Shown in pieces: positions 1 through 45,759 of a stretch of 45,759 nt of DNA; the first letter of the stretch is position 1, and each line of letters opens with the position of its first letter. The DNA is from an uncultured Colwellia sp. (GTDB lineage Bacteria; Pseudomonadota; Gammaproteobacteria; Enterobacterales; Alteromonadaceae), in contig CAJWZC010000021.1 of assembly GCA_913049915.1 (NCBI GenBank), positions 1 through 45,759 of the forward strand, read 5' to 3'. A model generated the notes under the pieces. The model had not been told where the DNA came from. It was given only the letters and a program-made list of their open reading frames with translations, and made no database searches. The translations under genes and the position numbers were made by a program.

Positions 1-178
1 TGCCCCATAGTGAGATAGAACTAACAATAATTTTTGCTACTTAAGAGGAGTTTAAGAACAATGGGATTACTACAAAGTTAGCTTATTTTTTCATTGAGGT
101 GACTAAATATTTAATTACCCGCAATTAACGCTAATAAAGCCTTTTTTGTGGTATTCAATTTTGATATAGCTCTATTTT

Positions 179-1237
179 CTACCATGATAACTCAAATTGC
201 TGACTTTTAACTTCGATTTCACTAAGACCAATATGAACTCCTAAAAGTCTAACCTTTTTACCGTCACCACGTTTCACTACTTCTGTCAGCAAATCTAAAA
301 ATATTCCTTTATCAAGGTTAGAATAAGTAATGTCTTTAGTCGTTTGGTAGAAATCATTGAATTTAACTTTTACCCCTAATTTACTTATTTTTCGCTCCTG
401 TAAATACTTTTCAGACCGCTTTATTAATTCAGGTACTAGTTTATCGGTTAAAAAACTACGAAGAGTGCCTAAATCATCAATATCTACAGGAAATGTTCTC
501 TCAACACCTATCGACTTTCTTACTCGTGTTGTTTCAACATATCTATTATCTATACCTTGGCACCGTTGATAAAGCACCTGTCCAAATTTACCAAAGTTAT
601 TATTAATAATTGTCTGGTCAACGGCTTGAATGTCGCGACCATACTCCAACCCTAATGACTTTAGTTTTTCAAAAGTAACCTTACCTACACCTGAAATCTT
701 ATTTAAAGGTAATTCGGCAATGAAGCTACGAACTTCAGAAGGCGTGATAACAAATTGACCATTTGGCTTATTATAATCTGAAGCAACTTTGGCAAGAAAC
801 TTCAGAGAAGAAACTCCAGCAGAAGCGGTTAGTCCCGTTTCTCTTTGGATTGTTTCTCTAATATCTTGGGCTATTAAAGTGGCTGAACCTTTAAATAATT
901 TGCAATCAGTAACATCAAGATAAGCTTCATCTAATGAAAGAGGTTCAATAATACCGGTATAACGCGAAAATATTTCACGGATATGAATACTAACTTCTTT
1001 ATATGCATTCATTCGAGATGGTACGAGCACCAAATTTGGACACTTTCTCATTGCCACACTCGTTGGCATTGCTGAACGAACACCAAATTCTCTTGCAATA
1101 TAATTACAAGTAGAAAGTACACCTCGCCTTTTAGAGCTTCCCCCCACAGCAACAGGGAGATTTGCCAACTCTGGCCTATCTCTAATTTCAACAGATACAA
1201 AGAATGCATCCATGTCTATATGGATCAACTTCTGCAT
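179..1237 (-). CDS. dinB: DNA polymerase IV (Y-family translesion polymerase)
   Basis: Encodes a 352-residue Y-family polymerase, the usual length of DinB, which copies past lesions with low fidelity. The palm catalytic residues are visible: HIDMDAFF at the N terminus (Asp8) and SLDEAYLDV with Asp103 and Glu104, the same numbering as E. coli. The helix-hairpin-helix stretch NKISGVGKVTFEKL follows the palm and the little-finger domain fills the rest. The C terminus, QQFELSW, resembles a beta-clamp-binding tail. The ATG at 1237 is used because the family starts with this short strand. It is monocistronic; a LexA-like box lies 300 bp upstream. Assignment is secure. Confidence 0.96.
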   Translation of the reverse strand: MQKLIHIDMDAFFVSVEIRDRPELANLPVAVGGSSKRRGVLSTCNYIAREFGVRSAMPTSVAMRKCPNLVLVPSRMNAYKEVSIHIREIFSRYTGIIEPLSLDEAYLDVTDCKLFKGSATLIAQDIRETIQRETGLTASAGVSSLKFLAKVASDYNKPNGQFVITPSEVRSFIAELPLNKISGVGKVTFEKLKSLGLEYGRDIQAVDQTIINNNFGKFGQVLYQRCQGIDNRYVETTRVRKSIGVERTFPVDIDDLGTLRSFLTDKLVPELIKRSEKYLQERKISKLGVKVKFNDFYQTTKDITYSNLDKGIFLDLLTEVVKRGDGKKVRLLGVHIGLSEIEVKSQQFELSW

Positions 1238-1682
1238 ATTATTTAAAATTTCTTTTAGGTAATACCATTATGTTTACTCTAGTATCTAGTCCATTTCACA
1301 TTCAAATTTTGTAAATATTTTATAATGTAGGCACGATTTTTCACTCTGTAATAATTGAATTTACGCTTGAAGATAAATTTGTCATAGTTGACAAGAGTGA
1401 GACTTAGTTGAATATCAAAGAAAACAGCATAACTACAGATTTTATGGCTCGAACACTCACTTACGTCAAGAAATTAAATATCAGATAATACGTTAATATG
1501 AATTATTTCTTTCATATTATCTATAGCTCCCTAAAACTGTATATAAAATCAGTATACTATTTTTATATAGCTTAGCAAGTGAGTTTATTGAATTGATTAG
1601 TACCTAAGCTTGTAATTACTATTTACTCAGTTATCGACCGATTTCTTGACATAGTTATTGTTCTAGATGCGTTCAGGAGTAC
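1238..1682. other. Intergenic region upstream of dinB
   Basis: 445 bp of AT-rich sequence between dinB and the decayed ferrochelatase. I see no convincing gene. The only structured element is a LexA-like palindrome at 1537-1552. A minus-strand 13-codon frame starts just after it (ATG near 1509) but is too short to call. Confidence 0.5.
1537..1552. promoter_or_regulatory. LexA (SOS) box-like site
   Basis: The sequence CTGTATATAAAATCAG keeps the CTG-N10-CAG arrangement and AT-rich core of the gammaproteobacterial LexA box (consensus CTGT-N8-ACAG), and is flanked by A on the left and TA on the right as in strong sites. One position of the right half-site departs from consensus. It lies 300 bp upstream of dinB, a classic SOS gene, which is further than usual. 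Either dinB has a long leader or the site is a relic. Confidence 0.45.
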
Positions 1683-2668
1683 CTATATAGGCTCTAATAC
1701 ATTAAACAAAGCATTAATATGGTCATCACGGTCGTTTAACACCGCAATATAATGATAGGTTTTACCACAAGCCTCTAAAAACACTTCACTCTTTTCGTGA
1801 ATTAACTCTTCAAGTCTTTCTAAATAATCTGCATTGAATGTAGGACTCATAATAGCAACATCTTTTATACCTTGTTCTGGTAGATACTCAAGTATTATAT
1901 CGGTGTAGGGTTTAAGCCATTCGGCCTTAGCAAAGCGTAATTAAAGGTTATAATCATTTCTTCCTCAGTAAAGCCTAAATCGTCTGCAAGTAATGACTTT
2001 TGACTAGTAACGTTATTTCACGGCAGTAATCATAATAAGTTCGCCCCATCATTCATGAAACAACTCTGGCATACCATAATACGAAAGGACTAAGCGCTGT
2101 GGTTTGCCATGACTGGCCACATACTATTTTACTGTATAGACTGATGCTTGAATATAAAATAGATTGTTATGATAGGTATTTAAGAAGTGTATCGACGGTG
2201 TATAACGCCATTCTTGTAATTCTTTACTATTAGGATCAAAAGTAGACGCTATTGTTGGCCCTGCCTACTGAAGATATAAAGGTAATACCACAATTTTATC
2301 AACACCTTGATACTCGAATTTTTGCATTACACTCGCCACTTGTGGATTCCCATAACACATAGCAAAATCGACAACGACATTATCGCCATATTAAGGTTTA
2401 ACTTTTGCTGCGAGTTTTACTTTTTTTGCAGCGGTTATGCTTAATAAGGGAGCACCGTCATCTTGCCAAATAGTTTGGTATAGCTTTGCTGGTCGGATTG
2501 GTAAAATAATACCATATAAAATGATAAGCCAAATAAGACGTGGAATATCTACTACGCGTCTATCAGATAAAACTATCGTAAATAGCGAGGTACTGCACTC
2601 GTTGTTGGCTCATCAGGTGAACCTAAATTTGTTATTAAACTAATAAGCAACCTTAATAGGTTGCTCGA
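1683..2668 (-). pseudogene. hemH: Decayed ferrochelatase (hemH) pseudogene
   Basis: No open frame survives, but three-frame reading on the minus strand recovers ferrochelatase in order: [11 protein letters not shown] near 2640, [20 protein letters not shown] near 2500, the GDNVVVDFAMCYGNP segment near 2350, the SxHGxP active-site loop as SYYGMP near 2078, and the C-terminal part KSEVFLEACGKTYHYI near 1780 followed by LNDRDDHI. Stop codons interrupt the matched frames at 2573-2575 (TAG), 2391-2393 (TAA), 2265-2267 (TAG), 2124-2126 (TAG) and 2049-2051 (TGA). Single-base frameshifts occur near 2570 and between 1930 and 2030. The catalytic His of the SxHGxP loop is Tyr (2076-2078). Ferrochelatase inserts iron into protoporphyrin; this copy cannot work. 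It abuts the heme-handling ccm locus. The 5' limit is approximate. Confidence 0.88.
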
Positions 2669-2692
2669 CTAAGGAGGTTAACTTATACCAAC

Positions 2693-2800
2693 TTCATTAA
2701 ATGATTATCCACTTGTACTGGCTAAAATACTCCAAGCTTGCTTCACTCTAAGTCACAATAGCCGGCTATTGTTCAATAGGGCACCTTACCTTTATTTATT
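2693..2800. repeat. Intergenic repeat-like segment with 18-bp perfect palindrome
   Basis: Between the ferrochelatase remnant and ccmI lies non-coding sequence that carries a perfect loop-free palindrome, ACAATAGCCGGCTATTGT, at 2755-2772. The segment starting TTATACCAACTTCATTAAAT at 2693 has the look of the interspersed intergenic repeats common in Colwellia-type genomes, but no second copy occurs in this window, so repeat status is an inference. Confidence 0.3.
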
Positions 2801-2857
2801 TTTCCTGGCACAACAAAGGGATAAACTTAATCAAACTGGAATAAACTAATAAAGCAG

Positions 2858-4129
2858 TTATTCAACTAAAGTATTTACGATCAGTTCAAGTGTTTCAGTA
2901 CTATTAACATCAACACCTAAAGATTCCGCTTTATAGTCACCTGGTTTAATACCAACACCACCTTGCATTGAAGCAATGGCATATACATGTACTTTATCTA
3001 CACTGCCTAAGTTATTTGCTGGGCTCATTGCTTGGCTATTGTTCAACACAACGACAGTAGGTAAATCACTGGCTTTCATTTTTACTGCGGCAAGCGGCAT
3101 ACGCTGACCATTGGTAGGTACTGCATAAATAAATACTACACGGTCTTCACCTTGTGCTAATTGCTTGGCTATATCATCCGAGATACTAACATTTACTTTT
3201 AGTTGTGGTCCAACAACAACCAGGGTTTTACCTACCGAGTTAGTTGCTGGCTGACCTAGTCGGTTATTAGCTTCAGCCACAGCTTCTTTAAGGGCAGTAA
3301 TATTGACGCCTTGGTTATTTACATCGATAACACGTTGCCAATGAGTAATGGCTAGTGAGTAATTTTTACCAATAAAATTATGCATACCTAATAAGATATT
3401 AGTGGATGCATCATTGATATCAAGCGCTAATGATTTATCAATATACTCTTGTACTTGAATACTAATTTTCTGATCATTTTTATAATAAAGCGCTTGTGCA
3501 ATAGCACCTAGAATATCCGCATGCTCACCTTCAATTTTCATCACTTGAGTAAATGCATCAACCGCTTCATCAAAATCGGCAACGGCAACATAGGTTTGCC
3601 CTAAGTTATACCAAGCCTCACTATCTTCAGGATTTGACTCGATACGTTGTTGCAGTTTTTCAATATGGGCCATTGCTTCATTTTCACGCTGCTGTAACAT
3701 TTTTTCTTGTGACATAGCTTCCTGCTGACCTTGCCCTGCAGGTGATTTGGTAATAAGTTTATAGCTGCCTTGCTTATCATAAAGAGCAATAGAAAAGATG
3801 ATAATAAATACACTTAATCCAAGTGGCCAAAAAGGAGAATAAGACCTTGCATTAGTGGTTACTTTTACCTCTTTTGACGTACTTTCTATATCTTGTAATA
3901 GCGTATTATCAAGTTCAGCCAATAGGTATTGATAATTTTCTTCATCAATACCACCTTCGCCGTAATCTTTTTCTATCTCTTTTTTATGTTCATGATACAA
4001 ACGTACATTAGTCTCGTCACGCAAACTACTATCGATCAGAACGTCTTGGCTCTTCTGTTTAAAGAAAGGTCGCCATACCATCAATAATAATAAAATTAAA
4101 AATATAAGGCTTATTACTAAAAATTCCAT
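2858..4129 (-). CDS. ccmI: Cytochrome c maturation protein CcmI (apocytochrome chaperone)
   Basis: 423 residues. CcmI escorts apocytochrome c to the CcmF/CcmH heme ligation complex at the periplasmic face of the inner membrane. The N terminus has a membrane segment (about residues 3-18), a cytoplasmic loop rich in charge, and a second membrane segment near residues 98-115 (FWPLGLSVFIIIFSIALYD). Tetratricopeptide repeats follow (SEAWYNLGQTYVAVADFDEA and later units), then a C-terminal beta-rich domain (VSISDDIAKQLAQGEDRVVF) typical of long CcmI/CycH. It is the last gene of the ccmFGHI operon, 43 bp after ccmH. Confidence 0.92.
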   Translation of the reverse strand: MEFLVISLIFLILLLLMVWRPFFKQKSQDVLIDSSLRDETNVRLYHEHKKEIEKDYGEGGIDEENYQYLLAELDNTLLQDIESTSKEVKVTTNARSYSPFWPLGLSVFIIIFSIALYDKQGSYKLITKSPAGQGQQEAMSQEKMLQQRENEAMAHIEKLQQRIESNPEDSEAWYNLGQTYVAVADFDEAVDAFTQVMKIEGEHADILGAIAQALYYKNDQKISIQVQEYIDKSLALDINDASTNILLGMHNFIGKNYSLAITHWQRVIDVNNQGVNITALKEAVAEANNRLGQPATNSVGKTLVVVGPQLKVNVSISDDIAKQLAQGEDRVVFIYAVPTNGQRMPLAAVKMKASDLPTVVVLNNSQAMSPANNLGSVDKVHVYAIASMQGGVGIKPGDYKAESLGVDVNSTETLELIVNTLVE

Positions 4130-4172
4130 AATGTTATCTACTACTTATTTTATTTTTTTTGAGTGGTTACAG

Positions 4173-4640
4173 TTATTTATTTTTGGTTAGACTGTTGAGT
4201 TTTTCTTGTTGCGCTTTCGTTAAAACCAAGGCCTCTTTAGGTACTGGTTTTCGGCGGACAATAACAATAACGATAATAATACCGAACAAAATAAGAACTG
4301 CTGGACCAAACCATAATACGTAAGTTAATTGCGATACTCTTGGGCGGTATAAAACAAATTCACCATAACGGTCGACCATAAAGTTAACAATTTCAATATC
4401 AGCTTTGCCTTGTTGTAATAACTCGTAAAGCTCTCGACGCAAATCAGCGGCAATAGGTGAGTTAGAGCCTGATAAGTTTTGATTTTGACACTTAGGGCAT
4501 CGTAATTCTTTACTTAACGCTTGAAAGCGAATTTTAGTCACTTCATCCTGAAACTCGTAAGTATCAACTGGACTCGCGCTTACCTGATTAGTACTAAACG
4601 TAAACACCATCGTGAGTATAAGTATGCCGATTAAACGCAT
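4173..4640 (-). CDS. ccmH: Cytochrome c maturation protein CcmH/CcmL (apocytochrome thiol reductase)
   Basis: 155 residues from the ATG at 4640. An upstream in-frame start would add nine residues inside ccmG; the 4640 start is preferred because AGGGG sits 8 bp before it and a signal peptide begins there. The protein has a signal peptide (MRLIGILILTMVFTF), the redox motif LRCPKCQNQNL (Cys48 and Cys51) that resolves the disulfide of apocytochrome c, and a C-terminal membrane anchor (VLWFGPAVLILFGIIIVIV). It is the short CcmH form without the TPR domain, which is on the separate CcmI. The start lies one base past the ccmG stop, so the two are co-translated. Confidence 0.94.
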   Translation of the reverse strand: MRLIGILILTMVFTFSTNQVSASPVDTYEFQDEVTKIRFQALSKELRCPKCQNQNLSGSNSPIAADLRRELYELLQQGKADIEIVNFMVDRYGEFVLYRPRVSQLTYVLWFGPAVLILFGIIIVIVIVRRKPVPKEALVLTKAQQEKLNSLTKNK

Positions 4641-4641
4641 G

Positions 4642-5190
4642 TTATTTCCCCTGCTTTTTTTCTTCAATTAGCTGAGCAATTAATGGCTCAAATTCACGTC
4701 GCCATACGCGTGTATCAATGGCACCAGCAAAACGTTTACGAATAATACCATGATGATCAATAACAAATGTTTCTGGCGCACCATAAACACCAAGATCTAG
4801 ACCTAACATACCTTTGTCATCAAAAATAGAAAACACATAAGGATCTTCATAGTGTTGAAGCCATTGCTGCGCTGCAACACGATCATCTTTATAATTCAAA
4901 CCATAGAGTTTAACTTTGGCATCTTTAGCTATATCAACGAGGTACGGGTGTTCATACTTGCACGTAGGACACCAAGTAGCCCAAACATTAATTAACACAA
5001 CATCACCAAGTAAATCAGCCTGAGTGACAATTTTATCGCTATTATTTAATGTTTGTAGTTTAAAAGCTGGCATAGTTTTACCGACCAATGCTGATGGCAT
5101 ATCTTGTGGATTAAGTGATAACCCACGATATAAAACAGCACCTAAGGCAATAACTAATATCAATGGTAGAAAGCGAATTAGCTTACCCAT
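4642..5190 (-). CDS. ccmG: Thiol:disulfide interchange protein CcmG (DsbE)
   Basis: 182-residue membrane-tethered thioredoxin. The N terminus is an uncleaved membrane anchor (LIRFLPLILVIALGAVLY); the thioredoxin fold carries the active site WCPTC (Cys74, Cys77) in the context INVWATWCPTC, and the CcmG-specific cis-proline region with YGAPETFVID. It passes reductant to CcmH and apocytochrome c in the periplasm. GGAGG stands upstream of the ATG, overlapping the end of ccmF, and the ccmF stop is two bases before the start, so coupling is tight. Confidence 0.96.
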   Translation of the reverse strand: MGKLIRFLPLILVIALGAVLYRGLSLNPQDMPSALVGKTMPAFKLQTLNNSDKIVTQADLLGDVVLINVWATWCPTCKYEHPYLVDIAKDAKVKLYGLNYKDDRVAAQQWLQHYEDPYVFSIFDDKGMLGLDLGVYGAPETFVIDHHGIIRKRFAGAIDTRVWRREFEPLIAQLIEEKKQGK

Positions 5191-5192
5191 TA

Positions 5193-7256
5193 TTACGCCT
5201 CCGAGACTTTTTTAGTAACGGTGCTACTAATAACCGCGTCTGTCAAAGAGTCAGCAAAAACCGGTGAATTTATCGCTACCGGTTTTTTACGGCGATAGCG
5301 CTTATCAAGCATTGACAATCCACCTCCCATAGCCATAAAGATTGCACCTAACCAAATCCAACGAACAAATGGCTTATAATGAACACGTATTGCCCAAGCA
5401 CCATCTGGTAACGGATCACCTAATGCGACATATACGTCACGGAATAATCCAGGATCTATGCCGGCTTCAGTCATTCCCATGGTTTGTACGCGATAAGTTC
5501 GACGTTCTGGCTTCAATAAAGAAACAAAATCGCTTTCTCCCGAGCCATTCACTTTATAGATATTAATTTGTCCCTGCTCGGCACTATAGTTTGGTCCTTC
5601 GACATGTTTAATACCTTTGAACTCAATTTCATAACCTGACACGGTTACTCTTTCATTCAGTGCCATTTTTACATTAGTTTCACTTTCATACATTGAAACA
5701 ATGGTTACACCAACAATAGTGATTGCGATACCCGCATGCGCCGTTGCCATGCCGATATGACTTGTTGTTAATTTTCCTACAGTTTGAAAGTGATTTTTAA
5801 TTTCTTTCACAACAACTAAGAACACCCAGGTCGCTAAGGTGATACCCATGGCAACTAAAATATTAAATTCACCACCATAAACCACTGGGAATAGGAGACC
5901 AAAAGCAATACTAAATACCGAGGAACTTAACAGTCTTTTACGTAACTCGCCTTGTTTTGCTTTCTTCCAACGAATTAACGGGCCTATACCCATTATAATG
6001 AATAAAATACTCATGATAGGAACAAAAACAGCATTAAAATACGGAGGCCCTACTGATATTTTCCCATAACCTAACGCATCAACTAATAAAGGATATAAGG
6101 TACCCAATAGTACGGTTACCGTTGCAACAACCAATATGACATTACACAGTAATAACGCTGTTTCACGTGAGTAAAAGGCGAAGCGAGAAAAACTCGACAC
6201 TGTATTTGCTCTAAATGCATACAGAGTTAATGAACCTCCCATAGCAATGGCTAAAATTACTAAGATAAAGATACCGCGAGAAGGATCTGCTGCAAAAGAA
6301 TGAACTGAAGTAATCACCCCTGAGCGCACTAAAAATGCGCCTAATAAACTTAGGCCAAAAGCAAATATTGCTAGTAATATAGTCCAGTTTCTAAAGGTAC
6401 CACGTTTTTCTGTTACAGCTAACGAATGAATCAGCGCGGTCCCAATAAGCCAAGGCATAAATGATGCATTTTCAACAGGATCCCAGAACCACCAACCACC
6501 CCAGCCAAGTTCATAATAAGCCCACCAGCTACCTAGCGCGATACCAATAGTTAAGAATACCCACGCACCTACTGTCCAAGGACGCGACCAACGAGCCCAT
6601 GCGGCATCCATTTTACCAGCCATTAACGCGGCAACAGCAAAAGCAAAAGCAACAGCAAAACCAACATAACCAAGATATAACAATGGCGGATGAATAATTA
6701 AGCCAACATCTTGTAATAATGGATTTAAATCACGACCTTCCATTGGCACATTTGGCCATAAACGTTCAAATGGATTAGAGGTTAATAGGGTAAAAGCAAT
6801 AAACCCTATAGCAATCATACCCATAACAGCTAAAACACGAGAGATAAATTCTTCTTCGATCCCGTCTGAGAAACACGCAACAGCAGCAGTCCATCCGGTT
6901 AATGAAAACACCCACAATAATAATGAGCCTTCATGCCCCCCCCAAACAGCGCTTATTTTAAAGTAATAGGGTAAATATGTATTGGAGTGACTAGCGATGT
7001 ACTTAATGGAGAAGTCATCAACGACAAAACTGTAGGCAAGGATGATAAAACTAATACCCGTAAAAAAAAACATACCATAAGCAAGTGGCCTAGCATAGGT
7101 CATGAGTTTTTTTAACGAACTCTGCTCAGGGCTATGAACACCTACCAATGGAATGAAACTTAAGCAAATAGAAAATGCTAAAGCAAGAATAAGGGCTAAG
7201 TGACCGAGTTCAGGTATAAGTTCAGGCATTTGTGTCGCTACCAGTTCAGGTATCAT
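5193..7256 (-). CDS. ccmF: Cytochrome c heme lyase subunit CcmF
   Basis: 687-residue polytopic membrane protein, slightly longer than the E. coli protein. CcmF takes heme from CcmE and joins it to apocytochrome c. The tryptophan-rich heme-binding WWD segment is clear (YYELGWGGWWFWDPVENASF), preceded by HPPLLYLGYVGF and followed by many membrane helices, with a large periplasmic domain near residues 520-625. The ATG at 7256 has GGAG 8 bp upstream; an in-frame ATG at 7229 also fits the family start. It leads the minus-strand operon ccmF-ccmG-ccmH-ccmI. Confidence 0.96.
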   Translation of the reverse strand: MIPELVATQMPELIPELGHLALILALAFSICLSFIPLVGVHSPEQSSLKKLMTYARPLAYGMFFFTGISFIILAYSFVVDDFSIKYIASHSNTYLPYYFKISAVWGGHEGSLLLWVFSLTGWTAAVACFSDGIEEEFISRVLAVMGMIAIGFIAFTLLTSNPFERLWPNVPMEGRDLNPLLQDVGLIIHPPLLYLGYVGFAVAFAFAVAALMAGKMDAAWARWSRPWTVGAWVFLTIGIALGSWWAYYELGWGGWWFWDPVENASFMPWLIGTALIHSLAVTEKRGTFRNWTILLAIFAFGLSLLGAFLVRSGVITSVHSFAADPSRGIFILVILAIAMGGSLTLYAFRANTVSSFSRFAFYSRETALLLCNVILVVATVTVLLGTLYPLLVDALGYGKISVGPPYFNAVFVPIMSILFIIMGIGPLIRWKKAKQGELRKRLLSSSVFSIAFGLLFPVVYGGEFNILVAMGITLATWVFLVVVKEIKNHFQTVGKLTTSHIGMATAHAGIAITIVGVTIVSMYESETNVKMALNERVTVSGYEIEFKGIKHVEGPNYSAEQGQINIYKVNGSGESDFVSLLKPERRTYRVQTMGMTEAGIDPGLFRDVYVALGDPLPDGAWAIRVHYKPFVRWIWLGAIFMAMGGGLSMLDKRYRRKKPVAINSPVFADSLTDAVISSTVTKKVSEA

Positions 7257-7598
7257 TGGGTTCTCCGCTCTGCTTCAAAAAACAATTAACCTTTAGTGAT
7301 TATTATCAATACTAATGAGGTTAAAAATTATGGCGTTATACTAACATTTTATCAGGTCAAATATTAATGTAAATTAATAGCTCAAGTTGTTTCATAATGT
7401 TACAAGTTTCTTGGACTATGTTAATCTTGGCTGTGTTAATATTGGCTGGGTATTATATTCTCCAAAATGGTTATACGATCCATATCAATAATTATTCGAC
7501 CAACATACGCTAGAATTCATTCTGCTAGCTTGATACATAGACTTTTAAATAACGTAGATAAAGCATAAGTGAATCCATTGTCCAAAGAAACCTCAATG
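7257..7598. promoter_or_regulatory. Divergent ccm control region
   Basis: About 340 bp separates ccmF from ccmA and must hold both promoters. It contains three imperfect tandem units beginning TTGG at 7411, 7427 and 7442 (for example TTGGCTGTGTTAAT), spaced 15-16 bp. The function of these is unknown. No clear FNR or ArcA site could be defined by eye. Confidence 0.45.
7411..7457. repeat. Three 15-16-bp tandem repeats in the ccm divergent promoter
   Basis: Units start TTGGACTATGTTAAT (7411), TTGGCTGTGTTAAT (7427) and TTGGCTGGGTATTAT (7442). The spacing of about 1.5 helical turns and the position between two divergent operons make a regulator-binding cluster possible. Chance origin in AT-rich DNA is not excluded. 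Confidence 0.4.
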
Positions 7599-8225
7599 CC
7601 CTTGATAAGTGCAGTAAACCTAACCTGTATTAGAGAAGAACGCTTATTATTTGACGAATTGTCACTGGAAATTTATCCTGGTGATATAATACAAATTGAA
7701 GGTCCAAACGGCTCAGGAAAAACTAGTTTATTACGTATTTTATCCGGACTATCACAACCTTATGATGGTCATATATTATATAAGAACGAGAAAATTAGTT
7801 CCTGTCGAGAAGAGTTTCATCAGAACCTGCTCTATTTCGGCCATTTGTCAGGCGTAAAAGATGAAATGACGGCAGAGGAAAATCTTGATTTTAATTTAGC
7901 ATTGCATGGTAACAAAAACGAAGAAAGCTTAACCTATTTGGCTAAGATAAACCTTGCTGGCTTTGAAGAAAGCTTAGCCTCACATTTAAGTGCAGGTCAA
8001 CATAGACGTATTGCCTTAGCGCGTTTGTATCATAATAATGCGCCAATTTGGATTTTAGATGAGCCTTTTACCGCTATAGATAAACAAGGCGTTTCTGGTT
8101 TAGAGCAGTTATTTTCTGCTCATGCACAACGTGGTGGTTGTGTGATTTTAACCACACACCAAGATTTAATTAGCATTAAACCTGAGCAAGTAAAAAAAAT
8201 CACTCTAGATTATGACTACTTATAA
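7599..8225 (+). CDS. ccmA: Heme exporter ATP-binding protein CcmA
   Basis: 208 residues from the ATG at 7599. A GTG 30 bp upstream (7569) keeps the frame open, but the family begins right at MPLISAVNL, so the ATG is preferred; neither has a strong ribosome site. Walker A is GPNGSGKTS (about residues 35-43), the ABC signature is a variant LSAGQHRR (about 130-137), and Walker B is WILDEP. With CcmB it forms the ABC transporter that drives release of holo-CcmE from CcmC. It is the first gene of the plus-strand ccmABCDE operon. Confidence 0.94.
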
Positions 8226-8280
8226 TAGTATTTTTGATTCATGTGCATGCCTTTTGATAGCGTTTAGAGAAAGTAACCTA

Positions 8281-9051
8281 ATGACCTTAAAAGCCCAGTC
8301 AACGCAAGAGACTGAAAACTTAACAGCTACCATCGACAACTCTATGATAGGGGATACTGCGCAGTCATCACAGCAGTTATCTTATCGTCATGCCTTTATG
8401 TTGGTATTAAAACGCGATTTGACTATTGCCATGCGACATAAAGATGACATTATTAATCCATTATTATTTTTTGTTATCGTGGTAACTCTTTTCCCTTTAG
8501 GCATAGGTCCAGAAGCACAAACATTAAGCCGTATTGCCCCAGGCATAATTTGGGTCGCCGCCCTACTCGCCACACTATTATCATTAGACCGTTTATTTAA
8601 ATCAGATCACCTCGATGGTTCATTAGAGCAAATGTTACTGAGTCCTCATCCAATTTTTATCTTAGTATTAGCCAAAATATTTGCACATTGGTTAATAACA
8701 GGTTTACCACTTATATTAATAGCACCACTGTTAGCTGTGTTGTTGCATTTAAATGAGCAAAGTTATACGGCTTTATTACTTACCTTGTTACTTGGAACGC
8801 CAGTACTTAGCTTACTTGGTGCAGTAGGTGTTGCACTTACGGTAGGTATCAAAAAAGGTGGCGTACTACTCAGTTTACTAGTTTTACCGCTTTATATACC
8901 AGTATTAATTTTTGCCACTAGCGCGATAGATACTGCCGCGCTAGGTTTACCTTACAGCGGCCAACTTGCTATAATCGCCGCATTATTCTTTGGATCTTTA
9001 ACGCTAGCGCCCTTTGCTGTTGGAGCTGCCCTAAAAGTGAGTACCAACTGA
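8281..9051 (+). CDS. ccmB: Heme exporter membrane protein CcmB
   Basis: 256 residues from the ATG at 8281. The frame is open back to 8212, overlapping ccmA, and another ATG is at 8344; E. coli CcmB begins close to the RHAFMLVLKRDL stretch, so about 40 residues here are an unusual hydrophilic extension, whichever start is used. The core matches CcmB closely: NPLLFFVIVVTLFPLGIGPE, RIAPGIIWVAALLATLLSLD, DGSLEQMLLSPHP and AHWLITGLPL, with six membrane helices. It is the permease half of the CcmAB transporter. Its stop overlaps the ccmC start. Confidence 0.94.
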   Translation: MTLKAQSTQETENLTATIDNSMIGDTAQSSQQLSYRHAFMLVLKRDLTIAMRHKDDIINPLLFFVIVVTLFPLGIGPEAQTLSRIAPGIIWVAALLATLLSLDRLFKSDHLDGSLEQMLLSPHPIFILVLAKIFAHWLITGLPLILIAPLLAVLLHLNEQSYTALLLTLLLGTPVLSLLGAVGVALTVGIKKGGVLLSLLVLPLYIPVLIFATSAIDTAALGLPYSGQLAIIAALFFGSLTLAPFAVGAALKVSTN

Positions 9052-9803
9052 TGTGGAAATGGTTACACCCTTATGCAAATCCAGAAGTGTCTTATCACTT
9101 TACCAATAAATTATTACCTTGGTTAAGCGCCCTAACGGCAATATTTTTAAGCATTGGCTTAGTCTGGGCATTATTATTTGCCCCTGCCGATTATCAGCAA
9201 GGCCACAGTTTTCGTATTTTCTATATCCATGTACCTGCAGCTTCTTTATCTATGGGTATTTATGTTGCCATGGCAATAGCCGCATTTATCAGCTTAGTAT
9301 GGCAATTAAAACTTGCTGATGCGTCTGCTGCTGCGATGGCGCCTGTTGGCGCAGCGTTTACTGCAATAGCCTTAATTACCGGTGCTGCTTGGGGTAAACC
9401 AATGTGGGGAACGTGGTGGATTTGGGATGCTCGTTTAACCTCTGAGCTCATATTATTGTTTTTGTATCTTGGGGTCATAGCTTTACATAACGCCTTTGAA
9501 GATAAAAACTTAGCAGGTAAAGCAGCTGGAATACTTACCTTGGTAGGCGTGGTAAACATCCCCATTATTAAATACTCAGTAGAGTGGTGGAATACCCTTC
9601 ATCAAGGATCTACCGTGAGTAAATTGGGCAAACCATCGATGTCACTTGATATGTTATGGCCATTTATCTTTTGTTTTATTGGCTTTGCATTATTAGTGGC
9701 TGTGATTATATGCCTACGTTTTCGTAATGAAATTCTAGCGCGCAATAGTATTCGTCCTTGGGTTCGTGAGCTAATACAAAAAAATACAGTTAATAACACA
9801 TAA
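9051..9803 (+). CDS. ccmC: Heme exporter protein CcmC
   Basis: 250-residue, six-helix membrane protein of the heme-handling family that loads heme onto CcmE. The WWD domain is present as WGKPMWGTWWIWDARLTSE, with the flanking histidines in FYIHVPAA and VEWWNTLHQG that ligate heme. The start overlaps the ccmB stop (TGATG), showing translational coupling. Confidence 0.96.
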   Translation: MWKWLHPYANPEVSYHFTNKLLPWLSALTAIFLSIGLVWALLFAPADYQQGHSFRIFYIHVPAASLSMGIYVAMAIAAFISLVWQLKLADASAAAMAPVGAAFTAIALITGAAWGKPMWGTWWIWDARLTSELILLFLYLGVIALHNAFEDKNLAGKAAGILTLVGVVNIPIIKYSVEWWNTLHQGSTVSKLGKPSMSLDMLWPFIFCFIGFALLVAVIICLRFRNEILARNSIRPWVRELIQKNTVNNT

Positions 9804-9831
9804 AAATAGCAAAGTAGTAGGAGAGCACTCA

Positions 9832-10077
9832 ATGCAATTTAATAATTTTAGCGATTTCATCAATATGGGCGGTTATGGCTTTTATGTCTGGCTTTCTTTT
9901 GGTGCTGCCGCTTTGATACTTACCCTTTTATTGATTAGCTCTAAAGCGGGTCATCAGCAAGTCATCACGAAAATAGCTAAACGAAAAAAACGAGAAGATA
10001 AACTTCGCCAAGCTAAAGATCTTCGAAAACAACAAAACGAACAAAACAAAACAGCATTAAATGAGGTAATTGAATAA
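9832..10077 (+). CDS. ccmD: Heme exporter protein CcmD
   Basis: 81-residue single-helix protein. It has the [16 protein letters not shown] signature of CcmD, one membrane helix (about residues 18-38), then a highly charged, lysine- and glutamine-rich cytoplasmic tail ([20 protein letters not shown]). CcmD is needed for release of CcmE from the CcmC-heme complex. GGAG lies upstream of the ATG and the stop overlaps the ccmE start. Confidence 0.93.
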
Positions 10078-10613
10078 TGAATCCACGCCGTAAAAAACGT
10101 CTTGCTATTATTGGCTCTGTCCTAATTGGTATAGGCGCTGTATCTGGACTTGTTTTATATGCCTTAAGTCAGAATATTGATTTATTTTTTACCCCGTCAG
10201 AGATCAGCCAAGGTAAAAAAGAGACGGGCTTAATGCCAAGTCTCGGTCAACGTATTCGTATCGGTGGTTTAGTGGTACCAGGTTCCGTAAAGCGTGATCC
10301 TGAAAACCTAAAAGTATCATTTAGGCTTAGCGATATGACCATGCCTATCGTTTTCAAAGATAGTGACCCTATGGTTACTGTTTATTACGAAGGAATTTTA
10401 CCTGATTTATTCCGTGAGGGGCAAGGCATTGTCGCTAATGGTACTTTAACAGAACATCCACCAACGGGTTTAAGTATTGAAGCGAGTGAAGTCCTTGCTA
10501 AGCATGATGAAAACTATATGCCCGCAGAGTTGGCTGAAGCTGCTGGTCAGAAACATGACAAAGCAAAGTACAGTGAAAAACAGTTAGACAGTAAAAGAAC
10601 TAACAGCTATTAA
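10077..10613 (+). CDS. ccmE: Periplasmic heme chaperone CcmE
   Basis: 178 residues with an N-terminal membrane anchor ([20 protein letters not shown]), an OB-fold beta-barrel, and the heme-attachment motif [10 protein letters not shown], in which His143 forms the covalent bond to the heme vinyl group and Tyr147 is the axial ligand. The segment [16 protein letters not shown] is diagnostic. The start overlaps the ccmD stop. It is last in the operon and is followed by a hairpin terminator. Confidence 0.96.
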
Positions 10614-10664
10614 TTTTATAGCAATCGGGTTTATAGATTAGTCCGGTTGATATTTAGTAGACAC

Positions 10665-10694
10665 AAAAAAGGTGACATTATAGTCACCTTTTTT
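10665..10694. terminator. Bidirectional terminator after ccmE
   Basis: GGTGAC (10671-10676) pairs with GTCACC (10683-10688) around a 6-nt loop. A run of A precedes and a run of T follows, so it can end both ccmABCDE (plus) and the small gene at 10706 (minus). Confidence 0.85.
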
Positions 10695-10705
10695 ATTAGT
10701 TTTAT

Positions 10706-10936
10706 TCAGGTATAGGCTTTATTAATACCAGACTCTTCAAGAAGTTTATCATCTACACTGTTAGTGATATCAATATCACCATCACACACCGCAACAATAG
10801 TTTTTCTACGTTTAAAGTCATGTGGAATAACCATATCGCCATAGGCGTTTAAGTTAAAACTCTGTGTTTTCTTATAAATAGATAAGTCATCATCGCAACA
10901 ATAAATAACCGTAACTTTCCTTTTAGCTTCACCCAT
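10706..10936 (-). CDS. Small conserved hypothetical protein (TIGR02922-like)
   Basis: 76 residues, beta-rich, no signal peptide or membrane segment. The core VIPHDFKRRKTIVAVCDGDI and the preceding VTVIYCCDDD stretch resemble the small TIGR02922 family found in Colwellia, Shewanella and relatives, whose function is unknown. This match is from memory and not verified. The gene is convergent with ccmE across a shared terminator. The ribosome site before the ATG is weak. Confidence 0.65.
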   Translation of the reverse strand: MGEAKRKVTVIYCCDDDLSIYKKTQSFNLNAYGDMVIPHDFKRRKTIVAVCDGDIDITNSVDDKLLEESGINKAYT

Positions 10937-11304
10937 TATTAAATCTTTTTAAGTGCTTTCATACAAAGTTTATAATTACCTCTAAACTCAGCTTAAGATA
11001 CTTCCTAACCCCACAATAGTGGTCTGACCTTAAGCAGGCTTTTATATTAGTACGATTTTCCCACTACGTCAACATCTGGTACAACCAGTTGACTATGTTT
11101 TAAACACTAAATAACAATATATTATAACTTTCTCGCTTATCCACTAAACTATTGAATTAAATATATAAAAAAACCCCGATCTGACCTGTATAAAACAAGA
11201 CTGCATCGAGGTTTTTTACTTAGCGTTTAAATCGCAACGATAACTAGCAGTGCTAAACGTCATTAACTCGCGTTAAGCATGACTTAACTTAAACTTAGCT
11301 TAGT
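10937..11304. other. Intergenic region between small gene and nagP
   Basis: 368 bp without a gene. It holds the nagP-side terminator at 11167-11217 and the presumed promoter of the small gene at 10706; nothing else is recognisable. Confidence 0.5.
11167..11217 (-). terminator. Terminator of the nagK-nagA-nagP operon
   Basis: Long A-tract plus CCCCGAT at 11167-11180 faces ATCGAGG plus a T-tract at 11205-11217, with one mismatch in the stem and a loop of about 24 nt. It lies 90-140 bp past the nagP stop. Confidence 0.6.
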
Positions 11305-12618
11305 CTATTTCCACGATTTCATTTTACAGCCTTTAACAGCGTAGAATAAAATAAATAAGTAACAAGGTAACATCACGATATAACCGCTTTGAAGATCTAT
11401 TGCTTCACCACTAGTACCACTCACTAAGCTCCAGAATAAAGGACCAAAAGCACCACCTGAAATACCCATCACTAAAAGAGCAGAGCCAACACTGGTTAAC
11501 TTACCTACACCTGAAAGTGCTAATGGGAAAACAGCAGGCCATACAATCGCGTTAGCAAGCCCTAAGAAAGCAATTAATATCAGCGTATCAGGCAACTGAG
11601 CACCACCTAAAATAAACGATAACGAATTAGCGATGGCGAATGAGTTATTATCACCAAAGATAACACCAAAAGTTAGTGCTAAACCTAAAACGGCTGAGAC
11701 CATCAATGCTCTTTGTTGTGAAATAAACCGTGGAATAAGCGCGATACCTAGAATGTAACCAAGCACCATACAACCCATAGTATAAGATGTCATAACACTG
11801 TAGTTTTCAACACCAAGTGCCAGGGCGAAGGCGCCAATAGTATCACCAGCGATAACTTCTACTGCGACATATAAAAATAATGCGACAACACCCAATGCTA
11901 AGTTAGGGTGAGAAAGTGCTTCTTTTAATTGACCTTTATGCCCAGCTTCACCTTCCTCTTCTTCGCTAGCTAACTCAGGTAGAGGAGATTTTTTCACGGC
12001 AAAACCAAGAATACCAATAAATAAAGCCATACCTAAATAAGGGAGAATTAACTTATCAGCCATTGCATCAATTTGAATTTGGCTTAACTCAGTACCAACA
12101 GTGTCGCTAAAGCCACTTAAGATTAAGGCAGTAAATACGATTGGTGCAACAACGCCTGCGCCTTTATTTAAGATACCCATAATTGAAATTCGTGCTGCTG
12201 CTGATTCTTCAGGACCAATACGTACCACATAAGGGTTAACTGCTGTTTGTAGCAAGGTTTGCCCTGCCCCCATAACTAACTGAGCTAGTAAGAATAATGG
12301 AAATATCTGTGTTTTAGCTGCAGGAATAAAAAGTAAACCAGCAATCATCATAGTACCCATACCTAATGCCATACCATTTTTATAACCTACTTTACGAATA
12401 ATCGCTGCAGAAGGTAAGGCAGTAAAGGTAACCGCAATATAAAAAGAAAATAATATTAACGAGGCTTGAAAGGGGGTTAACTGTAGTATTTGTTGCAAGT
12501 ACGGCATTAAGGAGCCGTTTAACCAAGTAGCAAAACCTAGGATAAAAAATAGCCCTGCGACGATTATCATCGGCACTGCATTACTCTGTTTTTTCTCTTC
12601 TGCTAAAGACATTTCCAT
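11305..12618 (-). CDS. nagP: N-acetylglucosamine MFS transporter NagP
   Basis: A 12-helix major facilitator of the FGHP (fucose-galactose-hexose permease) type. Recognisable segments are ILGFATWLNGSLMPYLQ, SFYIAVTFTALPSA and MGAGQTLLQTAVNPYV. In Shewanella-type GlcNAc pathways this family is NagP, which brings GlcNAc across the inner membrane unphosphorylated; the neighbouring kinase supports that. About 437 residues from the ATG at 12618, which has GAGG just upstream; ATG at 12639 and 12612 are alternatives. Last gene of the nagK-nagA-nagP transcript. Confidence 0.9.
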   Translation of the reverse strand: MEMSLAEEKKQSNAVPMIIVAGLFFILGFATWLNGSLMPYLQQILQLTPFQASLILFSFYIAVTFTALPSAAIIRKVGYKNGMALGMGTMMIAGLLFIPAAKTQIFPLFLLAQLVMGAGQTLLQTAVNPYVVRIGPEESAAARISIMGILNKGAGVVAPIVFTALILSGFSDTVGTELSQIQIDAMADKLILPYLGMALFIGILGFAVKKSPLPELASEEEEGEAGHKGQLKEALSHPNLALGVVALFLYVAVEVIAGDTIGAFALALGVENYSVMTSYTMGCMVLGYILGIALIPRFISQQRALMVSAVLGLALTFGVIFGDNNSFAIANSLSFILGGAQLPDTLILIAFLGLANAIVWPAVFPLALSGVGKLTSVGSALLVMGISGGAFGPLFWSLVSGTSGEAIDLQSGYIVMLPCYLFILFYAVKGCKMKSWK

Positions 12619-12676
12619 AACTTCCTCGTTAACTTGCATTATTGTTATAATTATTTTTTATAGTTGAATTAGTAAA

Positions 12677-13807
12677 TTAAACTTTTTCACCTGCTATCCA
12701 GGTCTCTTTTACTGATAAGTCATCATTTAATACGACCATATCAGCTTGTTTTCCTTGGTTAAGTTCACCACGAATGACGGTTTGGTTTTGATATAAGTAT
12801 TCTGCTGGGTATAAACTGGCCATACGAATAGCTTCACCTAACTCAATGCCTAATTCTTGATGAGTATTCTTTACGGCACTCGCCATATCTAGTGAAGAAC
12901 CCGCTAGTTCACCTGTTGTTGAGGTAAGTTTACCGTTATCAACATAAACCGTACGATCGTATAAAGCGAATTGAGTTTGATCTGTGCCAACCGGTGGCAT
13001 TGCATCCGTGACTAAAAATATTTTACCTTGTGGTTTAGCTTGGATTGCTAATTTACAACTGGCGTAATCAACATGGAAGCCATCAACAATTAAGCCACAA
13101 CTTGTGTTGTTATTTAACAGCGCCGCACCAACAACTCCAGGCTCACGGCCCTGTAATGGCGACATTGCATTAAACAAGTGAGTAAAACCACTTGCACCAG
13201 CATCAATAGCCTTCTGAGACGTTTGATAATCTGCATTAGTATGGCCTAGGCAAACTTTAATACCTAACTCCACCATGCGTGTAACATCGTCATTACTAAC
13301 TGTTTCAGGGGCAAGTGTTACAATAACTTGGCCAATATCTTGACGTGAAAGAATCTGCCATTCATCGGTAGAAAGAGGGCGGATATAGTCAGCACAATGA
13401 GTACCTTTCTTTTCAACCGATAAATGTGGCCCTTCAAAGTGAACACCAACGATACCAGGAACGCCTTCTGATATTGCTTGAGCAATAGCATCTGCGGCTT
13501 GCTGCATTACTTCAAATGTATCGGTAATTAAGGTTGGCATCATTGCTGTCGTTCCAAATCGAGCATGTGCAGCCATAATTAATTTTAGATTATCCACTGA
13601 TGGAGAGTCATTGAATAATATCCCACCGCCACCATTAACTTGTAAATCGATATAACCTGGAACAACTAACCCAGTAGCTACGACGTCGACCTTACTGATG
13701 TCTTGGTCAATACCAGTAATTTTACCATCTACTATGGTCAAGACTTGATCATCGAGGAAAGCTTGTCCATCAAAAAATCGTTGAGCATGAAAGCGTGTTT
13801 GTGTCAT
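12677..13807 (-). CDS. nagA: N-acetylglucosamine-6-phosphate deacetylase
   Basis: 376-residue amidohydrolase that converts GlcNAc-6-P to glucosamine-6-P and acetate in the cytoplasm. Motifs in order: VPGYIDLQVNGGGG, the metal and substrate segment GVHFEGPHLS, LGHTNADY, FTHLFNAMSPL, DGFHVD and LVTDAMPPVG with the catalytic Asp. AGGAC lies ahead of the ATG. It sits between nagK and nagP in the same direction, under the operator upstream of nagK. Confidence 0.96.
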   Translation of the reverse strand: MTQTRFHAQRFFDGQAFLDDQVLTIVDGKITGIDQDISKVDVVATGLVVPGYIDLQVNGGGGILFNDSPSVDNLKLIMAAHARFGTTAMMPTLITDTFEVMQQAADAIAQAISEGVPGIVGVHFEGPHLSVEKKGTHCADYIRPLSTDEWQILSRQDIGQVIVTLAPETVSNDDVTRMVELGIKVCLGHTNADYQTSQKAIDAGASGFTHLFNAMSPLQGREPGVVGAALLNNNTSCGLIVDGFHVDYASCKLAIQAKPQGKIFLVTDAMPPVGTDQTQFALYDRTVYVDNGKLTSTTGELAGSSLDMASAVKNTHQELGIELGEAIRMASLYPAEYLYQNQTVIRGELNQGKQADMVVLNDDLSVKETWIAGEKV

Positions 13808-13865
13808 TAGTTGTCCTAGATTAGCAAGTTATATTATACCGTTATTACGCCGATTACTGAATAGA

Positions 13866-14759
13866 CTACTTAGCCTGTTCCTGTCTAGCGAAAAATACAG
13901 ACCCCACTTCGGGCGCATGTAATGGCTCTGCTAGATTGTCCTTGATATTATCTGCTAACCAAGATTTTAATCTTGCGGTTAAACCACCAAGCATAGATAT
14001 ACGAGGGGGGATTTTAACCATTAAAGTACGTGCAATACTATTAATGTACTCCGCACCTTCAGCAACGATAGCTAAGGCAACTTTATCACCAAGCTCGGCA
14101 GCATCAAACACTAGGTTTGCTTGCTGTGCATAGAATGTTGCTTTTTGACTAGCAACCGCCTCAACAAGGTCAGTATCATCTTTACAGTTGAGCTTATTCA
14201 AAAGTACACCGGACATCAAAGTAGGCTCAACTAAGCCGTCAAGAGATAATAAAACCTGTTTAACACCTTGTAAACCAAACCAAGCACCACTTCCTTTATC
14301 ACCATGAGGAAAACCATGAGCGCCAACAATACTATGCTGCCCATCAACACAAGCAAAACCACATGAACCTGTGCCACTAATAATAACAGCCCCATCACCG
14401 CCATCATGAGCGCCTAAACAAGCAATTAATAAGTCAGTCGCTAGATAAATTGTTTTAAATGGATGGTTCCAACCAGTCATTTTATCAAACAGCGCTGGTA
14501 TATTTACCCCAGCTAACCCCACACCAGCGACTAAATCACTTAGTTCTATATGTGTTAAGCCAGCATCTTCAAGCGCTAACTTTGCCGATTCAGTAATTGA
14601 GTTTGTCGCTTGCTCAAAACCATGTAAGGGATTGCCTGGACCTGAAATGCCTGTACCAAGTATTTCATTATTTTTATTCATAATAATAGCTTTACATTTA
14701 CTACCACCACCATCAATACCTAAAAATAATTCATTGTCTTTGTCACTACTTGTTAACAT
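13866..14759 (-). CDS. nagK: N-acetylglucosamine kinase (BadF/BadG/BcrA/BcrD ATPase family)
   Basis: 297-residue sugar kinase of the ASKHA fold. The phosphate-1 motif GIDGGGSKCKAI is at the N terminus, GTGISGPGNP follows, and the phosphate-2 motif ISGTGSCGFA with GDKGSGAWFG lies in the middle. Members of this family next to NagP act as GlcNAc kinases of the mammalian type, replacing the PTS step. First gene of the operon nagK-nagA-nagP; a palindromic operator is centred 66 bp upstream of the ATG. Confidence 0.92.
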   Translation of the reverse strand: MLTSSDKDNELFLGIDGGGSKCKAIIMNKNNEILGTGISGPGNPLHGFEQATNSITESAKLALEDAGLTHIELSDLVAGVGLAGVNIPALFDKMTGWNHPFKTIYLATDLLIACLGAHDGGDGAVIISGTGSCGFACVDGQHSIVGAHGFPHGDKGSGAWFGLQGVKQVLLSLDGLVEPTLMSGVLLNKLNCKDDTDLVEAVASQKATFYAQQANLVFDAAELGDKVALAIVAEGAEYINSIARTLMVKIPPRISMLGGLTARLKSWLADNIKDNLAEPLHAPEVGSVFFARQEQAK

Positions 14760-14804
14760 ACCAACCCCATGTTAAATGCATATACGATTAATTTTTATTT
14801 TTTC

Positions 14805-14833
14805 ATCTTAGCTAGAAATGACAGCGTTGTCAT
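14805..14833 (-). promoter_or_regulatory. NagR operator overlapping the nagK promoter
   Basis: The operator TGACAGCGTTGTCA is at 14819-14832. Read on the minus strand, ATGACA (14833-14828) can serve as -35 box and TAAGAT (14810-14805) as -10, exactly 17 bp apart, so a bound repressor would cover the -35. One of five copies in the window. Confidence 0.85.
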
Positions 14834-14888
14834 TTCTTTTCTTAAATAAAAACACAGCTTTATTAATTAATGTTACTAGATATAATTT

Positions 14889-14922
14889 AACTAGCTGATA
14901 ATAATAAAAATATCAGCTAGTT
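14889..14922 (-). terminator. Stem-loop after the hexosaminidase gene
   Basis: AACTAGCTGATA (14889-14900) and TATCAGCTAGTT (14911-14922) form a perfect 12-bp inverted repeat with a 10-nt loop, 26 bp beyond the stop of the hexosaminidase. The trailing sequence is AT-rich but has no long T-run, so it may act as an RNA stabiliser as much as a terminator. Confidence 0.6.
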
Positions 14923-14947
14923 ACTTTTAGTGATTATTTTACTTGGG

Positions 14948-17602
14948 TTACTTAACCTGAGTAATACGACTTGTTCTCAAGCCATTAATACTACGACTTC
15001 TAACACTTACTTCACCAGAAATCACTATAGGATTTTGATAAGTAAGCCAGTCTCCGCCATTTACTTGATATTCTATCGTTAACCCTGGAAAGGCAATATT
15101 AGCGTGTAATTTATCCGCTTGGATAATCGCCCCAACAGTAGGTAAACGATAATCAATTTGAGCTAACTCAAGTTTAGCAAACTCTTTTTGTCCCAAGGTA
15201 TTAGCAAATAAGTGCCATTGGTTATCACGCATAGTCTTTAACTCAGTGGTAAACGTATTACTTTGTGATGAATATTTTGCGCCTTTATAATTATAAGGTA
15301 CGGCCCAATCAGCTTGATGCCATGCACGCTCTGCAAGTGCTAGTAAACGTGGGAATACTTTGTGCTCAACCATATCATCAGTACGAACGTTTTCGCTCCA
15401 CAACTGTCCCTGAATACCTAAGAACTTCTGGCCAGGTACTAAAGGGGTTTTGGTGTCATCAGCCACATAAGCATTATCTTGTCTATCTAACCAAAACTCA
15501 GCATGAACTGGTAAATTATCCGGCATAAACTGGAATACTTTTTCAGTATTGGTATGACGTGAAGCCCAGTAGTAGCCATGCTCTTTTGGATCTGCTTCAT
15601 GAGGGAAGTCAAAATACAAAACATCAGGACTAGAAAGAACAACTTGCCAATCTCTGTTTGCTAGCTGATGCACTTTATCGTGTCCTCCCCAGAATAACGC
15701 ATCCCAAGCATTGGCTTGAACGATAGCTGGCATATTCGCCTTGCGTGTATGCTCCATACCATCACTCCAACCAGCCGTTTCAATATCAAGTTCAGATAAA
15801 ATCCCGGCAACACGTTCAATAAAATAAGCACCTAATTCACTCATTTTTGTAACACCCTTGTCATTATTAGCAACAAAAGCTTTACAAGCAGGAGATTCTA
15901 ACCAAGCACCTGCCGTTTCATCTGCACCAATATGATAACGAGTAAGGGGTTGACCCGCGTCAGCATGAATTTTTTTCACCTGCGTCATCACTTCGACAAC
16001 AAAGTCATAAGACGATTCTAAGCATGCATTTATAGTGTTATCACTATAAAATTGTACTGATGAATATTTAGTTTTATCTTCAAAGTCTTCTAACAAAAAC
16101 TGTGTCGCTTTTACTTCATCTTCTAAAGCCATGAATTTTTTATAACGTGCCGTCATCGCTTTGATTGAAGCGCGAGAATGTCCAGGCATATCAAGTGAAG
16201 GGATCACTTGAATATGTCTCGCGGTAGCTGCTTGCAATATTTCTTTGTAATCACTGACGCTGTAGTAACCACTGACCGAGGAATCCTCATCAACACCTGC
16301 GCCTAATTGAGGGATTAAGCAATTTTCTTCTATCACATCAAAACAACGCTTTGCGCCAATATCAGTTAATTCTGGTAAGCTTGGTATCTCTAAACGCCAG
16401 CCTTCGTCATCTCCCAGATGTAAGTGTAATTTATTTAATTTATATGCCGACATTTGATCTAGCAGTTTTAAAATAAATTCTTTCGAGTGAAAATTACGGG
16501 CAACATCAACTAACATGCCACGAAAAGCGAAATGTGGTTCATCAATAACCGCTAACATAGGAATTCGCGATTGACCAACAGTCACTAAACTAGCTAATGA
16601 TTGTAAGCCATTGAATACGCCATTACCGTCAACACCTACGATAGTAATTTCTTTGTCTGTTACCACTAAACTATAACTACCAATAACTTTATCGTTATTA
16701 GTTACAATACTTAAACGCAAAGGTAAACCTGTAACGTTCTGTTTAACGCCTAGATCAGCTAAACGTGAAATAGCCGCTTCTACCTCTTTGTGCTTAACAT
16801 TACCTAATGAAACTGCAATACCCAGACTGATATCAGCAAAACCTGCGTTTGCGTCGATGCTTACAGATAAAGGTGTTGGAATAATAGCTTGAATAACCGA
16901 TAACTTATCTTCAACAAGTACCGAATTACGTTGATAAAGTTTTTCACTAGTTAGCCATTGTGTTTGATCTTCTGCACTGCGTTTAAACTGAGTATTACTA
17001 TCAGTAAACGTTTCAACGTGTGGCACAACTTCTAAGCCAGTCTCTTTATCGATATATGGTTTAGTGCTATCAATTACCCGTGCTTCTAAACTGGGTGCAC
17101 TAACAATATAGTTAGGCATAACATCTGATTCAGCTAATGACCAAAACATCGCTCGGAAGTTTAACGTTTTTTGTTCCCCTAGAGCGAACCCAGAAAATGT
17201 ATCTTTTAAACTGATTTGATGTAAATCACCATTAAGGTGTTTTACGTTGAAATCATCACTTTCAAACGATTGAATAGGCGCGATTTGGCTAAAGTGAATA
17301 GTCCAATCTTTCGCTGCTATCGCTTGTTTAGCAGTAAAGGTTAGCTCCACCTCAAAACAGGCGCCATTAGCAACTTTGCTGTCGCACTTATCAGTCGGAA
17401 TATTAGTCACTACACGATAATTAACCGTTAAGTTCTCAGCAATTTTATTTATATCATTCTGCGTAACTGAATATATTGCTTGTAGATTAATTATCTCACC
17501 AGTATCGATGACTGGTTTGGGAGCTTTTTCACAACCAGCTAGTGTTAATGTGCTAGCTATAACTAGGACCAAGATATTTATAATTTTTTTCTTTATTATC
17601 AT
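14948..17602 (-). CDS. Beta-N-acetylhexosaminidase (GH20), lipoprotein
   Basis: 884 residues from the ATG at 17602. The frame is open to 17740, but that would put the operator inside the gene and bury the signal peptide; the 17602 start gives a clean lipoprotein signal with lipobox LTLAGC. The N-terminal part matches the chitobiase carbohydrate-binding domain (WTIHFSQIAPIQSF), then a GH20b-type alpha/beta domain, then the GH20 barrel with DVARNFHSKEF, LHLHLGDDEGWRLEI and the catalytic pair Asp561-Glu562 in YHIGADETAGAW. A C-terminal CHB_HEX_C-like sandwich closes it. It should release GlcNAc from chito-oligosaccharides at the cell envelope. Confidence 0.94.
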   Translation of the reverse strand: MIIKKKIINILVLVIASTLTLAGCEKAPKPVIDTGEIINLQAIYSVTQNDINKIAENLTVNYRVVTNIPTDKCDSKVANGACFEVELTFTAKQAIAAKDWTIHFSQIAPIQSFESDDFNVKHLNGDLHQISLKDTFSGFALGEQKTLNFRAMFWSLAESDVMPNYIVSAPSLEARVIDSTKPYIDKETGLEVVPHVETFTDSNTQFKRSAEDQTQWLTSEKLYQRNSVLVEDKLSVIQAIIPTPLSVSIDANAGFADISLGIAVSLGNVKHKEVEAAISRLADLGVKQNVTGLPLRLSIVTNNDKVIGSYSLVVTDKEITIVGVDGNGVFNGLQSLASLVTVGQSRIPMLAVIDEPHFAFRGMLVDVARNFHSKEFILKLLDQMSAYKLNKLHLHLGDDEGWRLEIPSLPELTDIGAKRCFDVIEENCLIPQLGAGVDEDSSVSGYYSVSDYKEILQAATARHIQVIPSLDMPGHSRASIKAMTARYKKFMALEDEVKATQFLLEDFEDKTKYSSVQFYSDNTINACLESSYDFVVEVMTQVKKIHADAGQPLTRYHIGADETAGAWLESPACKAFVANNDKGVTKMSELGAYFIERVAGILSELDIETAGWSDGMEHTRKANMPAIVQANAWDALFWGGHDKVHQLANRDWQVVLSSPDVLYFDFPHEADPKEHGYYWASRHTNTEKVFQFMPDNLPVHAEFWLDRQDNAYVADDTKTPLVPGQKFLGIQGQLWSENVRTDDMVEHKVFPRLLALAERAWHQADWAVPYNYKGAKYSSQSNTFTTELKTMRDNQWHLFANTLGQKEFAKLELAQIDYRLPTVGAIIQADKLHANIAFPGLTIEYQVNGGDWLTYQNPIVISGEVSVRSRSINGLRTSRITQVK

Positions 17603-17677
17603 TTTAATAGGACCTTTGACCATTTTATTATTAAAAGTAAACTTTATCGACAATACATTCGTATAACTATGACTATG

Positions 17678-17706
17678 ACTATGCTTATTTTTGACAGCGC
17701 TGTCAA
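17678..17706. promoter_or_regulatory. NagR operator/promoter before the hexosaminidase
   Basis: Perfect palindrome TGACAGCGCTGTCA at 17692-17705, extended on both sides by T and A runs. On the minus strand TTGACA (17706-17701) and CATAGT (17683-17678) lie 17 bp apart and look like the promoter. The site also lies 250 bp upstream of the divergent plus-strand gene at 17953 and may serve both. Confidence 0.9.
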
Positions 17707-17800
17707 AAATAATTATAATAAATTTATTAAAAATAATCAAAGTCCGCCATTTTTTGAAACAAGTGTTAAAATGTTGTTCTGGTTGTTGATGGAATTACAG

Positions 17801-17832
17801 GTATTAGCTTAATTATAATAATAAGCTAATAC
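17801..17832. promoter_or_regulatory. Perfect stem-loop in the leader of the DUF6445-like gene
   Basis: GTATTAGCTTA (17801-17811) and TAAGCTAATAC (17822-17832) are a perfect 11-bp inverted repeat with a 10-nt AT loop, 120 bp before the start at 17953. It is not followed by a T-run on the plus strand, so it is not a plain terminator. It could be an RNA structure or a protein site. Confidence 0.5.
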
Positions 17833-17952
17833 CCCAAGCTTGATAAATACTCTGGTTTCTGTAATTACAAGTGTTCCGAAGTTGAATACCATGCAGTAAC
17901 TTGAATCGTATGTGCAATTAAGCTTGAAACCAATATTTTAAGGAACTATTAC

Positions 17953-18660
17953 ATGCTAGCTTTCTCACCCTACTTAGTAGGCAAAAATAGTTCATCAGTT
18001 AATTATATTGGGTTAAATCAAACCCCAGTTTTAGTTTTTGATTTTAATATTGATTTCTCAGATTACTTAATTAATAAAGCATCCATATATAAAATGGACT
18101 GGATACCTGCTAGCAACTTTTATCCTGGAATATGGTCAAAAGTACCAACAGACTTTTGTACTGAATTACAAGATTTTATACAGCCTTATATTGATAAACA
18201 TTTATTTAACTTTAAATCAAAAGTTTCAAATACTTACAGTTGTTATGCTATGGCAGTAAAGGACAAAGATCACTTAGCCATCGCACAAAAAATACCTCAC
18301 TTTGACAGTTTCTCTGATATGCAAATAGCGACTGTTTTATACCTTTGTGATGAGGAGTTTGGTAGTACAGTTTTCTATAGACACAAAAATACTAAAATAG
18401 AAAAAATTACTAAAGATAATAAAAATAGCTATATGAAAACGATTAAAGAAGAAATCGATTATCTTGGAGTAAACACATTAAATCCGTGTGAGAATTTATT
18501 TGATAAAATATTTGAATGTAAGGCTAAAAAGGGTAGATTATTAGTTTATCCAAGTTCTATTTTTCATAATGGTGTCTTAAATAATGTAAATTATACAGAA
18601 AGAGATCCTAAAAAAGGTCGACTGACTATTACATCATTTATCAATTACAAACAGACATAA
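17953..18660 (+). CDS. DUF6445-like protein, probable Fe(II)/2-oxoglutarate oxygenase fold
   Basis: 235 residues, cytosolic, no signal peptide. The C-terminal half reads like a double-stranded beta-helix dioxygenase: KIPHFDSF (His116, Asp118), TVLYLCDEEFGSTVFYRH, GRLLVYPSSIFHNGV (His205) and GRLTITSFI (Arg223), which would give the HxD...H metal triad and an Arg for 2-oxoglutarate. Proteins of the DUF6445 type recur beside tryptophan halogenases and TonB receptors; the family name is from memory. It starts with AAGGA upstream and lies before the first halogenase, 291 bp away. Function is not known; the fold is inference. Confidence 0.72.
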   Translation: MLAFSPYLVGKNSSSVNYIGLNQTPVLVFDFNIDFSDYLINKASIYKMDWIPASNFYPGIWSKVPTDFCTELQDFIQPYIDKHLFNFKSKVSNTYSCYAMAVKDKDHLAIAQKIPHFDSFSDMQIATVLYLCDEEFGSTVFYRHKNTKIEKITKDNKNSYMKTIKEEIDYLGVNTLNPCENLFDKIFECKAKKGRLLVYPSSIFHNGVLNNVNYTERDPKKGRLTITSFINYKQT

Positions 18661-18951
18661 TAGTTATTTTAAGTAAGGCTCTCAGATTATAATTACGCAA
18701 ATATATTAATTACATTTATACACTTTAAGCTAGTATACCAGGCTATTTTTCTTGTTAGTAAGTTCCTAGTGTGGTTTTATAATTAGCCTTTGATAAAAGT
18801 TTAACGGCTCACTTATTAACGAGTCAACTTATATCGTGTGTATACATTTATAACTTTCTGGCGCAATATTTTGTTATTAGCATTAGAAAACTGTACAACA
18901 CACTTTTAACGCAACCATGTTGGCTATTTCAGCATATAGATAGAGGTAATA

Positions 18952-20508
18952 ATGTCTACGACTATTGATAATCTTGTAATTGTTGGTGGAGGTACCGCTG
19001 GTTGGATTAGTGCGTGTAACCTTGCCAAGAAGCTTAATATAAAATCAGACGAATCATTGAACATTACAATTATTGAATCACCTGATATCCCTACCATTGG
19101 TGTAGGTGAAGGGACTTGGCCAACGATGCGGAAAACACTAAGTAATTTAGGTATCGATGAAAGTGAGTTTATGCGTGAGTGTAACGCAACCTTTAAACAT
19201 GGAACTAAATTTGTTAATTGGAGAGAAACACCTATAGGTAATCAATCCGAGTATTATTATAATTTATTTACTTCATTCATTAACCCTGAAGAGTTTAATT
19301 TAGGACCTTACTGGAATATGGGATTAGCTCCCAAGGACAAGACCTACCCTGACTCAGTATCAATGCAACAACAAATTTGTGAAGCAGGTTTAAGCCCTAA
19401 AAAAATAACAACTCCTGCCTACGAAGGAATAGTTAATTACGCGTACAGTATAGATGCAGGCTTATTTGTCAAAATGCTGAAGAAATTAGCGACAGAGAAG
19501 CTTGGTGTTAAGTTTATCCAGACAAATGTACTGAAAGTAAATCAAGATGAAGATGGCTATATTTCTTCATTAGATACTGATACTGCTGGTTGTATACCTG
19601 GTGATTTATTTATTGACTGTACCGGTTTTAAAGCTTTGTTAATAGGTGAAACGCTTAAAGTACCTTTTAATTCTTTCGCTGATAAAATCCTAACCAACCA
19701 TGCAGTATTCATTAAAGTTCCATACCCTGACAACGAAACTGAAATTGTACCCTGTACAGTGTCTACCGCACAAGAATGTGGATGGACATGGGATATAAGC
19801 TTATCAAATCGTAGGGGTGTTGGTTACGTATATTCTGACAAATACTCCACGCATGAAAGAGCAGAAGAGGTACTACGTAATTACATTGGTGAAAAATCTA
19901 AAGGGCTAACGGCTAAAAAAATTAAAATTAATGTAGGACAGAGAAATGAAGCTTTTCATAAAAACTGTTTGGCTATGGGTATGGCTGCGGCATTCATTGA
20001 GCCATTAGAAGCATCAGCAATATTTTTAATCGAGGCAGGCTCAAATATGCTTGCAAATATATTCCCGAGGAACCGTGACGCTCTAAAAAATGTGGCTAAT
20101 GTATATAATGAGTCTTTTAATTACCGATGGGCGAGAACTATCGATTTTGTAAAAATGCATTATGTATTATCAAATAGAAACGATAGTGAATTTTGGAAAG
20201 ATAATAAAAAGCTATCTTCAATTCCACAGTCTTTAACTGATCAACTCAACCACTGGAAAAGCCACCCAATTACAGCTTATGACTTTCCGAATACTTTTGA
20301 ACCATTTGTTATGGAAAGTTATCAGTTCATCTATTATGGCATGATGAAAGACATAAAATACCATCATAATGGCAGTTTCCCAGATACCGAAAAGGCAAAG
20401 GTGATTTTCAATCAAATTGATAAAATGACTAAACAAGCTTTAATTGAACTTCCTAATCACCGAGAGCTTATTAATAAAATATACGATTTTGGTATGCAGA
20501 AAATCTAG
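18952..20508 (+). CDS. Flavin-dependent tryptophan halogenase homologue 1
   Basis: 518 residues. The FAD-binding motif GGGTAGW opens the protein (residues 12-18) and the PTIGVGEGTWPTMR segment is typical. The catalytic lysine of flavin-dependent halogenases is kept (Lys82 in NATFKHGTKFVNW). The GWxWxIP motif is GWTWDIS here, with Ser for the final Pro. PLEASAIFLIE near residue 345 is the usual C-terminal flavin segment. Such proteins in TonB-receptor clusters have unknown natural substrates; some have been shown to favour bromide. AGAGGT precedes the ATG. It converges with the second halogenase. The halogenase family is sure; actual activity is not. Confidence 0.9.
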   Translation: MSTTIDNLVIVGGGTAGWISACNLAKKLNIKSDESLNITIIESPDIPTIGVGEGTWPTMRKTLSNLGIDESEFMRECNATFKHGTKFVNWRETPIGNQSEYYYNLFTSFINPEEFNLGPYWNMGLAPKDKTYPDSVSMQQQICEAGLSPKKITTPAYEGIVNYAYSIDAGLFVKMLKKLATEKLGVKFIQTNVLKVNQDEDGYISSLDTDTAGCIPGDLFIDCTGFKALLIGETLKVPFNSFADKILTNHAVFIKVPYPDNETEIVPCTVSTAQECGWTWDISLSNRRGVGYVYSDKYSTHERAEEVLRNYIGEKSKGLTAKKIKINVGQRNEAFHKNCLAMGMAAAFIEPLEASAIFLIEAGSNMLANIFPRNRDALKNVANVYNESFNYRWARTIDFVKMHYVLSNRNDSEFWKDNKKLSSIPQSLTDQLNHWKSHPITAYDFPNTFEPFVMESYQFIYYGMMKDIKYHHNGSFPDTEKAKVIFNQIDKMTKQALIELPNHRELINKIYDFGMQKI

Positions 20509-20512
20509 TTAA

Positions 20513-20548
20513 AAAAAAGTAACCACAGTATCTTGCGGTTACTTTTTA
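20513..20548. terminator. Bidirectional terminator between the two halogenase genes
   Basis: AAAAAGTAACC and GGTTACTTTTT form a stem with a loop of about 13 nt and A/T tracts on both sides, placed exactly between the convergent halogenase stops. Confidence 0.85.
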
Positions 20549-20565
20549 TTTTTATACGGTATCAA

Positions 20566-22056
20566 TTACTGCGTAAGCATTAAAATACTTTCTTTATGAT
20601 CAATAAATTTTTCTGCCGTTATACCTTGGCAAAAACTTAGTGTTTTTTCATGGCTAGGTATTAATTGAAAAGTTGTAGCTGCTTTTCTCCCCTCAGGAAA
20701 CCTGCCCATACCAGCAAAAATAGCGTACCAAGAGGCACGTTTGTACATCAAAGATGGTGATAGTTTACTAAGAGCAGCATCAAAATCTTGTTCTGAATCC
20801 CATGCTGTAATAATACTTTCAAGAGTATTTGAAATAGCAGGTTTTTCTCTACAATCTATCCAATACTGACTATCTACTCTATCGTTCAATTTATAATGTG
20901 TAACGATATAATCTTTAACACCTTCAAACATTTGGTTAATTGTCGTATTGTAATTATCTACATCAGTATCGGATGTTTCAACATAACGAATAAATTTATA
21001 AATACTATATTGTACTAGCATTAATGCCGTTGCTTCTAAAGGCTCTATAAAACCCTGAGACAAACCTATAGCAACACAGTTGTTCTTTAAGTGTTCTTCT
21101 CTGCGTCCTATTCTCATTTTTAAATGCTTAGCAGGCTTGCCTTCTGAAGACTTGCCGATATGCTTTCTAAGTTCCTTTTCAGCACCTTCCGCACTTAGGT
21201 ATTTGGAGCTATAAACATATCCATACCCAATACGATTCGTTAGGGGTATTTGCCAGCACCAACCACTTGATAAGGCTTCAGAAATAGTAGCTGAAGGTGC
21301 TCTGTCAGCATAGACTTCAGTAGGAATGGTTACTGCTGAATCATTAAAAAGACTATTTTCGTATGAAATAAATTTTGAATTGAGTGCTTTTTCTATCAAT
21401 AGTGAGTAAAAACCAGAGCAATCAACAAAAAAATCAGCTTTGATATCTTTAATACCATCTATTTGAATGCCTTCAATATCACCATTAGCAGCCAAAGTGA
21501 CATTACTCACCTTCGCTTCAATATAATTCAAACCCAAAGCTAAGGATTTTTCTTTTAAGAAAAGAGCAAGCCGACTGGAATCAAAATGATAACCGTAATC
21601 AATTTGTGTGGGTTCGATAGCCGCTGGACCTTTATTTTGTTTAAACAGCTGCGGTGCTATAAAATGATTATCAGGGTGAGCAGTAAGAGAAACGCCTCGT
21701 CGTTTATGGCCACAACGAGTAAAAAACGACTCACCTGGGCCAACATCATATTCAGAAAAAAAAGGATGAAAATAGTCAGTATGGCCAGTGACGGTGGACC
21801 AATTAGAAAAGCTTATACCAACTTTATAAGTTGCATTACAAGCTGGCATCCATTCAGATTCAGTTATACCTAGGTCAGTAAAGAAGGTTTTTAATGCAGG
21901 TGTTGAACCTTCACCTACTCCAACAGTACCAATTTCTGGTGACTCGATTAAAGATACCTTAGTACCACTACCAGCCCATTTGTGAAGTAAACTTATAGCT
22001 GTCATCCAACCAGCAGTCCCACCACCTACAATGACTATATTTTTTAATGTAGACAT
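20566..22056 (-). CDS. Flavin-dependent tryptophan halogenase homologue 2
   Basis: 496 residues from the ATG at 22056, which has GAGG 7 bp upstream; a GTG one codon earlier is less likely. It has the FAD motif GGGTAGW (residues 11-17), GTVGVGEGSTPALK, the catalytic lysine (Lys78 in NATYKVGISFSNW) and an intact GWCWQIP motif, plus FIEPLEATALMLVQ. It is clearly a divergent paralogue of the halogenase facing it. It is the last gene of the run TonB receptor, SapC-like, halogenase, and follows the SapC-like gene by 23 bp, so these two are co-transcribed. Confidence 0.92.
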   Translation of the reverse strand: MSTLKNIVIVGGGTAGWMTAISLLHKWAGSGTKVSLIESPEIGTVGVGEGSTPALKTFFTDLGITESEWMPACNATYKVGISFSNWSTVTGHTDYFHPFFSEYDVGPGESFFTRCGHKRRGVSLTAHPDNHFIAPQLFKQNKGPAAIEPTQIDYGYHFDSSRLALFLKEKSLALGLNYIEAKVSNVTLAANGDIEGIQIDGIKDIKADFFVDCSGFYSLLIEKALNSKFISYENSLFNDSAVTIPTEVYADRAPSATISEALSSGWCWQIPLTNRIGYGYVYSSKYLSAEGAEKELRKHIGKSSEGKPAKHLKMRIGRREEHLKNNCVAIGLSQGFIEPLEATALMLVQYSIYKFIRYVETSDTDVDNYNTTINQMFEGVKDYIVTHYKLNDRVDSQYWIDCREKPAISNTLESIITAWDSEQDFDAALSKLSPSLMYKRASWYAIFAGMGRFPEGRKAATTFQLIPSHEKTLSFCQGITAEKFIDHKESILMLTQ

Positions 22057-22079
22057 CACCCGCCCTCTTGAAATATTTT

Positions 22080-22781
22080 TTAGTTTCTGTTTTGAGCTAA
22101 TCTACCAATTTGGTTTAAGGATATTAAATGTGCATAAATAGGTAAAAGGAACCCTTTAGTCTTTAATGATAGGTAATCATCTTTCGATAATGCCTGTAAT
22201 TTTTGCTCTGATACGATATAAATACCATCTACATCATGTTTTGAGCCATCTTCACGCGTAATAGTGAAGCCACGTGGGATTAACAAATCTTTTTCTATAA
22301 GCAGTTTAATAAGCGCATCAGTAAGAAAAGTTTTCTCGAGTAAAGCTATGATTTCTTTTTGTTTAGCTTTTAGAAAGTCACTTTGTTCTCCAGTATCTGT
22401 AAATAACGCCTCACCTTCAGAAGAAGAAACAAGATCGCTACTTTCATCTATACACAATACGAAATTATCAAATTCATTACTAGTCGCTTTTACCGAAAAA
22501 GGTTCTTTACGCATATTTTGCGGCGTGTAGTACCCTTGCCATTCTCCTTCTTTGAAAAAATTATTCTCATTAACTTCAAAACCAAACATAGCGACTGAGT
22601 CAAACTTACCTGAGTCAGCATTTTTAACAAATACAATAGGAAACTCTGTCGCTACACTAGCATATTCATGAACAACAATAGGTAATATATGGTGATTTTT
22701 ATATGCATGATAATGTGTATTTTCTTTAACTTTTGTCAGGCGATGTGCCTCTAGACTTATTTGACTTAGCGAATTTTTCAC
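22080..22781 (-). CDS. SapC-like family protein
   Basis: 233 residues, starting at GTG (22781) with AGGAGAG upstream. The N-terminal pattern LPIVVHEYASVATEFPIVFV and the following MFGFEVNENNFF and GEWQGYYTPQNMRKEPFSV are the hallmarks of the SapC-like family (named after a Campylobacter S-layer-locus gene). The biochemical role is unknown; the family habitually sits between TonB-dependent receptors and halogenase homologues. No signal peptide or membrane helix. It follows the receptor gene across a hairpin. Confidence 0.88.
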   Translation of the reverse strand: MKNSLSQISLEAHRLTKVKENTHYHAYKNHHILPIVVHEYASVATEFPIVFVKNADSGKFDSVAMFGFEVNENNFFKEGEWQGYYTPQNMRKEPFSVKATSNEFDNFVLCIDESSDLVSSSEGEALFTDTGEQSDFLKAKQKEIIALLEKTFLTDALIKLLIEKDLLIPRGFTITREDGSKHDVDGIYIVSEQKLQALSKDDYLSLKTKGFLLPIYAHLISLNQIGRLAQNRN

Positions 22782-22804
22782 TAGGACTCTCCTAATATTT
22801 TGAC

Positions 22805-22834
22805 AAAAAAAGGGAAGGTATAAACCTTCCCTTC
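22805..22834 (-). terminator. Intra-operon terminator between TonB receptor and SapC-like gene
   Basis: AGGGAAGG (22811-22818) pairs with CCTTCCCT (22825-22832) over a 6-nt loop and, read on the minus strand, is followed by a run of seven T. It lies 27 bp after the receptor stop and 30 bp before the SapC-like GTG. It probably lowers expression of the downstream enzymes relative to the receptor. Confidence 0.8.
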
Positions 22835-22858
22835 ATAACTTATTTACTTAATTCGCTA

Positions 22859-25477
22859 TTAAAAACGGATTTTAGCGTTAAAGTAGTAACGCGCACCATT
22901 TTCGAAGTTACCACGGATTAAGTTGTTTTCTGGAGATTGTCGAACAATTTCAACTTCAGAAAGCAAGTTAACACCTTCTACTGAAAGATCGATATTCTCT
23001 GTAACATGATAAGTGAATGAAGCGTCTAAGTAGCCACGAGATTCATTAAGTGCTCCAGCACCAAATGCGGCACTACCTATAAACTCGTCACGCCAGTTAT
23101 ATGATGCACGAGTACTGAACATATCGCTTTCATAAAAAGCACTAACGTTCATAGAGTGCTTAGAATTACCAGGTAACTGTACGCTTTCAGTGGTAGTTAC
23201 GATTGTATCACCATCTATTACTTGAGATACAGATTCGCCCTTAGCATCTGAGTAAGTGTAGTTAAATGATGAACCAAAGCCGTTTCCAAAGTCATGTTGA
23301 ACTTGGAATTCAAAACCTCGAGTATAACCACCAGAACCATTAACAGGTAAAGTTACATTGTAATCTGCTGGCCTGTCAGGGTTATTAACAAATTTAACCA
23401 CATTTTGCTGTGTAATGAAAGATGAAATATCTTTATAGAAGAACGTTCCTGAAATTAATGAAGCATCAGTAAAGTACCATTCTAAACCTAAGTCGTACTG
23501 ATTGGCACGGTATGGGTCTAATGCGATGTTACCTTGGTTGATTCTTAGTAATTCAGGGTTAGCACTACTATAAGTAGGCATTAAATCTGAATATTTAGCT
23601 CTTGAAATAACGCGTGAAGCGGCACCACGTAAAATAACATCATCCGTAAGGTCCATAGCGATGTTTACACTTGGTAACCAATCATCATAGCTATTTTCTT
23701 CAGAAAATTCAGATGTACCGTCATGCGCAGTACCTGTAGTATCAGTGTTAACGTAACGTACACCTACGTTACCGCGGAAACCTTCACCAGAAAAGTTACC
23801 TTGCGTATACAGAGCAGTAATTTCTTCTTCTAAACGTCCAAAGGCGCTAAGATTAACAGCTTCAGTTACACCAACTTCACGTTTTAAGAAGTCAGCAAAT
23901 GCTGACATATTGGGTAATAAGTAGCCACCTTGAGTAGTTGATTTACCTGTTTCAGGTAATACATCTGTGGTAGCGCCACCAACAAAATCAGTCATTCTTA
24001 AGTTATTAAGCGCTGAAGTATCATTCCATGTACCGCTTACTGCATCTTGACCTGTTTCATGATCACGGTATTTAAAACCAAGGTCGATACTATCAAAAGC
24101 ACCTAAATCAACATCAACACTAATATCAAGTTGTAGGTAAGATTCTTCATCAAACTTAGGAGTACGTGAGAATGATGGAGACATACCAACATTATGGCCG
24201 TTTGTTAGTGTGTCAGCATTCATTAGGTCCATTGCAGGTACAGGATTACCCACATTATCAAAACCACCAGCTACACCTTGGACGTTACCGTATGAAAAGC
24301 TTTCACCTGTTAAATCGAATGAGCTATTTGCGTAACCACCGAAGAAACCACCAACTTCTTGACTTGTACCACCAGTAGCTTCAGTTGAACCTACTTGAAC
24401 ACTTACAGTGTAAGAATCACCTTCGTAGTTAGCTGCTAAGTCAATTGTTTCAGAAACCATTGTAGCTTGACGATAGTAGTTATCTAATCCTGTATCAAAA
24501 CCGTTAGATGGATCCAGGTTTGTAGTCATGTCACCAACAAGAGGAACGCCATCATCATCTGCTGCACTTACGTTAACAATATTAGCGCCGCGACCAGGCA
24601 TAATTAAAACGTTAGTATTGGTGTTATCTGCTTGTAATTCTGTATTGAAATAATGAAGTGTTAAATCTAAACCGTCTGTTGGAACCCACTGTGCAGTAAC
24701 ATCGATTGACGTGCGTTCACGTTCTTGATCGAATGTTGCCATACCTGCGCCCCAAGACCAATATGTTTCGCCATTTTGACGTACAGTATGACGTTGTGAC
24801 ATACCAGCAGCTACTAATAAGCCAATATTTTCTTCGTCATTTTTCCAGCTAATTAAACCAGAAACAGCTGGATCTAAATCACCAGACAGATCAGAGTATA
24901 CACCTTCTATTCCGGCGTACATTGTCATTGAATCCATATCAAGTGGCTTACGAGTTTTCATATTAATTAAACCACCAATACCACCTTCTTGTAACTTGGC
25001 TTGTGGTGATTTATAAACTTCTAAACCGGCAACAGCTTCAGCTGGCATAAGTTCGAAGTTAAAGCTACGACGTGCTGGATCTAATACGAACCAACCTGTA
25101 GAAGCAATTTTTTGACCATTTAATGTAGTCAATGTTAAATCTGGAGATGTACCACGGATTGAAACTTGACCACCTTCACCAAAATCTCTTGATACCGTAA
25201 TACCAGGAATACGTGCTAATGAATCAGCAACGTTTTTGTCTGGGAATTTACCAATATCTTCAGAACTAACATAATCAACAACGCTATCTGCAAAGCGTTT
25301 AGCGTTGATGTTTTCTTTTAATGAACCACGAATACCCGTTACTTGAATTACTTCAACTTCGTCTTTGTTTATTTCAGAAGCGGCTGCTTCTGCTGCGATA
25401 GCTTGTGATGATACACCAGCTAGAATCATAGCAATCGAACTTGCTAATACGCCTTTCTTAAATGTTTTAGTTGACAT
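22859..25477 (-). CDS. TonB-dependent outer membrane receptor (Xanthomonas/Caulobacter type), probably for GlcNAc oligosaccharides
   Basis: 872 residues from the ATG at 25477 (AAGGG upstream; six more in-frame residues are possible). Signal peptide MSTKTFKKGVLASSIAMI ending near SSQAIAAEA; a TonB-box-like VEVIQVTG; the plug domain with GKFPDKNVADSLARIPGITV and VSIRGTSPDLTLTTLNG; a 22-strand barrel with the closing RYYFNAKIRF and terminal Phe. The plug pattern is that of the TonB-Xanth-Caul subfamily, often tied to sugar uptake. A NagR-type operator is centred 124 bp upstream, so chitin-derived oligosaccharides are the likely ligand. Confidence 0.93.
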   Translation of the reverse strand: MSTKTFKKGVLASSIAMILAGVSSQAIAAEAAASEINKDEVEVIQVTGIRGSLKENINAKRFADSVVDYVSSEDIGKFPDKNVADSLARIPGITVSRDFGEGGQVSIRGTSPDLTLTTLNGQKIASTGWFVLDPARRSFNFELMPAEAVAGLEVYKSPQAKLQEGGIGGLINMKTRKPLDMDSMTMYAGIEGVYSDLSGDLDPAVSGLISWKNDEENIGLLVAAGMSQRHTVRQNGETYWSWGAGMATFDQERERTSIDVTAQWVPTDGLDLTLHYFNTELQADNTNTNVLIMPGRGANIVNVSAADDDGVPLVGDMTTNLDPSNGFDTGLDNYYRQATMVSETIDLAANYEGDSYTVSVQVGSTEATGGTSQEVGGFFGGYANSSFDLTGESFSYGNVQGVAGGFDNVGNPVPAMDLMNADTLTNGHNVGMSPSFSRTPKFDEESYLQLDISVDVDLGAFDSIDLGFKYRDHETGQDAVSGTWNDTSALNNLRMTDFVGGATTDVLPETGKSTTQGGYLLPNMSAFADFLKREVGVTEAVNLSAFGRLEEEITALYTQGNFSGEGFRGNVGVRYVNTDTTGTAHDGTSEFSEENSYDDWLPSVNIAMDLTDDVILRGAASRVISRAKYSDLMPTYSSANPELLRINQGNIALDPYRANQYDLGLEWYFTDASLISGTFFYKDISSFITQQNVVKFVNNPDRPADYNVTLPVNGSGGYTRGFEFQVQHDFGNGFGSSFNYTYSDAKGESVSQVIDGDTIVTTTESVQLPGNSKHSMNVSAFYESDMFSTRASYNWRDEFIGSAAFGAGALNESRGYLDASFTYHVTENIDLSVEGVNLLSEVEIVRQSPENNLIRGNFENGARYYFNAKIRF

Positions 25478-25511
25478 CGTTTTTCCCTTACACACGTTTT
25501 GTTTTAGAATG

Positions 25512-25550
25512 TTATTATTTTAGCTGCGTTAGCATATTATTATTTTAGCT
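25512..25550. repeat. 14-bp direct repeat in the TonB receptor leader
   Basis: TTATTATTTTAGCT occurs exactly twice, at 25512-25525 and 25537-25550, 25 bp apart, between the operator and the receptor start. On the transcript it reads AGCTAAAATAATAA twice. Confidence 0.6.
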
Positions 25551-25594
25551 TTAAATAATTTATTTAGTTTTACTACAGCACTATCAGTATTTAA

Positions 25595-25608
25595 TGACAA
25601 CGCTGTCA
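25595..25608. promoter_or_regulatory. NagR operator before the TonB receptor
   Basis: TGACAACGCTGTCA, differing from the perfect palindrome at one position. On the minus strand it starts ATGACA, which can be a -35, with GATAGT 18 bp further. Centred 124 bp before the receptor start. Confidence 0.85.
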
Positions 25609-25902
25609 TAAGACGTAATAAACCATACCGTTTATTTTTACGTTTGACCAGAATAAATTAACTAAAAAATACGGAATGACTAATAAAATTAACCATGCAA
25701 TTGAATTTAAAAGATTTATTACTTATATTTTTTTATTTTTAATTTGTTACTATCTAAATAGTTATCACTTTTTGTATAAATAAAATACGTAAAGTACTGC
25801 TTGGTGAATTTTCATTCCATTTTTTGGCATACATAAAAGACTATTTATATAAGTGAGATAATTTAGTATCTATTTTACTAGCATAATTGATCTGCGGATA
25901 AA

Positions 25903-25935
25903 AAAAGCTAATGCCTATTAATAGCATTAGCTTTT
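25903..25935 (-). terminator. Terminator of pgi
   Basis: AAAAGCTAATGC (25903-25914) and GCATTAGCTTTT (25924-25935) are a perfect 12-bp inverted repeat with a 9-nt loop, followed by more T on the minus strand. Confidence 0.85.
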
Positions 25936-26017
25936 ACAAACTCTGTTTCTTCAATTAACCACTATAGTCATTAGCGATACTACTCTGGATTAACTAATTA
26001 AGACTTATCTTGATATG

Positions 26018-27658
26018 CTATTTTGCTGATTGATAGAACTTCAACAAACTTGACGTTGAACAATCATGTTGTTCAGAAATTTTATCCGTTGCTAGCTCAC
26101 TTTGGATCTCGGCCGCAAGACCTTTACCAAGCTCAACACCCCATTGATCAAAAGAACATATCTGTAAGATAATACCTTGAACAAAGATCTTATGTTCATA
26201 AGCAGCAATTAAGCTACCAAGATTTCTTGGATTAATACACTTTAATAAAATGGTATTTGTGGGTCTGTTACCTTTGTGAACTTTATGTGGGGCAACTTTA
26301 TCGATGTAATCGGCATTACGACCTTTAGCTTTTAAATCTGCACGTACTTGCTCTTCATTAACACCAACCATCAATGCTTGCGTTTGCGCAAAAAAATTAG
26401 CCATTAAAGTTTCATGATGACCTTTCACTGGCGTAACACTTTTAACCGAGCCAATAAAGTCAGCAGGTACAACATTATTACTTTGATGCAAGTATTGGTA
26501 AAAGGCGTGTTGACCATTGATACCTAACTCGCCCCAGATAGAAGGTACTGTAGCATAATCGACTTCATCACCATCCCAACTAACCGATTTACCATTACTT
26601 TCCATTTCAGCTTGTTGTAAATATGACGTTAGCATGTGTAAAGTCTGATCGTAGGGTAAAATGGCTTGCGATTGAGAGCCAAGAAAAGTGGTATTCCAAA
26701 CACTAATCAATGCTAAAACAACGGGGAAGTTATCTGTTAACGGCGCACTAATAAAATGCTGGTCCATATCATGAGCACCGTTAAGTAACTCTTCAAACTT
26801 ATCAAAACCTAAATCAAGTGCAATGGCAAGGCCAATCGCTGACCATAATGAAAAGCGACCACCAACCCAATCCCACATATCAAAGATATTTTGTTCTTCG
26901 ATACCAAAACTCATAGCATTTTCTTTATTAGCGGTTACCGCAACAAAATGTTTGGCAACAGAATTTTCATCGAAAGAAGCACTAGTTAGCCAATTAATAG
27001 CAGTACGGGCATTAGTCATGGTCTCTGTAGTAGTAAATGTTTTACTTGAAACAATAAATAGAACTTTTTCAGGCTCTAACGGACGGAGTACTTCAGCAAT
27101 TTGTGCACCATCTACGTTAGAGACGTAATGAACGTTAACACTGCCATCACTATATTGCTTTAAAGCTTCTGTGACCATTTGTGGACCAAGGTTTGAACCA
27201 CCAACGCCAATATTAACGATATCGGTAATACGTTTACCTGAATAGCCTAACCAATGTCCTTGACGTACTTTATTAACAAAAACTTCCATTTCGGCTAATT
27301 GATTTTGAACATGATCGGTGACATTTTCACCATCAATGATAAGCGGCTCATGACTTTGTCGACGTAAAGCAGTATGCAAGACCGCACGGTCTTCGGTTTT
27401 ATTAATTTTCTCACCAGCAAACATTTTAGCTCGCCAATCACAAACTTGTGTCTCTTCTGCCAAGGCTAACAAGGCATCTAACGTTTCACTATCGATTAAG
27501 TTTTTAGAATAATCAAGCAGCATGTTGGGTAATTCAATTGAGAATTTATTGAAACGCTCACTGTCTTGTGCAAACAAGTCATTCATGTGCTGAGATTTTT
27601 TATCTTGGGCAAGTTGCTGAAGTTTTTTCCAGCTAGCTAATGTTTGACGCGATGACAT
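26018..27658 (-). CDS. pgi: Glucose-6-phosphate isomerase
   Basis: 546 residues from the ATG at 27658, which has AGGA 7 bp upstream and gives the family length; the frame is open for ten more codons. Motifs: IVNIGVGGSNLGPQMV, IVSSKTFTTTETMTNA, the GELGINGQHAFYQYLHQ active-site stretch and HKGNRPTNTI. It interconverts glucose-6-P and fructose-6-P. It lies divergent from the LacI-family regulator with a NagR-type operator between them, which places it in the amino-sugar regulon. In that setting it would feed fructose-6-P made by NagB into hexose phosphates. Confidence 0.97.
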   Translation of the reverse strand: MSSRQTLASWKKLQQLAQDKKSQHMNDLFAQDSERFNKFSIELPNMLLDYSKNLIDSETLDALLALAEETQVCDWRAKMFAGEKINKTEDRAVLHTALRRQSHEPLIIDGENVTDHVQNQLAEMEVFVNKVRQGHWLGYSGKRITDIVNIGVGGSNLGPQMVTEALKQYSDGSVNVHYVSNVDGAQIAEVLRPLEPEKVLFIVSSKTFTTTETMTNARTAINWLTSASFDENSVAKHFVAVTANKENAMSFGIEEQNIFDMWDWVGGRFSLWSAIGLAIALDLGFDKFEELLNGAHDMDQHFISAPLTDNFPVVLALISVWNTTFLGSQSQAILPYDQTLHMLTSYLQQAEMESNGKSVSWDGDEVDYATVPSIWGELGINGQHAFYQYLHQSNNVVPADFIGSVKSVTPVKGHHETLMANFFAQTQALMVGVNEEQVRADLKAKGRNADYIDKVAPHKVHKGNRPTNTILLKCINPRNLGSLIAAYEHKIFVQGIILQICSFDQWGVELGKGLAAEIQSELATDKISEQHDCSTSSLLKFYQSAK

Positions 27659-27777
27659 AATAATTCCTATAAGGTCGTTTAGACACAATTATCGACTTTA
27701 TCATGATAGTTAAGTTGAGTATTTACTCTATTTAACCATTATGACCTGTCAAAATTTCATGATACCCTATAAAAAAA

Positions 27778-27791
27778 TGACAGCGCTGTCA
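27778..27791. promoter_or_regulatory. NagR operator between pgi and nagR
   Basis: Perfect palindrome TGACAGCGCTGTCA. It is centred 126 bp from the pgi start and 130 bp from the regulator start, so it can control both and provide autoregulation. On the pgi side TTGACA is embedded in it with TATAGG 15 bp further. Confidence 0.9.
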
Positions 27792-27914
27792 ATTAATAAT
27801 ACCTCAAATGATACTGTAAATGTCAGTAGATTACTACAGAACAGCCGTGTAATAATAACAATAATTCTGGTACAACCAGAGATTAGATAATAATAAGCAC
27901 AAGGTTTCCTGAAG

Positions 27915-28940
27915 ATGAAAGCGACTATAAATGACGTAGCAAAACAAGCTGGCGTATCAATAAAAACTGTTTCTCGTGTTATCAATAATGAAACTTCAGT
28001 TCGTCAATTAACAAGAGAAAAAGTACAACTAGCCGTAGATGAACTCAATTACCAACCTAACTTATCAGCGCGTAACTTAGCTGGTGCAAAATCATTTTCT
28101 GTTGCCTATATTTACGATAATCCAAACGCTTATTACATCATTGATATGCAAGGTGGCATATTATCAGCCTGTAAGAAACAAGGTTTTGAGCTATTAATTC
28201 ACCCATGTGATGCAAAAAATGAAAATATTACCGAAGAAGTTGTGAACATGGTTAAGCAAGCACGTATTGCTGGCTTAATCTTAACTCCACCTTTATCTGA
28301 AATGCCTGAATTTGTTAAATCATTAATAGATCTTGATGTTAAAGTTGTTCGAATTATGTCGGGTGACGTCGCACCCGACGAGCTAAGTCCCTGTGTTATG
28401 GTCAACGATAGAGAAGCGGCACAAATAATTACACAGCATCTAATTGACTTAGGCCATAAAGATATTGCTTTTATTGCTGGTGATGCAAAGCATATGTCCA
28501 CTATTGAGCGCTATAAAGGTTATAGGAGAGCATTAAAATCAAGTGATATTGAGTTTAATAAAAACCTTGTTATCGAAGGCGAATACTCTTTCGATTCAGG
28601 TGTTAGTGGTGCAAAGCAATTGATGTCTACTGAAAGTAATAAAATACGTCCTACGGCTATTTTTTCTTGTAATGATGAAATTGCAGCGGGTGCATTATTT
28701 GCAGCACGATTAATGGATATTTCGATACCTGAACAATTATCTATTGTGGGTTTTGAAAACAGCCCATTCTCACGTCAAACTTGGCCAAAACTGACGACGG
28801 CTGATCAGCCCAATGGTCAAATCGCTGAAGATGCAGCAAATTTACTTCTCAGCCAAGTTCGTAAGCAAAAAAATCAAGTTACCATCAGCCAATATGTACC
28901 AAAACTTATTATCAGAGACTCAAGTGCACAGTGTAAATAA
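27915..28940 (+). CDS. nagR: LacI-family repressor, probable NagR of the GlcNAc regulon
   Basis: 341 residues. The N-terminal helix-turn-helix TINDVAKQAGVSIKTVSRVI and the hinge helix (QPNLSARNLAG) are typical LacI/GalR. The effector domain follows with VMVNDREAAQIITQHLIDLG, IAFIAGD and SCNDEIAAGALFAARL. The even, centre-CG palindromes around it are classic targets of this family, and their presence before nag genes identifies the ligand as an amino-sugar metabolite, in other species GlcN-6-P or GlcNAc-6-P. Divergent from pgi. Naming it NagR is inference from context. Confidence 0.88.
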   Translation: MKATINDVAKQAGVSIKTVSRVINNETSVRQLTREKVQLAVDELNYQPNLSARNLAGAKSFSVAYIYDNPNAYYIIDMQGGILSACKKQGFELLIHPCDAKNENITEEVVNMVKQARIAGLILTPPLSEMPEFVKSLIDLDVKVVRIMSGDVAPDELSPCVMVNDREAAQIITQHLIDLGHKDIAFIAGDAKHMSTIERYKGYRRALKSSDIEFNKNLVIEGEYSFDSGVSGAKQLMSTESNKIRPTAIFSCNDEIAAGALFAARLMDISIPEQLSIVGFENSPFSRQTWPKLTTADQPNGQIAEDAANLLLSQVRKQKNQVTISQYVPKLIIRDSSAQCK

Positions 28941-29356
28941 CGACTAAGATAAGGGAAACAGCGTTAACCTTACTTTAATGAGAAAAATTAAACGTCTAAA
29001 ACTAACTTATAAAAATTTAACTTGATGAAATAAACTATTCAAACATTATTTAATGTTAAATATATCATCTATCTTTTTCATTTTAGCTGAATGATTTAAG
29101 TACGCTTTTCTTGCCGCAAAAAAAAATAGTAACAACTAAAGTTATTAAGAGAGCAAGTACAGTAGGTTCTTTTGATAGTGTTCTGCTAAGCCATTCCATG
29201 GTCTACTTTCCTTAGTATGTAAGATATTAATAATTTCGAATATCAGCTAGTGTATCTTATCACCAGCAAGCTAATTTAAAAAACTAGCTTATTATGTTGC
29301 ACATTTTAAAATATTTTCTACAAGTGTTCAAGCCTTAAAGGATTTACCCCTTAACG
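28941..29356. other. Intergenic region after nagR
   Basis: 416 bp. It contains one possible 38-codon membrane peptide gene (29083-29199, minus). No clear terminator for nagR was found; an AAGCTA/TAGCTT weak inverted repeat lies near 29269-29291. Confidence 0.4.
29083..29199 (-). CDS. Possible 38-residue single-pass membrane peptide
   Basis: A short frame starting at ATG 29199 with AAGGAAAG 7-14 bp upstream. It encodes a short polar head (MEWLSRTLSKEP), one hydrophobic helix (TVLALLITLVVTIFFC) and a basic tail (GKKSVLKSF), the layout of many bacterial small membrane proteins. It has no recognised homologue. A strong ribosome site and the positive-inside tail support it; the short length means chance is possible. 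Confidence 0.4.
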   Translation of the reverse strand: MEWLSRTLSKEPTVLALLITLVVTIFFCGKKSVLKSFS

Positions 29357-29707
29357 CTATTCTTCAAAGTATGTACCCCAACCATCATAGTCAACGCCAC
29401 ATTTCTTTGCCAGCTCAAACATAGCTTGAGTTTCTTTTTTGATCAAGTCTACATCTAACATTTGTTCCGTCGCAATATCAAAAGCAAACACTTTATCGCC
29501 ATTTTCTAATTCAGCCTCTTCTGGTTCTTCAATCTCGAACCCTAGTTTAAATGCTGAAATAGCCGCCTTCTCTAATACATCAAAATCACTACTAGCAAAG
29601 TGATGTTCTATAGTGTGGTAAACTTCTTCATTAGTACCATCGCCAAGCAACTCAGCAATCAGCATTTCGGTGTGGGCAAACCATTCTTGTAATTGTTCAT
29701 CAATCAT
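29357..29707 (-). CDS. rraB: Regulator of RNase E activity RraB
   Basis: 116-residue acidic protein. The C-terminal signature GVDYDGWGTYFEE and the middle DVLEKAAISAFKLGFEI with GDKVFAFDI identify RraB, which binds RNase E and modulates mRNA decay in the cytoplasm. Length fits gammaproteobacterial RraB. AGG precedes the ATG. It follows the acyltransferase gene in the same direction by 36 bp. Confidence 0.92.
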   Translation of the reverse strand: MIDEQLQEWFAHTEMLIAELLGDGTNEEVYHTIEHHFASSDFDVLEKAAISAFKLGFEIEEPEEAELENGDKVFAFDIATEQMLDVDLIKKETQAMFELAKKCGVDYDGWGTYFEE

Positions 29708-29743
29708 CTTTATTACCTATTTATTTTTTATCAATAACTTGTA

Positions 29744-30487
29744 CTATTTATTATGATAAGCCGCTGCTTCAATCGATAACTTCTCTATTTTATCAGACAT
29801 TAATCCATGTACTTCATTAATTATTACACGTAAGTTCTCGCGGTTTGCATCATTGAGTTGTATCGGATCTAGAAATTCGATAATTATTTTACCATTGTCC
29901 CAGCGATTTAAGTTGATAGTACCAACTTGGTTACTCGCACAAATTGGTACTATCGGCACTTCTGCTTGCATAGCTGTGCGAAAAGCGCCTGTTTTCAACG
30001 GTAATAAACCTTTTCCTCGGCTCCGGGTACCTTCAGGGAACATCCAGATAGAAAGTTTATCTTTCTTTATTTTATCTGCTGTTAGTTCAATGGTATTCAT
30101 TGCTTTACTGGTATTTTTTCTATCAATTAGAATATTACCTGACAACCAATACATTTGTCCAAAAAAAGGGATCCATTTTAAACTTTTTTTACCTACGCTC
30201 ACCGTACCAGGTAAGACTGCATTGGCGTGAGTAAAAAGATCATAACTGTTCTGATGATTTGCCATCCAGACAACAGGACCGATATCTTTAACCGATTCAG
30301 GAATTCTAACTTCTACTTCAACACCTAGAATTTTAGGGATTTTTCCAAGAAACCTTGCTGTATGATAAACATTATTACGATGAAAAGGCCGTAATAGTGA
30401 ATAAACAACAGAGATTGAACAAATGATGACCAACGCCAAGGTCATTAAAAAAACGCGTATTACAGCTAGCAAAAAAAGCTCCAGCAT
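29744..30487 (-). CDS. plsC: 1-acyl-sn-glycerol-3-phosphate acyltransferase (PlsC)
   Basis: 247 residues with an N-terminal membrane helix (about 5-30). The acyltransferase HX4D motif is NHQNSYD (His78, Asp83); the substrate motif is FPEGTRSRG, followed by GAFRTAMQAEVPIVPI. It makes phosphatidic acid from lysophosphatidic acid at the inner membrane. Start ATG at 30487 lacks a clear ribosome site. Upstream of rraB, probably co-transcribed. Confidence 0.93.
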   Translation of the reverse strand: MLELFLLAVIRVFLMTLALVIICSISVVYSLLRPFHRNNVYHTARFLGKIPKILGVEVEVRIPESVKDIGPVVWMANHQNSYDLFTHANAVLPGTVSVGKKSLKWIPFFGQMYWLSGNILIDRKNTSKAMNTIELTADKIKKDKLSIWMFPEGTRSRGKGLLPLKTGAFRTAMQAEVPIVPICASNQVGTINLNRWDNGKIIIEFLDPIQLNDANRENLRVIINEVHGLMSDKIEKLSIEAAAYHNK

Positions 30488-30561
30488 TGATAGCTAAGAA
30501 AAGATTATGGCGAGTATACAGAAAAACAAATAATAAGGTAAAGCGATTAGCTATTTATATA

Positions 30562-30628
30562 AGAAAAAAACGACGATATTAGAATCGTCCAATATAAGTG
30601 AATTTTTTATATCCTCCACTTATATTGG
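30562..30628 (-). terminator. Double hairpin after the response regulator gene
   Basis: Two adjacent stems on the minus strand: CACTTATATTGG/CCAATATAAGTG (30589-30600 with 30617-30628, perfect 12 bp, 16-nt loop), then GACGAT/ATCGTC (30572-30577 with 30584-30589) directly followed by a T-run. The second is a standard intrinsic terminator; the two stems share base 30589, so they would compete at one point. Confidence 0.75.
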
Positions 30629-30646
30629 CTTTATTTCGCGGTGAAG

Positions 30647-31417
30647 TTAGGAAGTAATATTATGAAACATATACCCTTGCCCCCAAACTGTTTCTATTTG
30701 ATTATTCTTCATACCACCTACCGTCAATTTCTGACGTAATTGAGATATTCTAATATCAAGTGTCCGTTCTTCACCATTATAAGACCTTTTAAGTAACATA
30801 TTGTAGAGGTTATCTCGGGATAATATCTTTCCCTGATATTCAATGAGAAACTTCAATAAATTAAATTCAAAGGTTGTTAACTTCACCATTTCTCCATTAA
30901 TAAAACACCGCTGTGACTTAGGCTGTAAACAAACATCTCCCATCGTCAAACTAGCTAATTCTACTTGATTTACTTTATTAGTTTGACGACGAAATAAAGC
31001 CTCTATACGCATAATTAATATCAGATTATCAATAGGTTTAGGTAAATAGTCATCCACACCTAGCTTAAAAGCATCAATTTGCTTTTGTTCATCATTCACG
31101 TTTGATACGATAATAAGTAGTCCATCAAATATGGCGCGAAGATCCCGTATGATTAAGAACTGTACTTTTGCAGCAAAACCAATGTCTAACACGATCATGT
31201 CCGGTTGATTGTCTCCTAAGTGATTTTTAAGATCCTGACTCAAGACTTCACTGGTACGTATTGTTGTAGTTTGATAACCTAGTTCATTATTACTTACTAA
31301 GAAGACTTTACTGAGGTAATGATCATTTTCAATCAACAGTAAAGTTTGCTTTAATTGTTTATCATTATTAGTTTCAAGTGGTTGCGTATTTTCTACAAGT
31401 TCAATACTTGATGTCAT
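30647..31417 (-). CDS. Orphan OmpR/PhoB-family response regulator (RstA-like)
   Basis: 256 residues. Receiver domain at about 25-140 with phosphoacceptor Asp78 in MIVLDIG, Ser105 in the Thr position and Lys127 in DDYLPKP; the acidic pocket reads IEND, so one of the paired acidic residues is Asn31. The C-terminal winged helix (about 160-252) has LTTFEFNLLKFLIEYQGKIL and ERTLDIRISQLRQKL. No sensor kinase is adjacent. AAGGAG stands 7 bp before the ATG, and a TATAAT -10 with an array of TGTAA repeats lies upstream. Target genes are unknown. Confidence 0.9.
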   Translation of the reverse strand: MTSSIELVENTQPLETNNDKQLKQTLLLIENDHYLSKVFLVSNNELGYQTTTIRTSEVLSQDLKNHLGDNQPDMIVLDIGFAAKVQFLIIRDLRAIFDGLLIIVSNVNDEQKQIDAFKLGVDDYLPKPIDNLILIMRIEALFRRQTNKVNQVELASLTMGDVCLQPKSQRCFINGEMVKLTTFEFNLLKFLIEYQGKILSRDNLYNMLLKRSYNGEERTLDIRISQLRQKLTVGGMKNNQIETVWGQGYMFHNITS

Positions 31418-31441
31418 GACAGACTCCTTAAAATTAAACGA

Positions 31442-31474
31442 CTTTGCTTTAATAATTAAATTATAAAAGCAAAG
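31442..31474. promoter_or_regulatory. Response regulator promoter: -10 within a 9-bp inverted repeat
   Basis: Read on the minus strand, TATAAT lies at 31465-31460. It is enclosed by the perfect inverted repeat CTTTGCTTT (31442-31450) / AAAGCAAAG (31466-31474). No good -35 is present, as expected for an activator-dependent promoter. Confidence 0.6.
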
Positions 31475-31486
31475 CCTCTAAGAGAC

Positions 31487-31522
31487 TGTAATAGCTTGTA
31501 ATGAAACTGTAACATCTTGCAA
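31487..31522. promoter_or_regulatory. Four tandem TGTAA half-sites before the response regulator gene
   Basis: TGTAA at 31487, 31497 and 31508 and TGCAA at 31518, spaced 10, 11 and 10 bp, overlapping the missing -35 of the response regulator promoter. Head-to-tail half-sites at one helical turn are the binding mode of OmpR/PhoB-family regulators, and TGTAAN5TGTA is the complement of the known RstA-box pattern. Suggests autoregulation. Confidence 0.65.
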
Positions 31523-31542
31523 TGAGATTTTTCGTTAAGCGA

Positions 31543-32688
31543 TTAATTACTTTTATTAAAAAATAAAAAATCATGCGGCTTAATAGTTAACACTACTTGT
31601 TGCTTTATTGATAGGGCAATATCACTGTATAAACTTAGCTTATCAAATACCATAGACTTATCCATCGCTGCATCATCGAGGCTACTTAAGTAGTAATGAT
31701 AACCTTGCTCAGTAACACTAATATATTCAACTTGTGCATTGGCTTTCAGGTGAGTATTTCCATCGGCTAAAACATTGAGTAGTAAATTAGCTGACTTGAC
31801 GAGTAAATAAACTAAGCTGCCATTATTACCACTACTATTATCTATATCAAGCTTCCCTAACAAACTCTGAGCGCCTACTGAATTGACTTGGCAAGGAAGC
31901 CAACTTCCTAACTGTAAAAAATCAGCTACTTGATAACTATTAGGTTGCTGGCAAAGAATACTAGGCGCATCAAATTGTAATAACCTACCCTGTGCCATAA
32001 CGGCCATTTTATCTGCAAAGGTGAATACCTCATCTTTATTATGGGTGACAAAAATAGCCGTCGTCTTAAACTGCTTTAACAACTGCCTTATTTCTACCAT
32101 CAATTCATGTCTAAGGCGCGCATCTATATTTGAAAAAGGTTCATCGAGTAATAATAATTTAGGTTGTGGCGCTAAAGCTCTAGCAATAGCTACACGTTGC
32201 TGCTGACCACCTGAGAGCTGATGGATATAACTGTCACTGTGATCGGTTAGTTTTAATATAGCTAGTAAGTGATCGATTTGTTCAAGTTGCGCTATTTTTT
32301 TTAGTTTACTTATTCCAAAAGCAATATTTTCTTTTACCGTTAAATGAGGGAATAGCGCATAATCTTGAAAAATCATGCCGACTTGACGTTGTTCTGCCGG
32401 TACACAGTGCTCATCATTATTAAGTCCATTACAACTAAGTAAATGACCATCAACAACTATTTTACCTGTCGTTGGCTTACTAAAACCAGCGATAGCATTA
32501 AGCAAGGTTGTTTTACCACAACCACTGGCACCAACAAGTCCTAAAATATCGCCCTCGTTAAGACTTAAATCCAACGCTGATAAAATCACTTTATCTTGTA
32601 GTACTACGGAAAGTTGTTGGATAGTTAGCTGAGCCATTGGCTCGGCGGGTAACTCAGGAAGTGGCTGGGTAGTTAACAACGTGGTCAT
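31543..32688 (-). CDS. fbpC: Ferric iron ABC transporter ATP-binding protein (FbpC-type)
   Basis: 381 residues. Walker A GASGCGKTTLL, Q-loop FQDYALFPHLTV, signature LSGGQQQR, Walker B LLLLDEPFSNID and switch His in IFVTHNKDE, followed by a long C-terminal regulatory/TOBE region (about 250-381). It powers the FbpAB iron importer at the inner membrane. The start overlaps the fbpB stop by 4 bp (ATGA). The N terminus has about 20 proline-rich extra residues before the ABC domain. Iron is inferred from FbpA and the Fur-like site. Confidence 0.9.
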   Translation of the reverse strand: MTTLLTTQPLPELPAEPMAQLTIQQLSVVLQDKVILSALDLSLNEGDILGLVGASGCGKTTLLNAIAGFSKPTTGKIVVDGHLLSCNGLNNDEHCVPAEQRQVGMIFQDYALFPHLTVKENIAFGISKLKKIAQLEQIDHLLAILKLTDHSDSYIHQLSGGQQQRVAIARALAPQPKLLLLDEPFSNIDARLRHELMVEIRQLLKQFKTTAIFVTHNKDEVFTFADKMAVMAQGRLLQFDAPSILCQQPNSYQVADFLQLGSWLPCQVNSVGAQSLLGKLDIDNSSGNNGSLVYLLVKSANLLLNVLADGNTHLKANAQVEYISVTEQGYHYYLSSLDDAAMDKSMVFDKLSLYSDIALSIKQQVVLTIKPHDFLFFNKSN

Positions 32689-34313
32689 ACTTTGTCCTTA
32701 CTCTTATTCAGTAGCACTATAGGTAATAAGCCGAACAATACAATGAGGATAGCCCCTAAAGCACCTTGTTCTAACATTTCATCAGAAATAAGCTGATAAA
32801 TCTGGCTACTTAACGTTTCAAAATTAAAGGGACGCAATAATAATACGGCTGGTAATTCTTTCATTGCTTCAACAAAAACTAATAACCATGCGACCAATAT
32901 TGCTGGTGTTAAAATAGGTAGATGTACCCTAGTTAAACTCCCCTTTAGGTTTACCCCTAACGATGCTGGCGAATAATCTAATGACTGAGGTATTTGTTTT
33001 ATGCCACTTGCGATGGTGCCATTAGCTATCGCTGAAAAACGTACTACTAGCGCAAAAACAATAGCAAAAATAGAACCAGATAAAATTAATCCTGGCGCAC
33101 TAAAACCTATATATTCAACAACCGCGTTAATCCAGTGATCAAGAGGACCTAAAGTAGACAACATGGCCATAGCTATAACCGTACCGGGGATGGCATAACC
33201 AAAACCTGATATCACTTGTGGGACTTTTCGATATTTATCATTGTGTAAACGCTGATATAAACCTAATGATAAAGCAATAACTACCGCAATTGTCGCCACA
33301 AATACTGACACTTTTAGTGAATTGACGCCAGTAGACAATAAAACAGATAACTGTGCAATATCACTGTATTGAACAGCCATAATAATCAATAAGATTAACG
33401 GTAATAAAAAACCTAAAGTAACTAGTGCCCAGCAAAAAACACTAGCAATAATTTGTTGGCTAACCGAAAGTTTTATTAGCTCTCTATTTAAGTTAGGTCT
33501 AGCGCTTTGATGGCGAAGCCCTGCCCTACTTCGTTGTTCTGTTAGCACAACAAAAAACACTAATAACATCAAAATACTGGCTAAAGCATTAGCCGCGCCA
33601 AGATCGCCATAACCAAGCCAAGTATCATAAATGGCGGTAGTTAGGGTGTTAACAGAGAAATATTGTACGGTAGCAAAATCAGCTAAAGTTTCCATTAAGA
33701 CAAGACTGGCCGAAACAGCAATAGCAGGTCTTGCCAAAGGGAGCGCTACTTTAAAGAAACTTTGTTTTGCGGTTAAGCCAAGTAATCGACTTGCACGAAT
33801 TAAACTTTGATCTTGTTGCTCAAAAGCGCCACGCGTTAGCATATAAATATAAGGAAATAACACCAGTGCTAACATTAAGGCTGCACCCGGTAAGGTACGA
33901 AGATCAAAAAACCAATAATCATTTGGCGATTGCCAACCAAACCAGTCTCTTAACGCACGTTGGACTGGACCGGCATAATCAAATAAATCGGTGTAAAGAT
34001 AAGCAACTAAATAGGCAGGCATCGCTAAGGGTAATAGTAATAACCAACGTAGCTGCTGCTTAAAAACAATATTAGTTTGTGTAATGATTCCAGCACTAAA
34101 CACACCAAAAAATAACGCTAATAACACTACCCAAAAGGCAAGTAATACAGTGTTTTCAAGATAGCTTGGTAGCACTGTTTGCCATAAATGAGCAAACAGT
34201 TGCGTTGAAGCACTCAAGCCACCAACTAGCATAACCAACACTGGCACTATCAATACCAGTGCAATTAAATAACTAGATAACTTCCATAATCTACTGTTAT
34301 ACAGTGCTATCAC
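32685..34313 (-). CDS. fbpB: Ferric iron ABC transporter permease (FbpB-type)
   Basis: 542-residue double-length permease with about 12 membrane helices and two binding-protein-dependent transport EAA loops, visible in RASRLLGLTAKQSFFKVALP and DYSPASLGVNLKGSLTRVHL. This fused-permease architecture is typical of FbpB/HitB/SfuB ferric transporters. Overlaps both neighbours by 4 bp (ATGA), so the operon is translationally coupled. Confidence 0.92.
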   Translation of the reverse strand: MIALYNSRLWKLSSYLIALVLIVPVLVMLVGGLSASTQLFAHLWQTVLPSYLENTVLLAFWVVLLALFFGVFSAGIITQTNIVFKQQLRWLLLLPLAMPAYLVAYLYTDLFDYAGPVQRALRDWFGWQSPNDYWFFDLRTLPGAALMLALVLFPYIYMLTRGAFEQQDQSLIRASRLLGLTAKQSFFKVALPLARPAIAVSASLVLMETLADFATVQYFSVNTLTTAIYDTWLGYGDLGAANALASILMLLVFFVVLTEQRSRAGLRHQSARPNLNRELIKLSVSQQIIASVFCWALVTLGFLLPLILLIIMAVQYSDIAQLSVLLSTGVNSLKVSVFVATIAVVIALSLGLYQRLHNDKYRKVPQVISGFGYAIPGTVIAMAMLSTLGPLDHWINAVVEYIGFSAPGLILSGSIFAIVFALVVRFSAIANGTIASGIKQIPQSLDYSPASLGVNLKGSLTRVHLPILTPAILVAWLLVFVEAMKELPAVLLLRPFNFETLSSQIYQLISDEMLEQGALGAILIVLFGLLPIVLLNKSKDKV

Positions 34314-35320
34314 AAATCAAACTGTGCTTGATCTAATAGCTTTAATGCTGTTTTACGGTTTTTTGCAATATCTTCTAACGGTAAAGCATCTGCTCTATAA
34401 CTACCCCAAGAAGCAACTAACTTGGATACCGCAACACCTTCACGAACGGGATATTCCATGTTTGTTTGTGCGTATAACGCTTGCGCTGGTTTAGAAACTA
34501 AAAATTCCATTAACGCTTGAGCATTTTTTGCATTAGGGGCATATTTAGCCATAGCAACGCCTGAGATATTAATATGAGCACCACGATTATTTTGGTTAGG
34601 GAAATTAATATACACCTCATCAGCCCAAACCTTTTGTTTTTCATCTTTTAGCATTTTGCCAAAGTAATAGCTATTACCTAAAGAAATATCACACAGTTGT
34701 TGATGAATCGCTTGTACTTGCGCACGATCACTTCCCTGGGGTTTACGCGCTAAATTAGTCTTCACTTTTTTAAGCCAATCTAACGTATATTTTTCGCCAT
34801 GCTCACTGATCATTGAAGCAACTAAAGCAACAGTATAAGGGTGTTTACCACTTCGCGTACAAACACGACCTTTATATTTTTCATCCGCTAAATCTTCATA
34901 ATTTAAATCTATTTTTCCTAAACGTTTCGCTGAATAGATATTACGAACGCGAGTAGTTAAAGCAAACCAGGTATTGTCTTGTGCTTGGTATTGTTTAGGG
35001 ATTGCGCTGCTTAATACTGAAGAGTTAACTGGTTGTACTAAACCTTTATCACGCAGTTCAATCAAGCGACTAATATCTGTCGTGAGTAAAATATCAGCAG
35101 GACTATACTTACCTTCACGCGCTAAACGCTCAGCCATGCCCTTCTTAGCAAACACCACATTTACTTTAATGCCTGTTTGTTCAGTAAACTTGATAAATAA
35201 AGGTTCAACAAGAAAAGGTTGTCGGTATGAGTAAACGTTCACTTCTTCACTCGCATTAGCGATAAAACTGGTTATAAAAAAGAATGTAATAAATAAGATA
35301 ATAAACAATTTTTTGAACAT
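34310..35320 (-). CDS. fbpA: Periplasmic ferric iron-binding protein (FbpA-type)
   Basis: 336 residues from the ATG at 35320; the open frame extends to 35401 but that would swallow the promoter, and GAGA precedes the 35320 start. Signal peptide MFKKLFIILFITFFFIT...ANA, then EVNVYSYRQPFLVEPL. The tandem iron-ligand tyrosines are present as GNSYYFGKM (Tyr218, Tyr219; about 194-195 after signal removal, as in Haemophilus FbpA). It binds Fe3+ in the periplasm and delivers it to FbpBC. First gene of the fbpABC operon. Confidence 0.92.
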   Translation of the reverse strand: MFKKLFIILFITFFFITSFIANASEEVNVYSYRQPFLVEPLFIKFTEQTGIKVNVVFAKKGMAERLAREGKYSPADILLTTDISRLIELRDKGLVQPVNSSVLSSAIPKQYQAQDNTWFALTTRVRNIYSAKRLGKIDLNYEDLADEKYKGRVCTRSGKHPYTVALVASMISEHGEKYTLDWLKKVKTNLARKPQGSDRAQVQAIHQQLCDISLGNSYYFGKMLKDEKQKVWADEVYINFPNQNNRGAHINISGVAMAKYAPNAKNAQALMEFLVSKPAQALYAQTNMEYPVREGVAVSKLVASWGSYRADALPLEDIAKNRKTALKLLDQAQFDL

Positions 35321-35351
35321 AAGTCGTGTCTCAATAAAATACTGTGAGCGG

Positions 35352-35379
35352 ATTGTACAAGGACAGCAAAGGCTGTCAA
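35352..35379 (-). promoter_or_regulatory. fbpABC promoter
   Basis: On the minus strand TTGACA (35379-35374) and TACAAT (35357-35352) are 16 bp apart, a near-consensus sigma-70 promoter, ending about 32 bp before the fbpA ATG. Confidence 0.75.
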
Positions 35380-35385
35380 GGTTTT

Positions 35386-35400
35386 TGAGAACAATTCTCA
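35386..35400. promoter_or_regulatory. Fur-box-like site before fbpABC
   Basis: TGAGAACAATTCTCA is a perfect 7-1-7 inverted repeat, related to the Fur core TGATAATNATTATCA, and lies 6 bp upstream of the -35. It fits iron repression of the transporter. Confidence 0.75.
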
Positions 35401-35426
35401 TTAAGGATTTTTTTTCTGATTATCTA

Positions 35427-36296
35427 TTAACTTAGCCCCACAGCACCACTTAACAGTAACCAACAAGCAAAGAACAACTTCAACTTAGTGGCTGATAAGT
35501 GGGTGACTACCGTTTTAGCAAATATTCCACCTAATACGGCTCCTGGGCCTGCAAATAAAACAACTTGCCAATAAACGTCATTATTAACTTGTGCGATTGC
35601 TGTCCAAACGGTGACAGCGGAAACTATTACAGCAGCAGCGACAGCCATACTAATATCAAAATGACGTAAAAGCAGATAAATAACTAATAACTCGCCAACG
35701 CCAACACTTAACCAAGCGGTAACAGCACCACCAAATAAACCAATCAATACCATCGCGATATAATCTACATAATATAGCTGACTTCGCTCACGGTGCGGTT
35801 GTAGTAAATAAATAGTTAAGATAATAAAAAAACCTAATAGCAATGAAAACCAGCTAAAACTGATGGGTAAAGTAGCTGGAGAATCAACGTGGATAATAAA
35901 GACTGAATTAAGGCCAATTACCGAAGCAATAGTAGTCACACAAATAATACGTTTAAAGCCTTGCCATAAACGTAACTCTGTTTTTTCAGTTTTATAATGA
36001 TGCCACCAAGTAACAGCGCCCGCAGTCATACCGAAGCATTGAATAGCAAAGCTTGTAGCAATTGACTGTTGCTCAGTAAAATTAAGCTGAGTAAACATGG
36101 GAATAAACACCACGCCACCACCAGCCCCGGTTGAGTTAGCGAAGATAGCACCAACAGTACCTAGAAAGGTAAAGAAAATATAATCTGTTAATTCAGTTAG
36201 GGTGTGGCTAGAACTGAAAAGTAAGCCTGCCCATAACACTAAAAATAGCACTATAAACGTAGGATTTGATAAGCGCATAAATGCTTTTTTAGACAT
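35427..36296 (-). CDS. TauE/SafE-family membrane transporter
   Basis: 289 residues with about eight membrane helices. The duplicated family motif is seen as GTVGAIFANSTGAGGGVVFIP in the first half and GLFGGAVTAWLSVGVGELLV in the second. Members export or take up sulfite, sulfonates or other small anions; the substrate here cannot be told. Start ATG at 36296 (an ATG six codons later is possible). Downstream of the YcxB-like gene by 45 bp. Confidence 0.88.
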   Translation of the reverse strand: MSKKAFMRLSNPTFIVLFLVLWAGLLFSSSHTLTELTDYIFFTFLGTVGAIFANSTGAGGGVVFIPMFTQLNFTEQQSIATSFAIQCFGMTAGAVTWWHHYKTEKTELRLWQGFKRIICVTTIASVIGLNSVFIIHVDSPATLPISFSWFSLLLGFFIILTIYLLQPHRERSQLYYVDYIAMVLIGLFGGAVTAWLSVGVGELLVIYLLLRHFDISMAVAAAVIVSAVTVWTAIAQVNNDVYWQVVLFAGPGAVLGGIFAKTVVTHLSATKLKLFFACWLLLSGAVGLS

Positions 36297-36341
36297 AGGT
36301 ACTTAATTTCAACTTATTTACTTCAATTTATCTGACTTACT

Positions 36342-36857
36342 CTAAGCAATAGCGAGTATTTTAGCCACAATAAAAGCGCTGGCTTCCTCTGATAAACACG
36401 CTTTAGAGATATAGCTCTTACTGGCAATATCTTTGCCTGTAAGACTTTTACCTAAGCTGAAAGAAATTACAAAACCTAAACCAGTTTCAGTAATTAGTGT
36501 CACATCAGGCCACAAAATTCGACTGTTGATATGAAATGATTCAGTTAATATGCCCTGTTGATCAATAGTAAGGTTTACCTTACTGTTGGAAGCTTTACTA
36601 AGCATCTGTCTAATCACCCACCAAGGTTTATGATAATAAACACTAATTGATTCAAGCAACCCTAAAGCAATAACGAACCAAGCAGCATAAGGATTTACTG
36701 GTGTAGCTAACAAAATAATTAAACCAAATACCGTTAAAACATTAGCTTTGAAGTATGTTTTTTTATCATGAGTCAGAGTGCTAGATTGCGTGTAGCATTC
36801 AGTGTAATGGGCTTTATCTAAAATAAAGTTAGTAGAAAATGTGTTAGATTGAGTCAT
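36342..36857 (-). CDS. YcxB-like membrane protein
   Basis: 171 residues. Two close membrane helices (about 40-75) after a polar N terminus (FILDKAHYTECYTQS), then a soluble C-terminal domain with LTIDQQGILTESFHINSRILWPDVTLITET, the layout of the YcxB family of unknown function. The assignment is by layout and memory. Shares direction with the TauE-type gene. Confidence 0.65.
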   Translation of the reverse strand: MTQSNTFSTNFILDKAHYTECYTQSSTLTHDKKTYFKANVLTVFGLIILLATPVNPYAAWFVIALGLLESISVYYHKPWWVIRQMLSKASNSKVNLTIDQQGILTESFHINSRILWPDVTLITETGLGFVISFSLGKSLTGKDIASKSYISKACLSEEASAFIVAKILAIA

Positions 36858-36977
36858 GAAAATTATTAGCGCTTAAGGCATTTAACTAAGAAATTATCGC
36901 TAGTTTATCAGAAGACTTGATGAAACGAGTAATTAATTGTATTCGGGTATTCATCAAACAAAGCCTATAAAATCGAT

Positions 36978-37320
36978 TTATTGGTTATATCGGGTCATAG
37001 TGAGGCACATATTAAGGTGCTCAATAAAACTGCACACTTGCTGAAAGTCTTCTTTATATATTGTTTCACTAGCTATCAATCGCTGTATACATATCAAACC
37101 TATCGCTGTGCGCCCAATTTTTACCAGAATAAAAGCCACTGTACCACCATCAATGAGATCACTAATCTATTCAGTGATTCGATAACCATATAAGATTTCT
37201 TTCATCTAGGATAACTATATTACAAAAAATCATATTTGTTCTTAAACCGCTGGAAAGCTCTGAGTGACAACAAATTTAATGGACTTTGTATTAAGCATGG
37301 AGTAATGCACTCAATGAGTA
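36978..37320 (-). pseudogene. Remnant of a signalling protein C terminus (HDOD/GAF-like), degraded
   Basis: On the minus strand a frame ending in TAA at 36978-36980 reads IDGGTVAFILVKIGRTAIGL, then QRLIASE and DFQQVCSFIEHLNMCLT. This resembles the C-terminal region of HDOD-domain proteins (pattern IGLxYxDR...FxxFxxFxxxLNLALT). Just upstream, in a shifted frame, come MLNTKSIKFVVTQSFPAV and VILDERNLIWLSN, which fit the preceding part. Frameshifts separate the pieces and no start is visible. The family call is tentative; the protein-like character of the fragment is clearer. Confidence 0.35.
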
Positions 37321-37509
37321 ATGATATCTAAATATTTAGTAAAATAACTATTTTTTATCTACCCAATATAGCTAAAAATCCAACCTCGAGAGTACTTTAG
37401 CTATTTAGACGCTATAATATAGTGATATTACTATCAACTGAAATAGTACATTCTGCTTTTAAAAAGAGATATTGCTATATAGATAACTATTAACAAATAA
37501 CATTAATAA

Positions 37510-37538
37510 TTGACAGCGCTGTCATTTTTTAATAATGT
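37510..37538 (+). promoter_or_regulatory. NagR operator/promoter before nagB
   Basis: Perfect palindrome TGACAGCGCTGTCA at 37511-37524. TTGACA (37510-37515) is embedded in it and TAATGT (37533-37538) lies 17 bp further, 88 bp before the ATG. Confidence 0.88.
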
Positions 37539-37625
37539 AACTGATAGTTATACTGCTAAAAATTTATCGCTCTAAATATAAGCGTATAGTGATGCTTTAT
37601 TAATTTCATTTTCTAAGGAAAAGAC

Positions 37626-38432
37626 ATGCAAGTTATTATTTTTGATGATGCACAACAAGTTGCACAAAGTGCAGCAGAATGGGTTGCAGAGTTAATCAAT
37701 AAAAAATCAAACCCTGTTTTAGGTTTAGCGACAGGCAGTACGCCAATTAGCCTTTATCAAGAATTGGTTAATAAGCACAGAGCTGGAGAACTTAGTTTTA
37801 GTGAGACCACCAGTTTTAATTTAGATGAATACTTGGGTATTGATGGAACAAATGAACAGAGTTACCGTCATTTTATGAATGTAAACTTATTTAATCATGT
37901 TGATATTGATAAGTCTAAGACCTTCGTACCAACGTGTAGCAATGGTGAAAATCCAAGAGAGCAAGGCTTAGCTTACGAAGATAAAATTGCTCAAGCTGGC
38001 GGTATCGATTTACAAATTTTAGGTATTGGTGCAAATGGACATATTGGTTTTAATGAACCAACGTCAAGCTTAGCTTCACGTACTCGCATTAAAACACTCA
38101 CTCAGCAGACTATTGATGATAATAGCCGTTTGTTTACTGCTGATGAATTTCAACCAACATTAGCGATGACCATGGGTATTGCTACCATTCTTGATGCAAG
38201 ATATGTATTACTGATGGCAACGGGTAAGAATAAAGCAAAATCGGTAAAAGATATGGTAACGGGTGCATTGTCTGCAGCTTGTCCTGCATCGGCGTTACAG
38301 TTGCATGAAAATGCTATTATCTTACTTGATAAAGATGCAGCAAGTGAATTAGAAGACAAAGACTATTATATTTGGGCAAATAAGCAAAACCTCAAAATAA
38401 ACCAAGAGTTTGGCTTGTACCATAACTACTAA
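37626..38432 (+). CDS. nagB: Glucosamine-6-phosphate deaminase NagB
   Basis: 268 residues, the length of E. coli-type NagB. It turns glucosamine-6-P into fructose-6-P and ammonia. Motifs: LGLATGSTPISLYQEL, the catalytic region SFNLDEYLGI, LGIGANGHIGFNEP with the active-site His, and SRTRIKTLT. AAGGA precedes the ATG. It is the classic NagB and not the sugar-isomerase-type NagB-II used by Shewanella. It stands 9 kb away from the rest of the cluster but has the same operator. Confidence 0.97.
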   Translation: MQVIIFDDAQQVAQSAAEWVAELINKKSNPVLGLATGSTPISLYQELVNKHRAGELSFSETTSFNLDEYLGIDGTNEQSYRHFMNVNLFNHVDIDKSKTFVPTCSNGENPREQGLAYEDKIAQAGGIDLQILGIGANGHIGFNEPTSSLASRTRIKTLTQQTIDDNSRLFTADEFQPTLAMTMGIATILDARYVLLMATGKNKAKSVKDMVTGALSAACPASALQLHENAIILLDKDAASELEDKDYYIWANKQNLKINQEFGLYHNY

Positions 38433-38491
38433 CATCATGACTAATAAAATTAAGTAGACTAGCTTACCTAACTTTATTTATCGGTTAAAAA

Positions 38492-38546
38492 GAAAGAGGC
38501 TCACGTCAATCAATTAATGTAATTGCTTAACGTGAGCCTTTTTTCT
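38492..38546. terminator. Bidirectional terminator after nagB
   Basis: AGGCTCACGT (38497-38506) pairs with ACGTGAGCCT (38530-38539), followed by a T-run. The loop contains a smaller inverted repeat. It sits between the convergent nagB and panP. Confidence 0.85.
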
Positions 38547-38575
38547 TAGCTACTATAAACAACTAATAAGTAATT

Positions 38576-40207
38576 TTATTTTGCCGCGCGGAGCAACTCA
38601 GGTAAAAAGTTTTCACTTTCCTGTGCTAACAAACATTGCTGTTGTAAAATATCTTGTAGAATTTCTTTAGTAGTTAATGGGTTTGCTAACACAACTCTAA
38701 AGACAATAACTTTTTCACCACCATATCGACTCACTTCAATACGAGTCCGCGAGACAAAAGAACGACCATCTTCACGTTGACGCTTTTGAATAAACTTCGT
38801 CAATTTACCAATCAATAAATTCACCGACTTATTCGCTTCAGTATTATTACGCGCTAACAAAACTTGTACTGACTTAGGTGCATAACGATACGTTAATAGG
38901 CATAATTCAGGACGCGTTATTAACTCAAAATCATCATGTTGAGTAATTAACTCAGCAAAGTACTCTGCTTTTTCAATGGCCTGATTAATCAGCATTTCAT
39001 AACCGGGTCGGCTAATAATATGCAAACTAGCATAAACTAACATAGCCATACCTGGACGAGATCCTTCCAGCGTATGGCTACCTAAATCTTTTGAACCTTT
39101 TCGTAATATATATTCCGCGTGATGCTCAATAGCACTCACAGAGGTAGGATCTTTAAAAATCACTAAACCAGCCCCCATAGGAACATACATCTGTTTATGC
39201 GCATCAATGGTCACTGAGTCGGCTTGTTCGATACCTTTAAGCAAAGGACGATATTTATTTGATAATAGTGTTGCCCCACCCCAAGCGGCATCAACATGAA
39301 AATGACATTGATTTTGCTTAGCGATTTTAGCCATTTTATCAAGTGGATCAATATTACCTGTTTCTGTAGTACCAGCAACGCCAACAATAGCGAGTACTTT
39401 GACGTTTTGTGCGGCAAGTTGTTGACACTTGTCCGCCAACTTATGGCAATCTATTTTATTATGTTCATCGGTAGGAATAGCAATAACATTCTCTTGACCA
39501 ATACCAAGAATATCCGCCGATTTTTTTAATGAATAATGACCACGGTCAGACACTAAAATAGCTAAATCTTGATAACCATAGTGCCTCATAGCACAGTGTA
39601 ATCCTTCGCGCGATACACCTCTAAAATTACCCTCAGCTTTAAGTAGCTTATTTCGGGCGACCCATAACGCGGTAATATTAGCGACAGTACCACCTGAACA
39701 AAAGGATCCAAGGGAGTGCTCTGCACTATGCATCCAGTTTTGATAAAAGTGATCATCTTGTTGATAGACCAAATTGTGCATCATGCCTAAAACTTGACGT
39801 TCTAGTGGCGTGAAAGCTTTTGATGTTTCAACTTTAACTAAGTTTTGATTTAAACCAACCATCAACTTAGACAGCGGTAAAATAAAAGAAGGTAACGCTG
39901 AGGTCATATGACCAATAAAGCTAGGACTAGAAGTGTGTACAGATTGCGCGACTAATTTATCAAGTAAATGATGCATATGATCTGAGACAAATTCAGGCTG
40001 CTCTGGGATATGAGGATTAATAAAATCTTGCTCAATATCCGTTAATGCATTTTTACTGGCAACAATATGGTTATTTAGAAAACCAACCAAATTTTGTGAC
40101 ATCTCTTGCTCAAGAAGCCCCAACGTAGAATCTGGTGCCTCAGCAACAGTAAAAATTCGATGTAAAGACTCTTGGGTCGCATCAGCAATGCGCTTAGTTG
40201 CTCTCAT
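38576..40207 (-). CDS. panP: PLP-dependent aspartate 1-decarboxylase PanP
   Basis: 543-residue group II decarboxylase. The PLP-stacking His and Asp are in FHVDAAWGGA (about 303-312) and the Schiff-base lysine is Lys338 in TIDAHKQMYVPMGAG. The long N terminus with TLGLLEQEMSQNLVGFLNNH and the tail with FVSRTRIEV match the Vibrio/Shewanella-type PanP, which makes beta-alanine for pantothenate in species lacking PanD. A glutamate-decarboxylase-like role is the main alternative. Monocistronic. Confidence 0.9.
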   Translation of the reverse strand: MRATKRIADATQESLHRIFTVAEAPDSTLGLLEQEMSQNLVGFLNNHIVASKNALTDIEQDFINPHIPEQPEFVSDHMHHLLDKLVAQSVHTSSPSFIGHMTSALPSFILPLSKLMVGLNQNLVKVETSKAFTPLERQVLGMMHNLVYQQDDHFYQNWMHSAEHSLGSFCSGGTVANITALWVARNKLLKAEGNFRGVSREGLHCAMRHYGYQDLAILVSDRGHYSLKKSADILGIGQENVIAIPTDEHNKIDCHKLADKCQQLAAQNVKVLAIVGVAGTTETGNIDPLDKMAKIAKQNQCHFHVDAAWGGATLLSNKYRPLLKGIEQADSVTIDAHKQMYVPMGAGLVIFKDPTSVSAIEHHAEYILRKGSKDLGSHTLEGSRPGMAMLVYASLHIISRPGYEMLINQAIEKAEYFAELITQHDDFELITRPELCLLTYRYAPKSVQVLLARNNTEANKSVNLLIGKLTKFIQKRQREDGRSFVSRTRIEVSRYGGEKVIVFRVVLANPLTTKEILQDILQQQCLLAQESENFLPELLRAAK

Positions 40208-40374
40208 AGTTATTCACTTTACTTTCACTATATTAACTTACTTGGCCAAATCCTGTTGTGCACAGTCGCAAGTTTTATAATTATTGGCTATTTATAACAA
40301 ATACGAAAAAAGGCACTTTAATAAAAAATACTACAAAAGTCTCCTAATTTCGTCAACAATAGTAACTATATTCA

Positions 40375-41142
40375 TTATCGTTTTAGTGTAAGTTCCCAAC
40401 AAACTTGGCCACTCGCTTGAAATTTAGCTTCAAAAGGCGTTAATGCTTCTGAAGAGTCAACTACTGGTAACACCAATATTTCTCCCTGCAAATCGACCAA
40501 TTTTGACGCTTGTTGAAACTCAGCTAAGTAAATACGCCAATTACTACGTAAGATTAGCTGGTGACCAATACTGGTCATTTGTGGGAAAACAGCACTACCA
40601 TGCCAACGGCGTTGTAAGTGCTTAGACTTAGGCCAAGGGTTTGGATATAAAATATAATGCTTGGCTACCAACCAGTTAGCCTCTTTAACTAAGCGGTAAA
40701 AATCATTTAAATCTGCACGTACTAAATGATAGTTCTCCGCAATAAAACCATCACTTGCATCAAAGCCTTCAACATTACGATTAATTCGATGGTCAGACTT
40801 ATCTACGCCAATCACTAGCGCTTGTGGATTTTTCTTTGCTAAAATCCGGGTACTTTGCCCGACGCCACAACAGGCATCTAATATTATCTCACCTTCAGGA
40901 TTTACCACTAAAAAAGCCTTTACCAAAGCATCCATTTGTACGAAAGCTTCTTCAGTGTGTTTTTGGTAAGGTTTTTGTGAAGCATGAGTCAGGTGTCTAT
41001 TCACCACTTCATCAAGCTTTTCATGGATATCGTCTTGATTACTAATAATCGCTTTAGAATCACCCAGTGCTGTTTCACTATCAAATAAATTTATTTTATC
41101 TACCTTGTTAGCTACCATGTTAACTTTCTTATTTACGGTCAT
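40375..41142 (-). CDS. TrmB-like SAM-dependent methyltransferase
   Basis: 255 residues. The SAM-binding motif I is IILDACCGVGQSTRIL, motif II has VIGVDKSDHRINR, and YILYPNPWPKSKHLQRRWHG equals the PDPWPKKRHxKRR substrate loop of tRNA (guanine-46-N7)-methyltransferase. Motif I departs from canonical TrmB (usually E-G-C/F-G-G), so this could be a TrmB paralogue with another substrate. Starts immediately after the stop of the ABC permease, in the same operon. Confidence 0.82.
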   Translation of the reverse strand: MTVNKKVNMVANKVDKINLFDSETALGDSKAIISNQDDIHEKLDEVVNRHLTHASQKPYQKHTEEAFVQMDALVKAFLVVNPEGEIILDACCGVGQSTRILAKKNPQALVIGVDKSDHRINRNVEGFDASDGFIAENYHLVRADLNDFYRLVKEANWLVAKHYILYPNPWPKSKHLQRRWHGSAVFPQMTSIGHQLILRSNWRIYLAEFQQASKLVDLQGEILVLPVVDSSEALTPFEAKFQASGQVCWELTLKR

Positions 41143-41143
41143 A

Positions 41144-41908
41144 TTAGCTTCTTAGCCCTATCCCTTTAGAAATAAGTACCATCGCAATGGTAAATAACGT
41201 CACAATAAAGAAAATAATGACAGAAAAGGCAGTCACTAGGCTCACATCAGATATACCTAAAAAGCCATATCTAAACGCATTAACCATATAAACAATTGGG
41301 TTTACTTGAGAAACGCCCTGCCAAAATTCTGGCAATAAACTAATCGAATAAAACACACCGCCAAGATAAGTTAACGGCGTTAAAATAAAAGTTGGTATAA
41401 TTGAAATATCATCAAAACTATTAGCAAAAATAGCGTTAATTAAACCACCTAACGCAAAAGTTGCTGAGGTTAGCGTAACCGTAGCGATAATCACCCAAAT
41501 GTTATGCAGCTGAATATCAACAAATAACAAGGAAACTAACGTTACAATCAAGCCAACTAAAATACCACGACACATGCCACCGCCAACATAACCCGCAACA
41601 ATAACCCAGTTAGGTACTGGCGCGACTAACATTTCTTCAACATTTCGCTGCCACTTGGCGCTAAAAAATGACGAAGCTACATTAGAGTATGAATTCGTAA
41701 TAACACTCATCATAATAAGGCCTGGCACAATAAACGACATATAATCAAACCCGCCCATTTCACCAATACGTGAGCCAATTAATGAACCAAAAATAACAAA
41801 ATACAAGCTAATAGTTATAGCAGGTGGTACTAAGGTTTGTACCCAAATACGGGTAAAACGTTGGATTTCTTTCGTTAAAATACTTTTTAACGCAATAGAA
41901 TTATTCAT
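41144..41908 (-). CDS. ABC-2 type transporter permease (YadH-like)
   Basis: 254 residues with six membrane helices. Family segments: SLYFVIFGSLIGSRIG, MSFIVPGLIMMSVITNSY, the WQRNVEEMLVAPVPNW loop and LTPLTYLGGVFYSISLLPEFW. It pairs with the ATPase directly upstream; the start abuts the ATPase stop. The pair resembles E. coli YadGH, a multidrug- or polysaccharide-type exporter whose substrate is unknown. Confidence 0.9.
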   Translation of the reverse strand: MNNSIALKSILTKEIQRFTRIWVQTLVPPAITISLYFVIFGSLIGSRIGEMGGFDYMSFIVPGLIMMSVITNSYSNVASSFFSAKWQRNVEEMLVAPVPNWVIVAGYVGGGMCRGILVGLIVTLVSLLFVDIQLHNIWVIIATVTLTSATFALGGLINAIFANSFDDISIIPTFILTPLTYLGGVFYSISLLPEFWQGVSQVNPIVYMVNAFRYGFLGISDVSLVTAFSVIIFFIVTLFTIAMVLISKGIGLRS

Positions 41909-42889
41909 TTAGTTTACTCCCACAACAGCACTTTGGTGCTTTGCTTTAGTAGTACTCGATTTTTTATTGATCAAACTAACAAATAAAGCTTCTAAGCGGT
42001 TACTTTTATTACGCATACTCAGTACTTCAATATTAGCGGTGTTTAATTGTTCAAAAATTTGATTCAGATTTTGCGACTTATTTAAATCGACTTCCAAGGT
42101 ATGATCATCAATAACCCGATAAGCGATTGATTTTGATTGCTCGGCAAATTGCGTTAATGTACTTAGCGTTAGATTCACTTGCAGGTCTAAAACAAAGGTT
42201 TCAACATCGAGTTGCGCGAGTAATTTTTTCATACTGGTATCTTCAACAATTTCACCACCATCAATAATGGCAATATTGCGACAAAGCATTTCAGCTTCTT
42301 CTAAATAGTGCGTGGTAAGGATAATCGTAATACCCTGCTCGTTTAACGCTTTTAGAAAATCCCACATTGAACGACGTAGTTCAATATCAACACCCGCAGT
42401 AGGCTCGTCTAAAATCAACATTTGGGGTTCATGCATTAAGGCACGCGCAATCATTAAGCGACGTTTCATACCACCAGATAGTGAACGAGCGGGTTCATCA
42501 CGCTTGTCCCATAATTCTAGCTGCTTTAAGTATTTTTCTGCACGCTGTATAGCAACAGACTTACTTAAACCATAGTAGCCTGCTTGATTGACTAAAATAT
42601 TAACCAATGGCTCAAACTGACTAAAGTTAAATTCTTGTGGCACTAAACCAATAAAGCTTTTAGCTTTTTCTAAGTCGGTATCAATGTCATAACCAAAGAC
42701 TTTTACCTTACCACCGGTTTTATTGACCAGCGAAGTAATTACGCCAATAGAAGTAGACTTACCTGCGCCATTAGGGCCAAGCAAAGCAAAAAAGTCGCCC
42801 TGTTCAACAGTTAAATCAATGCCTTTCAACGCTTGAAAACCGCCTTTATAGGTTTTTTCCAGTCCGCTGATCTCTAATGCGTATGTCAT
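41909..42889 (-). CDS. ABC transporter ATP-binding protein (YadG-like)
   Basis: 326 residues from the ATG at 42889; the open frame could begin at a TTG four codons earlier. Walker A GPNGAGKSTS, Q-loop PQEFNFSQFE, signature LSGGMKRR, Walker B LILDEPTAGVD and switch His in TTHYLEEAE. A C-terminal extension (about 215-326) ends in a lysine/serine-rich tail. It energises the adjacent permease. Leads the operon ATPase, permease, TrmB-like methyltransferase. Confidence 0.92.
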   Translation of the reverse strand: MTYALEISGLEKTYKGGFQALKGIDLTVEQGDFFALLGPNGAGKSTSIGVITSLVNKTGGKVKVFGYDIDTDLEKAKSFIGLVPQEFNFSQFEPLVNILVNQAGYYGLSKSVAIQRAEKYLKQLELWDKRDEPARSLSGGMKRRLMIARALMHEPQMLILDEPTAGVDIELRRSMWDFLKALNEQGITIILTTHYLEEAEMLCRNIAIIDGGEIVEDTSMKKLLAQLDVETFVLDLQVNLTLSTLTQFAEQSKSIAYRVIDDHTLEVDLNKSQNLNQIFEQLNTANIEVLSMRNKSNRLEALFVSLINKKSSTTKAKHQSAVVGVN

Positions 42890-43098
42890 GTATGCTACCA
42901 ATCAAAATGAGGGTGGATTATAAATATGGAGCCTAAGAACTCATTTTCAATAGCTCCTATGTGATATTTATACGGTTATTGCCTTCTTTCTAGCGAAGCT
43001 TGTTATTAAACCATTATAAAGCTACTACGAAACTATTATTTTACAGTCAATGTGTTTATTCATCGTCCTTAACCTGAAGATGTGTTGTATACCACCTA

Positions 43099-43482
43099 GT
43101 GTTTGATCAGCTAACGTTATCGAAAATTATACGTAAGAAATATTATGCGACAAAAACAGTTAATCCCTTTAGTTGCATACGAAACACTGAGTATAGACGA
43201 CTACATTTTTCAGATGGCCACAGTAAATTATTAATTTACACTAACAGTAAAAAGTATACTGTTCAAAAAGTCGTGGTGATTATTAGTTATTTGACTTTAC
43301 TAATAACAAACTTAGTAAAGTTGGGAGGGAAAGAGATAACCAATAGCCAACTCATGTTTACCAAGTTTTCTCCTGATGTAAATAAAGTAGCTTATGTACT
43401 GAACAACAATATATATTTACAAAATCTCAGTAACATGAACATATCCGAAATAAGCAACAGTGTAGCAATTAGAAACCAGTGA
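43099..43482 (+). pseudogene. Dipeptidyl-peptidase (S9 family) N-terminal fragment, decayed
   Basis: A 127-codon open frame is a mosaic. Three-frame reading gives the propeller start of an S9 prolyl dipeptidyl peptidase: LSIDDYIF in one frame, then FSDGHSKLLIYTNSKK in the open frame, then SRGDY-stop-LFDFTNNKLSKVG in the next frame with a TAG at 43284-43286 in place of the expected Trp, then LMFTKFSPDVNKVAYV and NNIYLQNLS in the open frame. Families read GKxLLIYTNSKRVWRxNTRGDYW at this place. Frameshifts, a stop and loss of the remaining 600 or so residues show a pseudogene. Confidence 0.8.
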
Positions 43483-43566
43483 CAATAAAAGTATCATAAT
43501 GTTCAACAATAAAAAGAAGTTATACCCATAGAACATACTAATTTTATATAATATAAAATGGCACAA

Positions 43567-43594
43567 AATGACAAGGAATGACAAGGAATGACAA
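43567..43594. repeat. Short tandem repeat, 10-bp unit AATGACAAGG
   Basis: Units start at 43567, 43577 and 43587; the last is partial. About 2.8 copies. Confidence 0.8.
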
Positions 43595-43870
43595 TTTACT
43601 ACCACTCAATTTTCGTTAAACTAATCAGCAAGTATATAGTTAACATCTCATCGACTGAAAAAAGTATATTACCAAGGCAGTAAGCCCTTAATCAATAAAT
43701 TAATTGAATATAATAAGTAGTTTAAATTTATATTTTATCCTAATAGAAGCCATAGTTTAAAATCAGATAGAGACACGAAACTGTATTATAAAGTCATGAA
43801 TACTATGGTTTTTATAGAAAATCATTAGCTAAATAATTTTACGAGTGATGGGTTAATAAGTAATAACAAA

Positions 43871-43906
43871 AAAGGGCGACCAGTATTTAGCTGGTTGCCC
43901 TTGTTT
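43871..43906 (-). terminator. Terminator of the small gene at 43974
   Basis: GGGCGACCAG (43875-43884) and CTGGTTGCCC (43892-43901) form a 10-bp stem with one wobble; a T-run follows on the minus strand. Confidence 0.85.
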
Positions 43907-43973
43907 ATATTTGAATCTACGCTTCGCGAAGTAAAAGGTAGTAACTATAAATCAGCTACTAAGATAGAAATTT

Positions 43974-44204
43974 TTACTCACCTTTATATATAGACATTTC
44001 TTGTGCTATGCCTTGGTGATTTAGCAGACATAACATTTTAATAAAATTCTGGGCTTCTTTTAAACTACCAAAACGGCCAATAACATCCTCAATAGAGTCT
44101 ATCACTTCATAAGAAGTTCTCATGATGTTATTACCACCATTCATTATATTAACTTGAACCAGATTAAAACTAGATTGCTTCATTAGTGTTATTCTGTTTT
44201 TCAT
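43974..44204 (-). CDS. Hypothetical protein, 76 residues
   Basis: I do not recognise this protein. It is short, mixed in charge, with a probable amphipathic helix in IEDVIGRFGSLKEAQNFIKMLCLL. No signal peptide. CGGAG 7 bp before the ATG and a strong terminator right after the stop argue that it is a real, separately transcribed gene. A later ATG (MRTSYEVID) is possible as start. Confidence 0.65.
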   Translation of the reverse strand: MKNRITLMKQSSFNLVQVNIMNGGNNIMRTSYEVIDSIEDVIGRFGSLKEAQNFIKMLCLLNHQGIAQEMSIYKGE

Positions 44205-44308
44205 TAAACACTCCGGTTATAAAACAGCGAATAAATAAGAATTCATCCCCCTTTAAACTTCCCTTGAATGGCTCTACAAAATCGCAGTAACTACTTTAAA
44301 AGGTGCTA

Positions 44309-44593
44309 CTAGCTAAGAATAAAGGAATTTACGCCATCGCTATACCCTAGAGCAAAAGCTTGATGGATACTTTTAAAGTGTCCATCAACGTTTGCATGCG
44401 CATCACATAAACTTTCAATATCTAAACTAATGAATTTTTGTAACAGAGAACCTTGTTGGTAACCAGAGTTGTATGCACATTGACAGCATTTATGTGCTCC
44501 CTTAACATGCCTTTGATGCTTGGCTAAATCTGTAAGCATACTTTCATCTAGTTGTCTTGTGTGAACTTGGTTGCATGGCGTTGAACTATTCAT
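44309..44593 (-). CDS. Hypothetical Cys-rich small protein, 94 residues
   Basis: The ATG at 44593 is preferred because AAAGG lies just upstream and the downstream part looks protein-like (QLDESMLTDLAKHQRHVKGA, HKCCQCAYNSGYQQG, HQAFALGYSDGV). The frame is open to 44737, with an ATG at 44713 preceded by AGGAAGG, so a 134-residue form is possible. The HxxxCxxC-Y-GYxxG pattern and the repeat-like GYxxG/GYxDG may bind metal. No function known. Confidence 0.6.
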   Translation of the reverse strand: MNSSTPCNQVHTRQLDESMLTDLAKHQRHVKGAHKCCQCAYNSGYQQGSLLQKFISLDIESLCDAHANVDGHFKSIHQAFALGYSDGVNSFILS

Positions 44594-44737
44594 ATTTATT
44601 ACCTTTAATCCACGCGTTCCAGTACATATTTCTGGCTTTGAAATTGCATAAGCACCTCGGTTTAAGCCAAAATTCAATTCTTGATTTAAGTCTGGTGATA
44701 ACGCCGCATGCATTATGATTGCCTTCCTCATCCTCAA

Positions 44738-45199
44738 AGCATGAATACTCTCAGGACGTTTTATTATTTTTTAGCGTTTAATCATTATTTCATCATTAAT
44801 GATAAATAAACATTACACGCCATTACAAAAATAATGTCATTGGTAAAATGTAGTGGAACAAACCTATTTTTTCGGTTAATTGTCCAATAAAAATGACATA
44901 GCATTACGAAAAATAAATATCAGTAATTTTAAACAGAAATATTGATAAAAAAATAAATATAGAATAATTGAATGTTAAACAATAACTTATTAAGCATAAA
45001 AACATTGAAAACTAAGAAGAGTAGCAGTATTAAATAAGCTGTAATTGGCTGTCATGGTCAAAAGAGCACCCAACCTATAAATTTACTTCCAGATTTAAAG
45101 GGAACTCATCCCTCCTTAATAACTTACACATTACGTAAAGAAATACATCGATAACTTTAAATAAACCACATACTTCACAAAAATTGAATGGGAAATATC
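44738..45199. other. AT-rich intergenic region
   Basis: About 460 bp between the small Cys-rich gene and the secreted protein. It presumably holds divergent promoters. It has a 12-bp palindrome ATCATTAATGAT near 44792; I see no gene. Confidence 0.45.
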
Positions 45200-45595
45200 A
45201 TGAAAAAATATATTAAAGCTTTATCTCTAGTACTAGCCTTAACTAGCAGTGTTTTTTTACCTAGTGCCTTTGCAGCTAGCTCTACCAACATGCTAATCAC
45301 TATTGCAGAAGATAACCCTGTTCTTATCGAACGATTAGATGACATCGCCATCACGGATCCTAAACTACTTAATCAACTGTTATCAATGGCTGACTCCGAT
45401 GCAGAGCAGTTGGAAAGATTATTAAATTTAGCTGATAGTAATCCTTACATATTTTCTAAAGTGGCTAACATTAAAAGTGTTGAAACAACAAAAGAAGTAA
45501 AAATAAAAGTAGAAGAGGAAGAGCAAGTTTCACCGTATAGACGAGTGTCAACACGTGGTGCTATTGATGATGGTGGTGGCATTATCCAAAATTAA
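45200..45595 (+). CDS. Small secreted protein with leucine/aspartate-rich helical repeats
   Basis: 131 residues from the ATG at 45200 (ATG at 45188 is also in frame). Signal peptide MKKYIKALSLVLALTSSVFL ending SAFAAS. The mature part has short helical units of similar pattern (MLITIAEDNPVLIERLDDIA, LLNQLLSMADSDAEQLERLL, LLNLADSNPYIFSKVANI), then a glutamate/lysine-rich linker and a glycine-rich tail (GAIDDGGGIIQN). I do not recognise the family. Probably periplasmic. Confidence 0.7.
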   Translation: MKKYIKALSLVLALTSSVFLPSAFAASSTNMLITIAEDNPVLIERLDDIAITDPKLLNQLLSMADSDAEQLERLLNLADSNPYIFSKVANIKSVETTKEVKIKVEEEEQVSPYRRVSTRGAIDDGGGIIQN

Positions 45596-45651
45596 TGCTG
45601 GTTAACTCATTATTGGATTAAAATTTGTAAATTATATCAAAAGAAATAAGC

Positions 45652-45759
45652 TTAATTTTCACAACGTGCAATATTATCATGATTTTTCATTAACAGTTGA
45701 AACTCGTGTTCTGCACATAATTCATCAAACCAAGGACGGTTAAACCAAACAATACCAAC
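45652..45759 (-). CDS. 3' end of an unidentified gene (cut by the window edge)
   Basis: The last 35 codons of a minus-strand frame enter from the window end and stop with TAA at 45652-45654. The piece reads FNRPWFDELCAEHEFQLLMK and ends ARCEN. A W/PWFDxLxxxxEFQxLL ending recalls the C termini of TPR-bearing regulators such as CadC-like proteins, but it is too short to call. Confidence 0.5.
   Translation of the reverse strand, partial: VGIVWFNRPWFDELCAEHEFQLLMKNHDNIARCEN

Follow-up and report, generated by a model that had tools for sequence, protein, structure and literature searches.

What would two halogenases be doing in a cluster given over to sugar catabolism? The window (the whole stretch of DNA analysed, 45,759 nucleotides from an uncultured Colwellia) contains, at positions 17953-25495 and inside a GlcNAc cluster, a module made up of a DUF6445 gene, two flavin-dependent halogenase homologues, a SapC family gene and the gene of a TonB-dependent receptor of the TIGR01782 (TonB-Xanth-Caul) type. 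A sequence-only reading had placed two halogenase homologues, SapC and DUF6445 within a sugar cluster, and Pfam and NCBIfam scores bear out each of these parts: the plus strand carries DUF6445 (17953..18660; PF20043, 169 bits) and Hal1, assigned here to class II (18952..20508; PF04820, 391 bits), while the minus strand carries Hal2, assigned to class III (20566..22059; PF04820, 409 bits), the SapC family protein (22080..22781; PF07277, 214 bits, cut-off 28.9) and the receptor, here the proposed substrate (22859..25495; 618 bits, cut-off 310), for which plug and barrel domains were matched in Pfam and the first ATG lies at 25477, where the sequence-only reading had set its boundary (the open reading frame extends to 25495). 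The Pfam scores of all module proteins stand far above their cut-offs (that of PF04820 being 21 bits).

The surrounding genes are predicted to form a GlcNAc/chitin regulon. On the minus strand lie NagK, a BadF-type N-acetylglucosamine kinase (13866..14759; NF046058, 452 bits, cut-off 370; PF01869), a GH20 hexosaminidase in a TTG-started reading frame (14948..17740; PF00728, 307 bits) and a phosphoglucose isomerase-family gene (26018..27688; PF00342, 698 bits); on the plus strand lies a LacI-family regulator, probably NagR (27915..28940; PF00356, PF13377), which reached no equivalog cut-off in the NCBIfam scan. A motif search located the operator TGACANCGCTGTCA at five exact sites in the window: 5' of nagK (14819..14832), between GH20 and DUF6445 (17692..17705), 5' of the receptor-SapC-Hal2 run (25595..25608), between the phosphoglucose isomerase and regulator genes (27778..27791), and 5' of a glucosamine isomerase-family gene at 37626-38432 (37511..37524). 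When up to two mismatches were allowed, 11 strand-wise matches were found in the window against 0.44 expected (none of 100 shuffles reached 11); genome-wide there are nine exact sites, and the reversed control gave none. From this placement we infer that the motif is NagR's. The receptor-SapC-halogenase run does stand behind such an operator, as had been claimed (117 bp ahead of the receptor ATG), and the DUF6445-halogenase run is indeed divergent from an operator-bearing gene, the site being common to GH20 and lying 247 bp upstream, with a hairpin in the interval; in three Colwellia loci DUF6445 is preceded by an operator site approximately 100-120 bp upstream. The TTG-started GH20 frame covers an operator, and its true start is therefore probably near 17600. 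A sixth operator place, with two mismatches, is found at 45340 and is counted among the 11 matches.

Comparative genomics of Shewanella and its relatives has described GlcNAc/chitin clusters with the LacI regulator NagR, NagK, NagP and an outer-membrane receptor (main texts of PMC2996990 and PMC5343134), and the window resembles these NagR-controlled (‘omp-Nag’) clusters in its probable NagR, its NagK and its outer-membrane receptor; in contrast, the words ‘halogenase’ and ‘SapC’ are absent from those two main texts.

That such enzymes lie within the predicted GlcNAc regulon is confirmed for the window, but the arrangement proves to be recurrent across genera, with DUF6445 as its less constant member in GlcNAc clusters. 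Of 30 GlcNAc clusters chosen for the similarity of their receptors (the window included), 23 have a halogenase near the receptor, meaning within 7.5 kb, and seven have a receptor and no halogenase within that distance; neighbourhoods were retrieved for 40 of the 46 matches to the receptor that lie beyond the window, and in these other loci annotation was confined to the families of the module and of GlcNAc use. In a survey of 89 genomes of the family, 49 of the 60 DUF6445 genes have a halogenase or SapC no more than 6 kb away, and the co-occurrence suggested for counting is thus upheld elsewhere; the 11 places with neither partner within 6 kb include the three weakest matches (L022, L087, L088). 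Both SapC and a halogenase are found in 79 of the 89 genomes, neither in four, SapC only in two and a halogenase only in four (two of these by weak matches). Among loci picked by SapC (L164-L227), a halogenase lies within 6 kb in 32 of 63 SapC loci, and at least 10 Shewanella SapC loci are without any searched partner. One locus (L139) is without SapC because its contig ends, and in the same genome a further contig opens with SapC-DUF6445-GH20 (L085).

Whether the parts of the module diverge together was examined in a test of receptor distances, for which a locus missing any one of six genes was dropped (leaving 38, and 21 once they were thinned at 85% NagR identity) and the nearer halogenase was used where a locus has two. 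In the 21 GlcNAc loci left after species thinning, receptor distance has a partial correlation of 0.55 for SapC (reached in 0 of 2000 permutations) and 0.37 for the halogenase (1 of 2000), against 0.02 for GH20, 0.06 for NagK and 0.02 for NagR; in the 38 unthinned loci the values are 0.50 and 0.60, against 0.00, -0.03 and 0.20, respectively. Receptor, SapC and halogenase diverge in step, and hardly with the neighbouring sugar genes. Co-variation of this kind is also expected from mere transfer of genes as a block.

The type of enzyme, furthermore, follows the type of receptor. In 63 GlcNAc loci (the receptor-picked set together with L164-L227, which are biased because they were picked by SapC), a halogenase adjoins 48 of 49 receptors of the F693/G172 type; of the 10 loci with Y/S-type receptors one has a halogenase, four a Cupin_8 protein and five neither; and of the four with other receptor types two have a halogenase and two a Cupin_8 protein. 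In Alkalimonas both receptor/enzyme combinations occupy one and the same locus (L207, as against L205, L208 and L210). The initial suggestion had been that the enzymes modify either some part of the uptake system or a ligand that is imported alongside. The first option is favoured, since the co-variation that links receptor, SapC and halogenase hardly extends to the sugar genes; the ligand is lowered as a target because the enzyme type tracks the receptor type within one sugar regulon.

The answer that is tentatively preferred, at somewhat less than even confidence, is that the receptor-SapC-halogenase module, here with DUF6445, brominates and hydroxylates its own TonB-dependent receptor before export. 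The halogenases and DUF6445, in which no signal peptide was seen by eye, would act in the cytoplasm; SapC might serve as a non-catalytic adaptor or chaperone that presents the unfolded receptor; the halogenases would brominate an aromatic residue in its side chain (W801 being the best candidate), and DUF6445 or a Cupin_8 protein would hydroxylate a side chain; and the modification may tune receptor assembly or ligand uptake once GlcNAc relieves NagR. It is possible, although rather doubtful, that halogenation is a dedicated post-translational modification of bacterial outer-membrane transporters at large, in which SapC hands every nascent TonB receptor to the halogenases and 2-oxoglutarate hydroxylases of its own locus and the receptor type, not the sugar, picks the enzymes. 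If the preferred reading is true, a new kind of protein modification is at hand; should the receptor prove to be the substrate, halogenation would be added to the modifications already known for outer-membrane proteins, and a function would be assigned to SapC and to DUF6445. The GlcNAc regulon would offer a system that can be induced, in which a single candidate substrate and a candidate residue are named and natural halogenase-free forms of the cluster serve as controls. A literature search, whose scope lay mostly outside subscription papers and preprints, gave no paper on a halogenase/SapC/receptor link among the matches listed.

The FAD motif GxGxxG and the catalytic lysine and glutamate of flavin-dependent halogenases are present in nine of nine halogenases of the window's own genome, and K82 and E353 are kept in all 153 halogenases retained after filtering by length and score. 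At the position of WxWxIP, a flavin-halogenase motif, Hal2 has WCWQIP and Hal1 has WTWDIS, and in most class II enzymes the motif ends in G, A or D. The apparent Fe/2-oxoglutarate site that had been noticed in DUF6445 gains support from both conservation and modelling: its HxD...H...R residues (H116, D118, H205, R223) are kept in 31 of 31 sequences, and the model (pLDDT 92) has a double-stranded beta-helix fold for which 2-oxoglutarate oxygenases fill the top structural ranks. DUF6445 is thus predicted to be an Fe(II)/2-oxoglutarate oxygenase. Its nearest structures by Z score are mimivirus lysyl hydroxylase (13.9), OGFOD1 (13.7), LH3 (13.5), P4H (12.7) and PHD2 (12.4); identity to such prolyl and lysyl protein hydroxylases (P. 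putida P4H, OGFOD1, PHD2, LH3, mimivirus L230) is only about 12-18%, and no PDB sequence relative was found at E ≤ 1. The SapC model (pLDDT 93) had no match among solved folds, which does not prove the fold new. Its invariant residues include one glutamate (E39), with His13 nearly invariant and no Asp/Cys set; an enzymatic role for SapC is accordingly not favoured.

Within the receptor, W801 is present in 55 of 64 receptors with a halogenase or SapC in cis and in three of 31 without (these 95 forming the receptor tree, from which receptors below 800 aa and duplicates were left out), and in 26 of 32 linked receptors against one of six in a later set (where ‘near’ meant within 5 kb). Length floors were 650 aa in an initial collection of receptors and 600 aa in the later set. 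A phylogeny test reduced this to five independent pairs (on average 3.1 for, 0 against and 1.9 without difference; median p 0.25). Linked receptors without W801 number nine of 64 and six of 32, W801 is present with no halogenase adjoining in four cases (L110; L117, in the window's own genome; L062; L165), and G172 associates with linkage slightly more strongly than W801 does. F693 initially seemed to set receptors with a halogenase near strongly apart from those without (23 of 26 versus 0 of 15; floor 700 aa); since the residue found in the halogenase set is Phe, F693 serves here simply to mark a lineage. Comparison with the PDB gave plug-level similarity only, too little to place W801 on a solved receptor; by strand alternation it would face lipid, an odd place to modify. 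The association makes W801 a suggestive candidate for the modified residue, confounded by phylogeny, and as a proven site it was rejected on that ground.

An alternative, which is judged unlikely, is that the substrate of the enzymes is a small aromatic compound in free form (indole, phenol, a plant or animal aromatic entering together with polysaccharide, or a signal) and that the receptor imports or senses the product. Flavin halogenases are best known for reactions on small molecules, and a PLP-dependent decarboxylase, of a kind that can act on aromatic amino acids, lies 16 kb from the module (38576-40207; PF00282). Apart from this gene, no aromatic or secondary-metabolite pathway gene was found by Pfam among the 24 window proteins, much as the sequence-only reading had it. 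The window halogenases, all PF04820, match the BrvH and Xcc4156 structures at 219-260 bits; Hal1 is closer to 2pyx, its nearest solved structure (422 bits), and Hal2 is closer to free-tryptophan halogenases (8fov, 311 bits, versus 260 bits for BrvH), which speaks for a small substrate and against the receptor. Foldseek's own top match for DUF6445, HygX, acts on an antibiotic and points the same way, whereas the nearest folds by Z are protein hydroxylases. BrvH itself brominates free indole, slowly (PMC5945002). However, according to PMC5945002 and PMC7336383, free tryptophan is not halogenated by BrvH or Xcc4156, enzymes whose sites are open and which may accept peptides, the native substrates of BrvH and the Xcc halogenases being given as unknown and a preference for bromide being reported for both. 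The gene of BrvH adjoins a second halogenase gene (PMC5945002, PMC7336383), as in the window; the window pair differs in its setting, a GlcNAc regulon that also holds SapC and DUF6445, and the words ‘TonB’ and ‘SapC’ are absent from the main texts of the same papers. Precedents for protein and peptide substrates exist in QhpG, a halogenase-like flavoprotein that dihydroxylates protein tryptophan in the cytoplasm before translocation, and whose gene lies beside that of its substrate (as described in PMC7876137), just as the window halogenases lie beside the gene of their proposed substrate, and in MibH, a peptide halogenase as cited in PMC7336383. The window halogenases are not QhpG (32 and 34 bits for NF049967, cut-off 240), and they match MibH (5uao) at only 160-177 bits. 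That the enzyme follows the receptor type within one sugar regulon again argues against a free aromatic substrate.

Less likely still is a different protein target, be it SapC, a TonB/ExbD component or a secreted hydrolase, with the receptor merely a neighbour. SapC, which co-varies most strongly with the receptor in the thinned set and has an invariant Trp81 (68 of 68 sequences), could be a carried substrate; yet SapC is missing from the 7.5 kb around eight halogenase-receptor pairs (L129, L141, L143, L146, L147, L154, L156 and L157, of which L146 is near a contig end), and GH20 is lowered as a target by its lack of co-variation with the receptor. Least probable is the transfer of a linked block without joint chemistry, the halogenases being general reactive-halogen or oxygenase enzymes used, for example, against competitors: exchange alone would yield both co-variation and locus swaps, but NagR, which belongs to this cluster too and lies across the receptor from the module, co-varies little, and the short gaps and overlaps, the co-occurrence of SapC with halogenases and the kept catalytic residues suggest joint function.

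Median gaps are 4 bp (halogenase-DUF6445), 12 bp (SapC-Cupin_8), 10 bp (halogenase-halogenase) and 108 bp (receptor-halogenase); some genes overlap, and a few cassette gaps reach 2.2 kb. Because most operon gaps are of a few bases, little room is left for a precursor-peptide gene, and inspection of the gaps (cassette gaps by length, and the window DUF6445-Hal1 gap for small reading frames) showed none. The idea of a precursor peptide (RiPP) was lowered for this reason, although long gaps do occur here and there and the reading for small frames covered a single gap of the window. That gap contains only a 23-aa reading frame and an antisense frame overlapping Hal1.

The window carries a GlcNAc/chitin cluster, identified by gene calls and Pfam/NCBIfam profile matches, in which an MFS permease (11305-12639) and a NagA-type amidohydrolase (12677-13807) are followed by NagK, GH20, DUF6445-Hal1, receptor-SapC-Hal2, PGI and a LacI regulator; a glucosamine isomerase-family gene starts at 37626. 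DUF6445, a predicted Fe(II)/2-oxoglutarate oxygenase (17953-18660), and the halogenase homologue Hal1 (18952-20508), both on the plus strand, are convergent with the TonB receptor (22859-25495), SapC (22080-22781) and a second halogenase homologue, Hal2 (20566-22059), on the minus strand. The motif TGACANCGCTGTCA occurs in five exact copies in the window, ahead of nagK, GH20/DUF6445, the receptor, PGI/LacI and the isomerase gene, and from this placement we infer that it belongs to NagR. A search of the window allowing up to 2 mismatches gave 11 strand-wise matches (0.44 expected); the whole genome holds nine exact copies and none of the reversed control, and one of the four sites outside the window directly precedes a gene with chitin-type binding domains. 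The module that the sequence-only reading had placed inside a GlcNAc cluster is borne out, in both genes and operators. Between the shared operator and DUF6445 lies an inverted repeat (17800-17837, arms of about 12 bp) that could be a terminator or attenuator. The cytochrome c maturation genes on the left flank (CcmF, CcmB and CcmH-like, 2858-9803) seem unrelated to the cluster.

The linkage of these genes extends to relatives, more broadly than that reading had supposed. The window receptor, used as a query at E <= 1e-120, gave 47 matches spread over 39 genomes in an 89-genome sample of the window's family; leaving the window's own match aside, surroundings were fetched for 40 of the other 46. 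GlcNAc clusters account for 30 of the resulting 41 loci (window included), and in 23 of those 30 the receptor and a halogenase lie no more than 7.5 kb apart. The proximity of halogenase and TonB receptor genes has been remarked on earlier, and therefore is not itself claimed as new. A SapC scan (64 loci) found receptor, SapC and halogenase together in GlcNAc clusters of Shewanella, Colwellia, Thalassomonas, Thalassotalea, Litorilituus, Rheinheimera, Arsukibacterium and Alkalimonas. A minority of such clusters include DUF6445. Besides the window, it adjoins the module at four Colwellia-type loci (L187, L201, L203, L204) and in a genome of the same genus (L085); at locus L140 it stands 4.7 kb away from the receptor. 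In the Colwellia loci, as in the window, it diverges from GH20 and converges with Hal-receptor, with an operator about 100-120 bp upstream in L201, L203 and L204. The GlcNAc cluster of the same-genus genome is divided over two contig ends (L085 and L139), which combined suggest receptor-Hal and SapC-DUF6445-GH20, the Colwellia order. A single Alkalimonas GlcNAc locus (L205, L207, L208, L210) pairs either a W-type receptor with a halogenase or one of the Y type with Cupin_8, while SapC and GH20 keep their places in the related genomes: a natural joint swap of receptor and enzyme.

Of the 89 genomes, 47 have DUF6445, 81 SapC and 83 halogenases. A count by hand gives 79 with both SapC and halogenase, 4 with neither, 2 with SapC but no halogenase and 4 with a halogenase but no SapC, two of the last four resting on weak matches (Fisher p 0.0004). 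Within 6 kb of the 60 DUF6445 places stood a halogenase in 43, SapC in 41, a receptor in 43 and a Cupin_8 protein in 19; one or other of halogenase and SapC was present at 49 of the 60, and neither at 11. The full operon, TBDT-Hal-SapC-Cupin_8-Hal-DUF6445 (TBDT being the TonB-dependent receptor), was seen at 11 of these loci, TBDT-Hal-SapC-DUF6445 at 10 and TBDT-SapC-Cupin_8-Hal-DUF6445 at 7. DUF6445 is rarer in an order-wide sample (9 of 99 genomes). Three loci (L066, L069, L072) place DUF6445 in different clusters that contain large TonB receptors, where a halogenase is absent from the stretch read and the neighbours look, by eye, polysaccharide-related. In the window's own genome, one cassette (L018, 7511-8191) has a small SAM methyltransferase where Cupin_8 stands elsewhere, and a SapC gene (L021, 8674-9459) and a remote DUF6445 homologue (L022, 7352-8062) each have neither halogenase nor receptor beside them in the stretch read.

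Three observations point to the receptor as the module's likely target: its distances co-vary with those of the module proteins, the enzyme present follows receptor type, and the gaps between most module genes leave little space for a further substrate gene. Among 38 GlcNAc loci having all six genes, receptor distances correlated more strongly with those of SapC (0.63) and the halogenase (0.66) than with those of GH20 (0.41), NagK (0.43) and NagR (0.47); the partial correlations were 0.50, 0.60, 0.00, -0.03 and 0.20, respectively. Thinning to 21 loci gave partial values of 0.55, 0.37, 0.02, 0.06 and 0.02, reached by 0, 1, 767, 524 and 859 of 2000 permutations. Among 63 GlcNAc loci, picked in part by SapC, 49 have receptors of the F693/G172 type (named for two receptor residues), and a halogenase accompanies 48 of these; the Y/S type accounts for 10 (halogenase 1, Cupin_8 4, neither 5) and other types for 4 (two with a halogenase, two with Cupin_8). 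Transfer of the genes as a block could yield both the co-variation and the choice of enzyme, which therefore count as support, short of proof. The best-supported mechanism, a predicted modification of the receptor ahead of export, is offered tentatively, at a little under even confidence. A PLP-dependent decarboxylase (PF00282, 38576-40207) lies 16 kb from the module and, should its substrate be an aromatic amino acid, would favour a small-molecule alternative.

Sequence comparison makes receptor residue Trp801 a candidate for the modified residue. It is present in 40/40 receptors that have a halogenase or SapC following them and in 3/17 others; in the receptor-picked set, in 17/26 with a halogenase and 0/15 without; and after deduplication, in 55/64 versus 3/31. 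Only 5 supported independent pairs exist on the tree, so that the Trp801 test is unable to reach significance. The residue ranks second, after Gly172, among 7620 residue-column pairs, and in a later set, assembled once the idea had formed, it was found in 26/32 versus 1/6.

Precedents come from several papers. For the halogenases BrvH (PMC5945002) and Xcc4156 (PMC7336383), these describe open sites, native substrates that are unknown, no halogenation of free Trp, favoured or exclusive use of bromide on test substrates, and peptides as suggested substrates; for QhpG, a halogenase-like flavoprotein, they describe dihydroxylation of a protein Trp in the cytoplasm, prior to translocation (PMC7876137). 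The words halogenase and SapC are absent from the main texts of papers on GlcNAc/chitin use (PMC2996990, PMC5343134, PMC9537276), as are TonB and SapC, by word search, from a halogenase survey (PMC8269204).

The window's own genome encodes nine halogenases, seven in four loci that each have a receptor adjoining and two at a contig start, where the neighbour is out of view. Of the halogenases gathered, all 153 that remained after filtering by length and score have K82, E353 and W278. WxWxIP ends in Pro in classes I and III; class II, which includes Hal1 with its Ser, mostly has Gly, Ala or Asp there. The closest structure to Hal1 is 2pyx (422 bits), and Hal2 is closest to Trp halogenases (311 bits). 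Two loci have a third, much weaker halogenase-like ORF (L044, 11827-13329, 134 bits; L059, 6755-8170, 47 bits) between two good halogenase genes of the same run; it may be a divergent member or one that does not halogenate.
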